DNA of 64,000 nucleotides from Morinoia aosen (lineage: Eukaryota; Arthropoda; Malacostraca; Amphipoda; Talitridae): assembly GCA_030386875.1 (NCBI GenBank), contig CM059573.1, forward strand, positions 30,607,891 through 30,671,890. Direction: 5' to 3'. Positions 1 through 64,000 of this stretch are shown piece by piece. The notes under the pieces were generated by a model. It did not search any database. It was not told the DNA's origin and was given only the letters and a program-made list of their open reading frames with translations. Position 1 is the first letter of the stretch, and each line of letters starts with the position of its first letter. A program made the translations under genes and the position numbers.

Positions 1-2071
1 GTCTGTGGGTCTGATTTTGCGTTGTCAATGACAACGTATTGTTTCCGATTTGCTAAGTATGATCTAAACCAATCATGGACAGCCCCTCGAATGCCATAAC
101 AATGTAGTTTCGAGAGTAATACGTTATGGTCCACACAATCGAATGTTTTCGAAAGTCAAGAAATACGGAGAAAACAAATTTTCCTTCTTCTATATTAGAA
201 TAAAGGTATTGCAAATGATTTGATACAGCTTGTGTCGTAGATTTCTTAGAACGAAAACCGTATTGTTTGTCGTAGAGGAAAGATTTTTGTTCAAAATACG
301 AATGCACTTTTTTATACACAATTTTCTCGAATAGTTTGCTAATAATTGGTAGTACAGAGATAGGTATATAATTGTTAATGCAGTTTTTATCACCAATTTT
401 AAAAATAGGGGTGACTCTCGCAATTTTGAAAGAGTTGGGGAAGATACCTTGAGGAAGGGATTGGTTGACAATATAAGATATGCACGGTGCTATTATATCA
501 GCTATAGCCTTAAGAACTTTAGCCGAAAAATTTTTCAATCCACTTGATTTATTTTTCAAGTTGTTTATGCACGTAATTACATCGGAGGGATCAGTTGGCG
601 TGAAAAAGAAAGAGTTAGGTTCACGGACATGGTCCATGTATTGCAAGTGGTCTCTGGGTTCACTGAAGACTCAATCGGCTATATTTTTTCCTATGTTTAC
701 AAAAAAGTGGCTAAACACAGTTGCAATATCTTTTTTCTCGTGGTATTTTACATTTTCGTGAACGACGGACTCAATTGTTTTCGTAGTATTATTATTCGGT
801 TTATAGCATGAATTAAGCAGGTGTCAAGTTTTTTTAATATCAGTTTTGTATTCAGTAAATTTGCGCGTGAAGTAATCTCGTTTTGAGGTTCGTATTTGAT
901 TTGTCACATGATTCCTGAATCTGTTATACGTTACTTTAGATATTCGCCCTTCGTATAGTAAGGCTAGGTACGCTTGACGTTTTTTTATATTGATCACGAT
1001 ATCTTCAGTAATCCAGGGCTTTTGTCTATTTTTCGGCGTAATTGTGCGGGTGATTATTGGACAACACTGGTTATATGCGGTCGTTATAATTTCAGTTAAA
1101 TTTAGTATTGCTTCATCAATGTTAATCGCATTAATGTCCCGTTCATAGACGTCTAATGATGGCATTAATTCTTCTAGAACAGTTCGCATTGTTCCCAAGT
1201 TGTATTCGTTTACACAACGAAATGAACAAGTATCAGCCTGTGGGCTGGTACAAGGATTATAGACATTTTTCTTGATGAGAAACACCGGGAAATGGTCAGA
1301 TAAGTCAGAAATAATTATTCCGGTAAGAAAATCAGTCGGATCTAACATAAAAATATTATCGAGTAACGTAGCCGATTCAGAAACAACACGTGTAGGTTTC
1401 GTGATGATTGGAAGGAAGGAGCTAGACTGAAAAACATTTATGAAGTTTGAGATTTGCTCACAGCTATCATATTGTAGAAAATCGTAGTTGAAATCCCCGC
1501 AGATTATTATGTCATTATATAGAGACTTGTTGAACTGAGATATAATGCTTTGAAGCTCGTTCAGGAAAGAGACGTTACAAGCTGTTGGGGGCCTATATAC
1601 TGTCCCAAGCACAATCCGTTTATCATTTTTCGTTAGTTCTATAAATAAAGTCTCAATATGTTCACGATTCATAGTTGCACTTAAAATGACTTTCGAAGAT
1701 ATATGTTTAGATATGTACGTACTGATGCCACCACCACGTTTGTTAGTACGGAGTGAATGATGGCTATAATAGTTTTGAATTTGAATCAGGTCTTTAGATG
1801 AGTCGTCTACCCAACTTTCGGTGAAACTGAGAACATCAAAATTGCTGTTCAGCTCAGTGATAGTACAAGATATTTCATCTATTTTCGGATAAATGGATCT
1901 ACAGTTCCAACATAATAGAGAAAAATCGTTACAGGTCTTCCTCATCGATTCATTGAATTTTTAAATATTTAGGTATTTACAGTTTCCAGTTTCATTTAGG
2001 TTTGGGTGCAGTCTATTCAAATGATTGAGATCTGGATCAATATTGTCGAATATGTCAACATGGTCAGTCAT
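1..2071 (-). pseudogene. Retrotransposon ORF2: endonuclease and reverse transcriptase (broken, partial)
   Basis: Encodes the enzyme that nicks target DNA and copies the element RNA by target-primed reverse transcription. Reading minus from the ATG at 2071 (MTDHVDIF), an in-frame TAA lies in the linker before the ATG at 1945. The apurinic-type endonuclease follows: CWNCRSI, TESW (near residues 42-45 counted from 1945), RGGGI, VYRPP, GDFNYDF and SDHFPVF. The frame continues through KKT-TGA, where copy B has a tryptophan codon, and a second TGA after KNIAD. The reverse transcriptase fingers follow (NYIPISVLPIISKLFEKIV, QYGFRSKKST). Motif A begins as FLDFRK, then a one-base deletion near 147 shifts the frame; copy B has the extra base. 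So two or three stops and one frameshift make it inactive. The C-terminal part lies beyond the window start. Confidence 0.85.
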
Positions 2072-2672
2072 TAGCATTAAGAGACAGTAAGTAAAATGTA
2101 ACGTAAAAATAAAAATGATAAAAACTACGGGATGAAGGTAAAAATAAGGACATTCCTACTTAGAATTAAATTAAAAGAAAGAGAAACTAAAAACACACAG
2201 ATTATTAGTATAAATTATTCAAAACCTAGTATGATTTCATAAGGAGAGCGCAAATTCAGTCCATGAGCAGGAACATTAGGGATCATAAATGGCAAATAAT
2301 GTAGTTACAAGGCTGTCGTACCAGTGGTTTCTGCATATAACGCTTATAAGATGTAGCAAGGACGAAATGGATTTAAAAACGAAGTGACAGTGAAGTTATT
2401 TATGGAATTTAAAAAATCTTGACTAACTAAATTGTTTCCAGATTCAGAAACATATACACGAGTTAAGTCTGAGCAGCAAGTTCGGTATGAGCATTCGGAT
2501 AAAAAGCAGAAAGAAAGAAATTGAAAAACAATTTAGTAAGCAGTAAAAGAAGGCTGCAAGGTCGACGTGGATGCCTTGAAGAGGTAAAGGTAATTCAATC
2601 AAAAATCAAGAAGAAAACATGTGGACAGATATCAAAATAATATTAAACTCAATACGTCAATCTAAAAAAATA

Positions 2673-3472
2673 CTAATCACGAATAATTTCCTCTGAGGAC
2701 TTGCCGACATGTTGCAGCAAGTACTTGTCTAGTTCTTCAGGTGCATTGATGGTTAGGGGTCTCTGAGTTACTTGGCCAGGTATCTTTGGAGAGAAGACGT
2801 TGATATTGCCATCCAAACTTCTTGCGGGTCCTATTTGTTCCGGAAATTTTCATTTGGCCAATCTCAGAGTGTACATTATACTTGCTCGCGAAGGTACTAA
2901 GTATTCATTCACGTAGAGTTGTTCCGGTTTAGTAACACGGCAGGTTGTCAGAACTTCTTGCTTCTTTTCATATTTTCGTAGCTCAAAAGATATGTTTCTT
3001 CTATCGACGTTTCCGGGTGGAGGTTTTTTTCCCAATCTATTCGCTGTGGTGATGTCAGAGTTACTCAGGTTGATTTTGAGTTGGTCCTTCAGGATCTGGC
3101 ACACCGTTTCTATGCAATTTTCTTCAGGACGTGATTGCGGCAGTTCCCCTGATATAACCAAAGTGCGTTTTTGTTCTCCAATTCTTCACGTTCTTCTTTC
3201 CGTTCGAGTCGCTCTAGACGAGAGACTATGTTATTTATCTTCTTATCTTGTTCTTCAATCCTTGCATTTTGATTTGATTCTTTCTTCGTTAGTGTTTCAA
3301 TCATCGTTTTCAAGTCACTAATTTCGCTTTGAAATTTCTTCATTACTGATTTGAAGAGATCAATTAGGATGGAAACTACTTGCTTAGTCTGTTTTGGCAG
3401 GCCTTGTACGTCTGGATAGTCAAGCTCCAGCATACCCTCGCTGTTGTTGTCCTTGGTTGGGCTTGTCGCCAT
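2673..3472 (-). pseudogene. Retrotransposon ORF1 (coiled coil plus RNA-binding-like domain, frameshifted)
   Basis: A structural RNA-chaperone-like protein of the LINE particle. The start ATG at 3472 sits in CAAGATGGCG, shared with copy B. The first about 105 residues end in a charged heptad-like stretch (ARIEEQDKKINNIVSRLERL), a likely coiled coil. A frameshift near 3160 moves the reading to the frame beginning VISGELP, which contains ANRLGKKPP, RRNISFELRKYEKK and the block YVNEYLVPSRASIMYTLRLAK, resembling the RRM/C-terminal part of LINE ORF1 proteins. An in-frame TGA follows LRLAK, where copy B has a sense codon, and the ancestral frame runs on to a TAG at 2673 (SEEIIRD). Expected length is about 266 residues. 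ORF1 families diverge quickly, so the domain call is by resemblance. Confidence 0.75.
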
Positions 3473-3715
3473 CTTGTGAAAAGGGAGACACTCTCAAAAA
3501 GAAGCAAGGGTTGAGTGCTTGTTCTGATGGAATATCACACTTTTTGTTCGATTTTTTTAATTTGGTTAGATAAAATTTATTCTTGGATTCTCATGGTCTG
3601 AGTGGGCACTCTTTTTTGGTTAGAAATGCATGATCATTAACCAGTTGGGCACTTTGTTTCGGAGCAAAGACACAGACGTCCTCACTGCCTCACTGCACTC
3701 ACTGCACTGCACACA

Positions 3716-4719
3716 TACATATTCATGACTGACTTGAAAAAATACATGATTTCAATTACAATTTTAAATAAAATGATTACATTTGAACTAAAAAAATCAC
3801 AAAAACAGTTTGTATAACAAACAAAATACAAATACTGTCAGTGTAGCTTCAGATTAAATTCACACTAAACAAAATTTGAATTGGTCTCCTTTAACAGGGC
3901 AACTTACCATTCAGGTTTATATAATATTCTAGGTATATATATGCATATAAGTCCAGTACTTTTATGTCACCATTATTTTTATATCACCATTATAACTGTT
4001 AATGTTTGGATACCCACATATTAGCCTAGCTTACTAGTAGCTAAATACTACCTATATATGCATACCTAATGGAGAGGTGAAAATGGTCAATCCAGTTTTG
4101 ATTCGTGAAATGATGAGCAGGATATAAAAAAATCTTAGGAAATACCATAAAAACAAGGTGTGCAAAATATCAGCACAATCGATCAATACCCAAGTAGACA
4201 CAGATGCGGGATTAACATGGGGCCCATATGATATAACTGAAAAATAATTATACCTTTTCACATTCATTGCACAATGTGTATGATAGGTGGTAGTATTACT
4301 GTAGATTTGTGCTTTTCATAGTGAAGAGGAATATAAAAACATTATTTATGATTGCTCTCAGGAAAAGTTTAGCTGCAATCTACCTGCGTCTCTGTACACA
4401 TGCATCTTCAAGAGGTGGGAAGAATTGAAGTGAAAAAACTAAATGGTTATTTTCATTACATTAATTTAAGACTACATAAATCTCTAGAAATTAAATATTT
4501 GACCTATTCCGGTTTCTTTGACAAGATAGGCCAATTAATTCAGATAATCCCTAACAAAACTGATTATTCATTAAAAGTAAGCAAGAACAGCATAGGAACA
4601 ACATAATGCGAGCAGTATGCATTCACTTGGTTTGATAAAATAAGTAAATTTAAAAACGTTTAAGTCACCATCCCTGTCTTTTGCGCCAATCCACATCACT
4701 GTTTGAACTCGTACATGTA
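3716..4719. other. AT-rich stretch, no gene seen
   Basis: No open frame here looks coding and I see no terminal repeats or tandem array. It separates the first retrotransposon from the small foldback at 4720. Confidence 0.5.
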
Positions 4720-4831
4720 TACCCAGTCTAACATTTGTGCAACCAGCATGCATGTTTTTCGCCGCCCAAGTAATTGAATTGCTTTGGCAGCGAAAGTTAT
4801 GCATGCCCTGGCAAAAAAGTTAGACTGGGTA
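4720..4831. repeat. Small foldback element / long hairpin
   Basis: The sequence TACCCAGTCTAAC at 4720 is repeated inverted at 4819-4831. Inner parts also pair imperfectly: GCATGCATGTTTTTCGCCGCC against its partner around 4785-4810. The arms are about 50 bases with a short AT-rich loop. It could be a miniature transposon or the precursor-like hairpin such elements form. No coding content. Confidence 0.7.
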
Positions 4832-5320
4832 ATCTCATAGAAAGAGCAGAAGTTGAGTTCCTCGTAGATCAGTATATGTTTTCTGACTCTCATTGGGATC
4901 TCTTGGGTAGATTTCTGAATGCCATTCCCCCCATTTGCAAGAATTTAATTTTTACATTGAAAAGTGCTGTAAAGAGCAATATGTTCATGCAAACATAATT
5001 TATTGAACGTAAGCAAATAAAGTTTTGTCACTTGCAAATGAGTATTACGAAAGGGTATCATGGGTGCCATAGCCCACTCATTGTGGTTGACTTCCTTAAC
5101 GAATAACGTATGGTTCAAAATTCATTATGGTACCATATATGTCATTCACTAACAGGCACTAACATTGATGCTTACCAAAATGCCGAAAGGAAAGATTAGA
5201 TTATAAGTCAGCTAAGGCGACCCTAACCACACAGCAAAAACGTTCCAAAAGGAGGAATGTTGGCAATCTTGTGAGTCATTGGGTAGTGTTTCTGCTAGCT
5301 TGGATGTACATCTTTCCTGG
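4832..5320. other. No feature recognised
   Basis: AT-rich sequence between two foldback structures. Nothing coding or repetitive is evident. Confidence 0.4.
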
Positions 5321-6030
5321 TAAATGTGAAGGGTTGGACAATCATCAATTTTCGAATTTGCGGTGTCTAAACATAATTAGATCGATAAAAACAATTTTTT
5401 TCAATGCACTTTCGGGGGCAAATGAGTATTTAACAAGTTATAGCGGTAAATTAGTTACCGCGACTCCAGTGTTTGAAGCGGGAAGTAATTCATCGAGCAC
5501 GGCGTCTGGCAACACCGCAATGGACGTTGCCATCGAACGCACTCGAATCATCGAGGCCGTTCCCGGCATCTAAGACGAAAGTTAACATACAGCTATAACT
5601 CGTCATTGTTGGGTGATGATTTCTATTGTGTTATTAACTAAAAGATCCTAGAAGTCGGTTCAGGCTCCGCAGGGCCTGCAAATAATAAATTACAAAGTAC
5701 TTAAACGTACTTTAACAGCTCAATCGCGCAAAAAATAAAACCTACCGCAAAAAATAAAACTCGTAAAATACTCATTTGCAAAAAACAAAAATACATTATT
5801 TTGATGTTATTGCCATGATTCAAGCAACAGAAATTCGAAAATCGATTAAGTAGCTGTTTATTCGAGCACATTCGTCATCATAGACGAAACTAAACCTACC
5901 GCTATAACTCGTTAAATACCCATTTGCCCCCGAAAGTGCATCGAAGAACAATTGTTTATTTCAGCCAAATTAACAATGTTTAGGCAGCGAAAATTGGAAA
6001 ATCGATGATTGTCCTACGCTTCACAAATAC
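5321..6030. mobile_element. Foldback (long terminal inverted repeat) element
   Basis: The left arm (about 5321-5470) and right arm (about 5885-6030) are inverted copies. Matching blocks include GGACAATCATC, GATTTTCC/AATTTTCG, GCACTTTCGGGGGCAAATG and GTTATAGCGGTA. The centre (5471-5884) is AT-rich and noncoding. The arms differ by scattered substitutions and small indels, so the copy is not recent. No transposase remains, so the superfamily is undetermined. The short open frame across the left arm is not a gene. Confidence 0.75.
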
Positions 6031-7030
6031 CTCTTTCCTTCAAACTTTTGTGAATGGCCTAATAATTATTTTTCATTTTTTTAGTATTTGCACGGTATTT
6101 TAATGAATAAACCGTTAATCAGCTGGTCTGGAGAATAAAAAATGAAATGGAAGTACTATTAAAAATATACAGAATAATGGTTAAAAAAAACATTAATATC
6201 ACTTATCATCAACAATTAAGAATACATATGTACAATACATAGAACTATTATACCAAAAAAATTGTATGAATTGAAAAAACTTGAAGCAATTAATAAAATA
6301 AGAAAATTAAAGAAATAATATTGAAGTTTTCTCAAATAATGTAATAGTCAAAACTTACATATGTGCGTTGAGTCCACACTGCATCACTCATAAAGCTATC
6401 ACCTAATTAGTTATTTACACACATTGTAAAATTGCAACACTTTCAATAAAATACACTTTAAATGAGAAGTCTTCCAAGCAAGTACTACGTATGTTTTTGT
6501 CACCCTTGTGAAACTTTTTTGTCATGTTGAAAAAAGTTTCACAAATAATTTCCATGTCTTGATAATCGATATTTACAACTTCATTAACAACATCAATAAT
6601 TGGAAAAATAAATTCTACAATGCTTCCCATACTTTCAATAGTACCAATCGTGTGAGGTCGCCATTGTCATCAATGCGTTCAGAACAAGGTTTGTTACGCC
6701 TATTATTCAGGCCCTTCACTGCACAGTAACTCAAATATGACGAATGCTGAAAATAGATTTCTATAGACAATTAATTCATGAACAACTGAATTACAATGAG
6801 TTGTACCACAAATTATGTCTACTCTGTATGTCATGGGAATATGAAGGCCGTTTATCTACGCGTAGTTCGATTAAATTTGAAGCGCAGGGACTGTTTTCTT
6901 TCCAAAAATATAGTTTTTGAAACCCTTGTAACAAAAAAAGGTAACACGTTTGCTCCAGGGGCTTAAATAAATTTAACATCACGTAAACTGCACTCTTGCT
7001 GTTGATAGCTAAGCAATGAAGGTCCTAACC
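6031..7030. other. AT-rich stretch, no gene seen
   Basis: Nothing beyond short chance frames. The last ten bases (7021-7030, GGTCCTAACC) are the left target duplication of the next element. Confidence 0.45.
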
Positions 7031-7462
7031 AAGGAGCGTTAATGGAATGGAGGCGGCATCGCTATCTTTTGCCAGTCGAGCGAGTGAAGCCAATTTTGCC
7101 GACCCAAGCCCCGCCCACCCGGCATTGGGTCCCAGTGTGGAGGTGGTGTTGCAGTGGAGGGGTAGCACCACCTCCATCGTCAGCGACTGAAGACCACGCT
7201 GTTAAATGACAGACTTGCGCTACTCTGTGCTATACGTTTTTTTCTTAGGCATATATTTCAATTGCGTTCTCGCTGAATGATAAAAAAACTCATATTGAAA
7301 AAACTCGTCCTTGACCGCAGCGTGGATTAGCGGCGCCCTGTCACGCTGAGTTTCTGACACGCACTGAGCCCCATCTCCGTGTGTGCCCGTATATCCTACA
7401 GCTACCGAAAATTGGCTTCACTTTAGAGCGCTGATGCCGCCTCCATTCCATTAAAGTTCCTT
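7031..7462. mobile_element. Mutator-like miniature element with 10-bp target duplication
   Basis: A 432-bp noncoding element. The left end AAGGAGCGTTAATGGAATGG continues GAGGCGGCATC; the right end is its inverted copy with a few differences. The flanking bases are identical: GGTCCTAACC at 7021-7030 and again at 7463-7472. A 10-bp duplication is typical of Mutator-like elements (9-11 bp) and argues against hAT or P (8 bp) and mariner (2 bp). The interior is GC-richer than its surroundings and includes a perfect hairpin, GGAGGTGGTG to CACCACCTCC, near 7139-7168. No transposase, so the superfamily call rests on duplication length and is an inference. Confidence 0.8.
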
Positions 7463-7900
7463 GGTCCTAACCATGAAGGCACTGCATCTAGTCCACATTA
7501 CATAGCCATTAAATTCAAACTACCGCGATTCACTCCTGAGTCATGCGGCGGTTGGCTTTAACATATCGCACACAAGACTTCCGACTTCAGGGCTGCATTA
7601 GCAATGAACTGATTAGTCGTTAAAATTACCCCTCTAAAATACATGTATATGGGTTTTTGACATTTTTAAATAGCTTTTTTCTCACAACTGAATTAGTTTC
7701 GGTAAATAAAACTATACTTTGTGATTTTTTTCAGTCGATTGATGTCAGTAACGGGTTGTGTAATCAGACTTAACAACCATATAAGCTACGTTCACCTAAG
7801 CAGCATTGAAAAATTGCACGAAAGCGCTTTACTCAAAGAATGATGCATGCCAAATGGGTTATATGTTAGGAATAGGCCTACTCAAAACCATCGTTCCGAA

Positions 7901-7937
7901 ATTAAGTCATTTATATCATCTATATAAATGACTTAAT
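7901..7937. repeat. Perfect 16-bp stem hairpin
   Basis: ATTAAGTCATTTATAT at 7901-7916, a five-base loop, then its exact reverse complement at 7922-7937. The surrounding 7473-8880 is AT-rich with no gene. A loosely repeated ATATCAACCCAATAT word occurs near 8222 and 8497. Confidence 0.7.
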
Positions 7938-8879
7938 ATCATCTTAATTCAATATATGTATAGACATTTATTGCTATAGTAACATATGGAAAACGATTTT
8001 AGCATGTTTTTTGAAAAAAACAGACCTTCGAAACTCATTGGATGACTGAAAAAACAAGAACTATGAACCTGTGATTACAGTAATTCTGAATATACATATT
8101 GTAACGTATTCACATTTCTTGATATCTGTCAAATATATCTGCACTCAATAATGACTGCAATAACTATTCATTAACTTTATTAGTACATTTTATACAAATC
8201 ACTTCGTATTATTGGCGTACGATATCAACCCAATATTTGGGCAATAATAATTTATGTTTTAACAAATTTTATTAAATTGTGAGATTTTTAATTATTTTGA
8301 GATAGTTTCTACTTATATGAATATCGTACATATATGTATATATACACTGTTAGTTTTATATTAGAAATAAAACTATTTACTACATTGTTCCAATAACAAG
8401 TTGATATCATAAAGAACTATATTTTTTTGCGATATTGTATTGTTATAAGCCTATTATTGTAATCCTAGATTCCAATATCAGGTCAATAAATGATTATCAA
8501 CCCAATATTGGCGTAATAATTTCTTGATACCTGGGCTTTACAACGCATTAATATGGCTACGAAGGCTTATCCTAATATTCTAGATTTAGCTTAAATAAAG
8601 GATTATTTTAATTAAATATTTTATTCATACTTTTTTGGGTGCTTAATGCCGATCGTGCTTTGCATTTTCGTATCAGAATTAAAGCAATAAATAACTTAGA
8701 TGTCGAAACATGTTTCATAACTGCGAGTCCAGTATGTGATCGTAGAAATTAGACCAGCGCAGTCTATGCTGTATTTGGACAGGTGTGCTTAATTTTCGGC
8801 CAAGATGAGCCGGTATTTTGTTTCTTCACATAATTGAGAGCGAGGGTGAGCATTTGAGTGTTTAGTAAGCTTTGTCATT

Positions 8880-9140
8880 AGAAACTCTCTGCCACGCTCA
8901 GCGAAGTTGTCGTTTTGAAGAGCAACACTCAAATATTTAATATATATTAAATATTTGAGAGTTTCTTTTCAAAACGACAACTTTCGGCGACAAAAAATAA
9001 CTTTCGGCCACGCATAGCTGAGATTTATCGCCTTTAATTGACCCTCAAATATAAATATATATATATATATATATTTGTATTTGAGGGTCGTTTAGAGGCG
9101 ATAAATCCCGGCTGTGCGCGGCCGAAAGTTTTTTTTAACA
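8880..9140. repeat. Cluster of two adjacent palindromes with an (AT)n core
   Basis: The first palindrome (about 8904-8983) centres on a perfect CTCAAATATTTAATATATTA-type inverted repeat, with outer arms AGTTGTCGTTTTGAA. The second (about 8997-9136) has arms of about 57 bases, including ACTTTCGGCC, GATTTATCGCCT and GACCCTCAAATA, around an AT dinucleotide run at 9054-9073. Related words (TTTCGGC, CAACTT) link the two, suggesting one complex foldback element or repeated foldback insertion. No coding content. Confidence 0.7.
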
Positions 9141-9395
9141 CTAAATTCATGGATGGCCATCCGCGAATCATGTGCGTATCGCCGGTGAAATGGGTCGAGC
9201 AGGGACGTGGCATGGACCTAGCATGAATAATCGTCGCGGACGGCCGCGTACGTATCTGAGCCAAAAAGTTCGTCCTCAAGTGGACATTTCGCCTATGATT
9301 CGGAGCCGATTTACCCATGATACGTCCCTTGGGTTCTCTCTTGCCCGACCATATCAGATCGGCGATACGTCCTCGATTTTAAATTGGGTAGTTCA
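9130..9395 (-). repeat. Dispersed repeat family F, copy 1 (diverged)
   Basis: One of four copies. On the minus strand it begins CCCAATTTAAAATCGAGGAC, continues G-TATCGCCG, and ends near GGATGGCCATCCATGAATTT. The other copies are at 24603, 29400 and 60625. Interiors vary much more than the ends. No transposase or convincing open frame, and the short open frames here are chance. The type is unknown. Confidence 0.6.
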
Positions 9396-12300
9396 TTTTT
9401 AGACTTACGGAAGGAACTAGATTATCAAGAATGACTTAAATATACGAATGGTGATCTAAACACATTCTCCCAAAGGTAATACCGAGTATTTTTACATGAA
9501 GTATTTATTCGAGTATTACCCTGATTCTACCTAGTATTTACGATCAGGATACGTCAACATGCAAATTATAAGTTTTGTTTTACATTTTAAAAATTGTGAA
9601 TGCACTGCCAAATGGAAAGATAAAATACTAAAATTTGTGTGCGCAAAAAATAAACAAAATTGACGAAATGCTCTATTACTGGATAAGTTGCAACTTCTTC
9701 TAAAATTACTACGCGGAATCGAAAAAAAATTGAGCGCGCCGCTAAATTTTGAATGCCTAGTTAATATAAATTGATATTTGTGATACGCAGTTCGAATTTG
9801 ACGAGTAGGACACGATGCCCACCTTACCTGAATGAAATTATTTTTTTAGAGATATTTTATGCTTAACGTGCTTAACTCTAAAACACAAATCCTGGATCGC
9901 TATATTCAACTAGCTTTCTAATAGCTTCCTCTTTTATATCACGTAAACAGAACTTATTCACAACGAAATCAACCCGGCAAACCACTTCTATATAAGTGCA
10001 AACTCTAAGACATGTTAGAGCTCAAAACATCATAGGTGCCTGGCAAAGGCAGATGCCTCGCCTAAGATGCATCGTCACCTGACGAAATCCCCACACTCAT
10101 CTATAAAAATGCACGATTGAGTCGCACCTGGCGAGGTCAAGCATGAGGTGCTAGGTTTAGTTTTACAGAACGCAGCACCTGACATTGTCTCGTAGGAAGT
10201 AGCTGAGACAGTCTCTCTGGTGGCAGCTGGGGCCATTCAACAGGAACATGCAGTGAGCATGCTGCCAAATTTAAGCCCAATGTTCTCAAAAGTCAATACA
10301 AATGAGCAGTAGTTTACGTAAGGGGATGGCAAGAAACGAAGGCCTTATGCGTAATTTTTTGCCAGAAATAGCTCAATCAATCTTTTATTGTAAGAAAATG
10401 AGTCCAATTCGGTCACAAAGCATCTCAGAGGTTCTAAAGGTAGAACCGTTCACAGGAGCTGCTTTTTGAGGGAGTTTTCGAGCTCTAACGGAGTACATGA
10501 ATAAACGCGCAAAAGATAGAAAGCATGTTCGTTTTGCTGATGAACAGTAATTTCATATAAGTATCAAAAACGAAATACCAAACTGCTAGGTGTGCATATA
10601 TTTAATATTGCATAGGCTTTCTTAAAATTCTCCTTCTTTTGAGATATTCGATGGGCGTAGTTTGTGGTACCCTTCACACCAATTTACTGGTAAAAACAAC
10701 TTTAGAACTTCACCATATAATCGCAATAGGAACTTTGATGGCCAATTTCTGTTAAATGCCAGAGATAATACCCACAACAGTGTCTTGAAACTGACTGTAT
10801 ATATTATCGCTGGACTCAAATCATCAGCGTTTATGATAATCAATATCGTTTAACTTCATCGCCAGAGAAAAAAAAACACAACTGTTTCGGTTTCAGAACA
10901 TACATGCAGGTGTCAAAAGACAGCTCTGCATGAGACGAAATACACCTTCGCTTGATTCATATGCTACATATGTTCGAAAGAGTTGCTAAGCCCGAAGAAG
11001 ATTACCCCCTGGTCACAATTGTATTGGATTAGCCCGGCTTATAGCTCGCCTCAATGGTAACTTCAGTTCAAAAGAATTCGTTGACAGTATTTTTCACCAA
11101 ATTAAAAAAAACATAGTGTCAAAATTTCAATTTGACAATATTATTTCGACTCAATTGGAACAAAAGGATTCGTTTACAGTATTTTTGTAGGCATAATTCG
11201 AGTGCACTAACTACTGAGGGGAATTTAAACGACAGTGTAGAGTGGTAATTGAAGTGAAAAAATAGCAAATTTTCTGTCTCAACGATTTGGCTGGCTCTGA
11301 AATGAGATCTGTAATTCCCCTAGTAAAAATTGACATTTGATTTTTGATAAATATCAATGCATCAGATTCTTAACCTGTCGAGGTTTTTTGAAGTCCAGAA
11401 AACAGCAAAAAAAATACTTAGGAAACCAAAAAGGCTAGCTTACAGCGCATGGGATTCTTCGAGCAGAGCAGAAATCGTTTCACTGTTAGGCGGAGATTTG
11501 ATCACACAAAACATGTGCTGCAAATTTAGTATATCTAAGGCCTGAACGAGAAAACTGCTATTTTAGTTTTATATGTTGGAGTTCGATGAATAATATTATT
11601 GTCTGGGCTGCAAAAAAACAAGAAGAAAAGAAAAGAGATTGTTACTCCTGTTGCTCACCTATTCCACGGAAGGACTTGGTATCGTAATGCGTTGTAAGCT
11701 ACGCTTAAAAAAGTTTCATTGACTTGCCAGTATTCTGAGCTTCAGGTGCTCGTTTTTGTAGCCCAATTTTTCCTTGCGGGGCTAATAATTTGTGTTCTTA
11801 CGAGTTGAAGTTGTGTTCGGATACTATTTGCTAAAAGATTCCACAGGTTTCTACGCAATAACACGTTTGTAGTATCCATAAAAGACCACAAAAGTGGCCC
11901 CAAATGTCCATTTTGGACTCAACGGGAGCGTGATGTGCATGATCCCGACACTTTGTGCGAGGGTGCGATATTTTCTGTCCCCGTCGTAACTTCAGCAACA
12001 CTCTATCTTCTGCCGAGACCCTTCGGTCCGTCCGTTTTAAAGGTAATTGAAAAACTCGTTCTTTCATGAAACACTAAAAGCGGAGGATTGTTATACTCTG
12101 CAGAAGTTTTGTTACTTTACAAAGGTCCTAATTCTAAATAAGTTCTACATCAAAATTTTGATTGGCATTATCTCGTTGCGTTCTCGATACGCACGTTATT
12201 ATGCACTTCGGGAGCAAACGGTACCTCAAATGTTACATCTTATAAATTCCTGTCTGTTGGTCCACTTGTTTGCAAGTAACAACTTCTGTTTGTTAAGGTT

Positions 12301-12540
12301 TCTAACTGTTGCGAATTCTTGATCAGCCTTTTGAACCGTCAACGAAATAAATGTGCCGTTTAGGAGACTACATAAAGAAGCAGTGGACCGGCTGGCGCAT
12401 TCTGATCTGGTTCAATTTATCACTTAGTTCGTTCAGTTGATTCAGTTCTTTCAGTTCGTTCAATTCAGTAAACTTCTAAATTTTCGCCTTAATGTTGCTC
12501 TCAACAGTTTATCCGGTACATTTCGTAGCTTGCAAAACTA
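9396..12540. other. No gene recognised
   Basis: About 3.1 kb of mostly AT-rich sequence. One plus-strand stretch, from just after a TGA near 11806 to a TGA near 12069, is open for about 84 codons without an early ATG (containing KDHKSGPKCPFWTQRERD). I do not recognise it; it could be a decayed coding fragment or chance. The 10.0-10.5 kb part also has a more coding-like composition but is interrupted by many stops. Confidence 0.35.
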
Positions 12541-12544
12541 TGTA

Positions 12545-13142
12545 TATTGGTATTAAATAAATGTGCACCAGGGTTAATTTCGAAGTCGGAGGAATAAATT
12601 TACTACTCCGATTCCGACTCCGCATTTTCAGAATTTTGCAACTCCAACACCGACTCCACCTAATCACAATTTTGTGACTCCAACTCCACGTTTTCACAAT
12701 TTATAAGATGAATATTACTGAATACAGATGTTTCAACCTGTACAAATGGTTATTATGACTATTATTTAAGAACGGATTTTAAATTGGCAATAGAATGGTA
12801 AAATGAAGTTTTACTAATCTGTATCTACTAGCGTACAAGATTCTTCAAAAATGACGGGATTCGATAGTTTCCATTAAAAAAGTACCAAGATATAGATGAC
12901 AAACAAATATATGCACCCTAATAGTACCCGCGATTAAAATATTCTTGTACTTGTGCACTGGTGAAACTCGTATCACAGATACGGTCAATTAGCATCCTTA
13001 TGAACGTCACAGACGCACATACCAACCAAGCAAGCAACAACTGTGTATTATATATTAAATCATTATTAGCATAGAAGTTTTCAACAAATTTGCCAAACCT
13101 TTTTTTCCACGATAAGCTGCATTTTCTTAACAACAGATTCAA
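12545..13142 (-). repeat. GGAGTC-ended repeat family, copy 1
   Basis: On the minus strand the copy runs from about 13142 into an irregular array of GGAGTCGGAGTC-like words (12575-12705) and ends ATTAACCCTGGTGCAC. Just before the array the sequence matches the copy at 61.7-62.17 kb over several hundred bases, including the block that translates as TSAQVQEYFNRG. A partial copy lies at 17.2 kb. A unique body plus a terminal simple-repeat tail looks like a retroposon 3' end or a non-autonomous element; the class is not determined. Confidence 0.65.
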
Positions 13143-13364
13143 TTTTCAAGCAAAATTGTTTACTTGTTTAAAAAACGGTGTTTACAAAATAGTAACTGTT
13201 TAGAGAAGTGAGCAGATTTTAGGTTTTTCACAGCATTTGAATGGTATTTATGATACCATCCAATCAAGCTTATTCCCATTGTAATAAAATAGGGGAAATT
13301 ACACACAAAAACACATATTTATTGGTGAATTGACGGAGACACCTAGCGTTTCATCATATACAAA

Positions 13365-15350
13365 TAATATTTTTTGTGCGGAGAAATTTTCACCATAAAT
13401 TGAAGAACTGAAAGTTAATGAATTTTAACGAATGATAAAATGCCCAAAATTCCTTAGTTTTCGGAATTATAAGGATTTAAAGAAACTTTGAAACCTAAAG
13501 TATGATACCCGTTCGCGCCAATGTTAGCGCTACCTTTTTCACTTCAAACTAATCCAATTCAAGTTCGTTATAATGCAAGTCAAGTTCATTTTACTGCAAG
13601 TCAAGTTCAATATAATCCAAGTCAAATTAAAGGTAATTCAACTCTAAGTTGAGTTAAGAAATACCACAATCACATGTTAATTAGAGCGTTTTTGAGTTAA
13701 ATATGTTTCTAATGGATAGGTTGAGCAAGACAATCGTTTTTCCTTTCAGCAAGGAATACATAAAACTTTTGCCGGTGTTACAACTTAATTAAAGACAAGC
13801 TGTCGTAAAATGTGCTAAGTATCCAGCATCAGGAGGCAGAGTGTGATTCAGATATTTGCCCGGCGTAAAATATACCAGTCAAATATAAAATATAACCAGT
13901 TTTCTTTGTATTGTACTACTCATAGAAGTTATTTTAAGTTCTACTTTAATTTTGGTATACATCAATTCAAATATTGATGTTCAAAAGGTAATTTTATGTT
14001 ACACATAGCTGTATCGGGGATTTATTCACTCTCATACAGAGATTTACATACGTGAAAATTAATTTCATTTCAAAAACGTACAAATGCGATTCACTGAGTA
14101 CTCATGTACTATTTCGGTTGAATACAATTTATAGGAGTACATTACTACACTCATACATTCCTGCATTAGCAATCAAAGTGTTGCCATCCCTTCAAATTAA
14201 TAGGCCAAGGCAAATATATAATCAATGGCGATGAAATAAATTGTAACTTCTTTTTACGAAAATCGTATGGACGCACGAAAAAAGGAATTCATTGCTTTAA
14301 TTTTTTTAAGGATTAAATCTACATATCGTCCAATGATAATCTTATTAAGTAGTATGTATATAAGATTTCATACATGTGATAAAGTGAAATTTCACGTATA
14401 TAAATCTCTATTTGAGTTACTTAATTCGATATATGTGTAACATAAAATTATCGTTTGAACATAAATATTTGAATAGATGCAAACTACCAAAAATGTATAA
14501 TTTTAAAACAACTTTAGTGAGTAGTGTAATAAGAAGTTTTCATAATTGACTGGTATCTTCTACGCCTCTCAAAGATCTGAATCACACTCTGCCTCCTGAT
14601 GCTGGATATTTAACATATTTTACGACAGCTTGTCTTTAGATTGCCCCACCCGCGGCGGAAATTTTACGTATTCCTTGCTGAAAATAAAAACGATTGTCTT
14701 GCTCATTACATAAAATAGAGGTATATTTGATAATACAAAAAACGCTCAAATTTACGAATGATTACCTCAATTCTTAATTCAACTTAAGATTAGTTTAATT
14801 TGAATTTGACTTGGATTAAATTGATCTTGACTTTGATGAAATTCACCTTGACTTAGATTAATTCGAGGTGAAAAAGGTGAAGTCTCGATGGATGAAACGG
14901 TGAAAAAGGTCGTGAAGATGAAGTCTTGAAATTTCTTCCCCACTATAACAGGTTTTTGATATTTTTACAATGGAACTGCAAGCATTTTACGGTTAGGAAA
15001 AGTATCTGCAGTTTTAAGCATTGAATAATGTTTGCACGTTTTATTAATTTAATGCAATAGCTACTAAAGTTTATCATTGATGACTTAGTGTTAATTTCCT
15101 AACGATCGTTTATATTGCAAATTTTTTTAATTGTATATTGCTTGCAGGTTCTATTGTGAAAATAACAAAAAATGCTTTAGCGCGGCAGGAACTATCAAGA
15201 TTAGCGTTAATATTGGCGCGCACGAGGTCTCCTATTTAGAGTTTTAAAGTTAGCGTTTGGCATTATGGCGTTTTTGGCATTTTATCATTCGTGAACATCG
15301 ATTTATTACGAGTTTTTGTATTTATTATTGAAGTTTGTCCGCACAAAAAA
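13365..15350. mobile_element. Large palindromic element of about 2 kb
   Basis: Long inverted arms: TTTTTTGTGCGGA near 13375 pairs with its inverse near 15340; ACGAATGATAAAATGCC near 13429 with 15285; CGCGCCAATGTTA near 13516 with 15213. A dense block 13520-13890 pairs with 14540-14890, including the near-identical AATCACACTCTGCCTCCTGA region. AGAGATTTACATACGTGAAA near 14038 pairs with 14392. The right arm carries about 300 extra bases (14890-15190). A direct-repeat motif, CAAGTCAAGTTCA, recurs near 13570-13625. No transposase. It looks like a foldback-type non-autonomous DNA transposon. Confidence 0.75.
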
Positions 15351-15366
15351 AACACCATATACACGG

Positions 15367-17045
15367 TGTTGGTGGAACTCTTGGTACAAACTTCGGCTAC
15401 GAGTAGAAAATACAATTTTAAATACTTTTTCATCAGTGAAAAAATACCGAAAAAAACTTAGTTTTTTAATTATTGGGCTTAGCAGTTTTTAATGCAGCGC
15501 TTCAAGAACTCACGGCGATCCTAGTTAACCGCATGCTCTAATGTTAAATAATAATACACGAGGGTAATGAAAAACGTTGAATAACATGAGGTACTTTAAT
15601 AAATAATAGAAAGTAACGCATCAAAGTAGGTGTTCAAAAGTTCGACCATTAACATCGATACACGCACGACACCTTCGTCGAAGCGAGTTGCGTACGTTGC
15701 CAAACATTACTGGGTTGTCAGCGATATCTCAAGCAGCGACTGCAATTCGAGCGACAAGGTCTTCTTCCGACTCCACAGATGTCGCATAAGTCAGAGATTT
15801 CAAGTGCCCCCCTAAGAAAAAATCAAACGGAGTCAAATCAGGTGATCTCGGTGGCCAGGACACAGCACCACCTCGACCAATCCATCGATTTGGAAATTGT
15901 TGGTCAAGAAACCGTCGCTCATTTAGAGCATAATGTGCCGGAGCTCCATCGTGTTGAAACCAAAGTCGTCAACGAATACCTAATGGCACATTTTCCAATA
16001 AACAAGGAAGGACTTCTTCAAGAAAGATTTTGTACACATCTCCAGTAAGACGCTCTGGCAGAATGTATGGACCAATGATTGTGCACGATACCTGCCCAAA
16101 CATTGACAGTGTGTAGCGATGTTGGTGATGACGTTCATGGATGACATGAAGGTTGTTCTGCTGCCATGAGGGAAAGTTATGATAATCAAAAATTCCATCT
16201 CGGCTGAAGGTTGCTTCATCCGTGCACAACACACACTCTGCCAAATTGGCATCTTCTACCCCCCGATCTAAAAACCACTGCGCGAATCGCTCACGAGGAC
16301 CATAATCAACGGGAAGGAGACCCTGGACTCTCTGGAAGTGATACGAATGATAATTATTCCGGTTCAATACATGCCACATTGTACCATGGTCATGCACGAA
16401 TACCCGAAGATGCTGCTGCGGCACGGGTGCTCGTACGCGGGTTTCTACTGAAATGTTCCAACACTTCTTGCTCTCGATGATAATTTATTAGGCGACCAAT
16501 GCCTACTCTATTTACATTAAAACTGCCGGTTTCCGTCAATCTTCGGTGCAATGCAGTGAATAATCGATGGTCAGGGACTTCTCGATTAGGGTAACGTTCG
16601 TGATAGATTCTCGCGGCACGTCTTGCATTACCATGAGCAACACCATAAGTGTAATGCACGTCTGCCATTTGTGCATTTGTAAGGCGATACATCTTACCAC
16701 TTCAGTGCCACGGTGCTAACTGACAAAAGATACATATACGCTTCTCACCAGGGGTCGTTAACGTTGACTAGGAATTTCTAGAAATTTCCTGAATCTGTGA
16801 ATTAATATTTCAAACTCTAAATAAAACATGTTCGATTCTGCCAACACTTGTTCATTCTAATTCCCCATATTGTTCTTATTCCTGTCTGTTGCGAAATCGC
16901 TGTTGTGTTCTTGTAGCGTTGCATTAAAAACTTCCAAGCCCAATAATTAAAAAACTAAGCGTTTTTGGATATTCTTTCAATGATGAAAAAGTGTTTAAAT
17001 TTGTATTTTCTACTAGTAGCCGACGTTTGTACCAAGAGTTCCACA
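15367..17045 (-). mobile_element. Tc1/mariner-superfamily element (DUF4817 type) with about 150-bp terminal inverted repeats
   Basis: The left end (15367 to about 15510, GTGGAACTCTTGGTACAAAC onward) is repeated inverted at about 16895-17045 with roughly 85-90 percent agreement by eye; both arms contain TTAGTTTTTTAATTATTGGG. Between them lies the broken transposase at 15620-16692. Total length is about 1.68 kb. The outer edges may extend further, because AACACCATAT-like words lie outside both ends, and I could not fix the TA duplication. Confidence 0.85.
15620..16692 (-). pseudogene. Tc1/mariner-like transposase, DUF4817 type, DD41D spacing (frameshifted)
   Basis: Would catalyse cut-and-paste transposition of the surrounding element. 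The start ATG at 16692 gives MYRLTNAQMADVHYTYG, the DUF4817 helix-turn-helix with AARIYHERYPNRE. The frame breaks near 16395 (...SSGIR) and resumes in another frame at HGTMWHVL, with VLCTDEATF holding the first catalytic aspartate. A TGA near 15969 (where the family has arginine) is followed in frame by WFQHDGAPAH (second aspartate) and WPPRSPDLTPFDFF (third). Forty-one residues separate the second and third aspartates. Another TGA lies near 15740, and the natural stop is at 15620. The full-length product would be about 357 residues. One frameshift and two stops, both possibly C-to-T decay, make it non-functional. Confidence 0.85.
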
Positions 17046-17189
17046 TATAGTGTTGATTATTCAGATCAAATAAAATGCCAAGTGTCTCCTTAAACAAATA
17101 AATGAATAAATAGATTTGGTTATTTCCTGTGCAAAACTTCTATGTTATTACAATGTTCAATACAGTATTAAACAAATAAAATTGGTTGG

Positions 17190-17350
17190 TCCGTCTTGGT
17201 TGGTCGGTTTGTCCCTGCCACGCACTGAAAGGATGCTTTATGATCGAATCTGTGAAACGAGTTTCATCAGTGCACAAGCACAAAAATATTTTAATCGTAG
17301 CAACTCTTAGGATGGATTTATTTATTTGTCATCCATATCTGGATGATTTA
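17190..17350 (+). repeat. GGAGTC-ended repeat family, partial copy without the tail
   Basis: The block from about 17200 matches the body of the copies at 12.9 kb (inverted) and 61.7 kb. Its translation shows DRICETSFISAQAQKYFNRS against DRICDTSFTSAQVQEYFNRG in the 12.9 kb copy. The GGAGTC tail is absent. Whether the shared reading frame was ever coding is unclear. Confidence 0.55.
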
Positions 17351-18974
17351 TTTAACGACAATCGAATCTTATCATTTATGACAGGTGGTGTGAACTATTA
17401 TATATATATTACTGGCAGGTGACTTCTGGGTAGGCGAAGTAGGCAGTGAATACCCTGACAAGCATAGATAAGTATCAACAGTTTTTTCTATTCCTAAGTA
17501 TGCACCAATAATCTGTTGTTCTGCTTTCTTCGCATGGGCCAGACGTTTTGGGAACGTTTTGTTCACGAATGAAAGCCACTTTTAGCTTTTTGTGTGTAAC
17601 ATGATACTGTCTTTTATTCTCGTTGGACTTTTTACTACGTATTTGACACTTTCTTATTTCAATAAGGTCCACGTTTTTTTATTTTGTATTTATGGTGAAA
17701 TTTAGCACGTTTTCAGCAATAAAATTTGTACTATCGCATAAATGCAACAATCATTGCAGCAGAGATAGTGTATTGCTTTCAGCTACAATATGTGTGTGAT
17801 TAAGTGAAGTATTTGCTAGTGTTGTGATATTATTTTTATTGCAGCTCTTTCGCATTGTATTTTTTTTTTACGTGTCTCAATACCGATTTTGATTACCTCA
17901 CAACATTTTCAAAACTTTCCTATGAAAAAGTCATTAATTATATTATGCTGAGAAACAGACACTATTTTCTGTTTTTAAATTGTGAAAACATAATTATAAA
18001 AATCTCCATTTCAGCGGAAACAGGGGAGTGATAAGATGATAAAAATTAAAAACAAAAATGAAATTGTGATATCAGTATAACTTTTGAAGATCCAAACAAA
18101 TTCAAGGAATAACTAGAGAACTGAGCATAATTTTTCATTATTAATACATGTGAACTTGACCTAAAGACAAGGAAGTAATCAAAACTAAGAAATAAATTTA
18201 AAAATTTAACTTCATAGGTACTTCATTTAGCTGAAAAATTCAACTAATAATACAGTTGTTCTCATCAAAATAAGATAATTGAATATTCATTATCAATAGC
18301 GATTACGTAACCTGAAAACTAGAACTCTTTATGTATCAGACCATAGCTTCAGGTTTTGGCAAAGACTAGTCATTATCAATATATCACAACCTAAAGACTA
18401 GAAATATTTATGATCATAACATAACTTTTTGTGACTGCAAAGACTAGTCATCAATCAATACACCAAAGCATAACCAAGAGAAATACTAAGGAAAAATCGT
18501 TATAACAAACCACTGGTATAGAATATAGATATAGCAAGATCGCACAGAGTCACCACTCTTTATGTGAGTACAATGTATTACATCAGCTGAGCTGTTCTGC
18601 AAGTAACTTGCAACACATTAACTACTAGTTTCTAGATCTTATGTATTAATTGAAGAGGAAATGAGAGAAACAGGAACAAACAGAATGAATCTGCGATGCT
18701 TTCAATTACTAATTCCGTTTTTTTCACAGGAATAATGCATGGCTCCAGTACGAAAATTATACTTCGCACCTGTGGGTATCATATACAAACATACGTGTGA
18801 GAATCCACAATGGCTAGATATCAATAACCATTGACCGAATTAGGTGATAGGTATAAAATACGCTGTTTCGAACCCCGAACAAAATAATCAATAAAAACAT
18901 ATTGTAGCTTTTCAGTAAAGTATTTTAACTCTGTTTTGTTTACTTTCGGTTTTAAACAATTATGAATGTTTTTT
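17351..18974. other. Mostly unassigned; possible decayed coding fragment at 17372-17672 (minus)
   Basis: On the minus strand two overlapping open frames join around 17566: RKCQIRSKKSNENKRQYHV, then KTFPKRLAHAKKAEQQIIGAYLG. Together they read like a frameshifted protein fragment, but I recognise no family. The rest is AT-rich and shows nothing. Confidence 0.3.
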
Positions 18975-19155
18975 TGCAAAATTAGGATCATAGACACCAA
19001 AAAATAGCGACTCCAACCTAGACTCCACCACATCCGAATGAATGACTCTGACTCCACACACATTCAGAAAAGCGACTCCGACTCGGTCTCCACCCTAAAA
19101 CATTCGACTCCTGCGACTCCGACTCCCGACTCCGACTCCGCAACCCTGGTGTGCA
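18975..19155 (-). repeat. Irregular GGAGTC array ending in the family terminus
   Basis: Many GACTCCGACTC words (GGAGTCGGAGTC on the minus strand) are spaced by short AT-rich words, ending in GACTCCGCAACCCTGGTGTG. The same terminus closes the copies at 12.55 and 62.16 kb, so this is probably the tail of another copy whose body has diverged. Confidence 0.6.
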
Positions 19156-21912
19156 CAGTGTTTGGTTTCATTTGATTCAGCTCGATGGGTGCTCGTATTT
19201 TTGCCCTTCTTTCATTTTTGGGTAACCCGTCAATTAAAAGTGGCTTGCAAACTCGTGAGGATCTTAAATCCTAATCAAAGCCCCTGATGGGGGCAATTTT
19301 AAACTCAAAGCTCTTGTTGGTGACACCCTTAAACTATAATGGGGTCTAATTAATTTCGAAAATTGTTTTCTGAAAGGCTTAGAGGACTAGAACCAAGGTA
19401 CGACGATTTTTTCTTTTTATATTTATTCAAACTCCAGTTAAACAAGATTGAACACAATTAAATATTAAGTGGGACACTAACTTCAAGGTTTATTTTATCT
19501 CCGTATACTTATTATTTTTTTAATTAAGTCACTATATCCGCTCATAGGGTAAAAAGTTACGAATGATTAAAAGAGAACATGGGATGACGTGGTTGAAAAT
19601 CGTCAGCAAGCGCCAGAGCACGCAGTCCACAGTAACAAACGAGGGTCAGACAGGCACGGTTGCAACTAAACTCAGTTACAGCCAGCTCCAACTCCAAGTC
19701 TCCGAACAGGAATAAAAGTCTGCCCAGCAACAGTCACGGGCGGCAGGAGCGGCTGAAGTTAGGGGCTTAGGGTAAGCAACGGCAAGGCTCAATGAAAGGC
19801 TGAACAAAACCAGGCGTTGCAGCACGTCAGCACCTGCGGCCCGACTGTCATGAAATAAATTAACTGAAACTAAAGGTGAAATTAAGATATAACAATTCTT
19901 GAACTTTTCAGGCTCATATATGACTGCAACACCCTACCTCATCTCCATATACATCCGGTAAGAAAGCTACGTTAGCACCACGCAGAGGTTAATTTCGTGA
20001 AGAACTGCAGGAACACGGCTGCAGAAACGCCCACCCCGGCTGAACCAACCTCCGGAGCATACTAAAAAACTGTACAACTTTAGATTAGTATCAAAAGCAT
20101 CGACTTCCTAACAACAATGTCACGTTACAATCATAATGACACCATTACTAGAATACCCCTAAGCTGAATTTTTAATGCACTTACTGACGATACGCTCGGA
20201 CGGAAGGTTAATTAACGAAGTTGGAGGAAATCAGTAGTAGACAAGTGCTTCAAACGAAAAAATAGTAAGAATAGTCAGAGGTTTCAATACGCAAGCAAGG
20301 GGAAAAGTAAATTCGAAGCTCGTTGTAATCCAGGCTTCTTAGCATATCGAGTTGACGAACGACTTTGGCATTAATAACAGTCCAAAGAAGTTTTCAAATG
20401 TTAGTTCGTTCAAAGTTAATTTTTTCAATGTTAATTCACTTGCTTGAAACACTATAGAAAGCTAAGCATGGTAGTATGCAACAAAAAAAATGAAGCAAAA
20501 TATTCAGGCACACCAAAAGAATGACGAAAACACCAGTAAGTAAGAGTAGAAATAATTATCCCGAACTGGCTCCAGCCCGCAAAGCCGGAAAGCACATCAC
20601 GGCAAAATGGAGCGACACTGCCACACGCCGCAAGCCATTCTCGTAGAAAACAGAGCAAGTAATAAAATGTAACCGTCAAGCTAACAAGTTCTATACAGAT
20701 ATACCGTAAAATGGGAATGCTCAAAATTAACTGAGATATTCAAGGTTATGTCCTCACCACCTCACCTACGACGAAAATGAAACATTTGAACAACGACCAG
20801 CGAGCCGCGACCAGACACCACACGGAAAGGCTGCAGGAGAACAAAGCCGCCCCAGAGACGCCCTAGCGGTAGGGAGGAAATTTTCTCCCACACTCTTATC
20901 AAAACCTCAAATTCTTTTCAACGCCCGTGTTGGTGGCAATTTTTAGTTAAAATATAACCAACTTTATTCTGAAAAAAATTATTGATGAATTATTCTCTTG
21001 AGCTAATTTAATCAGCGGGTTCTACCCGCTAGCCCGAACTGGCTAAATAGTACGGACTATTTAACTACAAATAAATGTACGCTCAGTTGGTAATACTCTT
21101 TTGAAAGCTTTAAACTTGTTAAGATTTTAGACTTGCTGAAAACCGAATAACCTTGAAATTTTTCACGTGATATTCATCGCTAAAATCACCTAACTAGTGC
21201 ACTTATTTTAAAAATAGAATCAAGTGGAATGTAAGAAAATCCGGCGATAATTATATGCAAAGTTATATATTTAGTCGAACTCTTTCTATACGTGTCCGTC
21301 GGAATATTCATTCTACTCACAGTATAAACGTTCTTGCATCAAGAGGTTTTTCAAATTCGGAGATTTTTCTCAACATCACGGCAGCCCTCGCGCCAAACCA
21401 GCATTTGCATTCATAAACGGCGCAGTCCTTACTGTGAAGGAAGTGTCCTCGGAAGAAGATTGTCGATAATGAAAATTATCTTTCTTATCATTTATTGTTT
21501 ATCGTGCCAATTTACCGTTGGTCATATTCTTTTCTTCAGGTTCAAATCACTTGAATTATTCTTGACGGGAATGGTTTTGCTCAAAACATCGACGTTTGTG
21601 AAATTCGTCTTTTTCAGGCTTCGTAAAAGTTTAGTCTAACTTCTAAAATTATTTTTATTTTAAATACCTCATACTGCTTGGTGAGGTTTCTGGTGAAATA
21701 CAATTCTCGTAAAAGAAAATTCTAGTAAAAGAAAATTCGCTACAGAACAAACATTTTCCCCCATACGCATTTGCGCGATTGGCTTGGTACTGCTCTATGT
21801 AAATCTCTTCCCCAGGATTTGCCTGTCATAAAAAAAGCAAAACAAAAGAACTTCAGCTCACAATAGAACTCAACGCTGTGAGAAATGTTTGAGCGTATGC
21901 CTACAGTCATCC
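19156..21912. other. Unassigned, locally GC-richer, with scattered 30-33 base degenerate repeats
   Basis: Two tandem units of about 32 bases occur at 19275-19340 (TCAAAGC-C-TGATGGGGGCAA and TCAAAGC-CTTGTTGGTGACA), and a third related unit lies at 20918-20950 (CAACGCCCGTGTTGGTGGCAA). The 19.56-20.06 and 20.74-20.89 kb parts are less AT-rich but lack a credible reading frame. This could be a decayed element bounded by the repeat units; I cannot name it. Confidence 0.35.
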
Positions 21913-21915
21913 TTA

Positions 21916-22445
21916 AGGCCCCGATACACTGGCGTTCATGACTCGAGAAATTACGGCAGTGGATCCGTCCGCCAGTTGAAGTGAGAACTGGCGACATGAT
22001 ATACTCAGCACGCAAGATGAAGCACCGCGGACTGCAATACAAGGCCTCAGTCTGCCTCAGCGTGTCGTACGGGTAGGTGCGCGATTGCGACCAGCCGTAT
22101 GGAGCGCAGGATTAAACCAAAGCGCACGTTGCGCTGTGCTTTAGCCTTCTGTAAGCGCTGCTGATCACATTCTGCCAGCAGTCGAATTTTTTAAATGCGT
22201 CTATAGAATTCAGCGTTCGAGTTTTGTCTACTCAGTTGCGGAGCAAGACATGGCTATGCACCTCTCCGGTCAACGTTCAAATCGGTACTGCTCGTCGCAG
22301 TGACGACCGTCCTAATCCAGACATGCTCGGATCGCTGAAAGCTCGGTGGCCCCTCTGCCAACTGGCTGGTGTGCAGGGATGGGAGGCACATTGAGAGGCG
22401 TGCTGGCGGTTATCACCGCGATTTTTGCCCAGTGTATCGGGGCCT
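21916..22445 (+). mobile_element. PIF/Harbinger-like miniature element, copy A
   Basis: 530 bp, starting AGGCCCCGATACACTGG and ending in its reverse complement, flanked by TTA at 21913-21915 and 22446-22448. A 3-bp TWA duplication is the hallmark of PIF/Harbinger. The interior is moderately GC-rich, and its short open frames do not correspond to a Harbinger transposase. Copy C has the same length and nearly the same sequence. Confidence 0.85.
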
Positions 22446-22448
22446 TTA

Positions 22449-22798
22449 GAGTGGTGCGCAGCAATGTCTTGCTCCGCAATTGAGTGGACAAAACTCGAAC
22501 ACTGAATTGTATTGACGCATTTAAAAAATTCGACGCTTGCAGAATGTGATAAGCAGCGCTTACAGAAGGCTATAGCACAGCGCAATGTGCGCTTCGTTTT
22601 GATCCTGCGCTCCATACGGCTGGTCGCTAGCGCGTACCTACCCGTACGACAAGCTGAGGCAGACTGACGCCTTGCATTGCATTCCGCGGTGCTTCATCTT
22701 GCGTGCTGAGTGTATCATGTCGCCAGTTCTCACTTCAACTGGTGGACGGATCCACTGCCGCAATTTCTCGAGTCATGAACGCCAGTGTATCGGGGCCT
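22449..22798 (-). mobile_element. PIF/Harbinger-like miniature element, copy B, inverted and truncated
   Basis: The reverse complement of about the first 350 bases of copies A and C, ending in CCAGTGTATCGGGGCCT at 22798. It begins directly after the TTA duplication of copy A; the last 180 bases of the unit are missing. The missing part is not found left of copy A, so simple insertion of A into B does not explain the arrangement. Confidence 0.8.
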
Positions 22799-22844
22799 CT
22801 AGTAAATCGCGGGGCTAGGTGCGTGGCCACCTTCGATGTGCTAA

Positions 22845-23374
22845 AGGCCCCGATACACTGGCGTTCATGACTCGAGAAATTGCGGCAGTGGATCCGTCCG
22901 CCAGTTTAAGTGAGAACTGGCGACATGATACACTCAGCACGCAAGATGAAGCACCGCGGAATGCAATGCAAGGCGTCAGTCTGCCTCAGCGTGTCGTACG
23001 GGTAGGTGCGCGAATGCGACCAGCCGTATGGAGCGCAGGATAAAACCAAAGCGCACGTTGCGCTGTGCTTTAGCCTTCTGTAAGCGCTGCTCATCACATT
23101 CTGCAAGCAGTCGGATTTTTTGAATGCGTCTATAGAATTCAGCGTTCGAGTTTTGTCTACTCAATTGCGAAGCAAGTCATGGCTGCGCACCTCTCCCGTC
23201 AACGTTCAAAACGGTACTGCTTGTCGCAGTGACGACCGTCCTAATCCAGACATGCTCGGATCGCTGAAAGCTCGGTGGCCACTCTGCCAACTGGCTGGTG
23301 TGCAGGGATGGGAGGCACATTGAGAGGCGTGCTGGCGGTTATCACCGCGATTTTCGCCCAGTGTATCGGGGCCT
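22845..23374 (+). mobile_element. PIF/Harbinger-like miniature element, copy C
   Basis: 530 bp, same ends and orientation as copy A, flanked by TAA at 22842-22844 and 23375-23377. Few differences from copy A are visible over the whole length, which suggests both copies came from recently active or homogenised sources. No transposase gene. Confidence 0.85.
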
Positions 23375-23377
23375 TAA

Positions 23378-24600
23378 AAGCTGTGAGGTCGCGACACTAT
23401 TCAATTTCTTCTCTTTAGTATAGTTTAGCCTCTATAAACTTGCTGTACTCTGTTATCGTCCCCCTCTACTGTATTCTTATAAACACTTTGGAGCAGTATT
23501 GCAAAGAAAAAATCCGTCAATGCAACACTTACTGTACCTTGGATCTTAAATCATTTCTGATATGATGCAGATCTTGCTCAATGAACTTGTGAACAGTTTT
23601 TCATTTCCAGCTCTATGTGTTGGTATACATGTTTTAATTTGTTTTTGACTTTGCTTTCACTGCTTCGTTTTCTTAGGCTAGCTATGAGATGCTTTTCATC
23701 ATTAAAATAATACAAATGAAATTATTCATATCGATGTAGCGAAGCTTTGCCGCGATGTTGAGGCTAATCTGCAATGCAACACTGCCAGAAAATATTGATT
23801 ATAGAAGAAATGAGATGCGGTAAGGTTGCTGGGGATGAACGGCAATTTAGCAAGGGAAGACTGTACGATTGACGAAAAAGTCTAGCTGTATAGAACATAA
23901 TTAAAAGTGATCAATTGACAAGTTGTAATTCGATTGAAAAGAATTAAAAATTTTGAGGAAACCGATTCCTAAATGTTTTCCATTTAATGAAGCCAAATGG
24001 CAAAAATAAACAGTTAATGAACATATGTCTGATGTGTGCAATTGAATTCTATATTATTTTACACATAAAAACTCAGTATTCTTCGTCCATGCGATGCTAT
24101 CCGAGAGTGTTCATGAATTGCTCTGTGTAAATTACTTCACAGAGGATTCAATAGAATCTCGTCACAATGGACGGACGTTTCTGCACTTTTTAGGATTCTT
24201 TCCCCTACAGAACGTGCTGTAACCTAAATACGAGTCTTAAAATATGAATTATCAATTTTCATTCGTTCATTTTCTGCAGACAACTTACTATCAAACATCA
24301 CGGTTTTCAGATGAGACGTTTTACAACATTGAAACCCGTTCTGAGAATCATTCTTATTTGTCACAAACCTTTTTAGCCCGAAATAGAACTAGATAGAATG
24401 GCTTGGCGCCATTAGAGCACCATCACGCCAGTCCAATTGAACAGAGATGAGAGAGAAAGATCGCTCAAACATTTATTATTGATATATTGATCGTGCGCTG
24501 GCATCCATAGTCAAAGTCAATTCGAGAGCTACAAACAGAAAACAATGAACGAATTTGAGACTTGCGGAACAGGGAGAAGAATTGTAACAAGATAATGAAA
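23378..24600. other. No feature recognised
   Basis: AT-rich sequence with no credible reading frame or repeat seen. Confidence 0.4.
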
Positions 24601-24602
24601 CA

Positions 24603-24815
24603 TCCCAATTGAAAATCAAGGACGTTTCGCCGGTGGGAACGCGCCGGTTCCTATGCGTTTTTTAGTTGTATTACGCGCGGTTTAAGGGTCAAATGTCCAC
24701 TTTTTCGGACAAAAACTGCACGCGAATCGCCGTTGTTCCGCCCTACCTAACGGCCGTTTACCGCCTCAGGACCAGATTCGAATCGCGGCTGGCCGTCCAT
24801 GGATTATAGGTTAAA
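24603..24815 (+). repeat. Dispersed repeat family F, copy 2
   Basis: Begins CCCAATTGAAAATCAAGGAC and continues G-TTCGCCGGTGG, then ends near GGCTGGCCGTCCATGGATTA. The ends match copies at 9.13, 29.4 and 60.63 kb while the interior (GTCCACTTTTTCGGACAAAAAC) differs. Non-coding. Confidence 0.65.
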
Positions 24816-24820
24816 AAATC

Positions 24821-24987
24821 GCTCCCGGTTGCACGTGCCTCGCCTCACGGGGTGTACAATATTGCACTGGAAGCTTTGGATCTTACAATACATTCACACT
24901 TAATGCATTGTGAATGTATTGACCCATTAAGCTAGCTCAGAACAATATTGTACATCCAATGAGATCGAGGCACGTGCAACTGGGAGC
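24821..24987. mobile_element. Foldback miniature element with an inner hairpin
   Basis: Arms of about 45 bases: GCTCCCGGTTGCACGTGCCT from 24821 and its inverse ending at 24987, continuing to a shared ACAATATTG. The centre contains a second hairpin, CAATACATTCACA (24886-24898), a ten-base loop, and its inverse (24909-24921). The whole can fold into one long imperfect stem. Confidence 0.75.
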
Positions 24988-25474
24988 TCAGGTACATAAG
25001 AAAATACATTAGAAAGGACATAGAATCCCGCTCTTTCTTGAACTTTTATTACAAAAATGAAACATTTTCTACATCAAAATTTACATGAATATCTTACTTC
25101 CATTAATCACAGCCTTCTCACCAATGAAACATCAAAATAATATAGGAATTGAAAATGAAATCACAATTCATTTAAAATGCTGCATGTAACAAACAAATAT
25201 CAACACGTGCACTACATTTTGGGACATATACGTGTACCATTAGGTACAATGAATACCGGCAAAAATGAATAGCATTTCCATAATTTCACTACCTATTTTA
25301 GAATTGATCTGAACCTACCTGGTAAAAATTATAGTACACTTTTATTTCTCACACCTTTTATAAAGGACAAGAATGGACTTGAGCAGTGCAGTGAGTTTCT
25401 AAATTCTGCTACTCACAACTTAACCGAACCAACCGTAGCAATCGCACAAACGTAGTCAACGTTTAAGGGAACGC

Positions 25475-25738
25475 GGAATCTGTGCAGAAAGGGTATAAAA
25501 ACAGTAAGTTGAGAAAAAAGTTCATGATACCCGATCAAAGTTGAAGAAGAAAGTAGTAGGTGCTAAAAAACAGGACAGCAGTGAACCGAAAATATGTGGT
25601 CCATTAACATAACAAAAAATTTTATTTCCGCAAAAAGAAGGCCCACCCAACTCATAGCTCGGGCCCTCACATTTTCCTCCCTGGGAGCGCTAGCTCCCAT
25701 AGATACAATAGTTGGTTCCCTCTGAGGAGTGTCTACAT
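25475..25738 (+). repeat. Dispersed repeat family G, copy 1
   Basis: Shares with copies at 27795 (plus) and 38670 (minus) the blocks GATCAAAGTTGAAGAAGAAA, GTAGTAGGTGCT, AACAGGACAGCAGTGAACCG and CTCGGGCCCTCACAT, followed by CTGGGAGCGCTA. No terminal inverted repeats, so a SINE or a LINE 3' end is possible. The class is not determined. Confidence 0.65.
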
Positions 25739-25741
25739 TAT

Positions 25742-26618
25742 ATCGCGTGTCCCACAAAAATGTATCGGAGTTTTTAAATGAGTATATCTCAGCTTCAAAT
25801 TAACATTTTCAAAATGTATTTTTTTACTATGAATTAAATTTTGTTTCCGTTTCGAATAGTCTAATTTTTTGAAAATCGTTTAATAACCACTTTACAGTGT
25901 TCGATTTACTGAAAGAGGTAGAAAATATAATTGTTCTAAGGAAATGTTTAAAAAACAACAACACTGGTGTCCTTCATTTCTCAATACTTACTGTTAATAA
26001 TAATTTCACACTGATGTAGCCTACATACCACATAGTATTTAAACGCTCTGAGAAGTTTTTTACTCCCTTATTTCATTATTTGAAGACACCTAAAATGCAG
26101 TTCACTAACGAACAAATAATTTTCATCGTATTGGAATATGAGGCAACGAAAAACTGTGAAAAAGTTCGAAGAGCAATTAATGAAAAATTTCCGGAAAGAT
26201 ACTCGTCCGATAAGAAAACTGTGTATCGTACAGTTAGAAAATTAGAAAGAAAATTAAATTCTCCTCTTACTTTTTCACAGTTTGCCGTTGCTTCATATTC
26301 TAATACGAGGAAAATTCTTTGATCGTGAGTGAGCTGCATTTTAGGTGTCTTCAAATGATGAGATAAGGAAGTAATGTATTGAGAAATGAAGAACACCAGT
26401 GTTGCTTTGAAAACTTTTCCTATAAGCAATTAGTTGTTCTACCTGTTTCAGCAAATCGATCACTGTAAAGTGGTTAGTAAACGATTTTCAAAAACTTAAA
26501 TTATCCGAAAAGGGAACAAAATTCATTGCATTGTGAAAAAATACCTTTCATATAAGTCAATTTAAAGCGGATATACAATCAATTGAAAAGTCGGGGACAT
26601 TTTTGTGGGACACCCGGT
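25742..26618. mobile_element. Palindromic mariner-type element: inverted duplication of a 5' end
   Basis: Both ends read ATA-CG-GTGTCCCACAAAAATGT going inward, flanked by TATA. The left arm (25742 to about 26170) and right arm (about 26262-26618) are inverted copies, including the start of a transposase gene in each. Only about 90 bases in the centre are unpaired. The result is two head-to-head 5' ends with no 3' part. The element keeps two proper terminal repeats and so might be mobilised in trans. Confidence 0.8.
26080..26322 (+). pseudogene. Transposase N-terminal fragment (DUF4817-type helix-turn-helix)
   Basis: Reads MKTPKMQFTNEQIIFIVLEYE, then RRAINEKFPERYSSDKKTVYRTVRKLER, matching the pattern of the DUF4817 DNA-binding domain (T-NEQ, R-FP-R, KKT-R-V-KLER). 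The arm on the other side encodes the same start in inverse orientation (around 26345 on the minus strand, LKTPKMQLTHDQRIFLVLEYE). No catalytic domain exists in either. It is a relic that persists because it lies in the arm of a palindromic element. Confidence 0.75.
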
Positions 26619-26623
26619 ATATA

Positions 26624-26965
26624 CAGGGTGTTGTGTGATGCGATGCGCATTTTAACCATAGGCTGAAAAACGCAAAATAAAACGATTGTCAGGAGTGACA
26701 AAACCTCACAGCGTCTTTCTTTTCGAGAAATGATGACCTGAAATAATCATAGATTCCTGTAGAATAGCCTGAAGCGCGTGCCAAAGAAGTTTTATTTTTA
26801 GTCGTTGGCTGCATGTCAATACCATTCTTACGGGAATCTGAAATTATTTCAGGTCATTTCTCGAAAACAAAGCAGTTTCGAGGTTTTGTCACTCATGAAA
26901 ATCGTTTTATTTTGCGTTGTCTGCATTTGGTTAAAATCCGTGCATCGAATTACATAACACCCTTT
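26624..26965. mobile_element. Foldback element with TA-type flanks
   Basis: The left arm starts CAGGGTGTTGTGTGATGCGA; the right arm is its inverse ending AACACCCTT at about 26965. Arms of about 140 bases share CGCAAAATAAAACGATT, GAGTGACAAAACCTC, TTTTCGAGAAATGA and ACCTGAAATAAT. Flanked by TATA on both sides and lying directly against the preceding palindromic element. No coding content. The ends resemble insect Tc1/mariner termini (ACACCCTGTATA type). Confidence 0.75.
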
Positions 26966-27125
26966 ATATATCTTTATATTTATAAATATATATATATGTT
27001 TCAATACAAATAATGCCACATTGATTATTAATAATGGTTTTGTTCAATTTTTCTAGTTTTCGGAAGAGTTTACTTTGATCGGAATCTATTGAATTTAAAG
27101 GCTCCCCTAACGTTTTGTGATTAAA

Positions 27126-27175
27126 ATTTTGCGACGCGTTTCTTCCTGTGTCCACGGACATCATCAGGCTAAAAA
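27126..27175 (-). ncRNA. Hammerhead ribozyme, left arm (degenerate)
   Basis: On the minus strand the order is CTGATGA (27167-27161), a GTCC stem II strand, a loop, GGAA, GAAAC, GCGTC. The core matches the right-arm ribozyme, but GGAC has become GGAA, which loses one stem II pair. Cleavage would follow GCGTC. It is probably weaker than the right-arm copy. Confidence 0.55.
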
Positions 27176-27358
27176 TAGTTTGAGTTGTGCAGCTAATAGA
27201 ATAGAGAATGTACCTTCCACTACGGAACCTAGGTCGCCTAGCCCTCCTCACTTCGCAGACCAACTGTACACCTTCTAACTTGCATCAGCACATTTCTACA
27301 TTCGAGTAACCGCAGCCACTCTGCCCACTTCTCCATTTTATCAGCTGCACAACTCAAA

Positions 27359-27412
27359 CTATTTTTAGCCTGATGATGTCCGTCGACACAGGACGAAACG
27401 CGTCGCAAAATT
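27359..27412 (+). ncRNA. Hammerhead ribozyme of Penelope-like type
   Basis: CTGATGA (27370-27376), one extra T, GTCC, a nine-base loop, GGAC (27391-27394), GAAAC (27395-27399), then GCGTC ending at 27404, the predicted cleavage point. Stem II is GTCC/GGAC. Stem III would be the very short self-complementary ACGCGT, as in minimal retroelement hammerheads thought to act as dimers. Stem I would pair TTTTTAGC before the core with GCAAAA after the cut, with one mismatch. The extra T would have to bulge. Function is inferred from these conserved residues. Confidence 0.7.
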
Positions 27413-27600
27413 TTAATCACAAAACGTTAGGGGAGCTTTTAAATTCAATAAATTTCGATCAAAGTAAACTCTTCCAAAAACTCGAAAAATTGAACAAAAC
27501 CATTATTAATAATAAATGTGGCATTATTTTTAATGAAACCTGTATCAAGGAAGGCTTACCAAAATATACTGAATATATAAACATATATATATTCTTGATA
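27373..27600 (+). pseudogene. Start of a Penelope-like reading frame (truncated)
   Basis: The frame runs MMSVDTGRNASQNFNHKTLG, then SKLFQKLEKLNKTIINN and CIKEGLPKYTEY before AT-rich sequence. The KLEKLNKTI...C-KEGL-PKYT pattern resembles the region before the reverse transcriptase in Penelope-like proteins. The true start is uncertain because the ribozyme overlaps the first codons. No catalytic domain follows. Confidence 0.5.
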
Positions 27601-27794
27601 ATCTATACATCAAGAAATAAACCAATAAATATATCATATTTTATTATTTTCCTAATATAAAGATATATCAACTCAAGTGTACAGAGAGCCATTTCAACGC
27701 TCATGTACATTATATATGCATAGTATTCTCGATAGATCTCTCACATTTTTGTTCATTATGGAAATGATTTGCCTGGAGGGAACATTCTGAAGAT

Positions 27795-28150
27795 TAGATT
27801 ATATGTTAGTTTAGGCCTCCTCATCCGCTACAAAAATAGAACGTATCAAAGAGAGTAAGGAGGAAGGCACCATTTAGCATGGAAATAAGAAAATGAGGAA
27901 TCTATGCTGAAGGGTCATAGAAACAGAAAGATGGGAAAGAAGTTCATGCAACAAGATCAAAGTTGAAGAAGAAAGTAGTAGGTGCTGAAAAAACAGGACA
28001 GTGAACCGATAAATTGTAGTCCGTAACAAAGCAAAAACCTATGTTATTTTAACAAAAAGGCCTACCTAATCTTTAGCTCGGGCCCTCACATTGTACCCCT
28101 GGGAGCGCTACTTCCCATAGATACAATAGTTGTATCCCCCTGAGGGGGGG
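27795..28150 (+). repeat. Dispersed repeat family G, copy 2
   Basis: Matches copy 1 from GATCAAAGTTGAAGAAGAAA to CCCATAGATACAATAGTTG, and extends left to a TTAGATTATA word also seen at the edge of copy 3. It ends in a run of G at 28143-28152. Non-coding. Confidence 0.65.
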
Positions 28151-29395
28151 GGGAGCATTTTGAATATCATTAAAGAACATAAGGGATGAAATTAGAGTTA
28201 CAACGTAAATTTTCAATACCCTGCATCAGCTGGGTGACCAATGCACCAGCAAAAAAAAAAATTTGCAAAAGAGATGCATCATTCATAAATTACATACGTA
28301 GGCACTTAAAGTTGACTGAATGTGCTTGTTTCTTGGCTGGATGCTGAACAGCATTTTAAATAAGTTCAAAGACTGAAAAATATTTCATTAGAGCACCAAA
28401 TGGAAAACAAAGGCAAAGAATAGCACAAAAGAATTTCCTGGCGTTACTAATGCGGTTTTAGAGAAAAAACTAGAGCACAATTAGCTAGCGCAATTATCTA
28501 CCAAAGAAGTATTTGCAATAAACCATAACCTCAAATGATAGATAGGGTGCACTGTTGCGCAGGACTTAATGCACAGAATTACAAATCTTGAAAAACAAAT
28601 TAAACAAGAGAATAGTTGAAGACGACATAGCATGGACAGTAAGAAAATGAATAAAAAATGTCTATCATGACAAGGCAAAACGATAATTACAATATAAAAT
28701 GACCCAAATTCTCATCTCTCGGACCCTGTAGGAGTGCTAAGTCCCGAAAGTGCAAGAGTTATACAACGTTGTGCTATTTTTTGGCCATGATACATATTTA
28801 AAGCAATCGATTTTTCATTATAAACTCACAGTTTTGGTTTATCACGAGCGTTTTCCTCTATTCTCGTTGGCACTGATACAAAGCACTGTGAAAAGCATAT
28901 TGGATTAATTTATTGTTCAATGTCAGCATTTGCACTTATTAATATCTTGAAAATAAGTAACTTATTGTGACATCAATACACATTTGAAAAAACAGTCTTT
29001 GTAGCCACTCAGTGAAAAACTTGCTAATGAATCAAGTGAATGTGAACTGTTCTGTAAACTTGCTCAGTAATCTATCCAGAGTACTCTGATATGAATACCA
29101 CTGTTCTAGTTTCAAAATAGTTGGACGAACAACACTTCACATAACTATGTTTAAAAAATTGAACTCAGCTTGAGCTCGAGAAGTGAAGAGAAAAATCTGA
29201 GGATGAGCATAACGGTTGATCGCCACAACATCCAAGTAAACAATCAATATAATATCAATAAACATGTTTTGGGAATCTGATGCAATACTACGTCACAATT
29301 TGCCTAACGCAATGATTGTGAAGAACACAGTCAAAACACCAAACGCGACCTTTGCAGAGGCAGTAACCGCCAGTACGCTCACGATGACACGCTGT
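28151..29395. other. No gene seen; possible very diverged family G relic near 28.7 kb
   Basis: Around 28715-28765 the order CTCTCGGACCCTGTAGGAGTGC resembles CTCGGGCCCTCACA...GGGAGCGC of family G, but weakly. Nothing else is evident. Confidence 0.3.
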
Positions 29396-29399
29396 CATT

Positions 29400-29637
29400 A
29401 ACTGACAGATCGAACCATGCCGCTTTCAAATGTTACGGCCGTTAATCAACTGAAAATTTTGCGCCTTCGAATCATCCAAGGCCAACTATGAATTTCACGT
29501 CCGAGCTGGACCGCGCTTGGTTTGGGGCGCGTAGAGGCAGTGTTAAAGCAGAGCAGGCCGACTAGCCTATAAATCGTGCATTATCGACCCTCACGTCCTT
29601 AATACACCGGCGATGCGTCCTTGATTTTCAATTGGGA
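29400..29637 (-). repeat. Dispersed repeat family F, copy 3
   Basis: On the minus strand it begins CCCAATTGAAAATCAAGGAC at about 29637 and ends near TTCAAATGTTACGGCC. It is the closest relative of copy 4 at 60.63 kb, sharing AACTGAAAATTTTGCGCC, GAATTTYACGTCCGAGCT and TTAAT-CACCGGCGAT across the interior. Non-coding. Confidence 0.7.
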
Positions 29638-29639
29638 TC

Positions 29640-32600
29640 GAAAGAAATCACCTTCTATAGCGAACAAAAAGTGAGCTGACAAAAACTCCTTCCAAAAGAA
29701 GCTTGAGAACACATAGAAGCTTTTCGTTTGTGTCCAGTTCGCAAACTAGAGAAAAAAGAGTTGCAAAGGAAATACTAAAATCACTGTCACACAGTGGAAC
29801 TGCTGGGCAATAAGATTAAAAAGTTGGAGGAGACAAATATCGTGTGAAATGGACTGAAAAATGATGTAGGTGCGCTCGGCCAGAATATTAATTCACGCTG
29901 CGTGCGTACTCGAATTTCTGCTAAAGACACATTCTAGTTCGATGTCATACGTGAAAAGAGCAGAAAATTAATTTCTAAAAGAACAACTCTCCTAAAAAGA
30001 GGATGTGTTCATGAATAATGTGAAAACAGAGTAAAAGACTGCTAAAAGTTTAAGGCGTTCAAGGTTGAAAGAAAGACTGAAAATGTTTAGCTTCGGCCTA
30101 GATATTCTGATTCAAGAGATTACTGAAGTCGAGTAAGATCAACACGATTATCAAATTTTCCTTCCAATACATTAAAACTTCTTGTCTTTCTGGTGCAGGA
30201 AGTCAACAATAATCTGGGGCATTTTTATTATGAAACATGAAAATTTCACCCCACACCTGGCCTTTTATCAACTCATTTGACTTCAGTGCCTGTTTTGAAC
30301 ATGATAAAAAGAATTTATGAAGAGCCAAACCAAAGCATGCCCTTGAAAGAATTACCAAAAAGATTCTGACCAAAAACTTGAATGGTGAATTCACTCCATA
30401 CTTATCTAAAGAAACTGAAAAAGTCAAAGCCAATGACAAAGACGCTCTTATTGCCTGACAGCAAGGATATAACCCTAGATTTGAAAATAAGCAGAGTTTT
30501 TGAGTACATCTGAACTTTTTTTCAGCTCAGAACAAGCTTGCAGCCACGAGCTTTGATCAAAAGTTGACTTAGATAGTCACAAATGTTAAATGTAAATGTT
30601 GTAAATGATCAAGATTACCATTAATTTTTTTGTCCTGGTTTTTCTTTGTCTATAAGCTCAGAAATATTATTATATTAAGATTCCGTATACCTTTCGAATT
30701 TTTGAATCTCAACTGCTCAAGCCATAATATTTTTGGACAATTCCGAAATATTTAACCGTAATACGTCACATCTCACTTAGTGATGTTTTATAGTTTATTC
30801 TTACTGATTTCGAGACGTGCTTATTTTTTAACGAACAACATTCAGACACTACTTTCGCGTAGAAAATTATCAAAATATAAAATTTATCGAGAATAAAAGT
30901 AAACTGAATATTCTTAAATAAAAAATTTCCGAATATGAAATTCAGTAAGTTCAGTTCCTCACGCAGCGCCGTGTTAAAACAACGTGTTACAATCATTATA
31001 ATGAAGCGAGATGACAAGGCGTACTCTAACCTCGATCTACAGAAAACAGGATGTACATATGTACGAATGCAGTCTCAGAAAAACCACGAGCGATTCCGGA
31101 GCGGCAAGTAAAGGCGAGGATATTTTCGTGTGCATTGTTTCTGATCCTCTTCCCATGACAGCCAGTTCTTGTGAAGGAGCTTCTTGCTCTGCGTACTCGA
31201 GTTGCAGTACCATTCGTGGTTGACAAAATAATATTTACCTTGAATTCTCTATCTATTTATTGTCGTGCCCATCCATATAATATTAAACTTCTGAACCATA
31301 TAAATGGGGTGATTCAATAGTTTATATATATTTCTTCTTAATCTAAACGAAACTTTAGCACACTGCACTAAGAATATCTATTCCTCAGATTAGAGAATAC
31401 AATAATTCTGCTACACAATTCCTCTGTTTTTGGGCCAGAATATTTTCTAATACGTAATTCTTGGTATACATATCCTTCTGAAAAGTACTTTGTGAGATTC
31501 ACGCTACTTAAATGAAAATACTCGAGTAGTGCGAAAGAACACAAAATCCCTAGAGCTAGTTTTTCATTAAAAAGTTTTCAGATCGACGGATTCGATCACG
31601 TAAGAGTATATAGATCAAGCCTTTGTGCAAACAGCTGCGCTCTTTGACTCCTCCGTCGGCGACTTTACTACAGTCGCCGTGACATATAATTTCGTGCTCA
31701 GAATAGAAAGTCACCCACATACTGTAGAGAAACACCAAATTTCAAAATAATAAATGTAGAGACAACTCTTGGGTGATATAAAGTGTTTTTGCAGTAATAT
31801 TTTTTCAAATCGTACAATTGAATTATTCGCATGAATGGAATCAACCTTGATCGTGGGACTAACAAGTCAATTATCAGTTAATTGGAATACACTTGTTTCA
31901 TGTTGTTTCGTCTCATCCTTCGCGGGAATACAAATTTCTATCAACGATTTATAGTGAATAAATAAAAATTGCATGCCAAACAAATCTCATAACCCTCATG
32001 CGCTTTTTTGTTTGCCACTGTGTTTCCTAATTTAACTTATCTCTTCTCTTGAGAGAATGATCCGTCAACTTAAGTTGCAGCTGAGCCATGAAAACGAGCG
32101 AGTTGTCTAGACATAAAAATAGTTTAGATTTTGGTAGTGATTTCGTATTTATTCGCTTCTAGAAAATTGGAATCACTCACAACGTATTCATGAGTAGGAT
32201 ATATCATCAAGGAAAATGATTTAATTCCTTCACACGAACAAACCGGTGAAAATCCAAACAAAACCATTCATTTGCTCTTTTATACGCGAGAGTATACTTT
32301 TGCTTAGGTAAAAAAGGTAACATATTATGTATCGATGAACGCAGGTTTTTAACCGAACATTGCGTTGATTGAATCAATTTATGATTGAAATGCTTCACCG
32401 CAAATGTACCAAAAATAAGTACACAAACTTTCAAATTACGTAGCGACATCATACTTCTCGCGCCAAATGTTCAAACTAGAAACCTTAATTCTTCGTTCTG
32501 GCGCTTGATTTTAAATTTTGTTTAGTCGAAGAAGACTCGACGAAACTTCATAATGAAGCAATCCAATTAAATTTTACTGATAGCGCTCGCATCATGAGCG

Positions 32601-34880
32601 ATTGGTCTTCAAAAGTACTTAGATTAACTTATTATTTGCAGTCTGAAGAAAACAGAGAACAAATTCATTTCGCAGGATTTTCAGCAAGATGCTTTCTTTA
32701 GATAAGTTAGAATGTATTTAGATCATTAACCAACAAAACCAAATTTCACAAAACGATTAAATGATCGGCAATGAAGAACGTATTTGATGTTACGCAAGTG
32801 TCAACTTTGAAACTTATGAACAGCTTTGTGATTAGGTTATCTTCTTCACCAGCCGAGCCGGGGAATGTTAAATGTAGCTCCAAGGGCCTTTTTTCTGCTC
32901 GTGTCTTTTTGACTATCGTAAAAAACACCATGCGTTAGCTCACTAGCTCACCTAAAGGAGAGCAAGCTAAGCCTTTGTGAATCATTTCTAGGTTAAAGAA
33001 TTTATTGAGCATGAATTATTTTCAGTAGATATATTTAACAATATAAATGCTGAGTAAAAAGCTCGTAGAGTTGGTTGTTTAAAATATTTTGTAAGGTTAC
33101 TGATATAATATTGATCTATTTGATGAAGTTAAAGTAATTATTCTGGTCTAGCTTCGGTTTTCTAATTTAGCTTTTAAACCGGTTGTGCGAAGTCACGTAA
33201 CTTGATGCTAACATATCAAAGGCTTGCACGCAGCTGAAATACTTTTATTGAAGGACATTAATCAAGGCCGAAATAAGTAAAATTTTCTCTCGTAGCCTCA
33301 TGAGAATTTTCAAACTTAAACAGGGGTTTGAACTGAGGTGAACCTTGTGAGCATGAAGTAAATCAAGCTAGTTTTCATTCAATATTGTAGTTATCAGCAT
33401 CCTCTGTTTCAAAACTCTCGCTATTAATACACTTCATACAACTGTTAAATACATTCATGCATTTGTTTTCCTTGAACCTAGTATCCAAATCGTGAACTCC
33501 GAGAACTTCTACACGATAGCGTCTTATTAACTGAATGCTATTACGCAGGCTAGTGAAATCGCTGAAGTAACTTAGTGCTGTGAGTATAGATACTCGGGAA
33601 ATTCATTTCTCTGTAACTTGATTGAGGATGATGACACGTTTTCACGCATTTCTAGAGTGCTTAACGCCATAATGCTAGAACTCCTTATCTTGCTCTCTGT
33701 AGCCATTCAAATGTGCAGCGACCATTACAACCTCACAAACCTGCCGCTATCTGCTCGCTGTGGAGTCATAGCACAGTGAGATGACCGATTAAAACTGACG
33801 TTATGGACCATCAAATGATCCTCATTATTGTTATTACAGATTTGTTCAGTTGTTCATACATTGCGAAAATCCTTCGATGGCAGAGGATGGAAAAAAATTA
33901 TTCTTGTATAAAATGGCCGTGTATTTCGTCTATGAAGCAGAACTATTTAAGATCGCGTATTTCGGCTTCTCCCTGGAATAAAGTCTGAGTAATTCTTATC
34001 GAAGCTGTCCTGTCAGAAAACGAAAAGATTTCATGCGAAAATGTAAGATGGGTGAGAAGTTTTTGTAATGGAACGAACAATTATTAAAGTTATTCAAAAA
34101 GGAGTCAATTCATTGAATAAAAACAATAATTGTGGTAAATATAAATAATTATTCGTATATTTTTCGAGTTTTTATTAGAATAAGGTGGAAAATTGATGCA
34201 CGCAGAATTTCTTAAGACCTTTTCGGGACTTCGATCAGTTCAGTCAAAATTGGTAAAGCATTGGATACTGAAGACAGCTTCACCTCTCGAGTTAAATTCA
34301 TTTTTATCGATTTCAGCTATTGCAAACTGTAATCGGAATAAATTTGATTGCTGTTTAGCATTGAATGTGTTATTAGTTTTCTCTGGTTTGAGACATTTCG
34401 CTTGATGATTTGATTGAAGTGTTTGTTTAGTTCTCACTCGTGGATCACAGATTTGTTAGATGTTTCGGTACCGGTCGTGTTTCGTTGAAAAATTATTAAT
34501 GAATAACAGAAAAACATTTAGAAACTGACCAAGTAAGAATAGGCACAAAGCCTTGTGGATCATTAATTTACAGGATGATGTGTATACAAGAAATTTTCCC
34601 CTGAAGTTGGGATGTAAACGTTTCGAGGTCATCAACGGCGATGAAGCTAGTGATCGAGTTCATTGAAGGGTGGTTCTGAATTTAATCCAGATTCTCAGAT
34701 CAGATAGAAGATTGATTGTGAATTCGAAACGTTTTAACAAATATAAAGAAATGCGCATAGAATCAGGTAGCATAATTAAGCGCATAATTATGTAGTATCC
34801 GTAACATGTAAGTGGAGATGTAATTTTTCCACTAGTAGTTGAGCACTGATTACAAGGCTAGTGTAGTACGGCAGTAGAAT
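29640..34880. other. Long unassigned stretch, no gene recognised
   Basis: About 5.2 kb without repeats I can detect. The 29.64-30.45 kb part has coding-like words broken by many stops and may be a decayed gene or element. At 31011-31226 a less AT-rich block is open on both strands (plus MTRRTLTSIYRKQDVHMYE; minus MSTTNGTATRVRRARSSFTR). It could be an exon, but I see no family and no decisive splice sites. 32-34.8 kb looks like ordinary intronic or intergenic sequence. Confidence 0.3.
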
Positions 34881-34904
34881 GCTGGAGCATTTCTTTCACG
34901 CCTG

Positions 34905-36600
34905 TGCTTTGAAAAAAGGTAGGTTGCTATAGTGGAGGGTGATGATGTGAAGAGGAGATGGGGAGAGTATTTTGAGGAACTGCTGAATGTGAAGGATGAT
35001 AGGGTTGCGAGAGTGGTAGCTGGTGGAAGTGATGTTAGAATGCCTGCGTTTGGTGAAGTGAATAGTAGTCGAATAAGAAGTGTGGAAGTGAAAGGTGCGT
35101 TGGATGTGATGAAAAATGGGAAAGCTCCAGGTATGGATGGCTGCACGGTTGAATGTCTAAAGAAAGGAGGAAATGTGGTAGAATGGTTGGTACGTTTATT
35201 TAATGTGTGTTTCGACGCTAGTAAAGTGCCGGTGGATTGGAGTAGCGCGTGTGTAGGTCTGTTGTACAAGGGGAAAAGTGACAGGTATGAGTGCAGTAAT
35301 TCTAGGGGTATAAGTCTACCGAGTGTCGTTGGGAAACTGTATGGAAGAGTTTTAATTGGAAGAGTGAGAGTGATGACGGATCGTACGTATGCTTGCTGAA
35401 AAACAAGGTGGTTTTAGAAGTGGTAGAGGTTGTGTGGATCAAATGTTTGCTGTGAGGCAGGTAAATGAGAAATACTTAGCAAAAGGTAAAGATGTATATT
35501 GGGCATTTATGGATCTAGAGAAGGCGTATTACAGAGTGGACCGTGAGGCTCTATGGCAAGTTGTAAGCTTGTATGGAGTGGGTGGGAGACTGTTGAATGA
35601 TATCGAGTTTCTACGTTGCTATAGCAGAGCATGTGTGAGAGTAGGGAATGAGGTGAGTGAGTGGTTTCCAGTTGTGACAGGTGTGAGACAGGGTTGTGTG
35701 ATGTCGCCGTGGTTGTTTAATTTGTTTATGGATGGTGTGGTGAGAGGAGTGAATGCCAGAGTGTTGGGCTGAAAAGGTGCGCAGTTGGTGGGACAAAATG
35801 GTATGTAATGGGAAGTGTGTCAGCTGTTGTTTGCAGATGATACAACGCTTGTGGATGATTCAGAGGAAAAACTGAGGAGACTGGCTGCAGAGTTTGGTAG
35901 AGTGTGCAAAGGCGTAAATTGAGGGTAAATGTGAATAAAAGTAAGGTGATGAGATGTTCATGAGGTGGAGTGTTTTGAAATTTGGATGTGAGGATGAACG
36001 GTGAAATGTTAGAGGAGGTGGAGCATTTTAGGTACCTCGGGTCGGATGTGGCTGTTAAGGATAGTATGGAAGTAGAATTGAGGCATCGAGTGATTGAAGG
36101 CTGTAAGACATTGGGTTCTATGTGGAAAGTGTTTGAATGCAGGAGTTTGAGTATGATTGCTAAGAGGGGACCGTATGAAAGCTTGATCGTGCCAGTTTTG
36201 TTGTATGGAGCAGAGTCTTGGGGATTGAGAGCAGCTAGCTAAGAGGAGGAAGTTGGATGTGTTTGAGATGAAGTGTTTGAGGAGTATGTGTGGAGTAACG
36301 AGAAGAGATAGGACCAGGAATGAGTTGGTTAGGGGGCAGACGGGTGTTATCAAAAAGTTAAGCAGGCGAGTGGATGAAAGAGTGCATGGATGGTTTGGGC
36401 ATGTTGGAAGAATGAATGTTGAGTGGCTGGTGAAAAAGATTTATACGCCGGAAGTGAGTGGTTTTAGAGCGCGAGGTAGATCACGGATGAGTTAGATGGA
36501 TGGGGTGAAACGTGCTTTGTATGAGAGGGGTCTGACTGTGGACGTGGCTAGAAGGATGACTGCGGACAGAAGTGAGTGGGGGCAGTGTATGAGAAGGTAA
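34905..36600 (+). pseudogene. Reverse transcriptase of an RTE-like element (frameshifted)
   Basis: Would reverse transcribe the element RNA. Visible in order: WGEYFEELLNVKDD; KNGKAPGMDGCTVECLKKGG (fingers); a frameshift near 35385; KQGGFRSGRGCVDQMFAVRQ; motif A AFMDLEKAYYRVD (the catalytic aspartate kept; an expected aspartate after AY is tyrosine); motif B GVRQGCVMSPWLFNLFMDG; stops at 35770 and in the next few codons; motif C FADDTTLV at 35830. Further frameshifts near 35917 and 36240 lead to FRYLGSDVAVKDSMEVELRH, LLYGAESWGLR, then KLDVFEMKCLRSMCGV, RTRNELVRGQ, WFGHVGRM and a final RSEWGQCMRR stop near 36599. At least three frameshifts and three stops. The C-terminal block is typical of RTE-type and related arthropod elements; the clade is inferred. 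Confidence 0.8.
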
Positions 36601-36890
36601 TTTTATTTTTGACGCGGTACTGGAAGTTGCCCGCGTGCGATGGAGTTGACCTGTCCTGTACGGGGGGAGGGGCTGCACTCGATGAAGCGGTCGGGGTAAA
36701 CCAGCTACGGCTGTCGGGCCTGACTGTGGAAGGTGGTTGTGCTGGGCTGCTGCTGATCCTGGCAGTCTGGTGCAGCCGGTGCTGCCTCTCTCGCCTCCTA
36801 ATGCTAAGAGTGATGATTGTGGCCTGCTGTCGGCTACCCTCCCATAGGGAGGAGAAGCATGGTATATGTAGGTATGTGTATGCTTCGAAA
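34905..36890 (+). mobile_element. RTE-like non-LTR retrotransposon, 5' truncated
   Basis: The element starts inside the reverse transcriptase open frame (no 5' part or endonuclease) and runs through a C-terminal region and a GC-richer 3' tail to about 36890, where GTATATGTAGGTATGTGTATG may be its short-repeat tail. 5' truncation is normal for LINE copies. The coding part has a strong excess of G over C on the plus strand, unlike its surroundings. Confidence 0.75.
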
Positions 36891-36899
36891 AAATCTTAA

Positions 36900-38665
36900 A
36901 AGAATATTAACGTTCAACTGTAATTCATACATATAATTAGAAAAAGCTGTGTGCGTCTGTTTGATGTTTCAGCGCCGTCGGACTTGGGCTTCGGTGTTAA
37001 TGAGCGCTCTGAATTGCCATTTAAGACATTTTTTAGGCTTAATTCATTCAGTTGCATGATGATGATCTTTAAATTAAGTTTAGCTAGTTCATCATATATA
37101 TTACAGATTATATGCCGTAGTCTTCTGTTTCTCCTCATGCTAGCATAGAATGGGTTGAAAGCTAAACATTTTGCGAACACGCCGAAAAGCAAAGCAGGAG
37201 GAGTTAAATACAGGAAGTGTCGTATATTACTTTTTCTTCCGAAACCAGGTTTATCTTTCTTTCAAATTTTCAGTCGTTTCAAGTCAGACCTTCCAATCAA
37301 AGGATTTATTTTCAGAAAGAAAGCGCATTTCTTTACTGTGGCCACGTATTTTACTTGTTTCAATGAAGGACGAACACATAATTATGACAAGAGATTAATG
37401 GGACTAGCAAATTCAGGAATAAAAATTGTTAAAATACCATTTCACGTAACTTGGAGTATGCAGCGATGACGAGGTACGGTAGTAGGGTCTCGTATTTTAC
37501 GTTAAGTTATTACGTGAAAATTAACACAATGTCGGAGTCTAATACGGTGTGCCAGTCGTATGCAAATTTAACAAGTTAATGAAGTGGCACCAGGAGACCT
37601 TTCAGTGACGAGTTCTCGGAATAGAATGATCCCTCTAACTGTCCTCGTACCCTTTAAATAACCCTCGTGCTGCTGGGGCTGGTGCAGCTTCTGCGTCCGT
37701 TACAGCAGGTGCGGGCACCGCTGCCGACGTCGTCGGTTACTACTGCTGGTCACTGTTGCTGTTGCTGTTGGCTAAGACCCTGCTTCTGCTGCAAGCTTGT
37801 GGCAGCGCTGTCGCCAGCCGCCGTTGAGATCACGCTGCTAATTGCCGCAGCTGATAGCACAGGCGTCGCCTCCCTCGGTCAGGCAGTCCTTTTTTTATAA
37901 CCGCTAAGCTGTCGCTGCGCAAGCGTCGCCTTCTCCCGTGCCGGGTTGTGCTGAATTTGCGGATTTCTTTTGGTAGCTGACCAGACGCCGGGCCCACGTT
38001 CAACCGTCCTCATTCCTTTTTTTGTGGTGGAACTTAACGGTTCGCACTAGGGACATAACAGAAGTAAAAAATACTCTGCCAAAGTTGACGTGAAAAAAAT
38101 ATGGCAGTGTGACAAATTTTGGTTGGTCGAAGAGAAAAGAGTTAGTAACAGCGAGAGCAAAGGGCCAACTTAGAATTTAAATTTTGGCTTTGTACAATTA
38201 TGATGAGTAAAAAGCTTTATGTGATAGAGAAAGTGCGATATTAATGATCAATTGCAAACAATGGAAAAGAGTAAACAATGGACTACCAATATGACACTGG
38301 AGTGTTAATAATCAACAGAAAATATTACAGCTTCTGCTCTCCATTAACTGAAGATTCAAATTATTTGTTGATTACGAATCTTTAATGTATCAAGCTAAGG
38401 CCAGGAATTTGTTAAATGATGAGTGTTGGAAGAAACGTGAAGAATTATTCAAAACATTTGGAATATTCCGTGAGATTATTTACAGCAGTAGCATGTCTTC
38501 ATCACGCGGTGAAAGTTTTGGCAAGTCATCAATACGTAATTGGATTTTTTATGTATAGGGTGCGTTGAAATAGGGTGAATGAATTGGGACACCCTGAATT
38601 GATGAAATAGTTATACGTTAGTCGTGCTTAAAAATACATGATGCTTGTAAAACAAAGCATTAGGG
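36900..38665. other. Unassigned, with a GC-rich patch at 37.65-38.05 kb
   Basis: 37650-38050 is markedly GC-richer with CTG/GCT-rich words (GCTGTTGCTGTTGCTGTTGG). The 77-codon frame there is low complexity and not convincing. It may be part of a decayed element or a small CpG-richer region. The remainder shows nothing. Confidence 0.3.
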
Positions 38666-38669
38666 TTCC

Positions 38670-38995
38670 ATTTTAGCGCTCCCAGGGGGACTATGTAAGG
38701 GCCTGAGCTAAAGGTTAGGTAGGCTTTATTTTTGTTGAAATAGAATAGGTTTTTATTTTGTTATGGACCATCTTTTTTCGGTTCACTGCTGTCCTGTTTT
38801 TCAGCACCTACTACTTTCTTCTTTAACTTTGATCTTGTTTCATGAACGTCTTTCTCATCTTACTGTTTTTGTGCCTTTTCTGCATAGATTCCACGTTCCC
38901 TTAACTCCATACTAATTGGTGCCTTCTTCTTTCCTCTCTTTGGACCGCCTTTGTTGCTGATAGGGAGAAATAAACTAACTAATAATCTAATATAA
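38670..38995 (-). repeat. Dispersed repeat family G, copy 3
   Basis: The minus-strand copy shares GATCAAAGTTAAAGAAGAAA, GTAGTAGGTGCTGAAAAACA, GGACAGCAGTGAACCG and CCCCTGGGAGCGCTA with copies 1 and 2. Upstream it has an open stretch reading KGGPKRGKKKAPISMELRER, then a stop, so the family may be the 3' end of a longer coding element. Confidence 0.65.
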
Positions 38996-40389
38996 TCTAA
39001 TTAGGGTTCCATTTCTGAAAGAAGCTGGTTTTATAAGTTAGAATATAAAGGTGTGATTAGGTAAAATAACTGAAACAACTCAAACATGTCATTGGTGTGC
39101 ATTGGCAGGATTCAATATATGTATGTTAGAGTAAGATCATGGTTACAATTATTTTAAAAATGATCGCGTGGGGAGAAATTTCGCGTTGTTTTCTCTTGTT
39201 TTTCAAAATTTGAAATTCTATTTGTAATATATTTGTAGAACTAGTACAAGTATCACTCCTCTGGAACCTTAGCGATAGCTGACGTGGAAGGAAAACCTAC
39301 TCAACTTATCACTGTTCCACAGATGTTAGTGAAAACACATTGATCAAGAAGTACCACGTGAAATACCGTATTAACTAACCATGCACAATTAAACGTTCCA
39401 ACAAGTGAATGCTTTAGATGCAGAACATACATCTATGCTAATTACATTTAGGATGGAGAGGGTTGTAGTGTTGGATACGGCGGTTTGAATTGGGGAAAAG
39501 TTAATATTGAGCCAGTGTTATTTGAGCATATAAAAGAGTCACTGTTAATTAAGTAACAAGTTTTAATCTACCAAATTGCTTATCCACATCATTCTAGCAC
39601 GAGTGCAGCATTAGTCAAACTTTCTTCACTAAACAGAATAAAACGAACTCATACATAATATTTTGGCTACCTGATTCTACATGTTTTTCACGTGTATTCC
39701 AACCATTAGAAATTTGTTTACTCCTGCTAACAAACAACACTCGATCGAAACTGGGCCGTCGTCTCGTCGCATTAACGATGCATCAGATGCCACGAAACAA
39801 ACATCGAATATCTGAAACTAAGACACAAATATTTGATGGTCGTCAGACTGCATAGATATACGCAGAATCTCTCGTCAGGCCGTGTGCTATTTCCACTGTT
39901 GTGCGCCTGGAGGTATTCTGCGCTCCTGGCTGGAAGAGGGGACTGGAGAGCCTTTAATCACACATGAGAGAAATCTGAGTGGATTTGTGATATACTTTGC
40001 CTAAAAATATAACGTCATAACATTATGTAAATTTCATATTGTGCTGCTTGTGACTTTTATATTGTCTTGAACAGCCAGAAACTGAATGAAAAATGACATC
40101 CAAAATAGTTGATTCTGAAATTCTCGTTTAATGAAAATTATATCTCAGCCAATAATGACTTTCTGATTGTGTTACAGCAGTATTTACCCCTTGAAAGAGA
40201 AATTAAAGAGATTATAAAAGACTGTGTAAGTGCGTTGGTTGGAGACTTAAGAAATCGCTGAATGGTTTAGGTCATGAGTTTTACTACCTGGGATGAGTTT
40301 TAAGATTTTACTTTTACTGCCGTAAGTTCGGAGTTTGACGGTGCAATTTCAAAATTCACGGTAACTATTGAAACCCGGAATTATCTTTG
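38996..40389. other. No feature recognised
   Basis: AT-rich sequence with no credible gene or repeat seen. Confidence 0.35.
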
Positions 40390-41180
40390 AGGAGGTCAAC
40401 CCAGCCCTTGGCGGTCCGATGAGCTATTTTCTGTTTGTTGTTGAAACAGGACCCTTAGGTGGTGGACTATTCGGTCCTAAAATTTTATGGCGCTATAGAC
40501 ACTAGATTCCCCCCCCCAGGGGAATGTAAGGGGACCAAAAATCCTGAATTATCGATCCAATTTCGACCCCAAATAAAAAGAAAACAAAACGGGTAATGGA
40601 AAATTTGCTACCATACTTTTTTAGAAAGTTTCAAGGATTCTAAAACTCTTTTGTGTTTGTTCTAGCATAAAAACTCAATGAGTTATATTCCTTCGAAATA
40701 TCAATATAAATGAACTAAAAAACCAATATGTCAATTTTTTTCAAAAACCAAGGCCTGAATCGAAAAAATGAAGGAATAAATTGTGTTTATTTTTAAAAAC
40801 TACATTCACTGGTGAAATGTCATAAAAATCAGACAACAAATATTAAAGTTCATTATTTTTTTAGAACTTTTTTTCTTTTTTCATTTATTTTTTGTAAATT
40901 ACAATTCACAGTGTGAATATGAAGTTATGCACGGGATTATCGAAATAAAAATAAAAACAGCATTCAATTACAGAAATTTTCCATGATTTTACAATTCAAC
41001 ATATTTTTTTTTGTTTATGGGCTCTCCTGAAGAATCATACATTTTTACATTTAAGAAGAAACAAGTCATTGAGTTTTTATGCTAGAACCAAGCCAAAGAC
41101 AGTTTTATAATCCTTGAAGCATTGCAAACAAAGTTACGCGTACCAATTTTCTATTTGCAACTTTTTCATATGCACAAAGT
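40390..41180 (-). mobile_element. Truncated, inverted copy of the TTAA element
   Basis: Inverted relative to 42094-43221, and matches it from its right end inward to about 42450. Shared blocks include ACCCTTAGGTGGT, TATGGCGCTA, TTTCGACCCCA-ATAAAAAGA, TAAAAACTCAATGA and ATTACAATTCACAGTGTGAA. It has no second terminal repeat. Confidence 0.65.
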
Positions 41181-41225
41181 ACTTATAAAAATTATATGTT
41201 ATTGAATAGAGCACGCAATTCGACC

Positions 41226-41385
41226 AAATGAAAATTATGAGAAACAAAAGTTACCAGATTACCAGACCATGGACTTATCTTAACCATACCAGACAATGCA
41301 TGTACCTGATATATGCATCAAATGTATTGGTTTTCATCGTCCGGTCTGGTAATTTGGTTACTTTTGTTTCTCATAATTTTCAAGT
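41226..41385. repeat. Foldback with 42-bp arms
   Basis: GAAAATTATGAGAAACAAAA at 41230 continues GTTACCAGATTACCAGACC; the inverse is at about 41340-41383 with three mismatches. The spacer is about 75 bases. Confidence 0.7.
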
Positions 41386-42093
41386 GCTTTACCTGCAAAC
41401 CTACCCAATTCAGTAATAAGACATCCAATAAATAGATTTTAATGTAGAGATAATGTAGTATAAAGACAGAATTTGAATATTTTGAAGATTTTTCCAAGAC
41501 TTTTCCAAATAAATGAAGAATTATGCCGAATGGTTTAAATGAACGTTCCCCCAATTGCCTTCACTTAGAATGTTTTAGATTAGATGGCGAACGAAATATC
41601 AGGTAAGTGCAAAAGAAATTCCCGATATAAGGATCTTGGGTTAAATGAGTCAGTTAATGACTATGGAAATATTTATTCATTAATATGCTCACCATTGCTT
41701 CCAATGACCTCATTTCATCTTTCAACAAGGCTTTATAGGCCACGTTTCACTGTTTTGCTATTTGCATAGTGGTAATTAATAGTAGGATTCTTGTAAGGTG
41801 CATTGTACCTTTATATCATTACCGTGACCTTGAACTAAATATTTATTTGATTTTCAAAATATACGGACGAACGGACGATTCTATTTCTGTACCTAACCAT
41901 TTCGAATCATTCTATTTCGAAAGCTAACAAAACCATTTTCTCTAACTCTAAATGACAATTTTAATCGTAAATACATACATGGAATCCATTCATTTTTCAG
42001 TAAATTATGCCCTTCGTATTTAATGAATGCTGTTTTCAATGCCGTTTAAAGAAAATAGAACCTAAATAATAAATCAGATAGGCACTACATTAA

Positions 42094-43221
42094 GGGGGTC
42101 CTCCGGAAATTTTTTTTTTTTTGATCCGATTGGTCTGAAATTTGGTGAGTATATGTAGTTTGGCAAGACAAACATATTTGAACAAATGAAATTTCTTGAT
42201 TTAGGCCTTAGTTTTTCCGAAAAATTTGAAATACCAGTTTTTTTGGTCATTTTTATACCTATTTCAAATCAATAGAAGTCATTGAGTTTTTTATGCAAGA
42301 ACAAATTCAAAGACAGTTTTGAAATCCTTGGAAACATTTCTAACAAAGATATATTCAGGGATTTTTCATGTTATTTTAAATTTTTTATTTGAAAAAATGT
42401 ACCAATATATCAGAAAAAACAAAAATTTTGGATTTGAACTATTAGAAGAAAATTAAAATGTAAAAATGGAAAAAGTGGGACTATAACTTTGTTATAAATG
42501 TTCCAAGGATTCCAAAACTGTCTTTGTTTTCTTCCTAGCATAAAAACTCAATGACTTCTATTCCTTTGAATTTTGAGAATAAGTGACTTTACAGTGTAGG
42601 CCAAAAACTAAATTTTTTGTTTTAGTGTGATATAATGGAAAATTTATGTAATTGAATGCTGTTTTCATTTTTATTTCGATAATCTACATGCATAACATCA
42701 TATTCACACTGTGAATTGTAATTTACAAAAAAGAAAAAAATTTAAAAATTTTCAACTTATTTCATAAAAATTATGAAATTTTTTGTTTTCAGTTTGATTC
42801 TTATGAAATTTGACTATTATATGTAACTTTTGAAAAGAAACAATTTGCTCCATACATTTTTTTGATTCAGGTCTTAGTTGTGAAAAAATTCGACATATTG
42901 GTTTTTAGTCCACTGGTATTGATATTTCGAAAGAATAGAACTCATTGAATTTTTATGCTAGAACAAAAACTGAGATAGTTGTATAATCCTTGAAACATAT
43001 CTAACAAAAGTACATTCGCAAATTTTCCATGTCTTTTTTTGTTTTCTTTTTATATGGGGTCGAAATGGGCTCGAAAATTCAAGATTTTGGTCCCCAGGGG
43101 GGATCTATTGTCCGTAGCGCCATAATATTTTAGTACCGAATAGTGAACCACCTAAGGGTTCTTTTCTAACAATAAAATGAAAAATGACCATCAGAGAGAA
43201 AAGGGGCCCCGGAGGACCCCC
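42094..43221 (+). mobile_element. TTAA-flanked non-autonomous element with internal inverted units
   Basis: 1128 bp, starting GGGGGTCCTCCGG (42094-42106) and ending in the exact inverse (43209-43221), flanked by TTAA at 42090-42093 and 43222-43225. TTAA duplication points to piggyBac or Kolobok. Inside, one motif of about 80 bases (TCATTGAGTTTTTATGC, then CAAAGACAGTTTTGAAATCC) occurs near 42270 (plus), 42490 (minus) and 42945 (plus), giving a nested palindromic layout. No transposase. Confidence 0.8.
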
Positions 43222-43225
43222 TTAA

Positions 43226-44390
43226 GGGACAATATGTATCAATTTTTAGAGCACCTGGTTTCAGGGGGAATGACTAAATCCAATTCTGCAATTTCTTATG
43301 TTGCTGAATTATTTCTTGAAAGATCAACAAGATACCAGTTCGAAATTGCTCTCACTCAAACTGTTGAAGTGTAGTAGATAAGAAGTCTAACGAAATTCAC
43401 TATGTGGTTTTTGTTATGAGCAAAGTTACAGATTAGTGAAAGTTAAGGAAACTAACTTAATATTCGTTTGCTCACACCCAAGAAGAAACTAATAATTTGT
43501 TGAACGATTCGAGAGTTGTTTTGAATGCCCATTTTTATACTCACTCGTATTATTTCTCAGTAAAGATGAATTTCACATCAGAATAAACTGCAATATTTTA
43601 AAATGCCTCACATGTATGTTTCATAAAGCGTTCATGATTTAGCTTTAATTATAAAATCATACATGGAACCATTTTGATCTGGATGCTATGAATTTGAATT
43701 AAAAACAATAGAATACGCATTTTATCGTTTATTTTCCTTTTAAGAACATTGCTTCATTTCATATTGTTTCAACAAAGTTACTTATTCATGTATTGGGTGT
43801 GATGTCAATCACTTAAATGTTTTTCTAAGGTTTCAAATAATATTTCCATAGACTGGCGTTTTGGCAAAGAGTAATTGACAATACTCCTCCTTCCGAAAGT
43901 GAATTTCCACTAATTTGTCATTCAACGTGACTTTTATGACCATAAAAATTGTTGATATGTGACTGAAGTACTTATGCTTAATTGCTAGTTCTTGTGCTGC
44001 AAAACAAAGGTTGAAGGTCACATTTTTGTAACTTTTTAAACTCTGAAAACTATTTAATAACTATTTACAGGAGCGTACATTTATCATCTGAAAAGGGAAT
44101 CAATATGAGTTGCATATTCAAGTTAATTATTGACTTGTTTTTCTACAAAATAGGTTTCTCTGCTTCGAAAAGTTTGCAGAATTGTTGTGACCGTTTTTCA
44201 TCGGATAAGAGCCCATTTACGATGTGCAAACGTGCCCACCTCCTATTTTTTTGCAGTATTTTTTAAAAAGGTTGGTAATAATATTCATGCGTATTACTAA
44301 AGCATGAAATGATTTTTGAGATTTTGCATCATAATGTGAACAATAAAATCGAACTATGTTTCATTGCCTCCATGGGACCTTTACTTTAAT
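43226..44390. other. No feature recognised
   Basis: AT-rich, without a convincing gene or repeat. Confidence 0.35.
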
Positions 44391-44394
44391 CGTG

Positions 44395-44475
44395 GTTAAA
44401 AGGTAAAAGGTAAAAATTAAAAATAATAGATAGGTAAAAATAATATGCATAGGTAAAAAGGTAAAAATAATATGC
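44395..44475. repeat. Short minisatellite, AGGTAAAAATAATATGCAT unit
   Basis: Two near-perfect units of about 20-27 bases (AGGTAAAAATAATATGCAT) are preceded by partial units (AGGTAAAAGGTAAAAATTAA). Probably replication slippage. Confidence 0.7.
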
Positions 44476-44835
44476 ATAGCAGCTTTTGTAGTTTTGATTT
44501 TTTCTTTCAGCCGTTTTGTTCACCTGCGTTTGAGAAATGTGGAGAGTAGGCTTTAATGAATGATTATAAACAAAAATTTCATATGATTATGTCAATTGAA
44601 AAATAATAAAACATATGAATATTGTTTTTAAAGTTCTCAAAAGGAGACCAGTCACTCTTTGTTAAGAGGTGTGAGTTACTCTTTATATTTTGAAATGAAG
44701 AACAATTTTAAAACAAGGATTTTTCTGATATTGATTTTTTATTGGTTCCCAATTGATCGATTCTCGAAGAGTTTCACTGGTGAGTTGGGGGTGGGTTGGG
44801 TTGGTTGGGGCTCGCGCATTGTGTGCGCGAGCAAC

Positions 44836-44985
44836 AACCGATATTTACATCTGTCCGATATTTACATCTGTCAACTTCACAAATGTCAAAACAGATTTCA
44901 CATTGGCCGCAATCTGCACAAAAGAAGGCATATTACAATGGGGTGACTTCTTTTGGCCTACCTTGTATGAAGCAGATGGAACCCG
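44836..44985 (-). mobile_element. Terminal fragment of a mariner-type element
   Basis: The minus-strand end CAAGGTAGGCCAAAAGAAGT continues CACCCCATTGTAATATG and matches the right end of the element at 52122-52659. Shared words include CATTGGCCGCAATCTGCACA and GATATTTACATCTGTC, the latter present twice in tandem here. The other end is missing. Just left of it (44809-44831) is a perfect hairpin GCTCGCGCA with a five-base loop. Confidence 0.7.
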
Positions 44986-45826
44986 ACGCACATGGATTTC
45001 TTAATGTGGGGATATCTCAAAAACAAAGTATATCGCACCATACTGAGAACAATTGAAATTGTTCTTAACATTGAAATTGAAAATTGGAAGACAATGTCGC
45101 GACATTCCTAATGACATGTTCGAGACGTTTGCGAATCCCTTGCTGCGAAATATCAGTGTTGTCTGGACAAATATTGTCATCAATTTTCTATATATGCGAA
45201 AATGATTCTTCAATTACATTCATTTTCTGTATTCGGAGCCATTCATTTTCACTCTTTGTTCATAAATAAGGTTTTCTCGTCATTTGAAGTGTGAGTATAT
45301 TTTTTTGAGACGCTCTCTTTTTACCGCCAGTCTAGTCAGTCGGCTTTAATCCCCCGATATTACAACATGTGCCCGCTGATCTTAGAGTTGAGTCAGGGGT
45401 ACTAATTACAGGGTTTGATAAAAGTAAAATCGTTTAGAACTGTTTACGGCACCAAAAATGTAATACGAGTAGCTCATATCCGAGTAGAGACATGAATATT
45501 CTTTTTTCTTACAGTTTTAGCATAAATGTAGGTATGGAATAGTTCTTTAAGCAGAATGACTAATTAGACATGCAGACATGCTGGAATGCATTGAAGATAA
45601 AGTCAATCAGATCAAGGAAAAAATGAAAAAACAATGCCTATTCGAATGGGAAGTAAATAATTTTTCTAGGTAAGTAATTGCCAGGTAGCAAAAAAGTGAA
45701 AAATTAGAATTTACCGCATCTGTAGCCCCACGTACACGGCCGTCAGCTAGAAACGGAGGATCTTGATTTTCTAGTAGATCAGATTACCAGATTGTGCTGG
45801 ATTAACTAGAGTATAACTTTAAATTA

Positions 45827-45834
45827 CATTTCTG
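45827..45834. repeat. P element target-site duplication, left
   Basis: CATTTCTG, identical to 50414-50421 on the other side of the element. Eight bases is the P-family duplication length. Confidence 0.92.
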
Positions 45835-45865
45835 CATGAAGGTATAAAAGACAGGAGGGAGCGCT
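45835..45865 (+). repeat. P element 31-bp terminal inverted repeat, left
   Basis: Begins CATGAAGGTATAAAAGACAG and ends GGAGCGCT. All 31 bases match the reverse complement of 50383-50413; the next base differs, fixing the length. An inward-facing TATAAAA lies at 45843-45849. Confidence 0.95.
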
Positions 45866-46265
45866 ACACAGTCGCGCCTCAGTGCAGATTGAAGCTAGCT
45901 CGGGCAGCAATCAGCCACTCGGGAGGGGTACCAAACACTGTAATGCATAGGAATAAATTCACGTTTCAGGCTATAACTACACAACTATATCGAATAATTG
46001 GTAAAAAACGCAGAGACGCCAACCTGAAACATTAAACTACATGACAGGTGCTAAAAAACAGCAATGCATTGCAAATGAAACAAATTTACAGAAGAGGAAA
46101 CAGAGCAATACTTACGCAAAACTGAAGCGGCGGCGGCGGCACACCGTCAGCCACTCAGCCATTGCTGCACAGCGCACACGGGCCGGCACTATGTGCGCGT
46201 ACAACCATTTGACGCACACGTGTAGCTCTTGGAGCCAAGCCTGGCTAGGCAGGAACTGCACATTA

Positions 46266-49200
46266 CTACAAGCCGCTGAAGATGACATTCTTCAGTGCTT
46301 TTTGTCTACTAACTTTCTTGTTTAGGGTAAGTTTTCTTGTGTGTTCCTTCGCAGCATGATGGTGCCTTACTACGATATATTTTGCAGAAATAGCTTTTAT
46401 TATAAGGAGTCTGTGGTTATTGAAAATGGAGTCAGGCACACAATGGTTTAAAGTATTCAGTAGTTCGCATCCAATGCATGCTTCTAACACCTCATTAACG
46501 GCTTTCAAAACGTCTAATGTTTTAAACTGATCACATGTACTTTTTGTATTTGTACGGTAGCTGTTTTCGGCTTTCATGCAGATCTTAAAGACGTCATCAG
46601 AAGGAACTATTAAACTACCCTTACACTTTAGCTTTATCAGCTGCGCAAACGTGCTGCTGTATTTTTTTTCTGAGAGCATTGCCGAAACACAGTTTTCACA
46701 TCGTATACATTCCCTCAATTTCCTCACAATGAAGCCAGCAATGTAGCCCACCACATTTTCTGTATATGTAGAAGTTCCAAATTCACCTCCGATGACAAGG
46801 TTTTCTTCATCTGTACTCAAGTTATCGCTACTTAATGAATTCAAGTCTTCTAATGTAAGTTTATTTCTTGAAGTAGAGCCGTTTAAAATGTTGATATACT
46901 GTCTGTAGAGCAGACTGCATTCAGCATTTGCGCTCGTGCACGTTAATATTTGAATTTCTTCCAAAGCCGAGCAATTTCCCCGCATTACTTCCTGAAGTTC
47001 GTTGTGAATTAGTATCCTTTTGTAAGCCGCTTCAAACTGTTTCGCGTTAGGGTTGTTGTTAACACCACTGTGACTGCGTATTTTGCTGAAAAATAATTCT
47101 AGATGGTCTTGGCTGACTTTGTAACAAGTAAAGTACGTCATACCGAATTCACCCAATTTCTTAAAGATGTTCTTGATACTGGTGAGACAGACAAGAAGTC
47201 CTAGAAATCCGGTCTTTCGTCCTGTACGGCAGATCAGTTCACCAGTGGAAGCCAACTTTAAATTTTGTATATATAACATATCTTCCTCAATTTGTGGTAG
47301 TATGGTTACGGCATTTTCTGCACCTAGAGGACGCTTGAAACCGAATGACCGTAAATTTCTTGAGTTCAGTATATCAAAGATTCTATTAAATATTCGAATA
47401 AATTTTATTGTTGCTTCGCAAAGCTCGAACCCGGAGATTTTGTTCTCGTTGCAAAACTGGAGAGAATCTGCAACTGAGTTGCTAAGCACTTGTGTGGCTA
47501 ATTTAACATTCATCTTCTTCTTGAAGTAGTTCAAATGGGCAGCTCTTAATTTATTTCCCAAATGTAACCCACGCGAATCCTGTAAATCATGTAACTTACG
47601 AACATAATCCCACTTAACAGTATTACCTTCACTATCTACTATAAACTTCATATCACCAATCGTGTTGCGCACCAACTTGATCATGTGGCATGGATCCAGA
47701 AATATATGTATTTGCTGTCCATCGATGGGGTGGGAGAAATAAGGAACAATGTTATCATAACTAATAGTACAACCTAATTCTTTAGCCATTGAAATATTGG
47801 AAGATGCGCCGTCAAAAGTAAGAGTACGAACACATATCCCAACGTCATGCAGTCGCGAAATACTTTCGAGAACCAGATGTTTTCTCTCTCGACCAGATAG
47901 TCCATTAATAAGAAAGTAACCGATAGGTAATTTCCAACTAGCATCGAGAGCTACTACCATGAATACGAGGGCATTACTAGCGACCGGCAGGGTGTCGTCT
48001 TCGATGCTTGTGCCGATGTCCACTTGGCCATGCAGCTTTTTCCCGTCCCACTCCACTTGTTGCCGTATAGCCATTTCGTCCATCATCAGAGCACATGGGA
48101 TTTTTTTCTCAGTTTCAGACGTTGAAAACTTTCGTTTCAACGCTTCGAACGCCTCTTCAGTAAAGCCTGGTGCACCATTGATGCTACTGTACCATTTCTG
48201 TAACGTTTTAGGATGCGGCAGGCATGTGTCAAATGATTTTCGGACATACGCGTAGGCTCTTGGAGAATAGAAGTGCAGGGTTAGGGCAAAGGTTCTCAAC
48301 TGTGGAGAATACACTCTTGCGAGTTTCCCATTATTACGCTTGGCAAACTTTCTCTTAAGGAGATCGGATACTCCACCCCCTGCCGCTTCAATAATGTCTA
48401 AGCACTGCCCATTTACTATATTTTTCTTCTTCAAGTTACTGAGCACGGTGGAGAGTTCACTGTTTTTCTTCTTCAAGCGCCTTTGGGCTTGTTGGAGCGT
48501 CTTTATTTTTTTTCTTGATGTCATCAATTGGCATTCTTTTAGCTCTAGTTCCCTTTTTAATGCTTTTTTCCTTGGTGTATCATCCAGCTCGGTAATATTT
48601 GAGGCAGTGGAGATATTTGTTGCCTCTTCATCCACACTGCTAGATGCAGCAGTTTCGTGTACTGCAGAAGTCGAAGCGGTGTCCCTGTTCGCAGGAGGTT
48701 TTCTAACCAAAGAGCCGCCTGTCTGCATGTATGAGGGAAAGCTGGGGAAGATGGAGGGTACAGCTCCTCTGAGCAATTTTCTGCAACTCTGGACGTTAGT
48801 GTCAAAGCAGTCATTCTTAAAATGTTGGGAACACACTGCTGTGCTTTTGCCGGGTGTAAAGCCTTCTCTGCGTAAGGCATTCATCCACTTCTCACGCAAG
48901 GCTTCGTCCTTTGGGAACCTGAGAATTAATTTGGCATCTATGATAAAAGGCTTAGTGAAAGCGCACAGCACATGCACCATTACCGCAAAAAGTATTTACC
49001 AAGATAATCTATCTATTCTATATACCAAACCTCCCTCCACACGGGAGGGGTAGCAAAGCGACATGCACAAATTCCCTATCGCTTACATCTACACATCTTA
49101 GTTTTCTGGGCTTTATCCCCATCTTTGCAGTGCGTTGGTATCCGCTACCAAGAAAATGAATAAATAAATTTCCACGTGCATACGAGCGCCCGTAATCAGT

Positions 49201-50254
49201 AATGGATTAACACAGTACCAGATGTAGCAGCTTGTTGCGAAACACGATGGGCCCTGAATTCTATATTTCTCATTGCAAATAAAAACATTGTAGTAGAATT
49301 TGATTCTTTTTTCTTTTATAATTATAATCTAAAAAACTCTATAATACTTTCAACTTATTAATAATATATCGAGTTCGCACGATCAATAATGTACTGTCGA
49401 TATTTCTATCAGTAGTTGCTCGGACTTTCTATCGGAAGTGGTTAATGTTGTGCTTAAATCAGGGCCAAAAAATTTTGAGCTACTAATTGTTTTGCTACAG
49501 AAAAAGAGACGAAATCGGAAGAAATCGGGGGAGGAGTGGATTTTGAAACGCAATATGTACACTTATGTGAATTGATTTAATGGCATAAGGGTAACGGAAC
49601 TGGAAGACTTTTATAACCAGCTCCGAATGATTGATGATATATATTATTAGCTTCTGGATATTTTGAATAACCGAGGAAGATTCCACAAAGAGGGGAGGCA
49701 TTTCAGTAATGAGAGACCGGCTCTAACTCTACGATTTTTGGCAACTGGACGAACTCTTGGTTGCATATAGAGTACTTTCCATCAATCCAAAAATGCTCAA
49801 ATTTTGATGAAATTTCAGAAAATTTTGATCACATAAATATTTTCATCAGTCTATCAGTATGCCGTTCAGACGATCAATATATTTACACTAATAGTAAATA
49901 TTTTAAGTAATATTGATCGTGTGAATGCTGCTTTAAGGAACATAAGTTAGTAATGAGCTGTTGAGGGGGATGCGTATTATTTTACACATTTGAAACGCTA
50001 TAACTCAAAAAGTAGAGATCGCCGAATGAAATGGTTTTCAAATTTGAATTCTACGCTGAACAATACTGTGCAAATATGTATAGTCTATTAAATAATAAAC
50101 GAAATTCAAATACACGGGCCTGAACTGCAATTTTACTTAAGCCTTCTCCAAAAGTATGAATGTTACCTAGATTTAGTGCTTACTTGTGCAATGAGATGTT
50201 ATTCTTTTTGTCGTTGCGCGCATTGCAACCGTAAGCGCTGCAGGAATTCACCAT
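46266..50254 (-). CDS. P element transposase (THAP domain, two exons, 907 residues)
   Basis: Cuts out and reinserts the element in the nucleus; P-family transposases bind GTP. Exon 1 is 50254-50184 (ATG at 50254), exon 2 is 48918-46266; 71 plus 2653 bases make 908 codons with stop. The donor is AA|GTAAGC, the acceptor TTCTCAG|G, phase 2. Exon 1 supplies C5-x4-C10; exon 2 supplies HKFP, W35 and C53-SQ-H56, then AVPSIF: a complete C2CH THAP finger. Residues about 141-193 are charged and heptad-like (probable coiled-coil dimer region). The catalytic core shows D304 (MMDEMAIR), D393 (LTFDGASSN), D432 (FLDPCHMIKLVRN) and E631 (SQDHLELFF), matching the acidic set of Drosophila P. The C terminus has VVGYIAGFIVRKL and a CIRCENC pair. 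No stop or frameshift. Without splicing, an ATG at 48980 would give a 904-residue form lacking the first zinc-ligand pair. Confidence 0.92.
48919..50183 (-). other. Intron of the P transposase gene
   Basis: 1265 bases, from GTAAGC (50183-50178) to the AG at 48920-48919, preceded by TTAATTCTC. AT-rich, with no internal reading frame worth calling. Near the 3' end (about 49033-49057) CCACACGGGAGGGGTAGCAA resembles CCACTCGGGAGGGGTACCAA at about 45915 near the left end of the element. Confidence 0.85.
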
Positions 50255-50382
50255 GTTGCCAGCAGCGACACAACGACGGTCTGACAATCACTGCTCACTC
50301 ACTAGAGCTGTGGTTCAAGGTCGGCAGGCACAGCCATACGGGCTGCTAGCACACAGCCAGCTAGGTTACAGGAAACGCATCC

Positions 50383-50413
50383 AGCGCTCCCTCCTGTCTT
50401 TTATACCTTCATG
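50383..50413 (-). repeat. P element 31-bp terminal inverted repeat, right
   Basis: Exact inverse of 45835-45865. It lies 129 bases upstream of the transposase ATG, so it also forms the promoter region. Confidence 0.95.
50399..50405 (-). promoter_or_regulatory. TATA box of the P transposase gene, inside the terminal repeat
   Basis: TATAAAA on the minus strand, 145 bases upstream of the ATG and pointing at the gene. Transcription would start near 50370, giving a leader of about 115 bases. Because it is in the terminal repeat, transposase binding there could compete with transcription; this is an inference from position. Confidence 0.6.
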
Positions 50414-50421
50414 CATTTCTG
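50414..50421. repeat. P element target-site duplication, right
   Basis: CATTTCTG, identical to the left duplication. Confidence 0.92.
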
Positions 50422-51054
50422 TTACGGTATTCAATATTAATTTTTTACATTGACTATAATTTTGTATTGGTTACTTATTTGTAACATAGTTTCATTATTT
50501 GATAGGGGAAGTAGCTAAGGAGGCAATATTCACTTTCACTGTTCAGAAGTAGTATTTCTTTGCTAAACGGTTCAGGGCGGCAGCTTGCGAATGAAATCTT
50601 CTGTCTCTAAGAAACACAAAATAGAACCCAATTGCACATAGTTTTTGATAAAACTTGCAGATACAGCTCATCTATTTTTCCGCCCTCGACTCTACCTTTA
50701 TCTTCCTGGCTCGCTGTTCCTATGAGCCGGGTATCCTGAGTGGGAGGATGTGCGTGCTTTAATTCCCGTTTACTGTTATCCATGGTAAATGGTTCCTTCT
50801 CTTTGTTTTCTTGATATCACCTTTGTTACGGTTTGGAGTCTTAACCTTTTGAATAAAATAATAACAATCGCAATTAAAGGGGTAATGAGATTTAGTTTTA
50901 TTATTTCGAATCTCACGTTTTACAGTTCAATTGTTTAATAAACTACGGAACGTAAAGAACAGTTGAATACGCAGAAATTCAGTATTCATCAACGGAAAAG
51001 TAGTGTTTGTACAAAAACAGATAACCACACATGACGTATAGTAATCATCATTGT
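50422..51054. other. No feature recognised
   Basis: Flanking sequence between the P element and the second non-LTR copy, with no coding or repeat signal. Confidence 0.4.
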
Positions 51055-52121
51055 CTTCAGTGACTCCGTGCAGTGAGAAGTGCTCTGTCCTCGCTCTGAA
51101 ACAAAGTGCCACTATTGGTTAGAAAGAATGTACTCCAAACCTAAACGGGTACCCACAAGCCAAGAGGATTGAAATGTGATTTAAACCTACCATAAATCAA
51201 AATTATAGAACTAAAAGTATAATTTTCCCTCTAAAAAGAGTGTGAAAGTGTTCAACCATTATCTACACAAAGAACCGAGCTCCCTCAATCTTCAAGATGG
51301 CGCCTAAGAAGCAACGCAGTAGCAAGAGCATCAGCAACAGCATCAGCAACAACAGCAGTGAGTTTCAGTCAAAATTTGGTCCATATTCTGATGTATCTAG
51401 CTTAACGAAAGACGGCAAGGAAGGTGTTTCTGTCATAATAAAATACTTCGACTCCGTAATGACAAAATTTAATAGTGATATGGAAAAAGTGCAAATGAAA
51501 TAAGCAACATTAAAACACTATTTGAAACAATAGCAGGAAAAAAGCAGAACACAAGGCAATTCTTGAATAACAGAATGAGAAAATAAATAGCTTAGCCTCC
51601 CATCTCGACCGCATGGAAATAAATGATAAGCGCCGAGATTTAGAAGATAGAAAAGGCACTCTCCTTATTTCCGGGGTAGGGGGGGGGGTGGGGGGGGTAG
51701 TAATACCGCAATTACACACAAACGAAAGTTGCAAAGAAACAGTCTACAAACTTCTGAAGGACAGACATCAAGATCGACCTCAGTGATGCTGACATCACAT
51801 CAGCTAGCAGAATGGGGAGAAAACCAATAACTGGAAACGAGGATCGAAGAAACATTACTTTCGAACTAAAACATTATAACAAGAAATGCAAAGTTCTCAC
51901 CGCCTACTGAGCAAATAAACCAAAGTTCTTCATAAATGAATATCGCATACCTTTACGAGCCAAGATCATGTACACCATGAGAGTAGCCAGGAAAAAATTA
52001 CCGGAGAAAATTGAAATCCCGAGAACCCAGCACGAAAACATCTTCGCATCCACCCCTGGACAACCGGATTCTAGACGTCTTCAGATTTAACATGCCAGAA
52101 GAGCTCGATCAATACCTAATA

Positions 52122-52659
52122 CCACAAGGTGGGCCAAATGAAGTCATCCGATGTTGTTTGGCTCTAATTTTTTTAGAAATAAAAACCTCGATTCTGTTTT
52201 TTTAAATGTTTATTTGAACCTTTACAATTATGTTGTTCAAGTCGAGAAGATGATATCGGCCAAATGGGTGCATCCACAATTGATTGCTACACGGGCTGTC
52301 GGGCTCATTTTATGACATTTTTCGTCACTTCGGCGAGAACTTCGGGCGACAGATTCTCGCACTTGTGTCGAATGTTGTCCTTAAGTGCTTCCAGGGTCTC
52401 GGGCTTCTTCACATACACACGGGACTTCGATAAAACCCACAGAAGAAAGTCTGGAACGGTCAAATCGGGCGATCTTGCGGGCAAGTCCAAATCGCCAAAA
52501 CGAGAAATCAGGCGACCCGGGAACGCCGCCTTTAGAATATCATCTGTCCGATATTTACATCTGTCTACTTCACAAAATGTCAAAACAGTTTTCACATTGG
52601 TAGCAATCTGCACAAAAAAAAACATGTTACAATGGGGTGACTTCTTTTGGCCCACCTGA
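52122..52659 (-). mobile_element. Internally deleted mariner-type element nested in ORF1 of copy B
   Basis: 538 bp. The ends AGGTGGGCCAAATGAAGTCA (left) and AGGTGGGCCAAAAGAAGTCA (right, inverted) are flanked by TA at 52120-52121 and 52660-52661. Deleting the element and one TA restores the host retrotransposon frame, which proves insertion at a TA. It keeps about 24-bp terminal repeats and the C-terminal transposase part; the N-terminal two thirds are gone. A fragment of the same family is at 44836. Confidence 0.88.
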
Positions 52660-52664
52660 TACAA
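52305..52664 (-). pseudogene. Transposase C-terminal fragment (Tc1/mariner type)
   Basis: On the minus strand, after the terminal-repeat-derived leader (VGQKKSPHC), the frame reads FPGRLISRFGDLDLPARSPD, then LTVPDFLLWVLSKSRVYV and TLEALKDNIRHKCENL. SPDLTVPDF is the block with the third catalytic aspartate. The first two aspartates are deleted. A residue in the usual WG of the family reads V, a sign of decay. Confidence 0.75.
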
Positions 52665-53363
52665 CTGGATGTGTCATCGAAACAGGTCTTAGGTGATTAG
52701 GCCTTGGTGATCACCTCAATTAAATATCATGTCGCTATCATAACATGTAACTGTCACTGATTATACATGTCATTGACGCCTAAAATTTTATAACTTTACA
52801 CTGTAACTTCGAGCTGTATAACTTCATGTCTTAAACAATTCCAACTTTTAAAATATTAGATATATCAGTTTCACCTCAATTTTGAAAATTGTATGACAGA
52901 TGTATGTGAACATTTATGACAGCTGTATGTGAATTTTGCAACAATGCCATCAGCAATTTCTACTTAACAATGGTATAATTAAATTTAGATTGCCACATTG
53001 TTCGTTTTCCCACCCTATTTGTATGTAATTTTTACCAGTAAGGTTATTATTACGGGTAAACCATATTAGATGATTAGATATGCCATTGTCCCCAAAGTTT
53101 TTAAAAACCTAATACCTGCTGCATGTGAACTTTGTGACAACGCCTTGAGCAATTTGTATGCACCAACGTTGTGATATTGAACTCAAATATTACTCGCTCA
53201 TGGACTGAGTATGTGTGTACGCACGAAATTGCGCTAAACTTTTTTACTCCTTTCTCTTTTACTTTCTAAGCTAGTTTTTAGACAGGAATATGTTTTTGAT
53301 CTTAACTCTGCATTTCGTTTTTAAGTTATATATTACTTACTGCTTACTACTTACTAATTTTAA

Positions 53364-55511
53364 ATGACTGATCACGCAGATGTAGTCGAATGCGCACCGC
53401 TCTAGAAAAAATAATGTCAACATTGCAAATCTCTCAACAAAACAATAATGCTACGATTGTTGATGAAGCAGTAGCAAAATTGACTGAAACTATAATGACT
53501 GCATACAATCAGTGTTGCCCAATTGTACCTCGTACAGTTATACCGAAAAATAAACAAATGCCATGGATTACTCGAGACATCGTGATAAATATAAAGAAAC
53601 ATCAAGCGTACCTAGCCCTCCTTAGCGAAGGGCGAAATCTAGAGAAATATATAACCGATTCAGAAACTATGTGAAAAACCAGATAAGGTCATCAAAAAAG
53701 AGCTACTTTACCCTCAAGTTTACTCAATTCAAAGCTGACGTTAAAAAGACTTGGCTCCTCCTTAATTTAACTCTTGTTGTAAACCAAATAACGCCGATAA
53801 AAAGAAAATTGAATATGTTTTTCAAGATATTGTAAAATACCATGAGAAGAAAGAAATTGCTAACCTTTTTAACAATTTTCATGAACGTAGCGAAAACTAT
53901 AGCTGATGGTATTCCAAGTGAACCTACTGATCAGCTGGAATACATAAATCATATTCGAGAACACAACTCTTTTTTTCTTTACGCTTACCAACTCTTCCAA
54001 TGTAATTGCTCGCATAAACAACCTGAAAAATAAATGGAGTGGGTTTCAAACGTTTTCGACTAAAGTACTTAAAGTTATTGCTGACAATGTAGCCACGCCC
54101 GTATCCAATATTATTAACCTGTCTCTCTTCCTAGGTACTTTCCCGAACTCGCTCAAAGTTGGTAGAGTGACCCCTTTCATTAAAAATGGTAAAAAAACCT
54201 GTGTGAACAATTATCGACCTATTTTCGTGCTACCAATCATAAGCAAGGTATTCGAGAAAATTGTGTATTAAAAAAGAGTACTCTTATTTTGAACAAAAAT
54301 TATTTCTCTATGATGAATAATACGGCTTTCGCTCTAAAAAATCAACAACATAGGCTATAATAAATCATTTACAATTCCTTTATTCTAATACAGATGAAAA
54401 AAGCCTCTCTTCTTTGTATTTCTTGACTTTCGAAAAGCATTCGATTGTGTGGACGATAACATATTACTCTAGAAACTACACTATTGTGGCATTCGAGGGG
54501 TTGCCCATGATTGGTTCCGATCATACCTAACAAATCGGAAGCAATACGTTATCATTGACGATGTAAAATCGAACCCACACACAATTAGCCATGGAGTTCA
54601 GCAAGGATCTGTCCTTGGGCGTCACTTATTTCTGATTTTATCAATGATATTAAATCTACATCATTTCCAAATTCATACTTTTTGCCGATGACAGCACGCT
54701 TTCTGCGGTGCTTCCGAACCAAAATCATGCTCTGATTGCGGAGAGAATAAATAATGAACTTCATAAGGCTTCATTGTGGCTTAAAGCTAATAAAATAAGC
54801 CTTAATATCGATAAAACAAAATATATTACATTCTCATACAAAAAATATATCTCTCCCACGCATTAAAATTGGAGAAGGTGAAATCGAAGAAACCAACTCT
54901 TGTAAGTTCCTGGGCATCATAATAGTTAAACATCTGAGCTACAAAGAGCACATCGCTCATATTAGTTCTAAATTATCAAAATCTATCTGAACCCTAAATA
55001 AAGTTAAGAATTTCCTGCCTGAAAAAAAAACAGCTTTACAAATGCTCTACCGAATGCTCATTTCACCATACCTGCAATACGGAATTGAAGCAAGGCACGG
55101 AACTGATAAACATAAAACTAATACACGTTTTACTCCGCAAAAAATAGCCATCAGAGAGGTAAAAAATCTAGAATATAATGCTCACACAAATGATTTATTC
55201 AAAATTTACAAATACCTAAACTTTCGAATCTCTACAAAATCTCCATTTGAAATTTCATTTACAAAACATTAACAAATGATGGCGACAATAGCCTAAAACA
55301 ATTAATAACTGCACAAACTGGTCATCACGATCATTTAACCCGAAATAAAAGGAAATTCATGCTTCCTTATTATTAATAGGCCCGGTCGCAACACAGTATA
55401 CTCTTCGTTGAAACTAAAACTTGGAACTCAATCCCAGCGGAGATCCGTAAAAATAATTCTTAAAAGGTATTCAGAAGAAATCTTGAGTCTCACTTCCTCT
55501 CAGAATACTAG
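53364..55511 (+). pseudogene. Retrotransposon ORF2, copy B: endonuclease deleted, reverse transcriptase broken
   Basis: The ATG at 53364 (ATGACTGATCACGCAGATGT) matches the ORF2 start of copy A, but within about 20 bases the sequence jumps to the region corresponding to 1195 in copy A (MRTALEKIMSTLQ), removing about 880 bases and the whole endonuclease. The rest follows the family: NQCCPIVPRTV, WITRDIVINIKK, then with frameshifts NNYRPIFVLPIISKVFEKIV, motif A FLDFRKAFDCVDD around 54420-54455, FADDSTLS near 54679 (motif C), MLYRMLISPYLQYGIEA, and a final TWNSIPAEIRKN...ESHFLSEY to a stop near 55511. At least five frame breaks. It is useful as a reference for repairing the reading of copy A at motif A. 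Confidence 0.8.
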
Positions 55512-56162
55512 TCGTGTATGATCACCGAGTCAAATCTTGTCTTGTACATAACTGATCTTAATAATGTAATTTGTCATGATTGATATCGCCGATCTTCAGT
55601 CTGCTCTTAAATCATTTATCGAATATACTGTTAAATCTAGTCCATATGAACTATATTGTAAAATGAAGCATCTAATATCGAGTTAACTATCTCATTGATC
55701 AGTCTAATGCGAAACTAGGTTAAGTGAATAAGTTAAGTTAAACATTATTGTACACCTTAGAATAACGTTGATGGTAGGATGCCCTAGAAGTCTCTGAACT
55801 TATTCGAGCCCACAGGCAGCTATACTCAAATTTGACCATTGTACTATACATAAGAAACATACTACCTCGGTATAACCTGTGGTAAGTAAATTGTTTAAAT
55901 TGTTTAAAATATTTAATGCCGACATAAAGCAAAAAGGGAAATAGAAATAGAGAACAAGGTATGAAATACAGTATGTTTGCGTTAACCATGGCTGAAAATG
56001 TTGCGGTATTTTGTTTTACCTTGTAATTCATGTTAGCACGAGCTCCATTAGAAATAAAAATTTAGCTCACGACAAATGCTCCACAGGCTGCAAGTACGAA
56101 CCAATAGCTATTTGAAATCACACATTTTTGATACGCAGTAGTTCCTGGTAGATAATTCAGAC

Positions 56163-58554
56163 CACTGGTTCCCAGCCTGTGGGTCTCTAATCGATTTTGA
56201 CCCGAACGTGAATATTATGTAAAACACGGTAAAAAATGAAGACCGTTGAATAAATAAAATTATGAAATTAATTAAGACAATTATATAAATTTACACTAAG
56301 AAACTAAATGTAACAGTTCCTTAAGTCACTCAACACAACGTCTGAGACAGTATTGACCATGTTTCGTTTATGTTTTGTTTTCGTTGCGCCACCGCTGTCG
56401 CTCCTCCCATCAGTGTTGTCGCACTTGCAGTGACACGTTGTTAGCTTTATTCAAGTGATTCGTAACCCTTTAAAAATGAGTGTAAGTTAGAAAGAGAAAA
56501 ACAGGGATGATTTCTTCGTGTGAGGATTCACTGACATAGTTAATGCAAGTGTGGAAAGACCACAGTGTGTAGTATGTTTGGAAGTTCTTGCCCATGAGTC
56601 TATGACACCAGCTAAACTTCAAAGACATCTCGAAACTAAGCACCCTGTTTTGAAAGATATAAGTACTGATTTTTTTAAAGCAAAAGTTGATGGCGTCAAA
56701 AGTCGCTGGCTTGATAGCAGTGGATTATTTCAAAACAAAAATTTAGCCGCTATTGGAGCTTCATACACTGTTGCATCAAGACTAGCATAAGCTAAACAAC
56801 CACACACAATAGCTGAGAATCTTATTTTTCCATGCACCAAAGATATTGTGCGTCTCATGATGGATCCTGAAGCAGTAAATAAATTATCGCCTCTATCCGT
56901 GTCAAACAATACGGTAAAACGAAGGATAACAGATACGTCCGAGGATATTTCATGCCATATTATTCAAGAATTGAAAGAAACTCCTACTGGGCTGTTCAGC
57001 ATACAGCTTGATGAAACTACTGATGTGATAAACTTTGCTCAACTTGTTGTGTATGTTCGTTATTGTAAAAATAAAACAATGAAGGAAAATTTCTTGTTTT
57101 GTAAGCCTCTGCAAACGTCAACTACTGCTGCTGATATTTTTGATATAATTGATGATTTCTCCAAAGAACATTCAATCGAATGGGAGAAATTGTGCGGAGT
57201 TTGTACTGACAAGACACCTTTAATGCTCGGTTGTAAGTCTGGCTTTCAATCGTTAGTTAAAAATGTGAGTCCAGAAGTAATTGGGACTCACTGCATGATT
57301 CATCGACAAGTGTTAGCTATCAAGACGTTGCCTGAACCATTCAAAGAAGTGCTTAACCGAGTGATTAAAGCCGTAAATGTTGTTAAATCAAGGCCACTTG
57401 CAACACGGCTCTTCAGAGTTTTATGTGAAGATTTGGGTTCAACCCATGAAGCACTATTGTTTCACACAGTGGTAAGGTGGCTCTCGAAAGGAAAGGCGTT
57501 GAAGAGATTTTTTGAATTCAGGGGAGAGCTGCAAATATTTCTTGATTCTCAAAATGCAAGCGAAATAAATCATTATTTACGAATGAATTTACGTTGTGCA
57601 AATATGCATACATGGTTGACATTTTTGAGATATTCAATAGTATTAATACAGTATTACCGGGTAAAGAAGGTACGGTAATATCTTTGTCTGAAAATAAAAC
57701 GTCTTTCAAAATGAAATTGGAACTCTAGATGAACAAAATTAATCAAAAGAAATTATACATATTCCCAACAACTGCCCAAGTTGTTGAAGAAGCGGCAAAT
57801 GAAATTGACATCGAAGACTTGTACTGCTTGATACAAGAACATTTGAAAAATCTTACTGTTCAGATAAGAAAAAATTTTCCAGATTGATGTTCTAATCTTT
57901 CTCTCTTACAATCAACCCTTTCAATGTCAGTGTATCTGATGTCCCTGAAGCAGCAGAAGAAGAGTTCATTGACTTAAAAAAACAGCTTTGAAGCTAAATC
58001 ATGGTTTGGTAAACTGCAATTACTAGAATTTTGGGTAAAAAACTTCCAAAAATTCCCAGTGATATCAGAAATCACAATAAGGAATTTATTGCCGTTCCCA
58101 ACAACTTGCTTATGTAAAACAGCATTCTCCCAACTTCTCATCCTTAAAAACAAGTACCGAAATAAATTAGATGTGGAAGACGACTTGAGCCGTGCCAAAA
58201 TCGACAACGGAGCCAAGGATAGAATTGCTAGCTAAAAAACTACAATACCAGCCGTCTCATTAAGGTCAGTTTATAAACATACTTTACATAACGGTGTGAA
58301 ATTTGTTTGTACGAATAATTTGGAACTGATATGCAATTAATTAATCTTTTGTAGGAGCTTTAAAATTTTTGGTGATAAAATTTTACATTAATAAAATATT
58401 TACGGAATGTACAGTTACTTCACGAATAAATCGCAATAGATGACAGTTTGTTAAAGAAAAAGTAAATGTATATAAGATATTTTAGGTATTGGGTTCGCTT
58501 CCTGATTGCTTGGTCTAAAATGGGTCGCTATATTTGAAAGGTTGGGAACTACTG
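56163..58554 (+). mobile_element. hAT element (ZBED5/Buster-like), 2392 bp
   Basis: The ends are CACTGGTTCCCAGCCT at 56163 and AGGTTGGGAACTACTG ending 58554, an imperfect inverted pair of the hAT C-A-TGGTTCCCA type. The flanks ATTCAGAC (56155-56162) and ATTTAGAC (58555-58562) agree in 7 of 8 bases, as expected for an aged 8-bp duplication. It contains one broken transposase gene. Confidence 0.88.
56476..58235 (+). pseudogene. hAT transposase, ZBED5-like (broken)
   Basis: The ATG at 56476 is followed in the same frame by stops at 56488, 56521 and 56788. Visible: BED-like finger RPQCVVCLEVLAHESM with LQRHLETKHP; SYTVASRLA and KDIVRLMM; the catalytic-core entry SIQLDETTDV (first acidic residue); CGVCTDKTPLMLGCKSGF (second); THCMIHRQVLA; then VVRWLSKGKALKRFFEFR. 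After about 57640 the frame shifts (NSINTVLPGKEG, FKMKLEL). The C-terminal dimerisation region reads LLPFPTTCLCKTAFSQLL, then NKYRNKLDVEDDL, ending at TAA 58233. Full length would be about 580 residues. Several stops and at least two frameshifts make it dead. The assignment rests on the strong ZBED5/hAT pattern of these blocks. Confidence 0.85.
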
Positions 58555-58562
58555 ATTTAGAC

Positions 58563-60620
58563 TCTGTAAGTTATGTTTTTAGCGATCGTGAGCAAGTGGC
58601 CACCGGCAGTCGTCGCAGCTCTTCGTAGTTATGAAGCAGATGTTCATTCGAGTTTCTTGGTTGGTGAAAGCCGAAAAATTCGGTTTCAACCAAGACATAG
58701 GGTACAGACCACTTTGTTAGACTGCGATTCCGTGCAAGTAAACGAACGTCGAGGAACGGCGTTAAAATTAGCGTGATTTTTATCTGGGAATACGCGCCAC
58801 TGCGCGTAAAGGCGAAATCAAATTCTGTAGTGTGTCTATAACTGAGTCTATATATTTCTTTTCAACCAGGTAGTGGTGTTCCCTGTCACTAAAGTCTTGA
58901 TAAGGTCATACATCCCCTAATCTATATTATGAAAGAATTGCAAATTATATCCCATTTATATTTCCTACATTCTAATACAATTTATTACCACTAAGAATTG
59001 CTAGTAGAATGTATCATTAATGCAGAATATGTAAACATTACCGATTTAAATAAACTAATCATACTGACACAAGAAGTGTAGTCATTTGTTACGCAGTGAT
59101 ACCCCCAAAATACGCTTCCGGAGAGATGAACTTGCGACAGCAGGGAGTTCTACAATGGGCAGTGCACTCAATCTAAACTGAAGTATCAATCTCGCCGTGG
59201 CTGCCTCCCTTCACTTTCCTTGAATAACTCTGATATTTACATATATTCTTACGTATTCTAAATCATTTGCAACGGGAATGATTAAAAGAACTCTCATATT
59301 CTTCGTATCCTATGATTTCAAAAAAGACAGAAAACTTTATTAATGTCATATAAATGAAACGTTTGTTCAATTCGTATACAGATTAAATGGAAAAATTTTA
59401 GAAGCCTGAACAGCATCTTAGTAGATGTATTTCATTAATTATGCTCGAAGTAACTATTTCAATAAGTAATTATTACGCAAATCGGTACTTCTAAATAATA
59501 TACTTATACTCTATATGATTTAATCTCCCCAGCAGAGCGCATTTACTATTGCACGTTGTCTGCATTACTGAAACTACAGTAGCGCTGCATTTCTTTCAAC
59601 GTATACCATCCAGTCAGCCAAGCTTGGAACAAGGTGGAAACCACAATAAGTTTACCACCGATTGGAAATAATTCATCTGATATTCAACTAGGGCTAAATT
59701 TTACGTTCAGAGTGAAAATGAACTTGATTGCAAAATAATTGAAAATTATAAACCGATTTTGGAGAAGTGCCTGCAAATCTAACAACACAATAATGATTAT
59801 GATTCCTTAGCTGACTAACACGTGATAACTCATCTCTATTTCTAAAGTTCTAGACTTGCCCCGAAATATCTCGTCCCCGGGCCATGTAACCAATTCAAGT
59901 AAGTACGCATTTTGTTGCGCTTGGCACTAATATTTGAAATTCAATTTTTGTTTTTGACTGAAATAATACTCGAGTATAGTTGATGTAAAAACAGTCCAAC
60001 TCCGATTTTTGTGAGAAATACTTCGGTATCGAATTTTCATTTAACGTTACGTTCTTACCTGCCGTCTAAAATGTAACATAAAGTAACCCAGACTGTTGCG
60101 TTGCGTTTAGCCTTCAGTTGAACCGCATGACGATAGAAACTTTTAATGCGTCTCAAAAGTGTGACTGAATTAATTTCCTCCATTTTTTTAAGTATTGACA
60201 CAAGTGATTGAGCTATTTTTCGTGAAACAACAGATTGATTTCTTCACTTGTATTCAGATGGCAATGAGATTCTATTTCATTTTCGGAACAGCATGCTCCT
60301 GAGAAATGTTTGAATTAATTGCGGAACTCACTTATTTTTCTTCTTCCTCACTCCTGCAATTCTTTTAACAAAAAACCTGAAAGCCTGCAGCACAAAACTT
60401 TTACTTTTATGGGGTTGCATTCCGCTTCGCTAGTGTGCAGATATTGGTCTGTCAGTCTTTACTCTCTACGTCCACCAGCGGAATACATTTGACCAATACA
60501 CATTTTTGCTTGAACGCTCACTCCAGAATACCTCCCAAGAAAAAGAAAAGAAGAATTTAGAGGTGATTTATTCTACCATGCCTTTGTATTTCATCCTAAT
60601 ATTTTTGAAAATTTCAGTAC
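58563..60620. other. No gene recognised
   Basis: 58573-58776 is open for 67 codons and slightly GC-richer (MFLAIVSKWPPAVVAALRSY), but I recognise nothing in it. The rest is AT-rich without repeats I can see. Confidence 0.3.
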
Positions 60621-60624
60621 TACC

Positions 60625-60855
60625 TAATTGAAAATCAAGGACCTATCGCCGGTGGATTAAGGACGTGACGGTCAATTAAGTATGATTTTTAAGCTAGTTG
60701 GCCGGCTATGCCTTAAAACTATCTTTCCACGCTCCTTACTAGGTGCGGTCGAGCTCGGACGTAAAATTCATAGCCGGCCATGGATGATTTAAGGGCGCAA
60801 AATTTTCAGTTGGTTGATGGTCGTTATATTTGAGAACGGCCATCCGTGGTTTACA
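60625..60855 (+). repeat. Dispersed repeat family F, copy 4
   Basis: Starts CCTAATTGAAAATCAAGGAC and ends near ACGGCCATCCGTGG. Matches copy 3 (29.4 kb, inverted) over nearly its whole length, and copies 1 and 2 mainly at the ends. Confidence 0.7.
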
Positions 60856-61689
60856 GCCTCACAAATGTGTGCTGCCGGTGGTGTGCTGCCAGTAGAGTGC
60901 TGCCGCGAATTATCGCCGTTCGTATAATGGATGACCCGTCAACCATCAAACGTGCGTTTTGCCATTGTTGCGTACACTGCGTTATGCGTTGTACAATACG
61001 TCGAATATTTTATTTCATATTCATACCTCTCTCAAAATGTTCACTACATACCAAATGAACACTTTTCTACGCTGTATAATAAAAAAATTGGTGCGTTTAC
61101 TTGCTTTCATTTATGTGCTTACGATTGGTATTGCTATGTTTTTATTTCATTGTTCAACAAAATGTTACACATCAGCAGAAATAGTTAAAATGAAATAGTA
61201 CTTCTTATCACGATCAGTTTTATAACTCGTTCTTTCCTAGTTTTCATGCAACGGTGTTTTTTCAAGTTTTTATTAAATAGTTATACTCGAAGAGTTGGTA
61301 TATTTTAGGCATATCGCCAAATTTTAAACTTTCGTAAAAAAATGAGATTATTCGTTGTGCGCGTTTTTAACATGTCACATACCACAACCCTCAGAACAAA
61401 TACTAAAGCTCAATTGTTGTTCGTACTCAATTTTAAGCGAAGACTTCATCATCAACGCAGTGTATTGAAAATATCGAGAATGCATTTAATAAAAAGCAAA
61501 TAATAAAAGTATATAAATCGACGACCAATCGAGGATCAATCTAATAATTACCCTAAACTAGCCAGTTTGAATTAGAATAGAATAACAAAGAAGCATATTC
61601 TAATACGCCATTAATCAAATACACCCTTACATGTGACATATTCGCAATATTTTTTTGTCTGGTATTACGTCCTCTACAAAAAACTTTTT
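60856..61689. other. No gene recognised
   Basis: Short overlapping open frames at 60846-61198 begin in the repeat edge and contain no recognisable motif. Otherwise AT-rich. Confidence 0.3.
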
Positions 61690-62165
61690 TCGAACATTCA
61701 AACGCTTCTCTATGGTGCAAGTTTCACCAATGCGCAAGTACAAGAATATTTTAATCGCGGGTACTATTAAGATGGGTTTATTTGTTTATCATCTGTATCA
61801 TGAAACTTTTTTAAAGGAAACTATAGAATCCCGTAATTTTTAACGGATCATGTACATTAGTAAATATATATCATAGTAAACTTGATGTTAACATTTTGTT
61901 GCCAATTTAAAAGTCGTTCGTAAATAAATAATATAAAAAACATTTGGACAGGTTGCAACACCTGCAACCATTATGAAATAAAATATTTATCTTATAAATT
62001 GTGAATAGGTGGAGTCGGTGTTGGAGTCGCAAAATTCTGGAAAGGTGGAGTCGGAGTCGCTAAATCCTGGAGAGGTGGAGTCGGAGTCGCTAAATTCTGA
62101 AATGGTGGAGTCGGAGTCGGAGTCGCAAATTAATTCCTCCGACTCCGCAACCCTGTTTGAAGACC
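61690..62165 (+). repeat. GGAGTC-ended repeat family, best-preserved copy
   Basis: The body from about 61720 (GTTTCACCAATGCGCAAGTA, then AAGAATATTTTAATCGCGGG) leads into a GGAGTCGGAGTCGC array at 62010-62150, with spacers TAAATTCTG and AAATTCTGG, and ends CTCCGACTCCGCAACCCTG. It aligns with the inverted copy at 12.55-13.0 kb through both body and array. Confidence 0.7.
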
Positions 62166-62765
62166 ACATGAGGTTCCAAATATAAATCTTTGTCAGACTG
62201 TAAAACTGATTTCTCATAAGAATTTGGCGATATTGGTTTCATTTCCTAATTTTTTGAATTTTCAGAGAATTCATTTCCATTTGTCAAGAAACATCAGTAT
62301 AACATACTGCGTTCACATTTAATTTCAATGTTGATACAATGTACACCTTTTTTCGTTTTATAACCACACGCCAAAACAATTTAGCAACAGTTTGCACAAT
62401 CAAGTAACACCGAGTAAAAACTAATAACAGCTGCGCAAAATATAACAACATCCAGTACAAATCCAGCGACAATGCTGTAAAATTGATAACTTATGCAAAG
62501 TGTAGTGACAGAGACAAATAAATATGACATTGCCTCAAATTGCATAACTCTCTCAGAATGTTGCAACAGACGATCATTTTCTTTGACAAATAGTCAAATC
62601 TTGAAACAATGCTTCATATAGCCACTATCACTGGTTCAAAATAATGTAACAGATGCAAAAAATAGTAACGAAAGGTCATAAATTGTAACAAGAACTTTTA
62701 AACCCTATTAGCGAGCGAAATCATTTTTTTACACTTCCATATTAAAAAAATAGAAAATAATGGGT
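62166..62765. other. No feature recognised
   Basis: AT-rich sequence with many short TGCAA/TAACA words but no clear unit or gene. Confidence 0.3.
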
Positions 62766-62769
62766 TCAC

Positions 62770-63205
62770 CTTGAAATCCCGAATGTCAAAATCCCAGAAG
62801 TCAAAATCTCGAATATCTAATTCCCGACCATATTTTGCTGTGAAATACATACTGTACATGTCAGTTTTCAACCTCGGTTACAACATTCGGGATTTTGATT
62901 TTTGGGATTTAGGTATACGGGATTTCGACATTCGGGATTTTGACTTTCGGGAGTCTGAATGCCACCCGACAATAATACATGAAGGACTACATACATTCCA
63001 TAACTGCCCGGTCAGTGTAAGGTGCAATATCCGCTGACCAGGAAGTATGTACAACATTCGGGAGTTTTATTTTCGGGATTTCGACATTAGATATTTTCAC
63101 TTTCGAGACCATGAATGCCACCCGACAATAATATGGGACTACATATGTACATTCCATTACTTTCCGGTCAATGGATGATGTAATATCCGACCGGGAAGTA
63201 CTGGA
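62770..63205. repeat. CATTCGGGATTTTGA-type repeats with a 165-170 bp higher-order direct repeat
   Basis: Short words CATTCGGGATTTTGA and TTTCGGGA recur at 62885-62950 and, inverted, at 62775-62825. A longer unit starting ACAACATTCGGGA and running through ATGCCACCCGACAATAATA and a CCGGTCA...ATATCCG block appears at about 62880-63050 and again at about 63051-63205. The 88-codon frame across it is simply translated repeat. Confidence 0.75.
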
Positions 63206-63309
63206 ATTTTCCAGAACAACTCTGACGTGGCCGGTTCACGTATGATACACAGCGTTAGTTCCTTCACAGTTGTTGACCGTTGCTGCACAAATTTCTATAG
63301 CTCGTAAAA

Positions 63310-63648
63310 ATGCCTCCTCATCGCCGAGCAGTAATTTTAGAGGCTGACAAACAACGCATCGTGGACAATTACCTGGGTAATGAAGCATTCCTTAGTACTG
63401 CTCAAGAACTTGGAGTGAAGCGTACCACCGCTTATTCCATTGTTAGGTCCTACCAACAACGACAATCTGTTGCCAGCCGGCGTGAGGCTTGTGGTCGCAA
63501 GAAGAAGATTGATAATGAGAGCCTGGATTTACTTGTAATGTTGATTGAAGCTACTCCAACCGTCACCGTCAAGGATCTCAATAGAACTCTTCGTGACCGG
63601 CTAGCCATTTTAGAGAACCCATCTAAGACCCTTCGCGAAATACCCTGA
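63310..63648 (+). pseudogene. Transposase N-terminal helix-turn-helix fragment (IS630/Tc1-like)
   Basis: 112 residues from ATG 63310: MPPHRRAVILEADKQRIVDN, then FLSTAQELGVKRTTAYSIVR (helix-turn-helix with a recognition helix) and GRKKKIDNESLDLLVMLIEA, VTVKDLNRTLRDR (a second helical domain). This fits the bipartite DNA-binding half of Tc1-like transposases. A catalytic D-D-E/D domain should follow but the frame stops at 63648 and the next bases are tandem repeat, so it is a fragment. It could also be a domesticated DNA-binding protein; I consider that less likely. Confidence 0.65.
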
Positions 63649-63656
63649 CAAAAAGG

Positions 63657-64000
63657 GTAATTTCTAAACTATAAGACGCACAATCTTGAAATTAGTGCCA
63701 AATTAATGGGCGTGACGAGTACAACATTTTAATGTAATTAAAAAAATTTTTACGCCCCTGTGGGGACAGGAAGAGAGCCTCTCGTGGCCCCTCAATACTC
63801 GGCCGATTTTCTCTATAACGCTCATTTTGTCCGCGTCATAATTTCTAAACTATTGCACCTAAAAATTTGAAATTGGGTTCATTTTAAGCGTCAATTTATT
63901 CTCCAAATGTGAGTATATAATAAAACTCTCATACGCTCCCTGGAGGAAGATAAAGGGCAAGTTTCTCCTAGCCTCTGAATGGTAGACCGATTTTTCATAA
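63657..64000 (+). repeat. Diverged tandem repeat of about 180 bp, cut by window end
   Basis: TAATTTCTAAACTAT starts at about 63659 and again at about 63839. Later parts also correspond: ACGCCCCTGTGGGGA with ACGCTCCCTGGAGGA, and CCGATTTTCTCTATAA with CCGATTTTTCATAA. Two units are visible; a longer array may continue beyond the window. Confidence 0.7.

Follow-up and report, generated by a model that had tools for sequence, protein, structure and literature searches.

One account of arthropod DNA transposons names the P superfamily (PMC6327564, in excerpt). In the mosquito, itself a dipteran, the excerpted account gives nine P subfamilies, of which seven have full-length copies and some have recently been mobile (PMC1562414). 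The zebrafish THAP9 transposase, in the portion of the report drawn on here, excises P-like Pdre elements but did not transpose them (PMC10983969). The DNA analyzed here is a window of 64,000 nucleotides from the 1.99 Gb genome of a talitrid amphipod. Its first-pass annotation held that few intact P elements are on record from hosts other than flies, which is overstated given the mosquito and zebrafish cases (PMC1562414; PMC10983969, both in excerpt). The element in this window joins an already known kind, with intact P relatives known from mosquitoes and zebrafish. With a probability of roughly 0.9, it is a cut-and-paste transposon of the P superfamily that resides in this host, full-length and potentially autonomous.

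The element spans positions 45835-50413 (4579 bp), with coordinates checked to the base on the window sequence (Table 1). Its ends are a perfect 31-bp terminal inverted repeat, CATGAAGGTATAAAAGACAGGAGGGAGCGCT, and it is flanked on both sides by the 8-bp duplication CATTTCTG; the first-pass annotation had reported both features, and both are exact on re-reading. Even with up to three mismatches allowed, the 31-mer end occurs at two sites only in the window, and at none in 100 shuffles. The motif TATAAAAG lies within each inverted repeat, and its right-end copy begins 9 bp inside the element end and 151 bp upstream of the ATG. Between positions 32 and 450, counted inward from each end, a search for subterminal inverted repeats turned up no 9-mer common to both ends in inverted orientation; a degenerate repeat may be present.

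Table 1. Features of the amphipod P element and its flanks, in window positions.
Feature	Position	Strand	Basis
Left target-site duplication, 8 bp, CATTTCTG	45827..45834	.	sequence
Left terminal inverted repeat, 31 bp	45835..45865	+	repeat comparison of both ends
TATAAAAG in left inverted repeat; may serve as inward-facing core promoter	45843..45850	+	sequence
Region 3' of stop codon	45866..46265	-	sequence
Exon 2, from the last base of codon 24 through codon 907 and the TAG stop	46266..48918	-	spliced reading frame
Catalytic Glu631 codon (Drosophila E531)	47097..47099	-	alignment; position derived from exon coordinates
Catalytic Asp393 codon (Drosophila D303)	47811..47813	-	alignment; position derived from exon coordinates
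Catalytic Asp304 codon (Drosophila D230)	48078..48080	-	alignment; position derived from exon coordinates
Single predicted intron, 1265 bp, GT-AG, phase 2, within THAP domain, after coding base 71	48919..50183	-	sequence
Exon 1 coding sequence (71 nt), codons 1-23 plus two bases of codon 24; THAP domain	50184..50254	-	spliced reading frame
Right terminal inverted repeat, 31 bp	50383..50413	-	repeat comparison of both ends
TATAAAAG within right inverted repeat; possible gene promoter	50398..50405	-	sequence
Right target-site duplication, 8 bp, CATTTCTG	50414..50421	.	identical to left copy

The transposase gene is on the minus strand. Once its single predicted intron (borders GTAAGC...TCTCAG) is removed, it reads through 907 codons without a stop, which bears out the frame proposed earlier, and the splice coordinates 50184/48918 given with it are exact. 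If the intron were retained, the protein would end after 24 aa. Exon 2 encodes the rest of the THAP domain, a coiled coil assigned by eye, a helix-turn-helix (HTH), an RNase H domain with a GTP-binding insertion, and a THAP9-like C-terminus. The THAP domain (residues 5-81, its motif also visible in the translation), the P-element HTH, the N and C parts of RNase H, and the GTP-binding insertion domain all score above Pfam cut-offs, and the THAP9_C match falls just under its own. The transposase is matched by 423 proteins among 7984 candidates scored, and its best solved relative is the Drosophila P transposase (6p5a, E 6e-28). The fold is settled by these sequence matches. Drosophila D230, D303, and E531 align with D304, D393, and E631 of the amphipod protein, which stand in columns at least 95% conserved across 64 aligned relatives. 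Seven of the eight GTP-contacting residues, as listed in an excerpt of PMC7776569, are identical, and the position of Drosophila K400 is Asn here. The P-type RNase H with GTP-binding insertion and HTH, the DDE triad, the GTP-contacting residues, the inverted repeats, and the 8-bp duplications place the element in the P superfamily. It is structurally complete and potentially autonomous, having complete ends and an unbroken transposase gene with splice sites, and the copy L020 is a second such case. The earlier label of possible autonomy is fair because all parts are present, near-identical copies exist elsewhere, and one more of them has an unbroken gene.

The genome search for near-identical copies that the first-pass annotation had proposed was run, and the same ends recur dozens of times. 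Copy numbers for the family are lower bounds. Of 141 candidate left-end matches, 40 were scored; 14 are identical over 70 bp, including the window copy, and 32 of the 40 are internally deleted. Perfect 8-bp duplications flank 36 of the 37 copies with both ends, and the remaining copy agrees at 7 of 8 bases. The duplications begin with GT in 15 of 35 cases and end with AC in 15 of 35; five of 35 have both, against 0.10 expected. This GT....AC insertion-site bias resembles that of Drosophila P, and the window copy's own CATTTCTG is a poor match to it. Two other full-length copies, L020 and L012, are separated from the window copy by 16 of 4579 bases apiece, besides short insertions. Judged by its copies, the family is young in the amphipod genome, and the element has apparently been moving recently. 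Between the window copy and L020 there are 4 synonymous and 7 replacement changes. Among full-length copies such changes are too few, and their mix too near neutral, to reveal recent purifying selection on the protein.

A 100-base query for an empty paralogous site of the window insertion matched only its own two flanks. For other insertions, 34 joined flank pairs were compared with the retrieved loci and the window, and six alignments from four insertions were inspected. The joined flanks of L018 (at three loci) and L046 match uninterrupted repeat copies, with no gap in the 48 bases displayed across the junction. Those of L036 show a 5-base gap extending into the duplication, and those of L012 align poorly. 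No relatives of the element were found in viral contigs.

We infer the transcription, splicing, activity, and repression of the element as follows. Transcription would start near the right end, where a TATA box lies inside the inverted repeat, and splicing of the single intron would yield the 907-aa transposase. Binding close to the ends would fall to its THAP domain and cleavage to the RNase H domain and its three acids, and GTP held in the insertion domain may help to position the ends. The element would then insert at sites with the GT....AC bias, where 8-bp duplications would arise, and the same enzyme would mobilize derivatives that have lost internal sequence but retain both ends. Among these, L013 encodes a 190-aa frame with a THAP domain (E 9.5e-19) and a coiled coil judged by eye, and is without the catalytic domain. 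Its product has a make-up like that of the Drosophila KP repressor and could act as a short KP-like repressor. Both sister copies of L013 are broken, with a stop after 66 residues. A bolder reading is that of a currently mobile autonomous crustacean P element with a P-M-like system of active transposase, deleted derivatives, and the 190-aa KP-like repressor, on which view deletions that create repressors would be a repeated outcome in P elements beyond flies. We consider this rather unlikely.

The main doubt on present activity is that the element is structurally complete but dead, missense-inactivated or never expressed, and left from a burst that went extinct several hundred thousand generations ago. 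This has somewhat less than an even chance of being correct, and it leaves the identity of the element uncontested. In its favor, no identical pair exists among the full-length copies compared, and private base changes number 5 in the window copy, 6 in L012, and 7 in L020; younger copies may have been missed because only 40 of the 141 candidate left ends were scored. The spliced frame is unbroken in only two of the eight full-length copies, and in the other six it is broken or the start codon is missing; the frame of L022, for example, stops after 144 residues. That of copy L009 stops after 66, and both copies keep intact splice donors. Against this, L020 lies on another contig (C2) and reads unbroken through 907 aa, and the window copy's ends and splice sites are perfect. 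The window copy has private amino acids at 36, 569, and 735 relative to five other full-length copies (L012, L016, L020, L022, and L032) and deviates at 8 sites from a 90% consensus of relatives. Any of these residues could impair the transposase, but 569 and 735 vary in the relatives, where 569 is most often glutamate. A search for 10 hexamer forms of the poly(A) signal, from the stop codon to 300 bp past the left end, found none.

The ends are unlikely to be misassembled, as they are found again, with differing duplications, at dozens of further genomic sites; with the same frame also present in the separate copy on C2, an artefactual origin of the ends or the intact frame is very improbable. 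Host THAP9 genes have the same domain order, and the THAP9_C match lies just below threshold, but a domesticated THAP9-like host gene is hardly credible and was rejected on the perfect inverted ends, the 8-bp duplications, and the number of dispersed full-length and deleted copies.

The first-pass annotation also described every other sizeable element gene in the window as broken. This was checked in part: the LINE frames at 824-1960 and 53-670 share a reading frame that is interrupted between them, and no Pfam match at E 0.001 was obtained for the frames at 56791-57678, 15969-16484, and 34923-35399. Elsewhere in the genome are two further P-transposase families, distinct from that of the window element, with about 51 and 46% amino-acid identity to its transposase. 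Together with the element and the database protein P0001 they form one clade (support 0.999, FastTree). The 51% family apparently has the same intron position in the THAP domain, as judged by eye, and in the block common to two of its copies neither an inverted repeat nor a duplication is convincing. The 46% family exceeds 6.3 kb in length.

With its many derivatives and a second intact copy, this complete candidate P element from a crustacean would offer a second animal for studying how P-type jumping genes spread and are restrained. Target choice, decay, and repression of P elements can now be compared across arthropod history, a span of some 500 million years. At about 30% amino-acid identity to Drosophila P, the element retains both the 31-bp ends and the GT....AC target bias, and the derivative with a KP make-up makes the recurrence of KP-type repression testable. 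Human THAP1 shares the intron at coding base 71 in the THAP domain, a possible marker of a common origin of P transposase and THAP genes. An active element might also serve for gene transfer in amphipods.

The inverted repeats of Drosophila P begin CATGA. Drosophila melanogaster P and the amphipod element both have 8-bp duplications, the THAP, coiled coil, HTH, RNase H, and GTP-binding architecture with its catalytic residues, and internally deleted derivatives, including a KP-like one in the amphipod; 125 of 410 aligned transposase residues are identical. According to excerpted sources, both also have perfect 31-bp inverted repeats (PMC7776569) and a GT....AC-type target, which is GTCCGGAC in Drosophila (PMC3276498). 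Drosophila P is 2.9 kb long, with 11-bp subterminal inverted repeats and three introns, whereas the amphipod element is 4.6 kb long, shows no inverted 9-mer common to its ends in the subterminal region searched, and has one predicted intron. Retention of the third intron gives Drosophila a 66-kDa repressor; retention of the amphipod intron would give 24 aa, and that switch is therefore unavailable in this form. Zebrafish Pdre2/THAP9, as excerpted, resembles the amphipod element in its THAP9-type transposase, 8-bp duplications, and deleted relatives (PMC10983969; PMC7776569), but has 13-bp ends and 12-bp subterminal repeats. The Anopheles gambiae P elements (AgaP2, AgaP3, AgaP12, and others), likened here by description only, belong to a host of a different class and have three or more exons against two. 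In the excerpted account they are 4.2-7.5 kb long with 27-31-bp ends and perfect 8-bp duplications, and, akin to the amphipod family, they have associated MITEs and signs of recent mobility; their THAP-bearing transposases of 876-895 aa are close in length to the 907 aa of the amphipod protein (PMC1562414).

The P element at window 45835-50413 is 4579 bp long, its first and last 31 bases form perfect inverted repeats, and CATTTCTG directly abuts it on either side. With up to three mismatches allowed, the 31-base end occurs in the window at these two sites only and in none of 100 shuffles. The spliced transposase gene comprises 907 codons on the minus strand. The first-pass annotation had described a complete element with these ends, flanks, length and gene structure, and that anatomy holds. 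TATAAAAG begins 9 bases from each end and its gene-side copy lies 151 bases upstream of the ATG; from this placement within the inverted repeat, the end repeat may act as the core promoter. Ten forms of the poly(A) hexamer were sought on the gene strand, and none was found either in the stretch following the stop codon (window 45866-46265) or in the 300 bp past the left end. In the surrounding DNA, one repeat flanks the element on both sides (window 44848-44963 and 52541-52657, 90-97% alike and 7.69 kb apart). Nested inverted repeats of about 2.8 kb, with 71-96% arm complementarity, form a predicted foldback-like structure at window 40405-43225.

Features of the window's element, its predicted protein and the related genomic copies
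Feature	Position	Strand	Remark
Exon 1 of transposase gene	50254-50184	minus	
Intron of transposase gene	50183-48919	minus	
Exon 2 of transposase gene	48918-46266	minus	
THAP	residues 5-81		Pfam, above cut-off
P-element HTH	residues 186-266		Pfam, above cut-off
RNase H N-terminal part	residues 273-406		Pfam, above cut-off
GTP-binding insertion domain	residues 434-554		Pfam, above cut-off
RNase H C-terminal part	residues 623-657		Pfam, above cut-off
THAP9 C-terminal domain			Pfam, just under cut-off
Full-length copy L012			frame stops after 66 residues
Full-length copy L016			frame stops after 177 residues
Full-length copy L032			frame stops after 190 residues
Full-length copy L048			frame stops after 93 residues
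Full-length copy L022			frame stops after 144 residues
Full-length copy L049			exon 2 open; start codon lost
Deletion class	join 396 to 3465-3473		22 copies
Deletion class	join 390 to 2614		3 copies
Deletion class	join 350 to 3930		2 copies
Deletion class	join 570 to 3517		2 copies
Class with two deletions			3 copies

The best solved relative of the predicted transposase is the Drosophila P transposase 6p5a (E 6e-28), with which it shares 125 of 410 aligned residues. D304, D393 and E631 align with the Drosophila catalytic residues D230, D303 and E531, and all three are among the 95% conserved columns in an alignment with 64 relatives (of the 120 listed, the ones 780 aa or longer). The window's protein departs from the 90% consensus of that alignment at 8 sites. 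Seven of the eight GTP-contacting residues named in a passage of PMC7776569 are identical to Drosophila, and K400 is replaced by Asn. The transposase is matched by 423 proteins among 7984 candidates scored, and the closest of the 120 matches listed is 51% identical.

The intron splits codon 24 after coding base 71, and intron 1 of human THAP1 also follows coding base 71 (c.71+9C>A; PMC4049367). The window's transposase and human THAP1 align without gaps from residue 1 to 29. Twenty-seven relatives in which a C-x2-H motif could be read within residues 1-160 were sorted by eye: in 11, similarity begins abruptly at the intron position after unrelated residues, as would be expected of a frame running back into an intron; 5 begin like a THAP domain, and the other 11 could not be judged. 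A further P-transposase family of the same genome, about 51% identical, has an exon 1 of the same phase (by eye). The THAP-domain intron thus looks old and common in the P superfamily rather than peculiar to the window's element. Its retention would yield a 24-aa peptide, and in this it differs from intron 3 of the Drosophila P element. Two loci of the ~51% family (L052 and L055) share a 4.4-kb block that is 98.5% identical, and their transposase frames are open; inverted ends and a duplication were sought for this block and none was convincing.

The genome containing the window comprises 1.99 Gb in 29 contigs. COX1 from contig C29, read with the invertebrate mitochondrial code, is 98% identical to that of a species of the talitrid genus Platorchestia, and the next matches are Haustorioides and Hyalella at 89-90% (among the best 120 listed). 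This places the host in the Amphipoda, most likely among the Talitridae. Contigs C28 and C29 are mitochondrial, and COX1 in C28 repeats at 18.36-kb spacing. C26 and C22 carry additional COX1 copies that contain many TGA codons. Between 55 and 72 Mb of C27, the TGA codons seen in mitochondrial COX1 are missing from most COX1 matches, a sign that bacterial sequence may be gathered in this contig.

The near-identical copies for which the first-pass annotation had proposed a genome search were found. A search with the element's first 70 bases yielded 141 candidates, of which 40 were scored; 14 of these matches, the window's own counted, are identical throughout. Comparison of all 40 (the window's copy and 39 fetched loci) identified the whole element in seven: the window's copy, L012, L016, L020, L022, L032 with a 440-bp insertion, and L015 (refetched as L048) with one of about 2.2 kb. 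Internal deletions, which fall into a few recurrent classes, are found in 32 copies, and one locus shows the left 378 bp only (L017). In three internally deleted copies (L026, L037 and L039) the right end is absent from the fetched piece. A 230-base right-end query, for which 40 of 107 candidates were scored, matched all 40 across its full length. A protein search of the genome returned 55 matches (51 of 1302 candidates scored): 16 belong to the window element's family, at 74-100% identity in 11 places, and 39 at 41-59% identity represent further P families. In all 16 loci from L032 to L047, three changes lie close to the inner end of the left inverted repeat (GAGACCGCGCT, or GAGACTGCGCT in L038; unaltered, GAGGGAGCGCT), and the right repeat carries no more than one wherever it was visible. 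The same deletion class is also represented by copies whose left repeat is perfect, a hint of conversion, whether between ends or from copy to copy.

The window's copy differs from L012 at 16 of 4579 bases plus an 8-bp insertion, and from L020 at 16 of 4579 plus insertions of 8 and 7 bp; L012 and L020 differ at 14 of 4587. At an assumed rate of 2-4 x 10^-9 per site per generation, these divergences correspond to about 0.4-0.9 million generations. The spliced 907-aa frame is unbroken in two of eight full-length copies, the window's and L020. These two differ by 4 synonymous and 7 replacement changes, so selection is not demonstrated on either copy. At positions 36, 569 and 735 the window's protein departs from the residue that L012, L016, L020, L022 and L032 have in common. 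Positions 569 and 735 are variable in the 64-relative alignment, where glutamate, the window's residue, is the commonest at 569.

Both ends could be read in 37 copies (35 of the 40 left-end copies, L048, and L049, an extra copy found by protein search), and identical 8-bp duplications flank 36 of them; L027 agrees at 7 of 8 bases. L028 and L029 have identical flanking DNA and were counted as one insertion. In the resulting tally of 35 duplications, which omits L029 and L049 and takes L027 by its left copy, 15 have GT at the start, 15 have AC at the end, and 5 combine the two, versus 0.10 such combinations expected from window composition. The wider symmetrised pattern approximates RGTt..aACY (36 sites, L029 included); for Drosophila P, the target is given as GTCCGGAC (PMC3276498). 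The window's own duplication is a poor example of the GT....AC pattern. The joined flanks of L018 and L046 match uninterrupted copies of the surrounding repeats without gaps within the displayed 48 bases that span the junction; overall identities are 78-80% (L018, loci aligned) and 69% (L046). One such copy, at window 38750-38997, matches L018 across the junction at 78% identity. The match for L036 has a gap extending into the duplication, and that for L012 is poor.

The 390 to 2614 deletion class cuts exon 2 within the coiled-coil region, and a genome pattern scan for its join, with two mismatches allowed, found three places, all previously fetched. One of them, L013, is 2348 bp long, is flanked by the duplication GTTCTAAC, and keeps both splice sites and a 190-aa frame. 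This frame covers the THAP domain (E 9.5e-19) and the greater part of the coiled-coil region but no catalytic portion. Drosophila KP, which is described as a repressor, is a 207-aa protein (PMC7776569). The predicted L013 product is KP-like in make-up, and L013 could by analogy produce a KP-like repressor. In its sister copies L009 and L031 the splice sites are likewise present, but the frame stops after 66 residues; the same stop point in full-length L012 may reflect common descent. An intact frame in one of three copies is no evidence of selection.

This element stands out from the routine by how complete its set is: the frame is unbroken in two copies, deletion derivatives share the ends, one derivative is KP-like, and the target bias is retained. 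The P superfamily is listed among arthropod DNA transposons (PMC6327564), and among the open papers listed by the literature searches no title or abstract opening mentions a P element from a crustacean, amphipods included; one may still have been described elsewhere. The window's element is a new family within a known superfamily, in a host group that is new as far as the literature searched shows. The first-pass interpretation was right in substance as to a complete P element and overstated its rarity outside flies. Anopheles gambiae has nine P subfamilies with 27-31-bp ends and 8-bp duplications, seven of which include full-length copies, and shows evidence of their recent movement (PMC1562414), and the zebrafish THAP9 transposase is described as excising Pdre and Drosophila P elements, which it did not transpose (PMC10983969).
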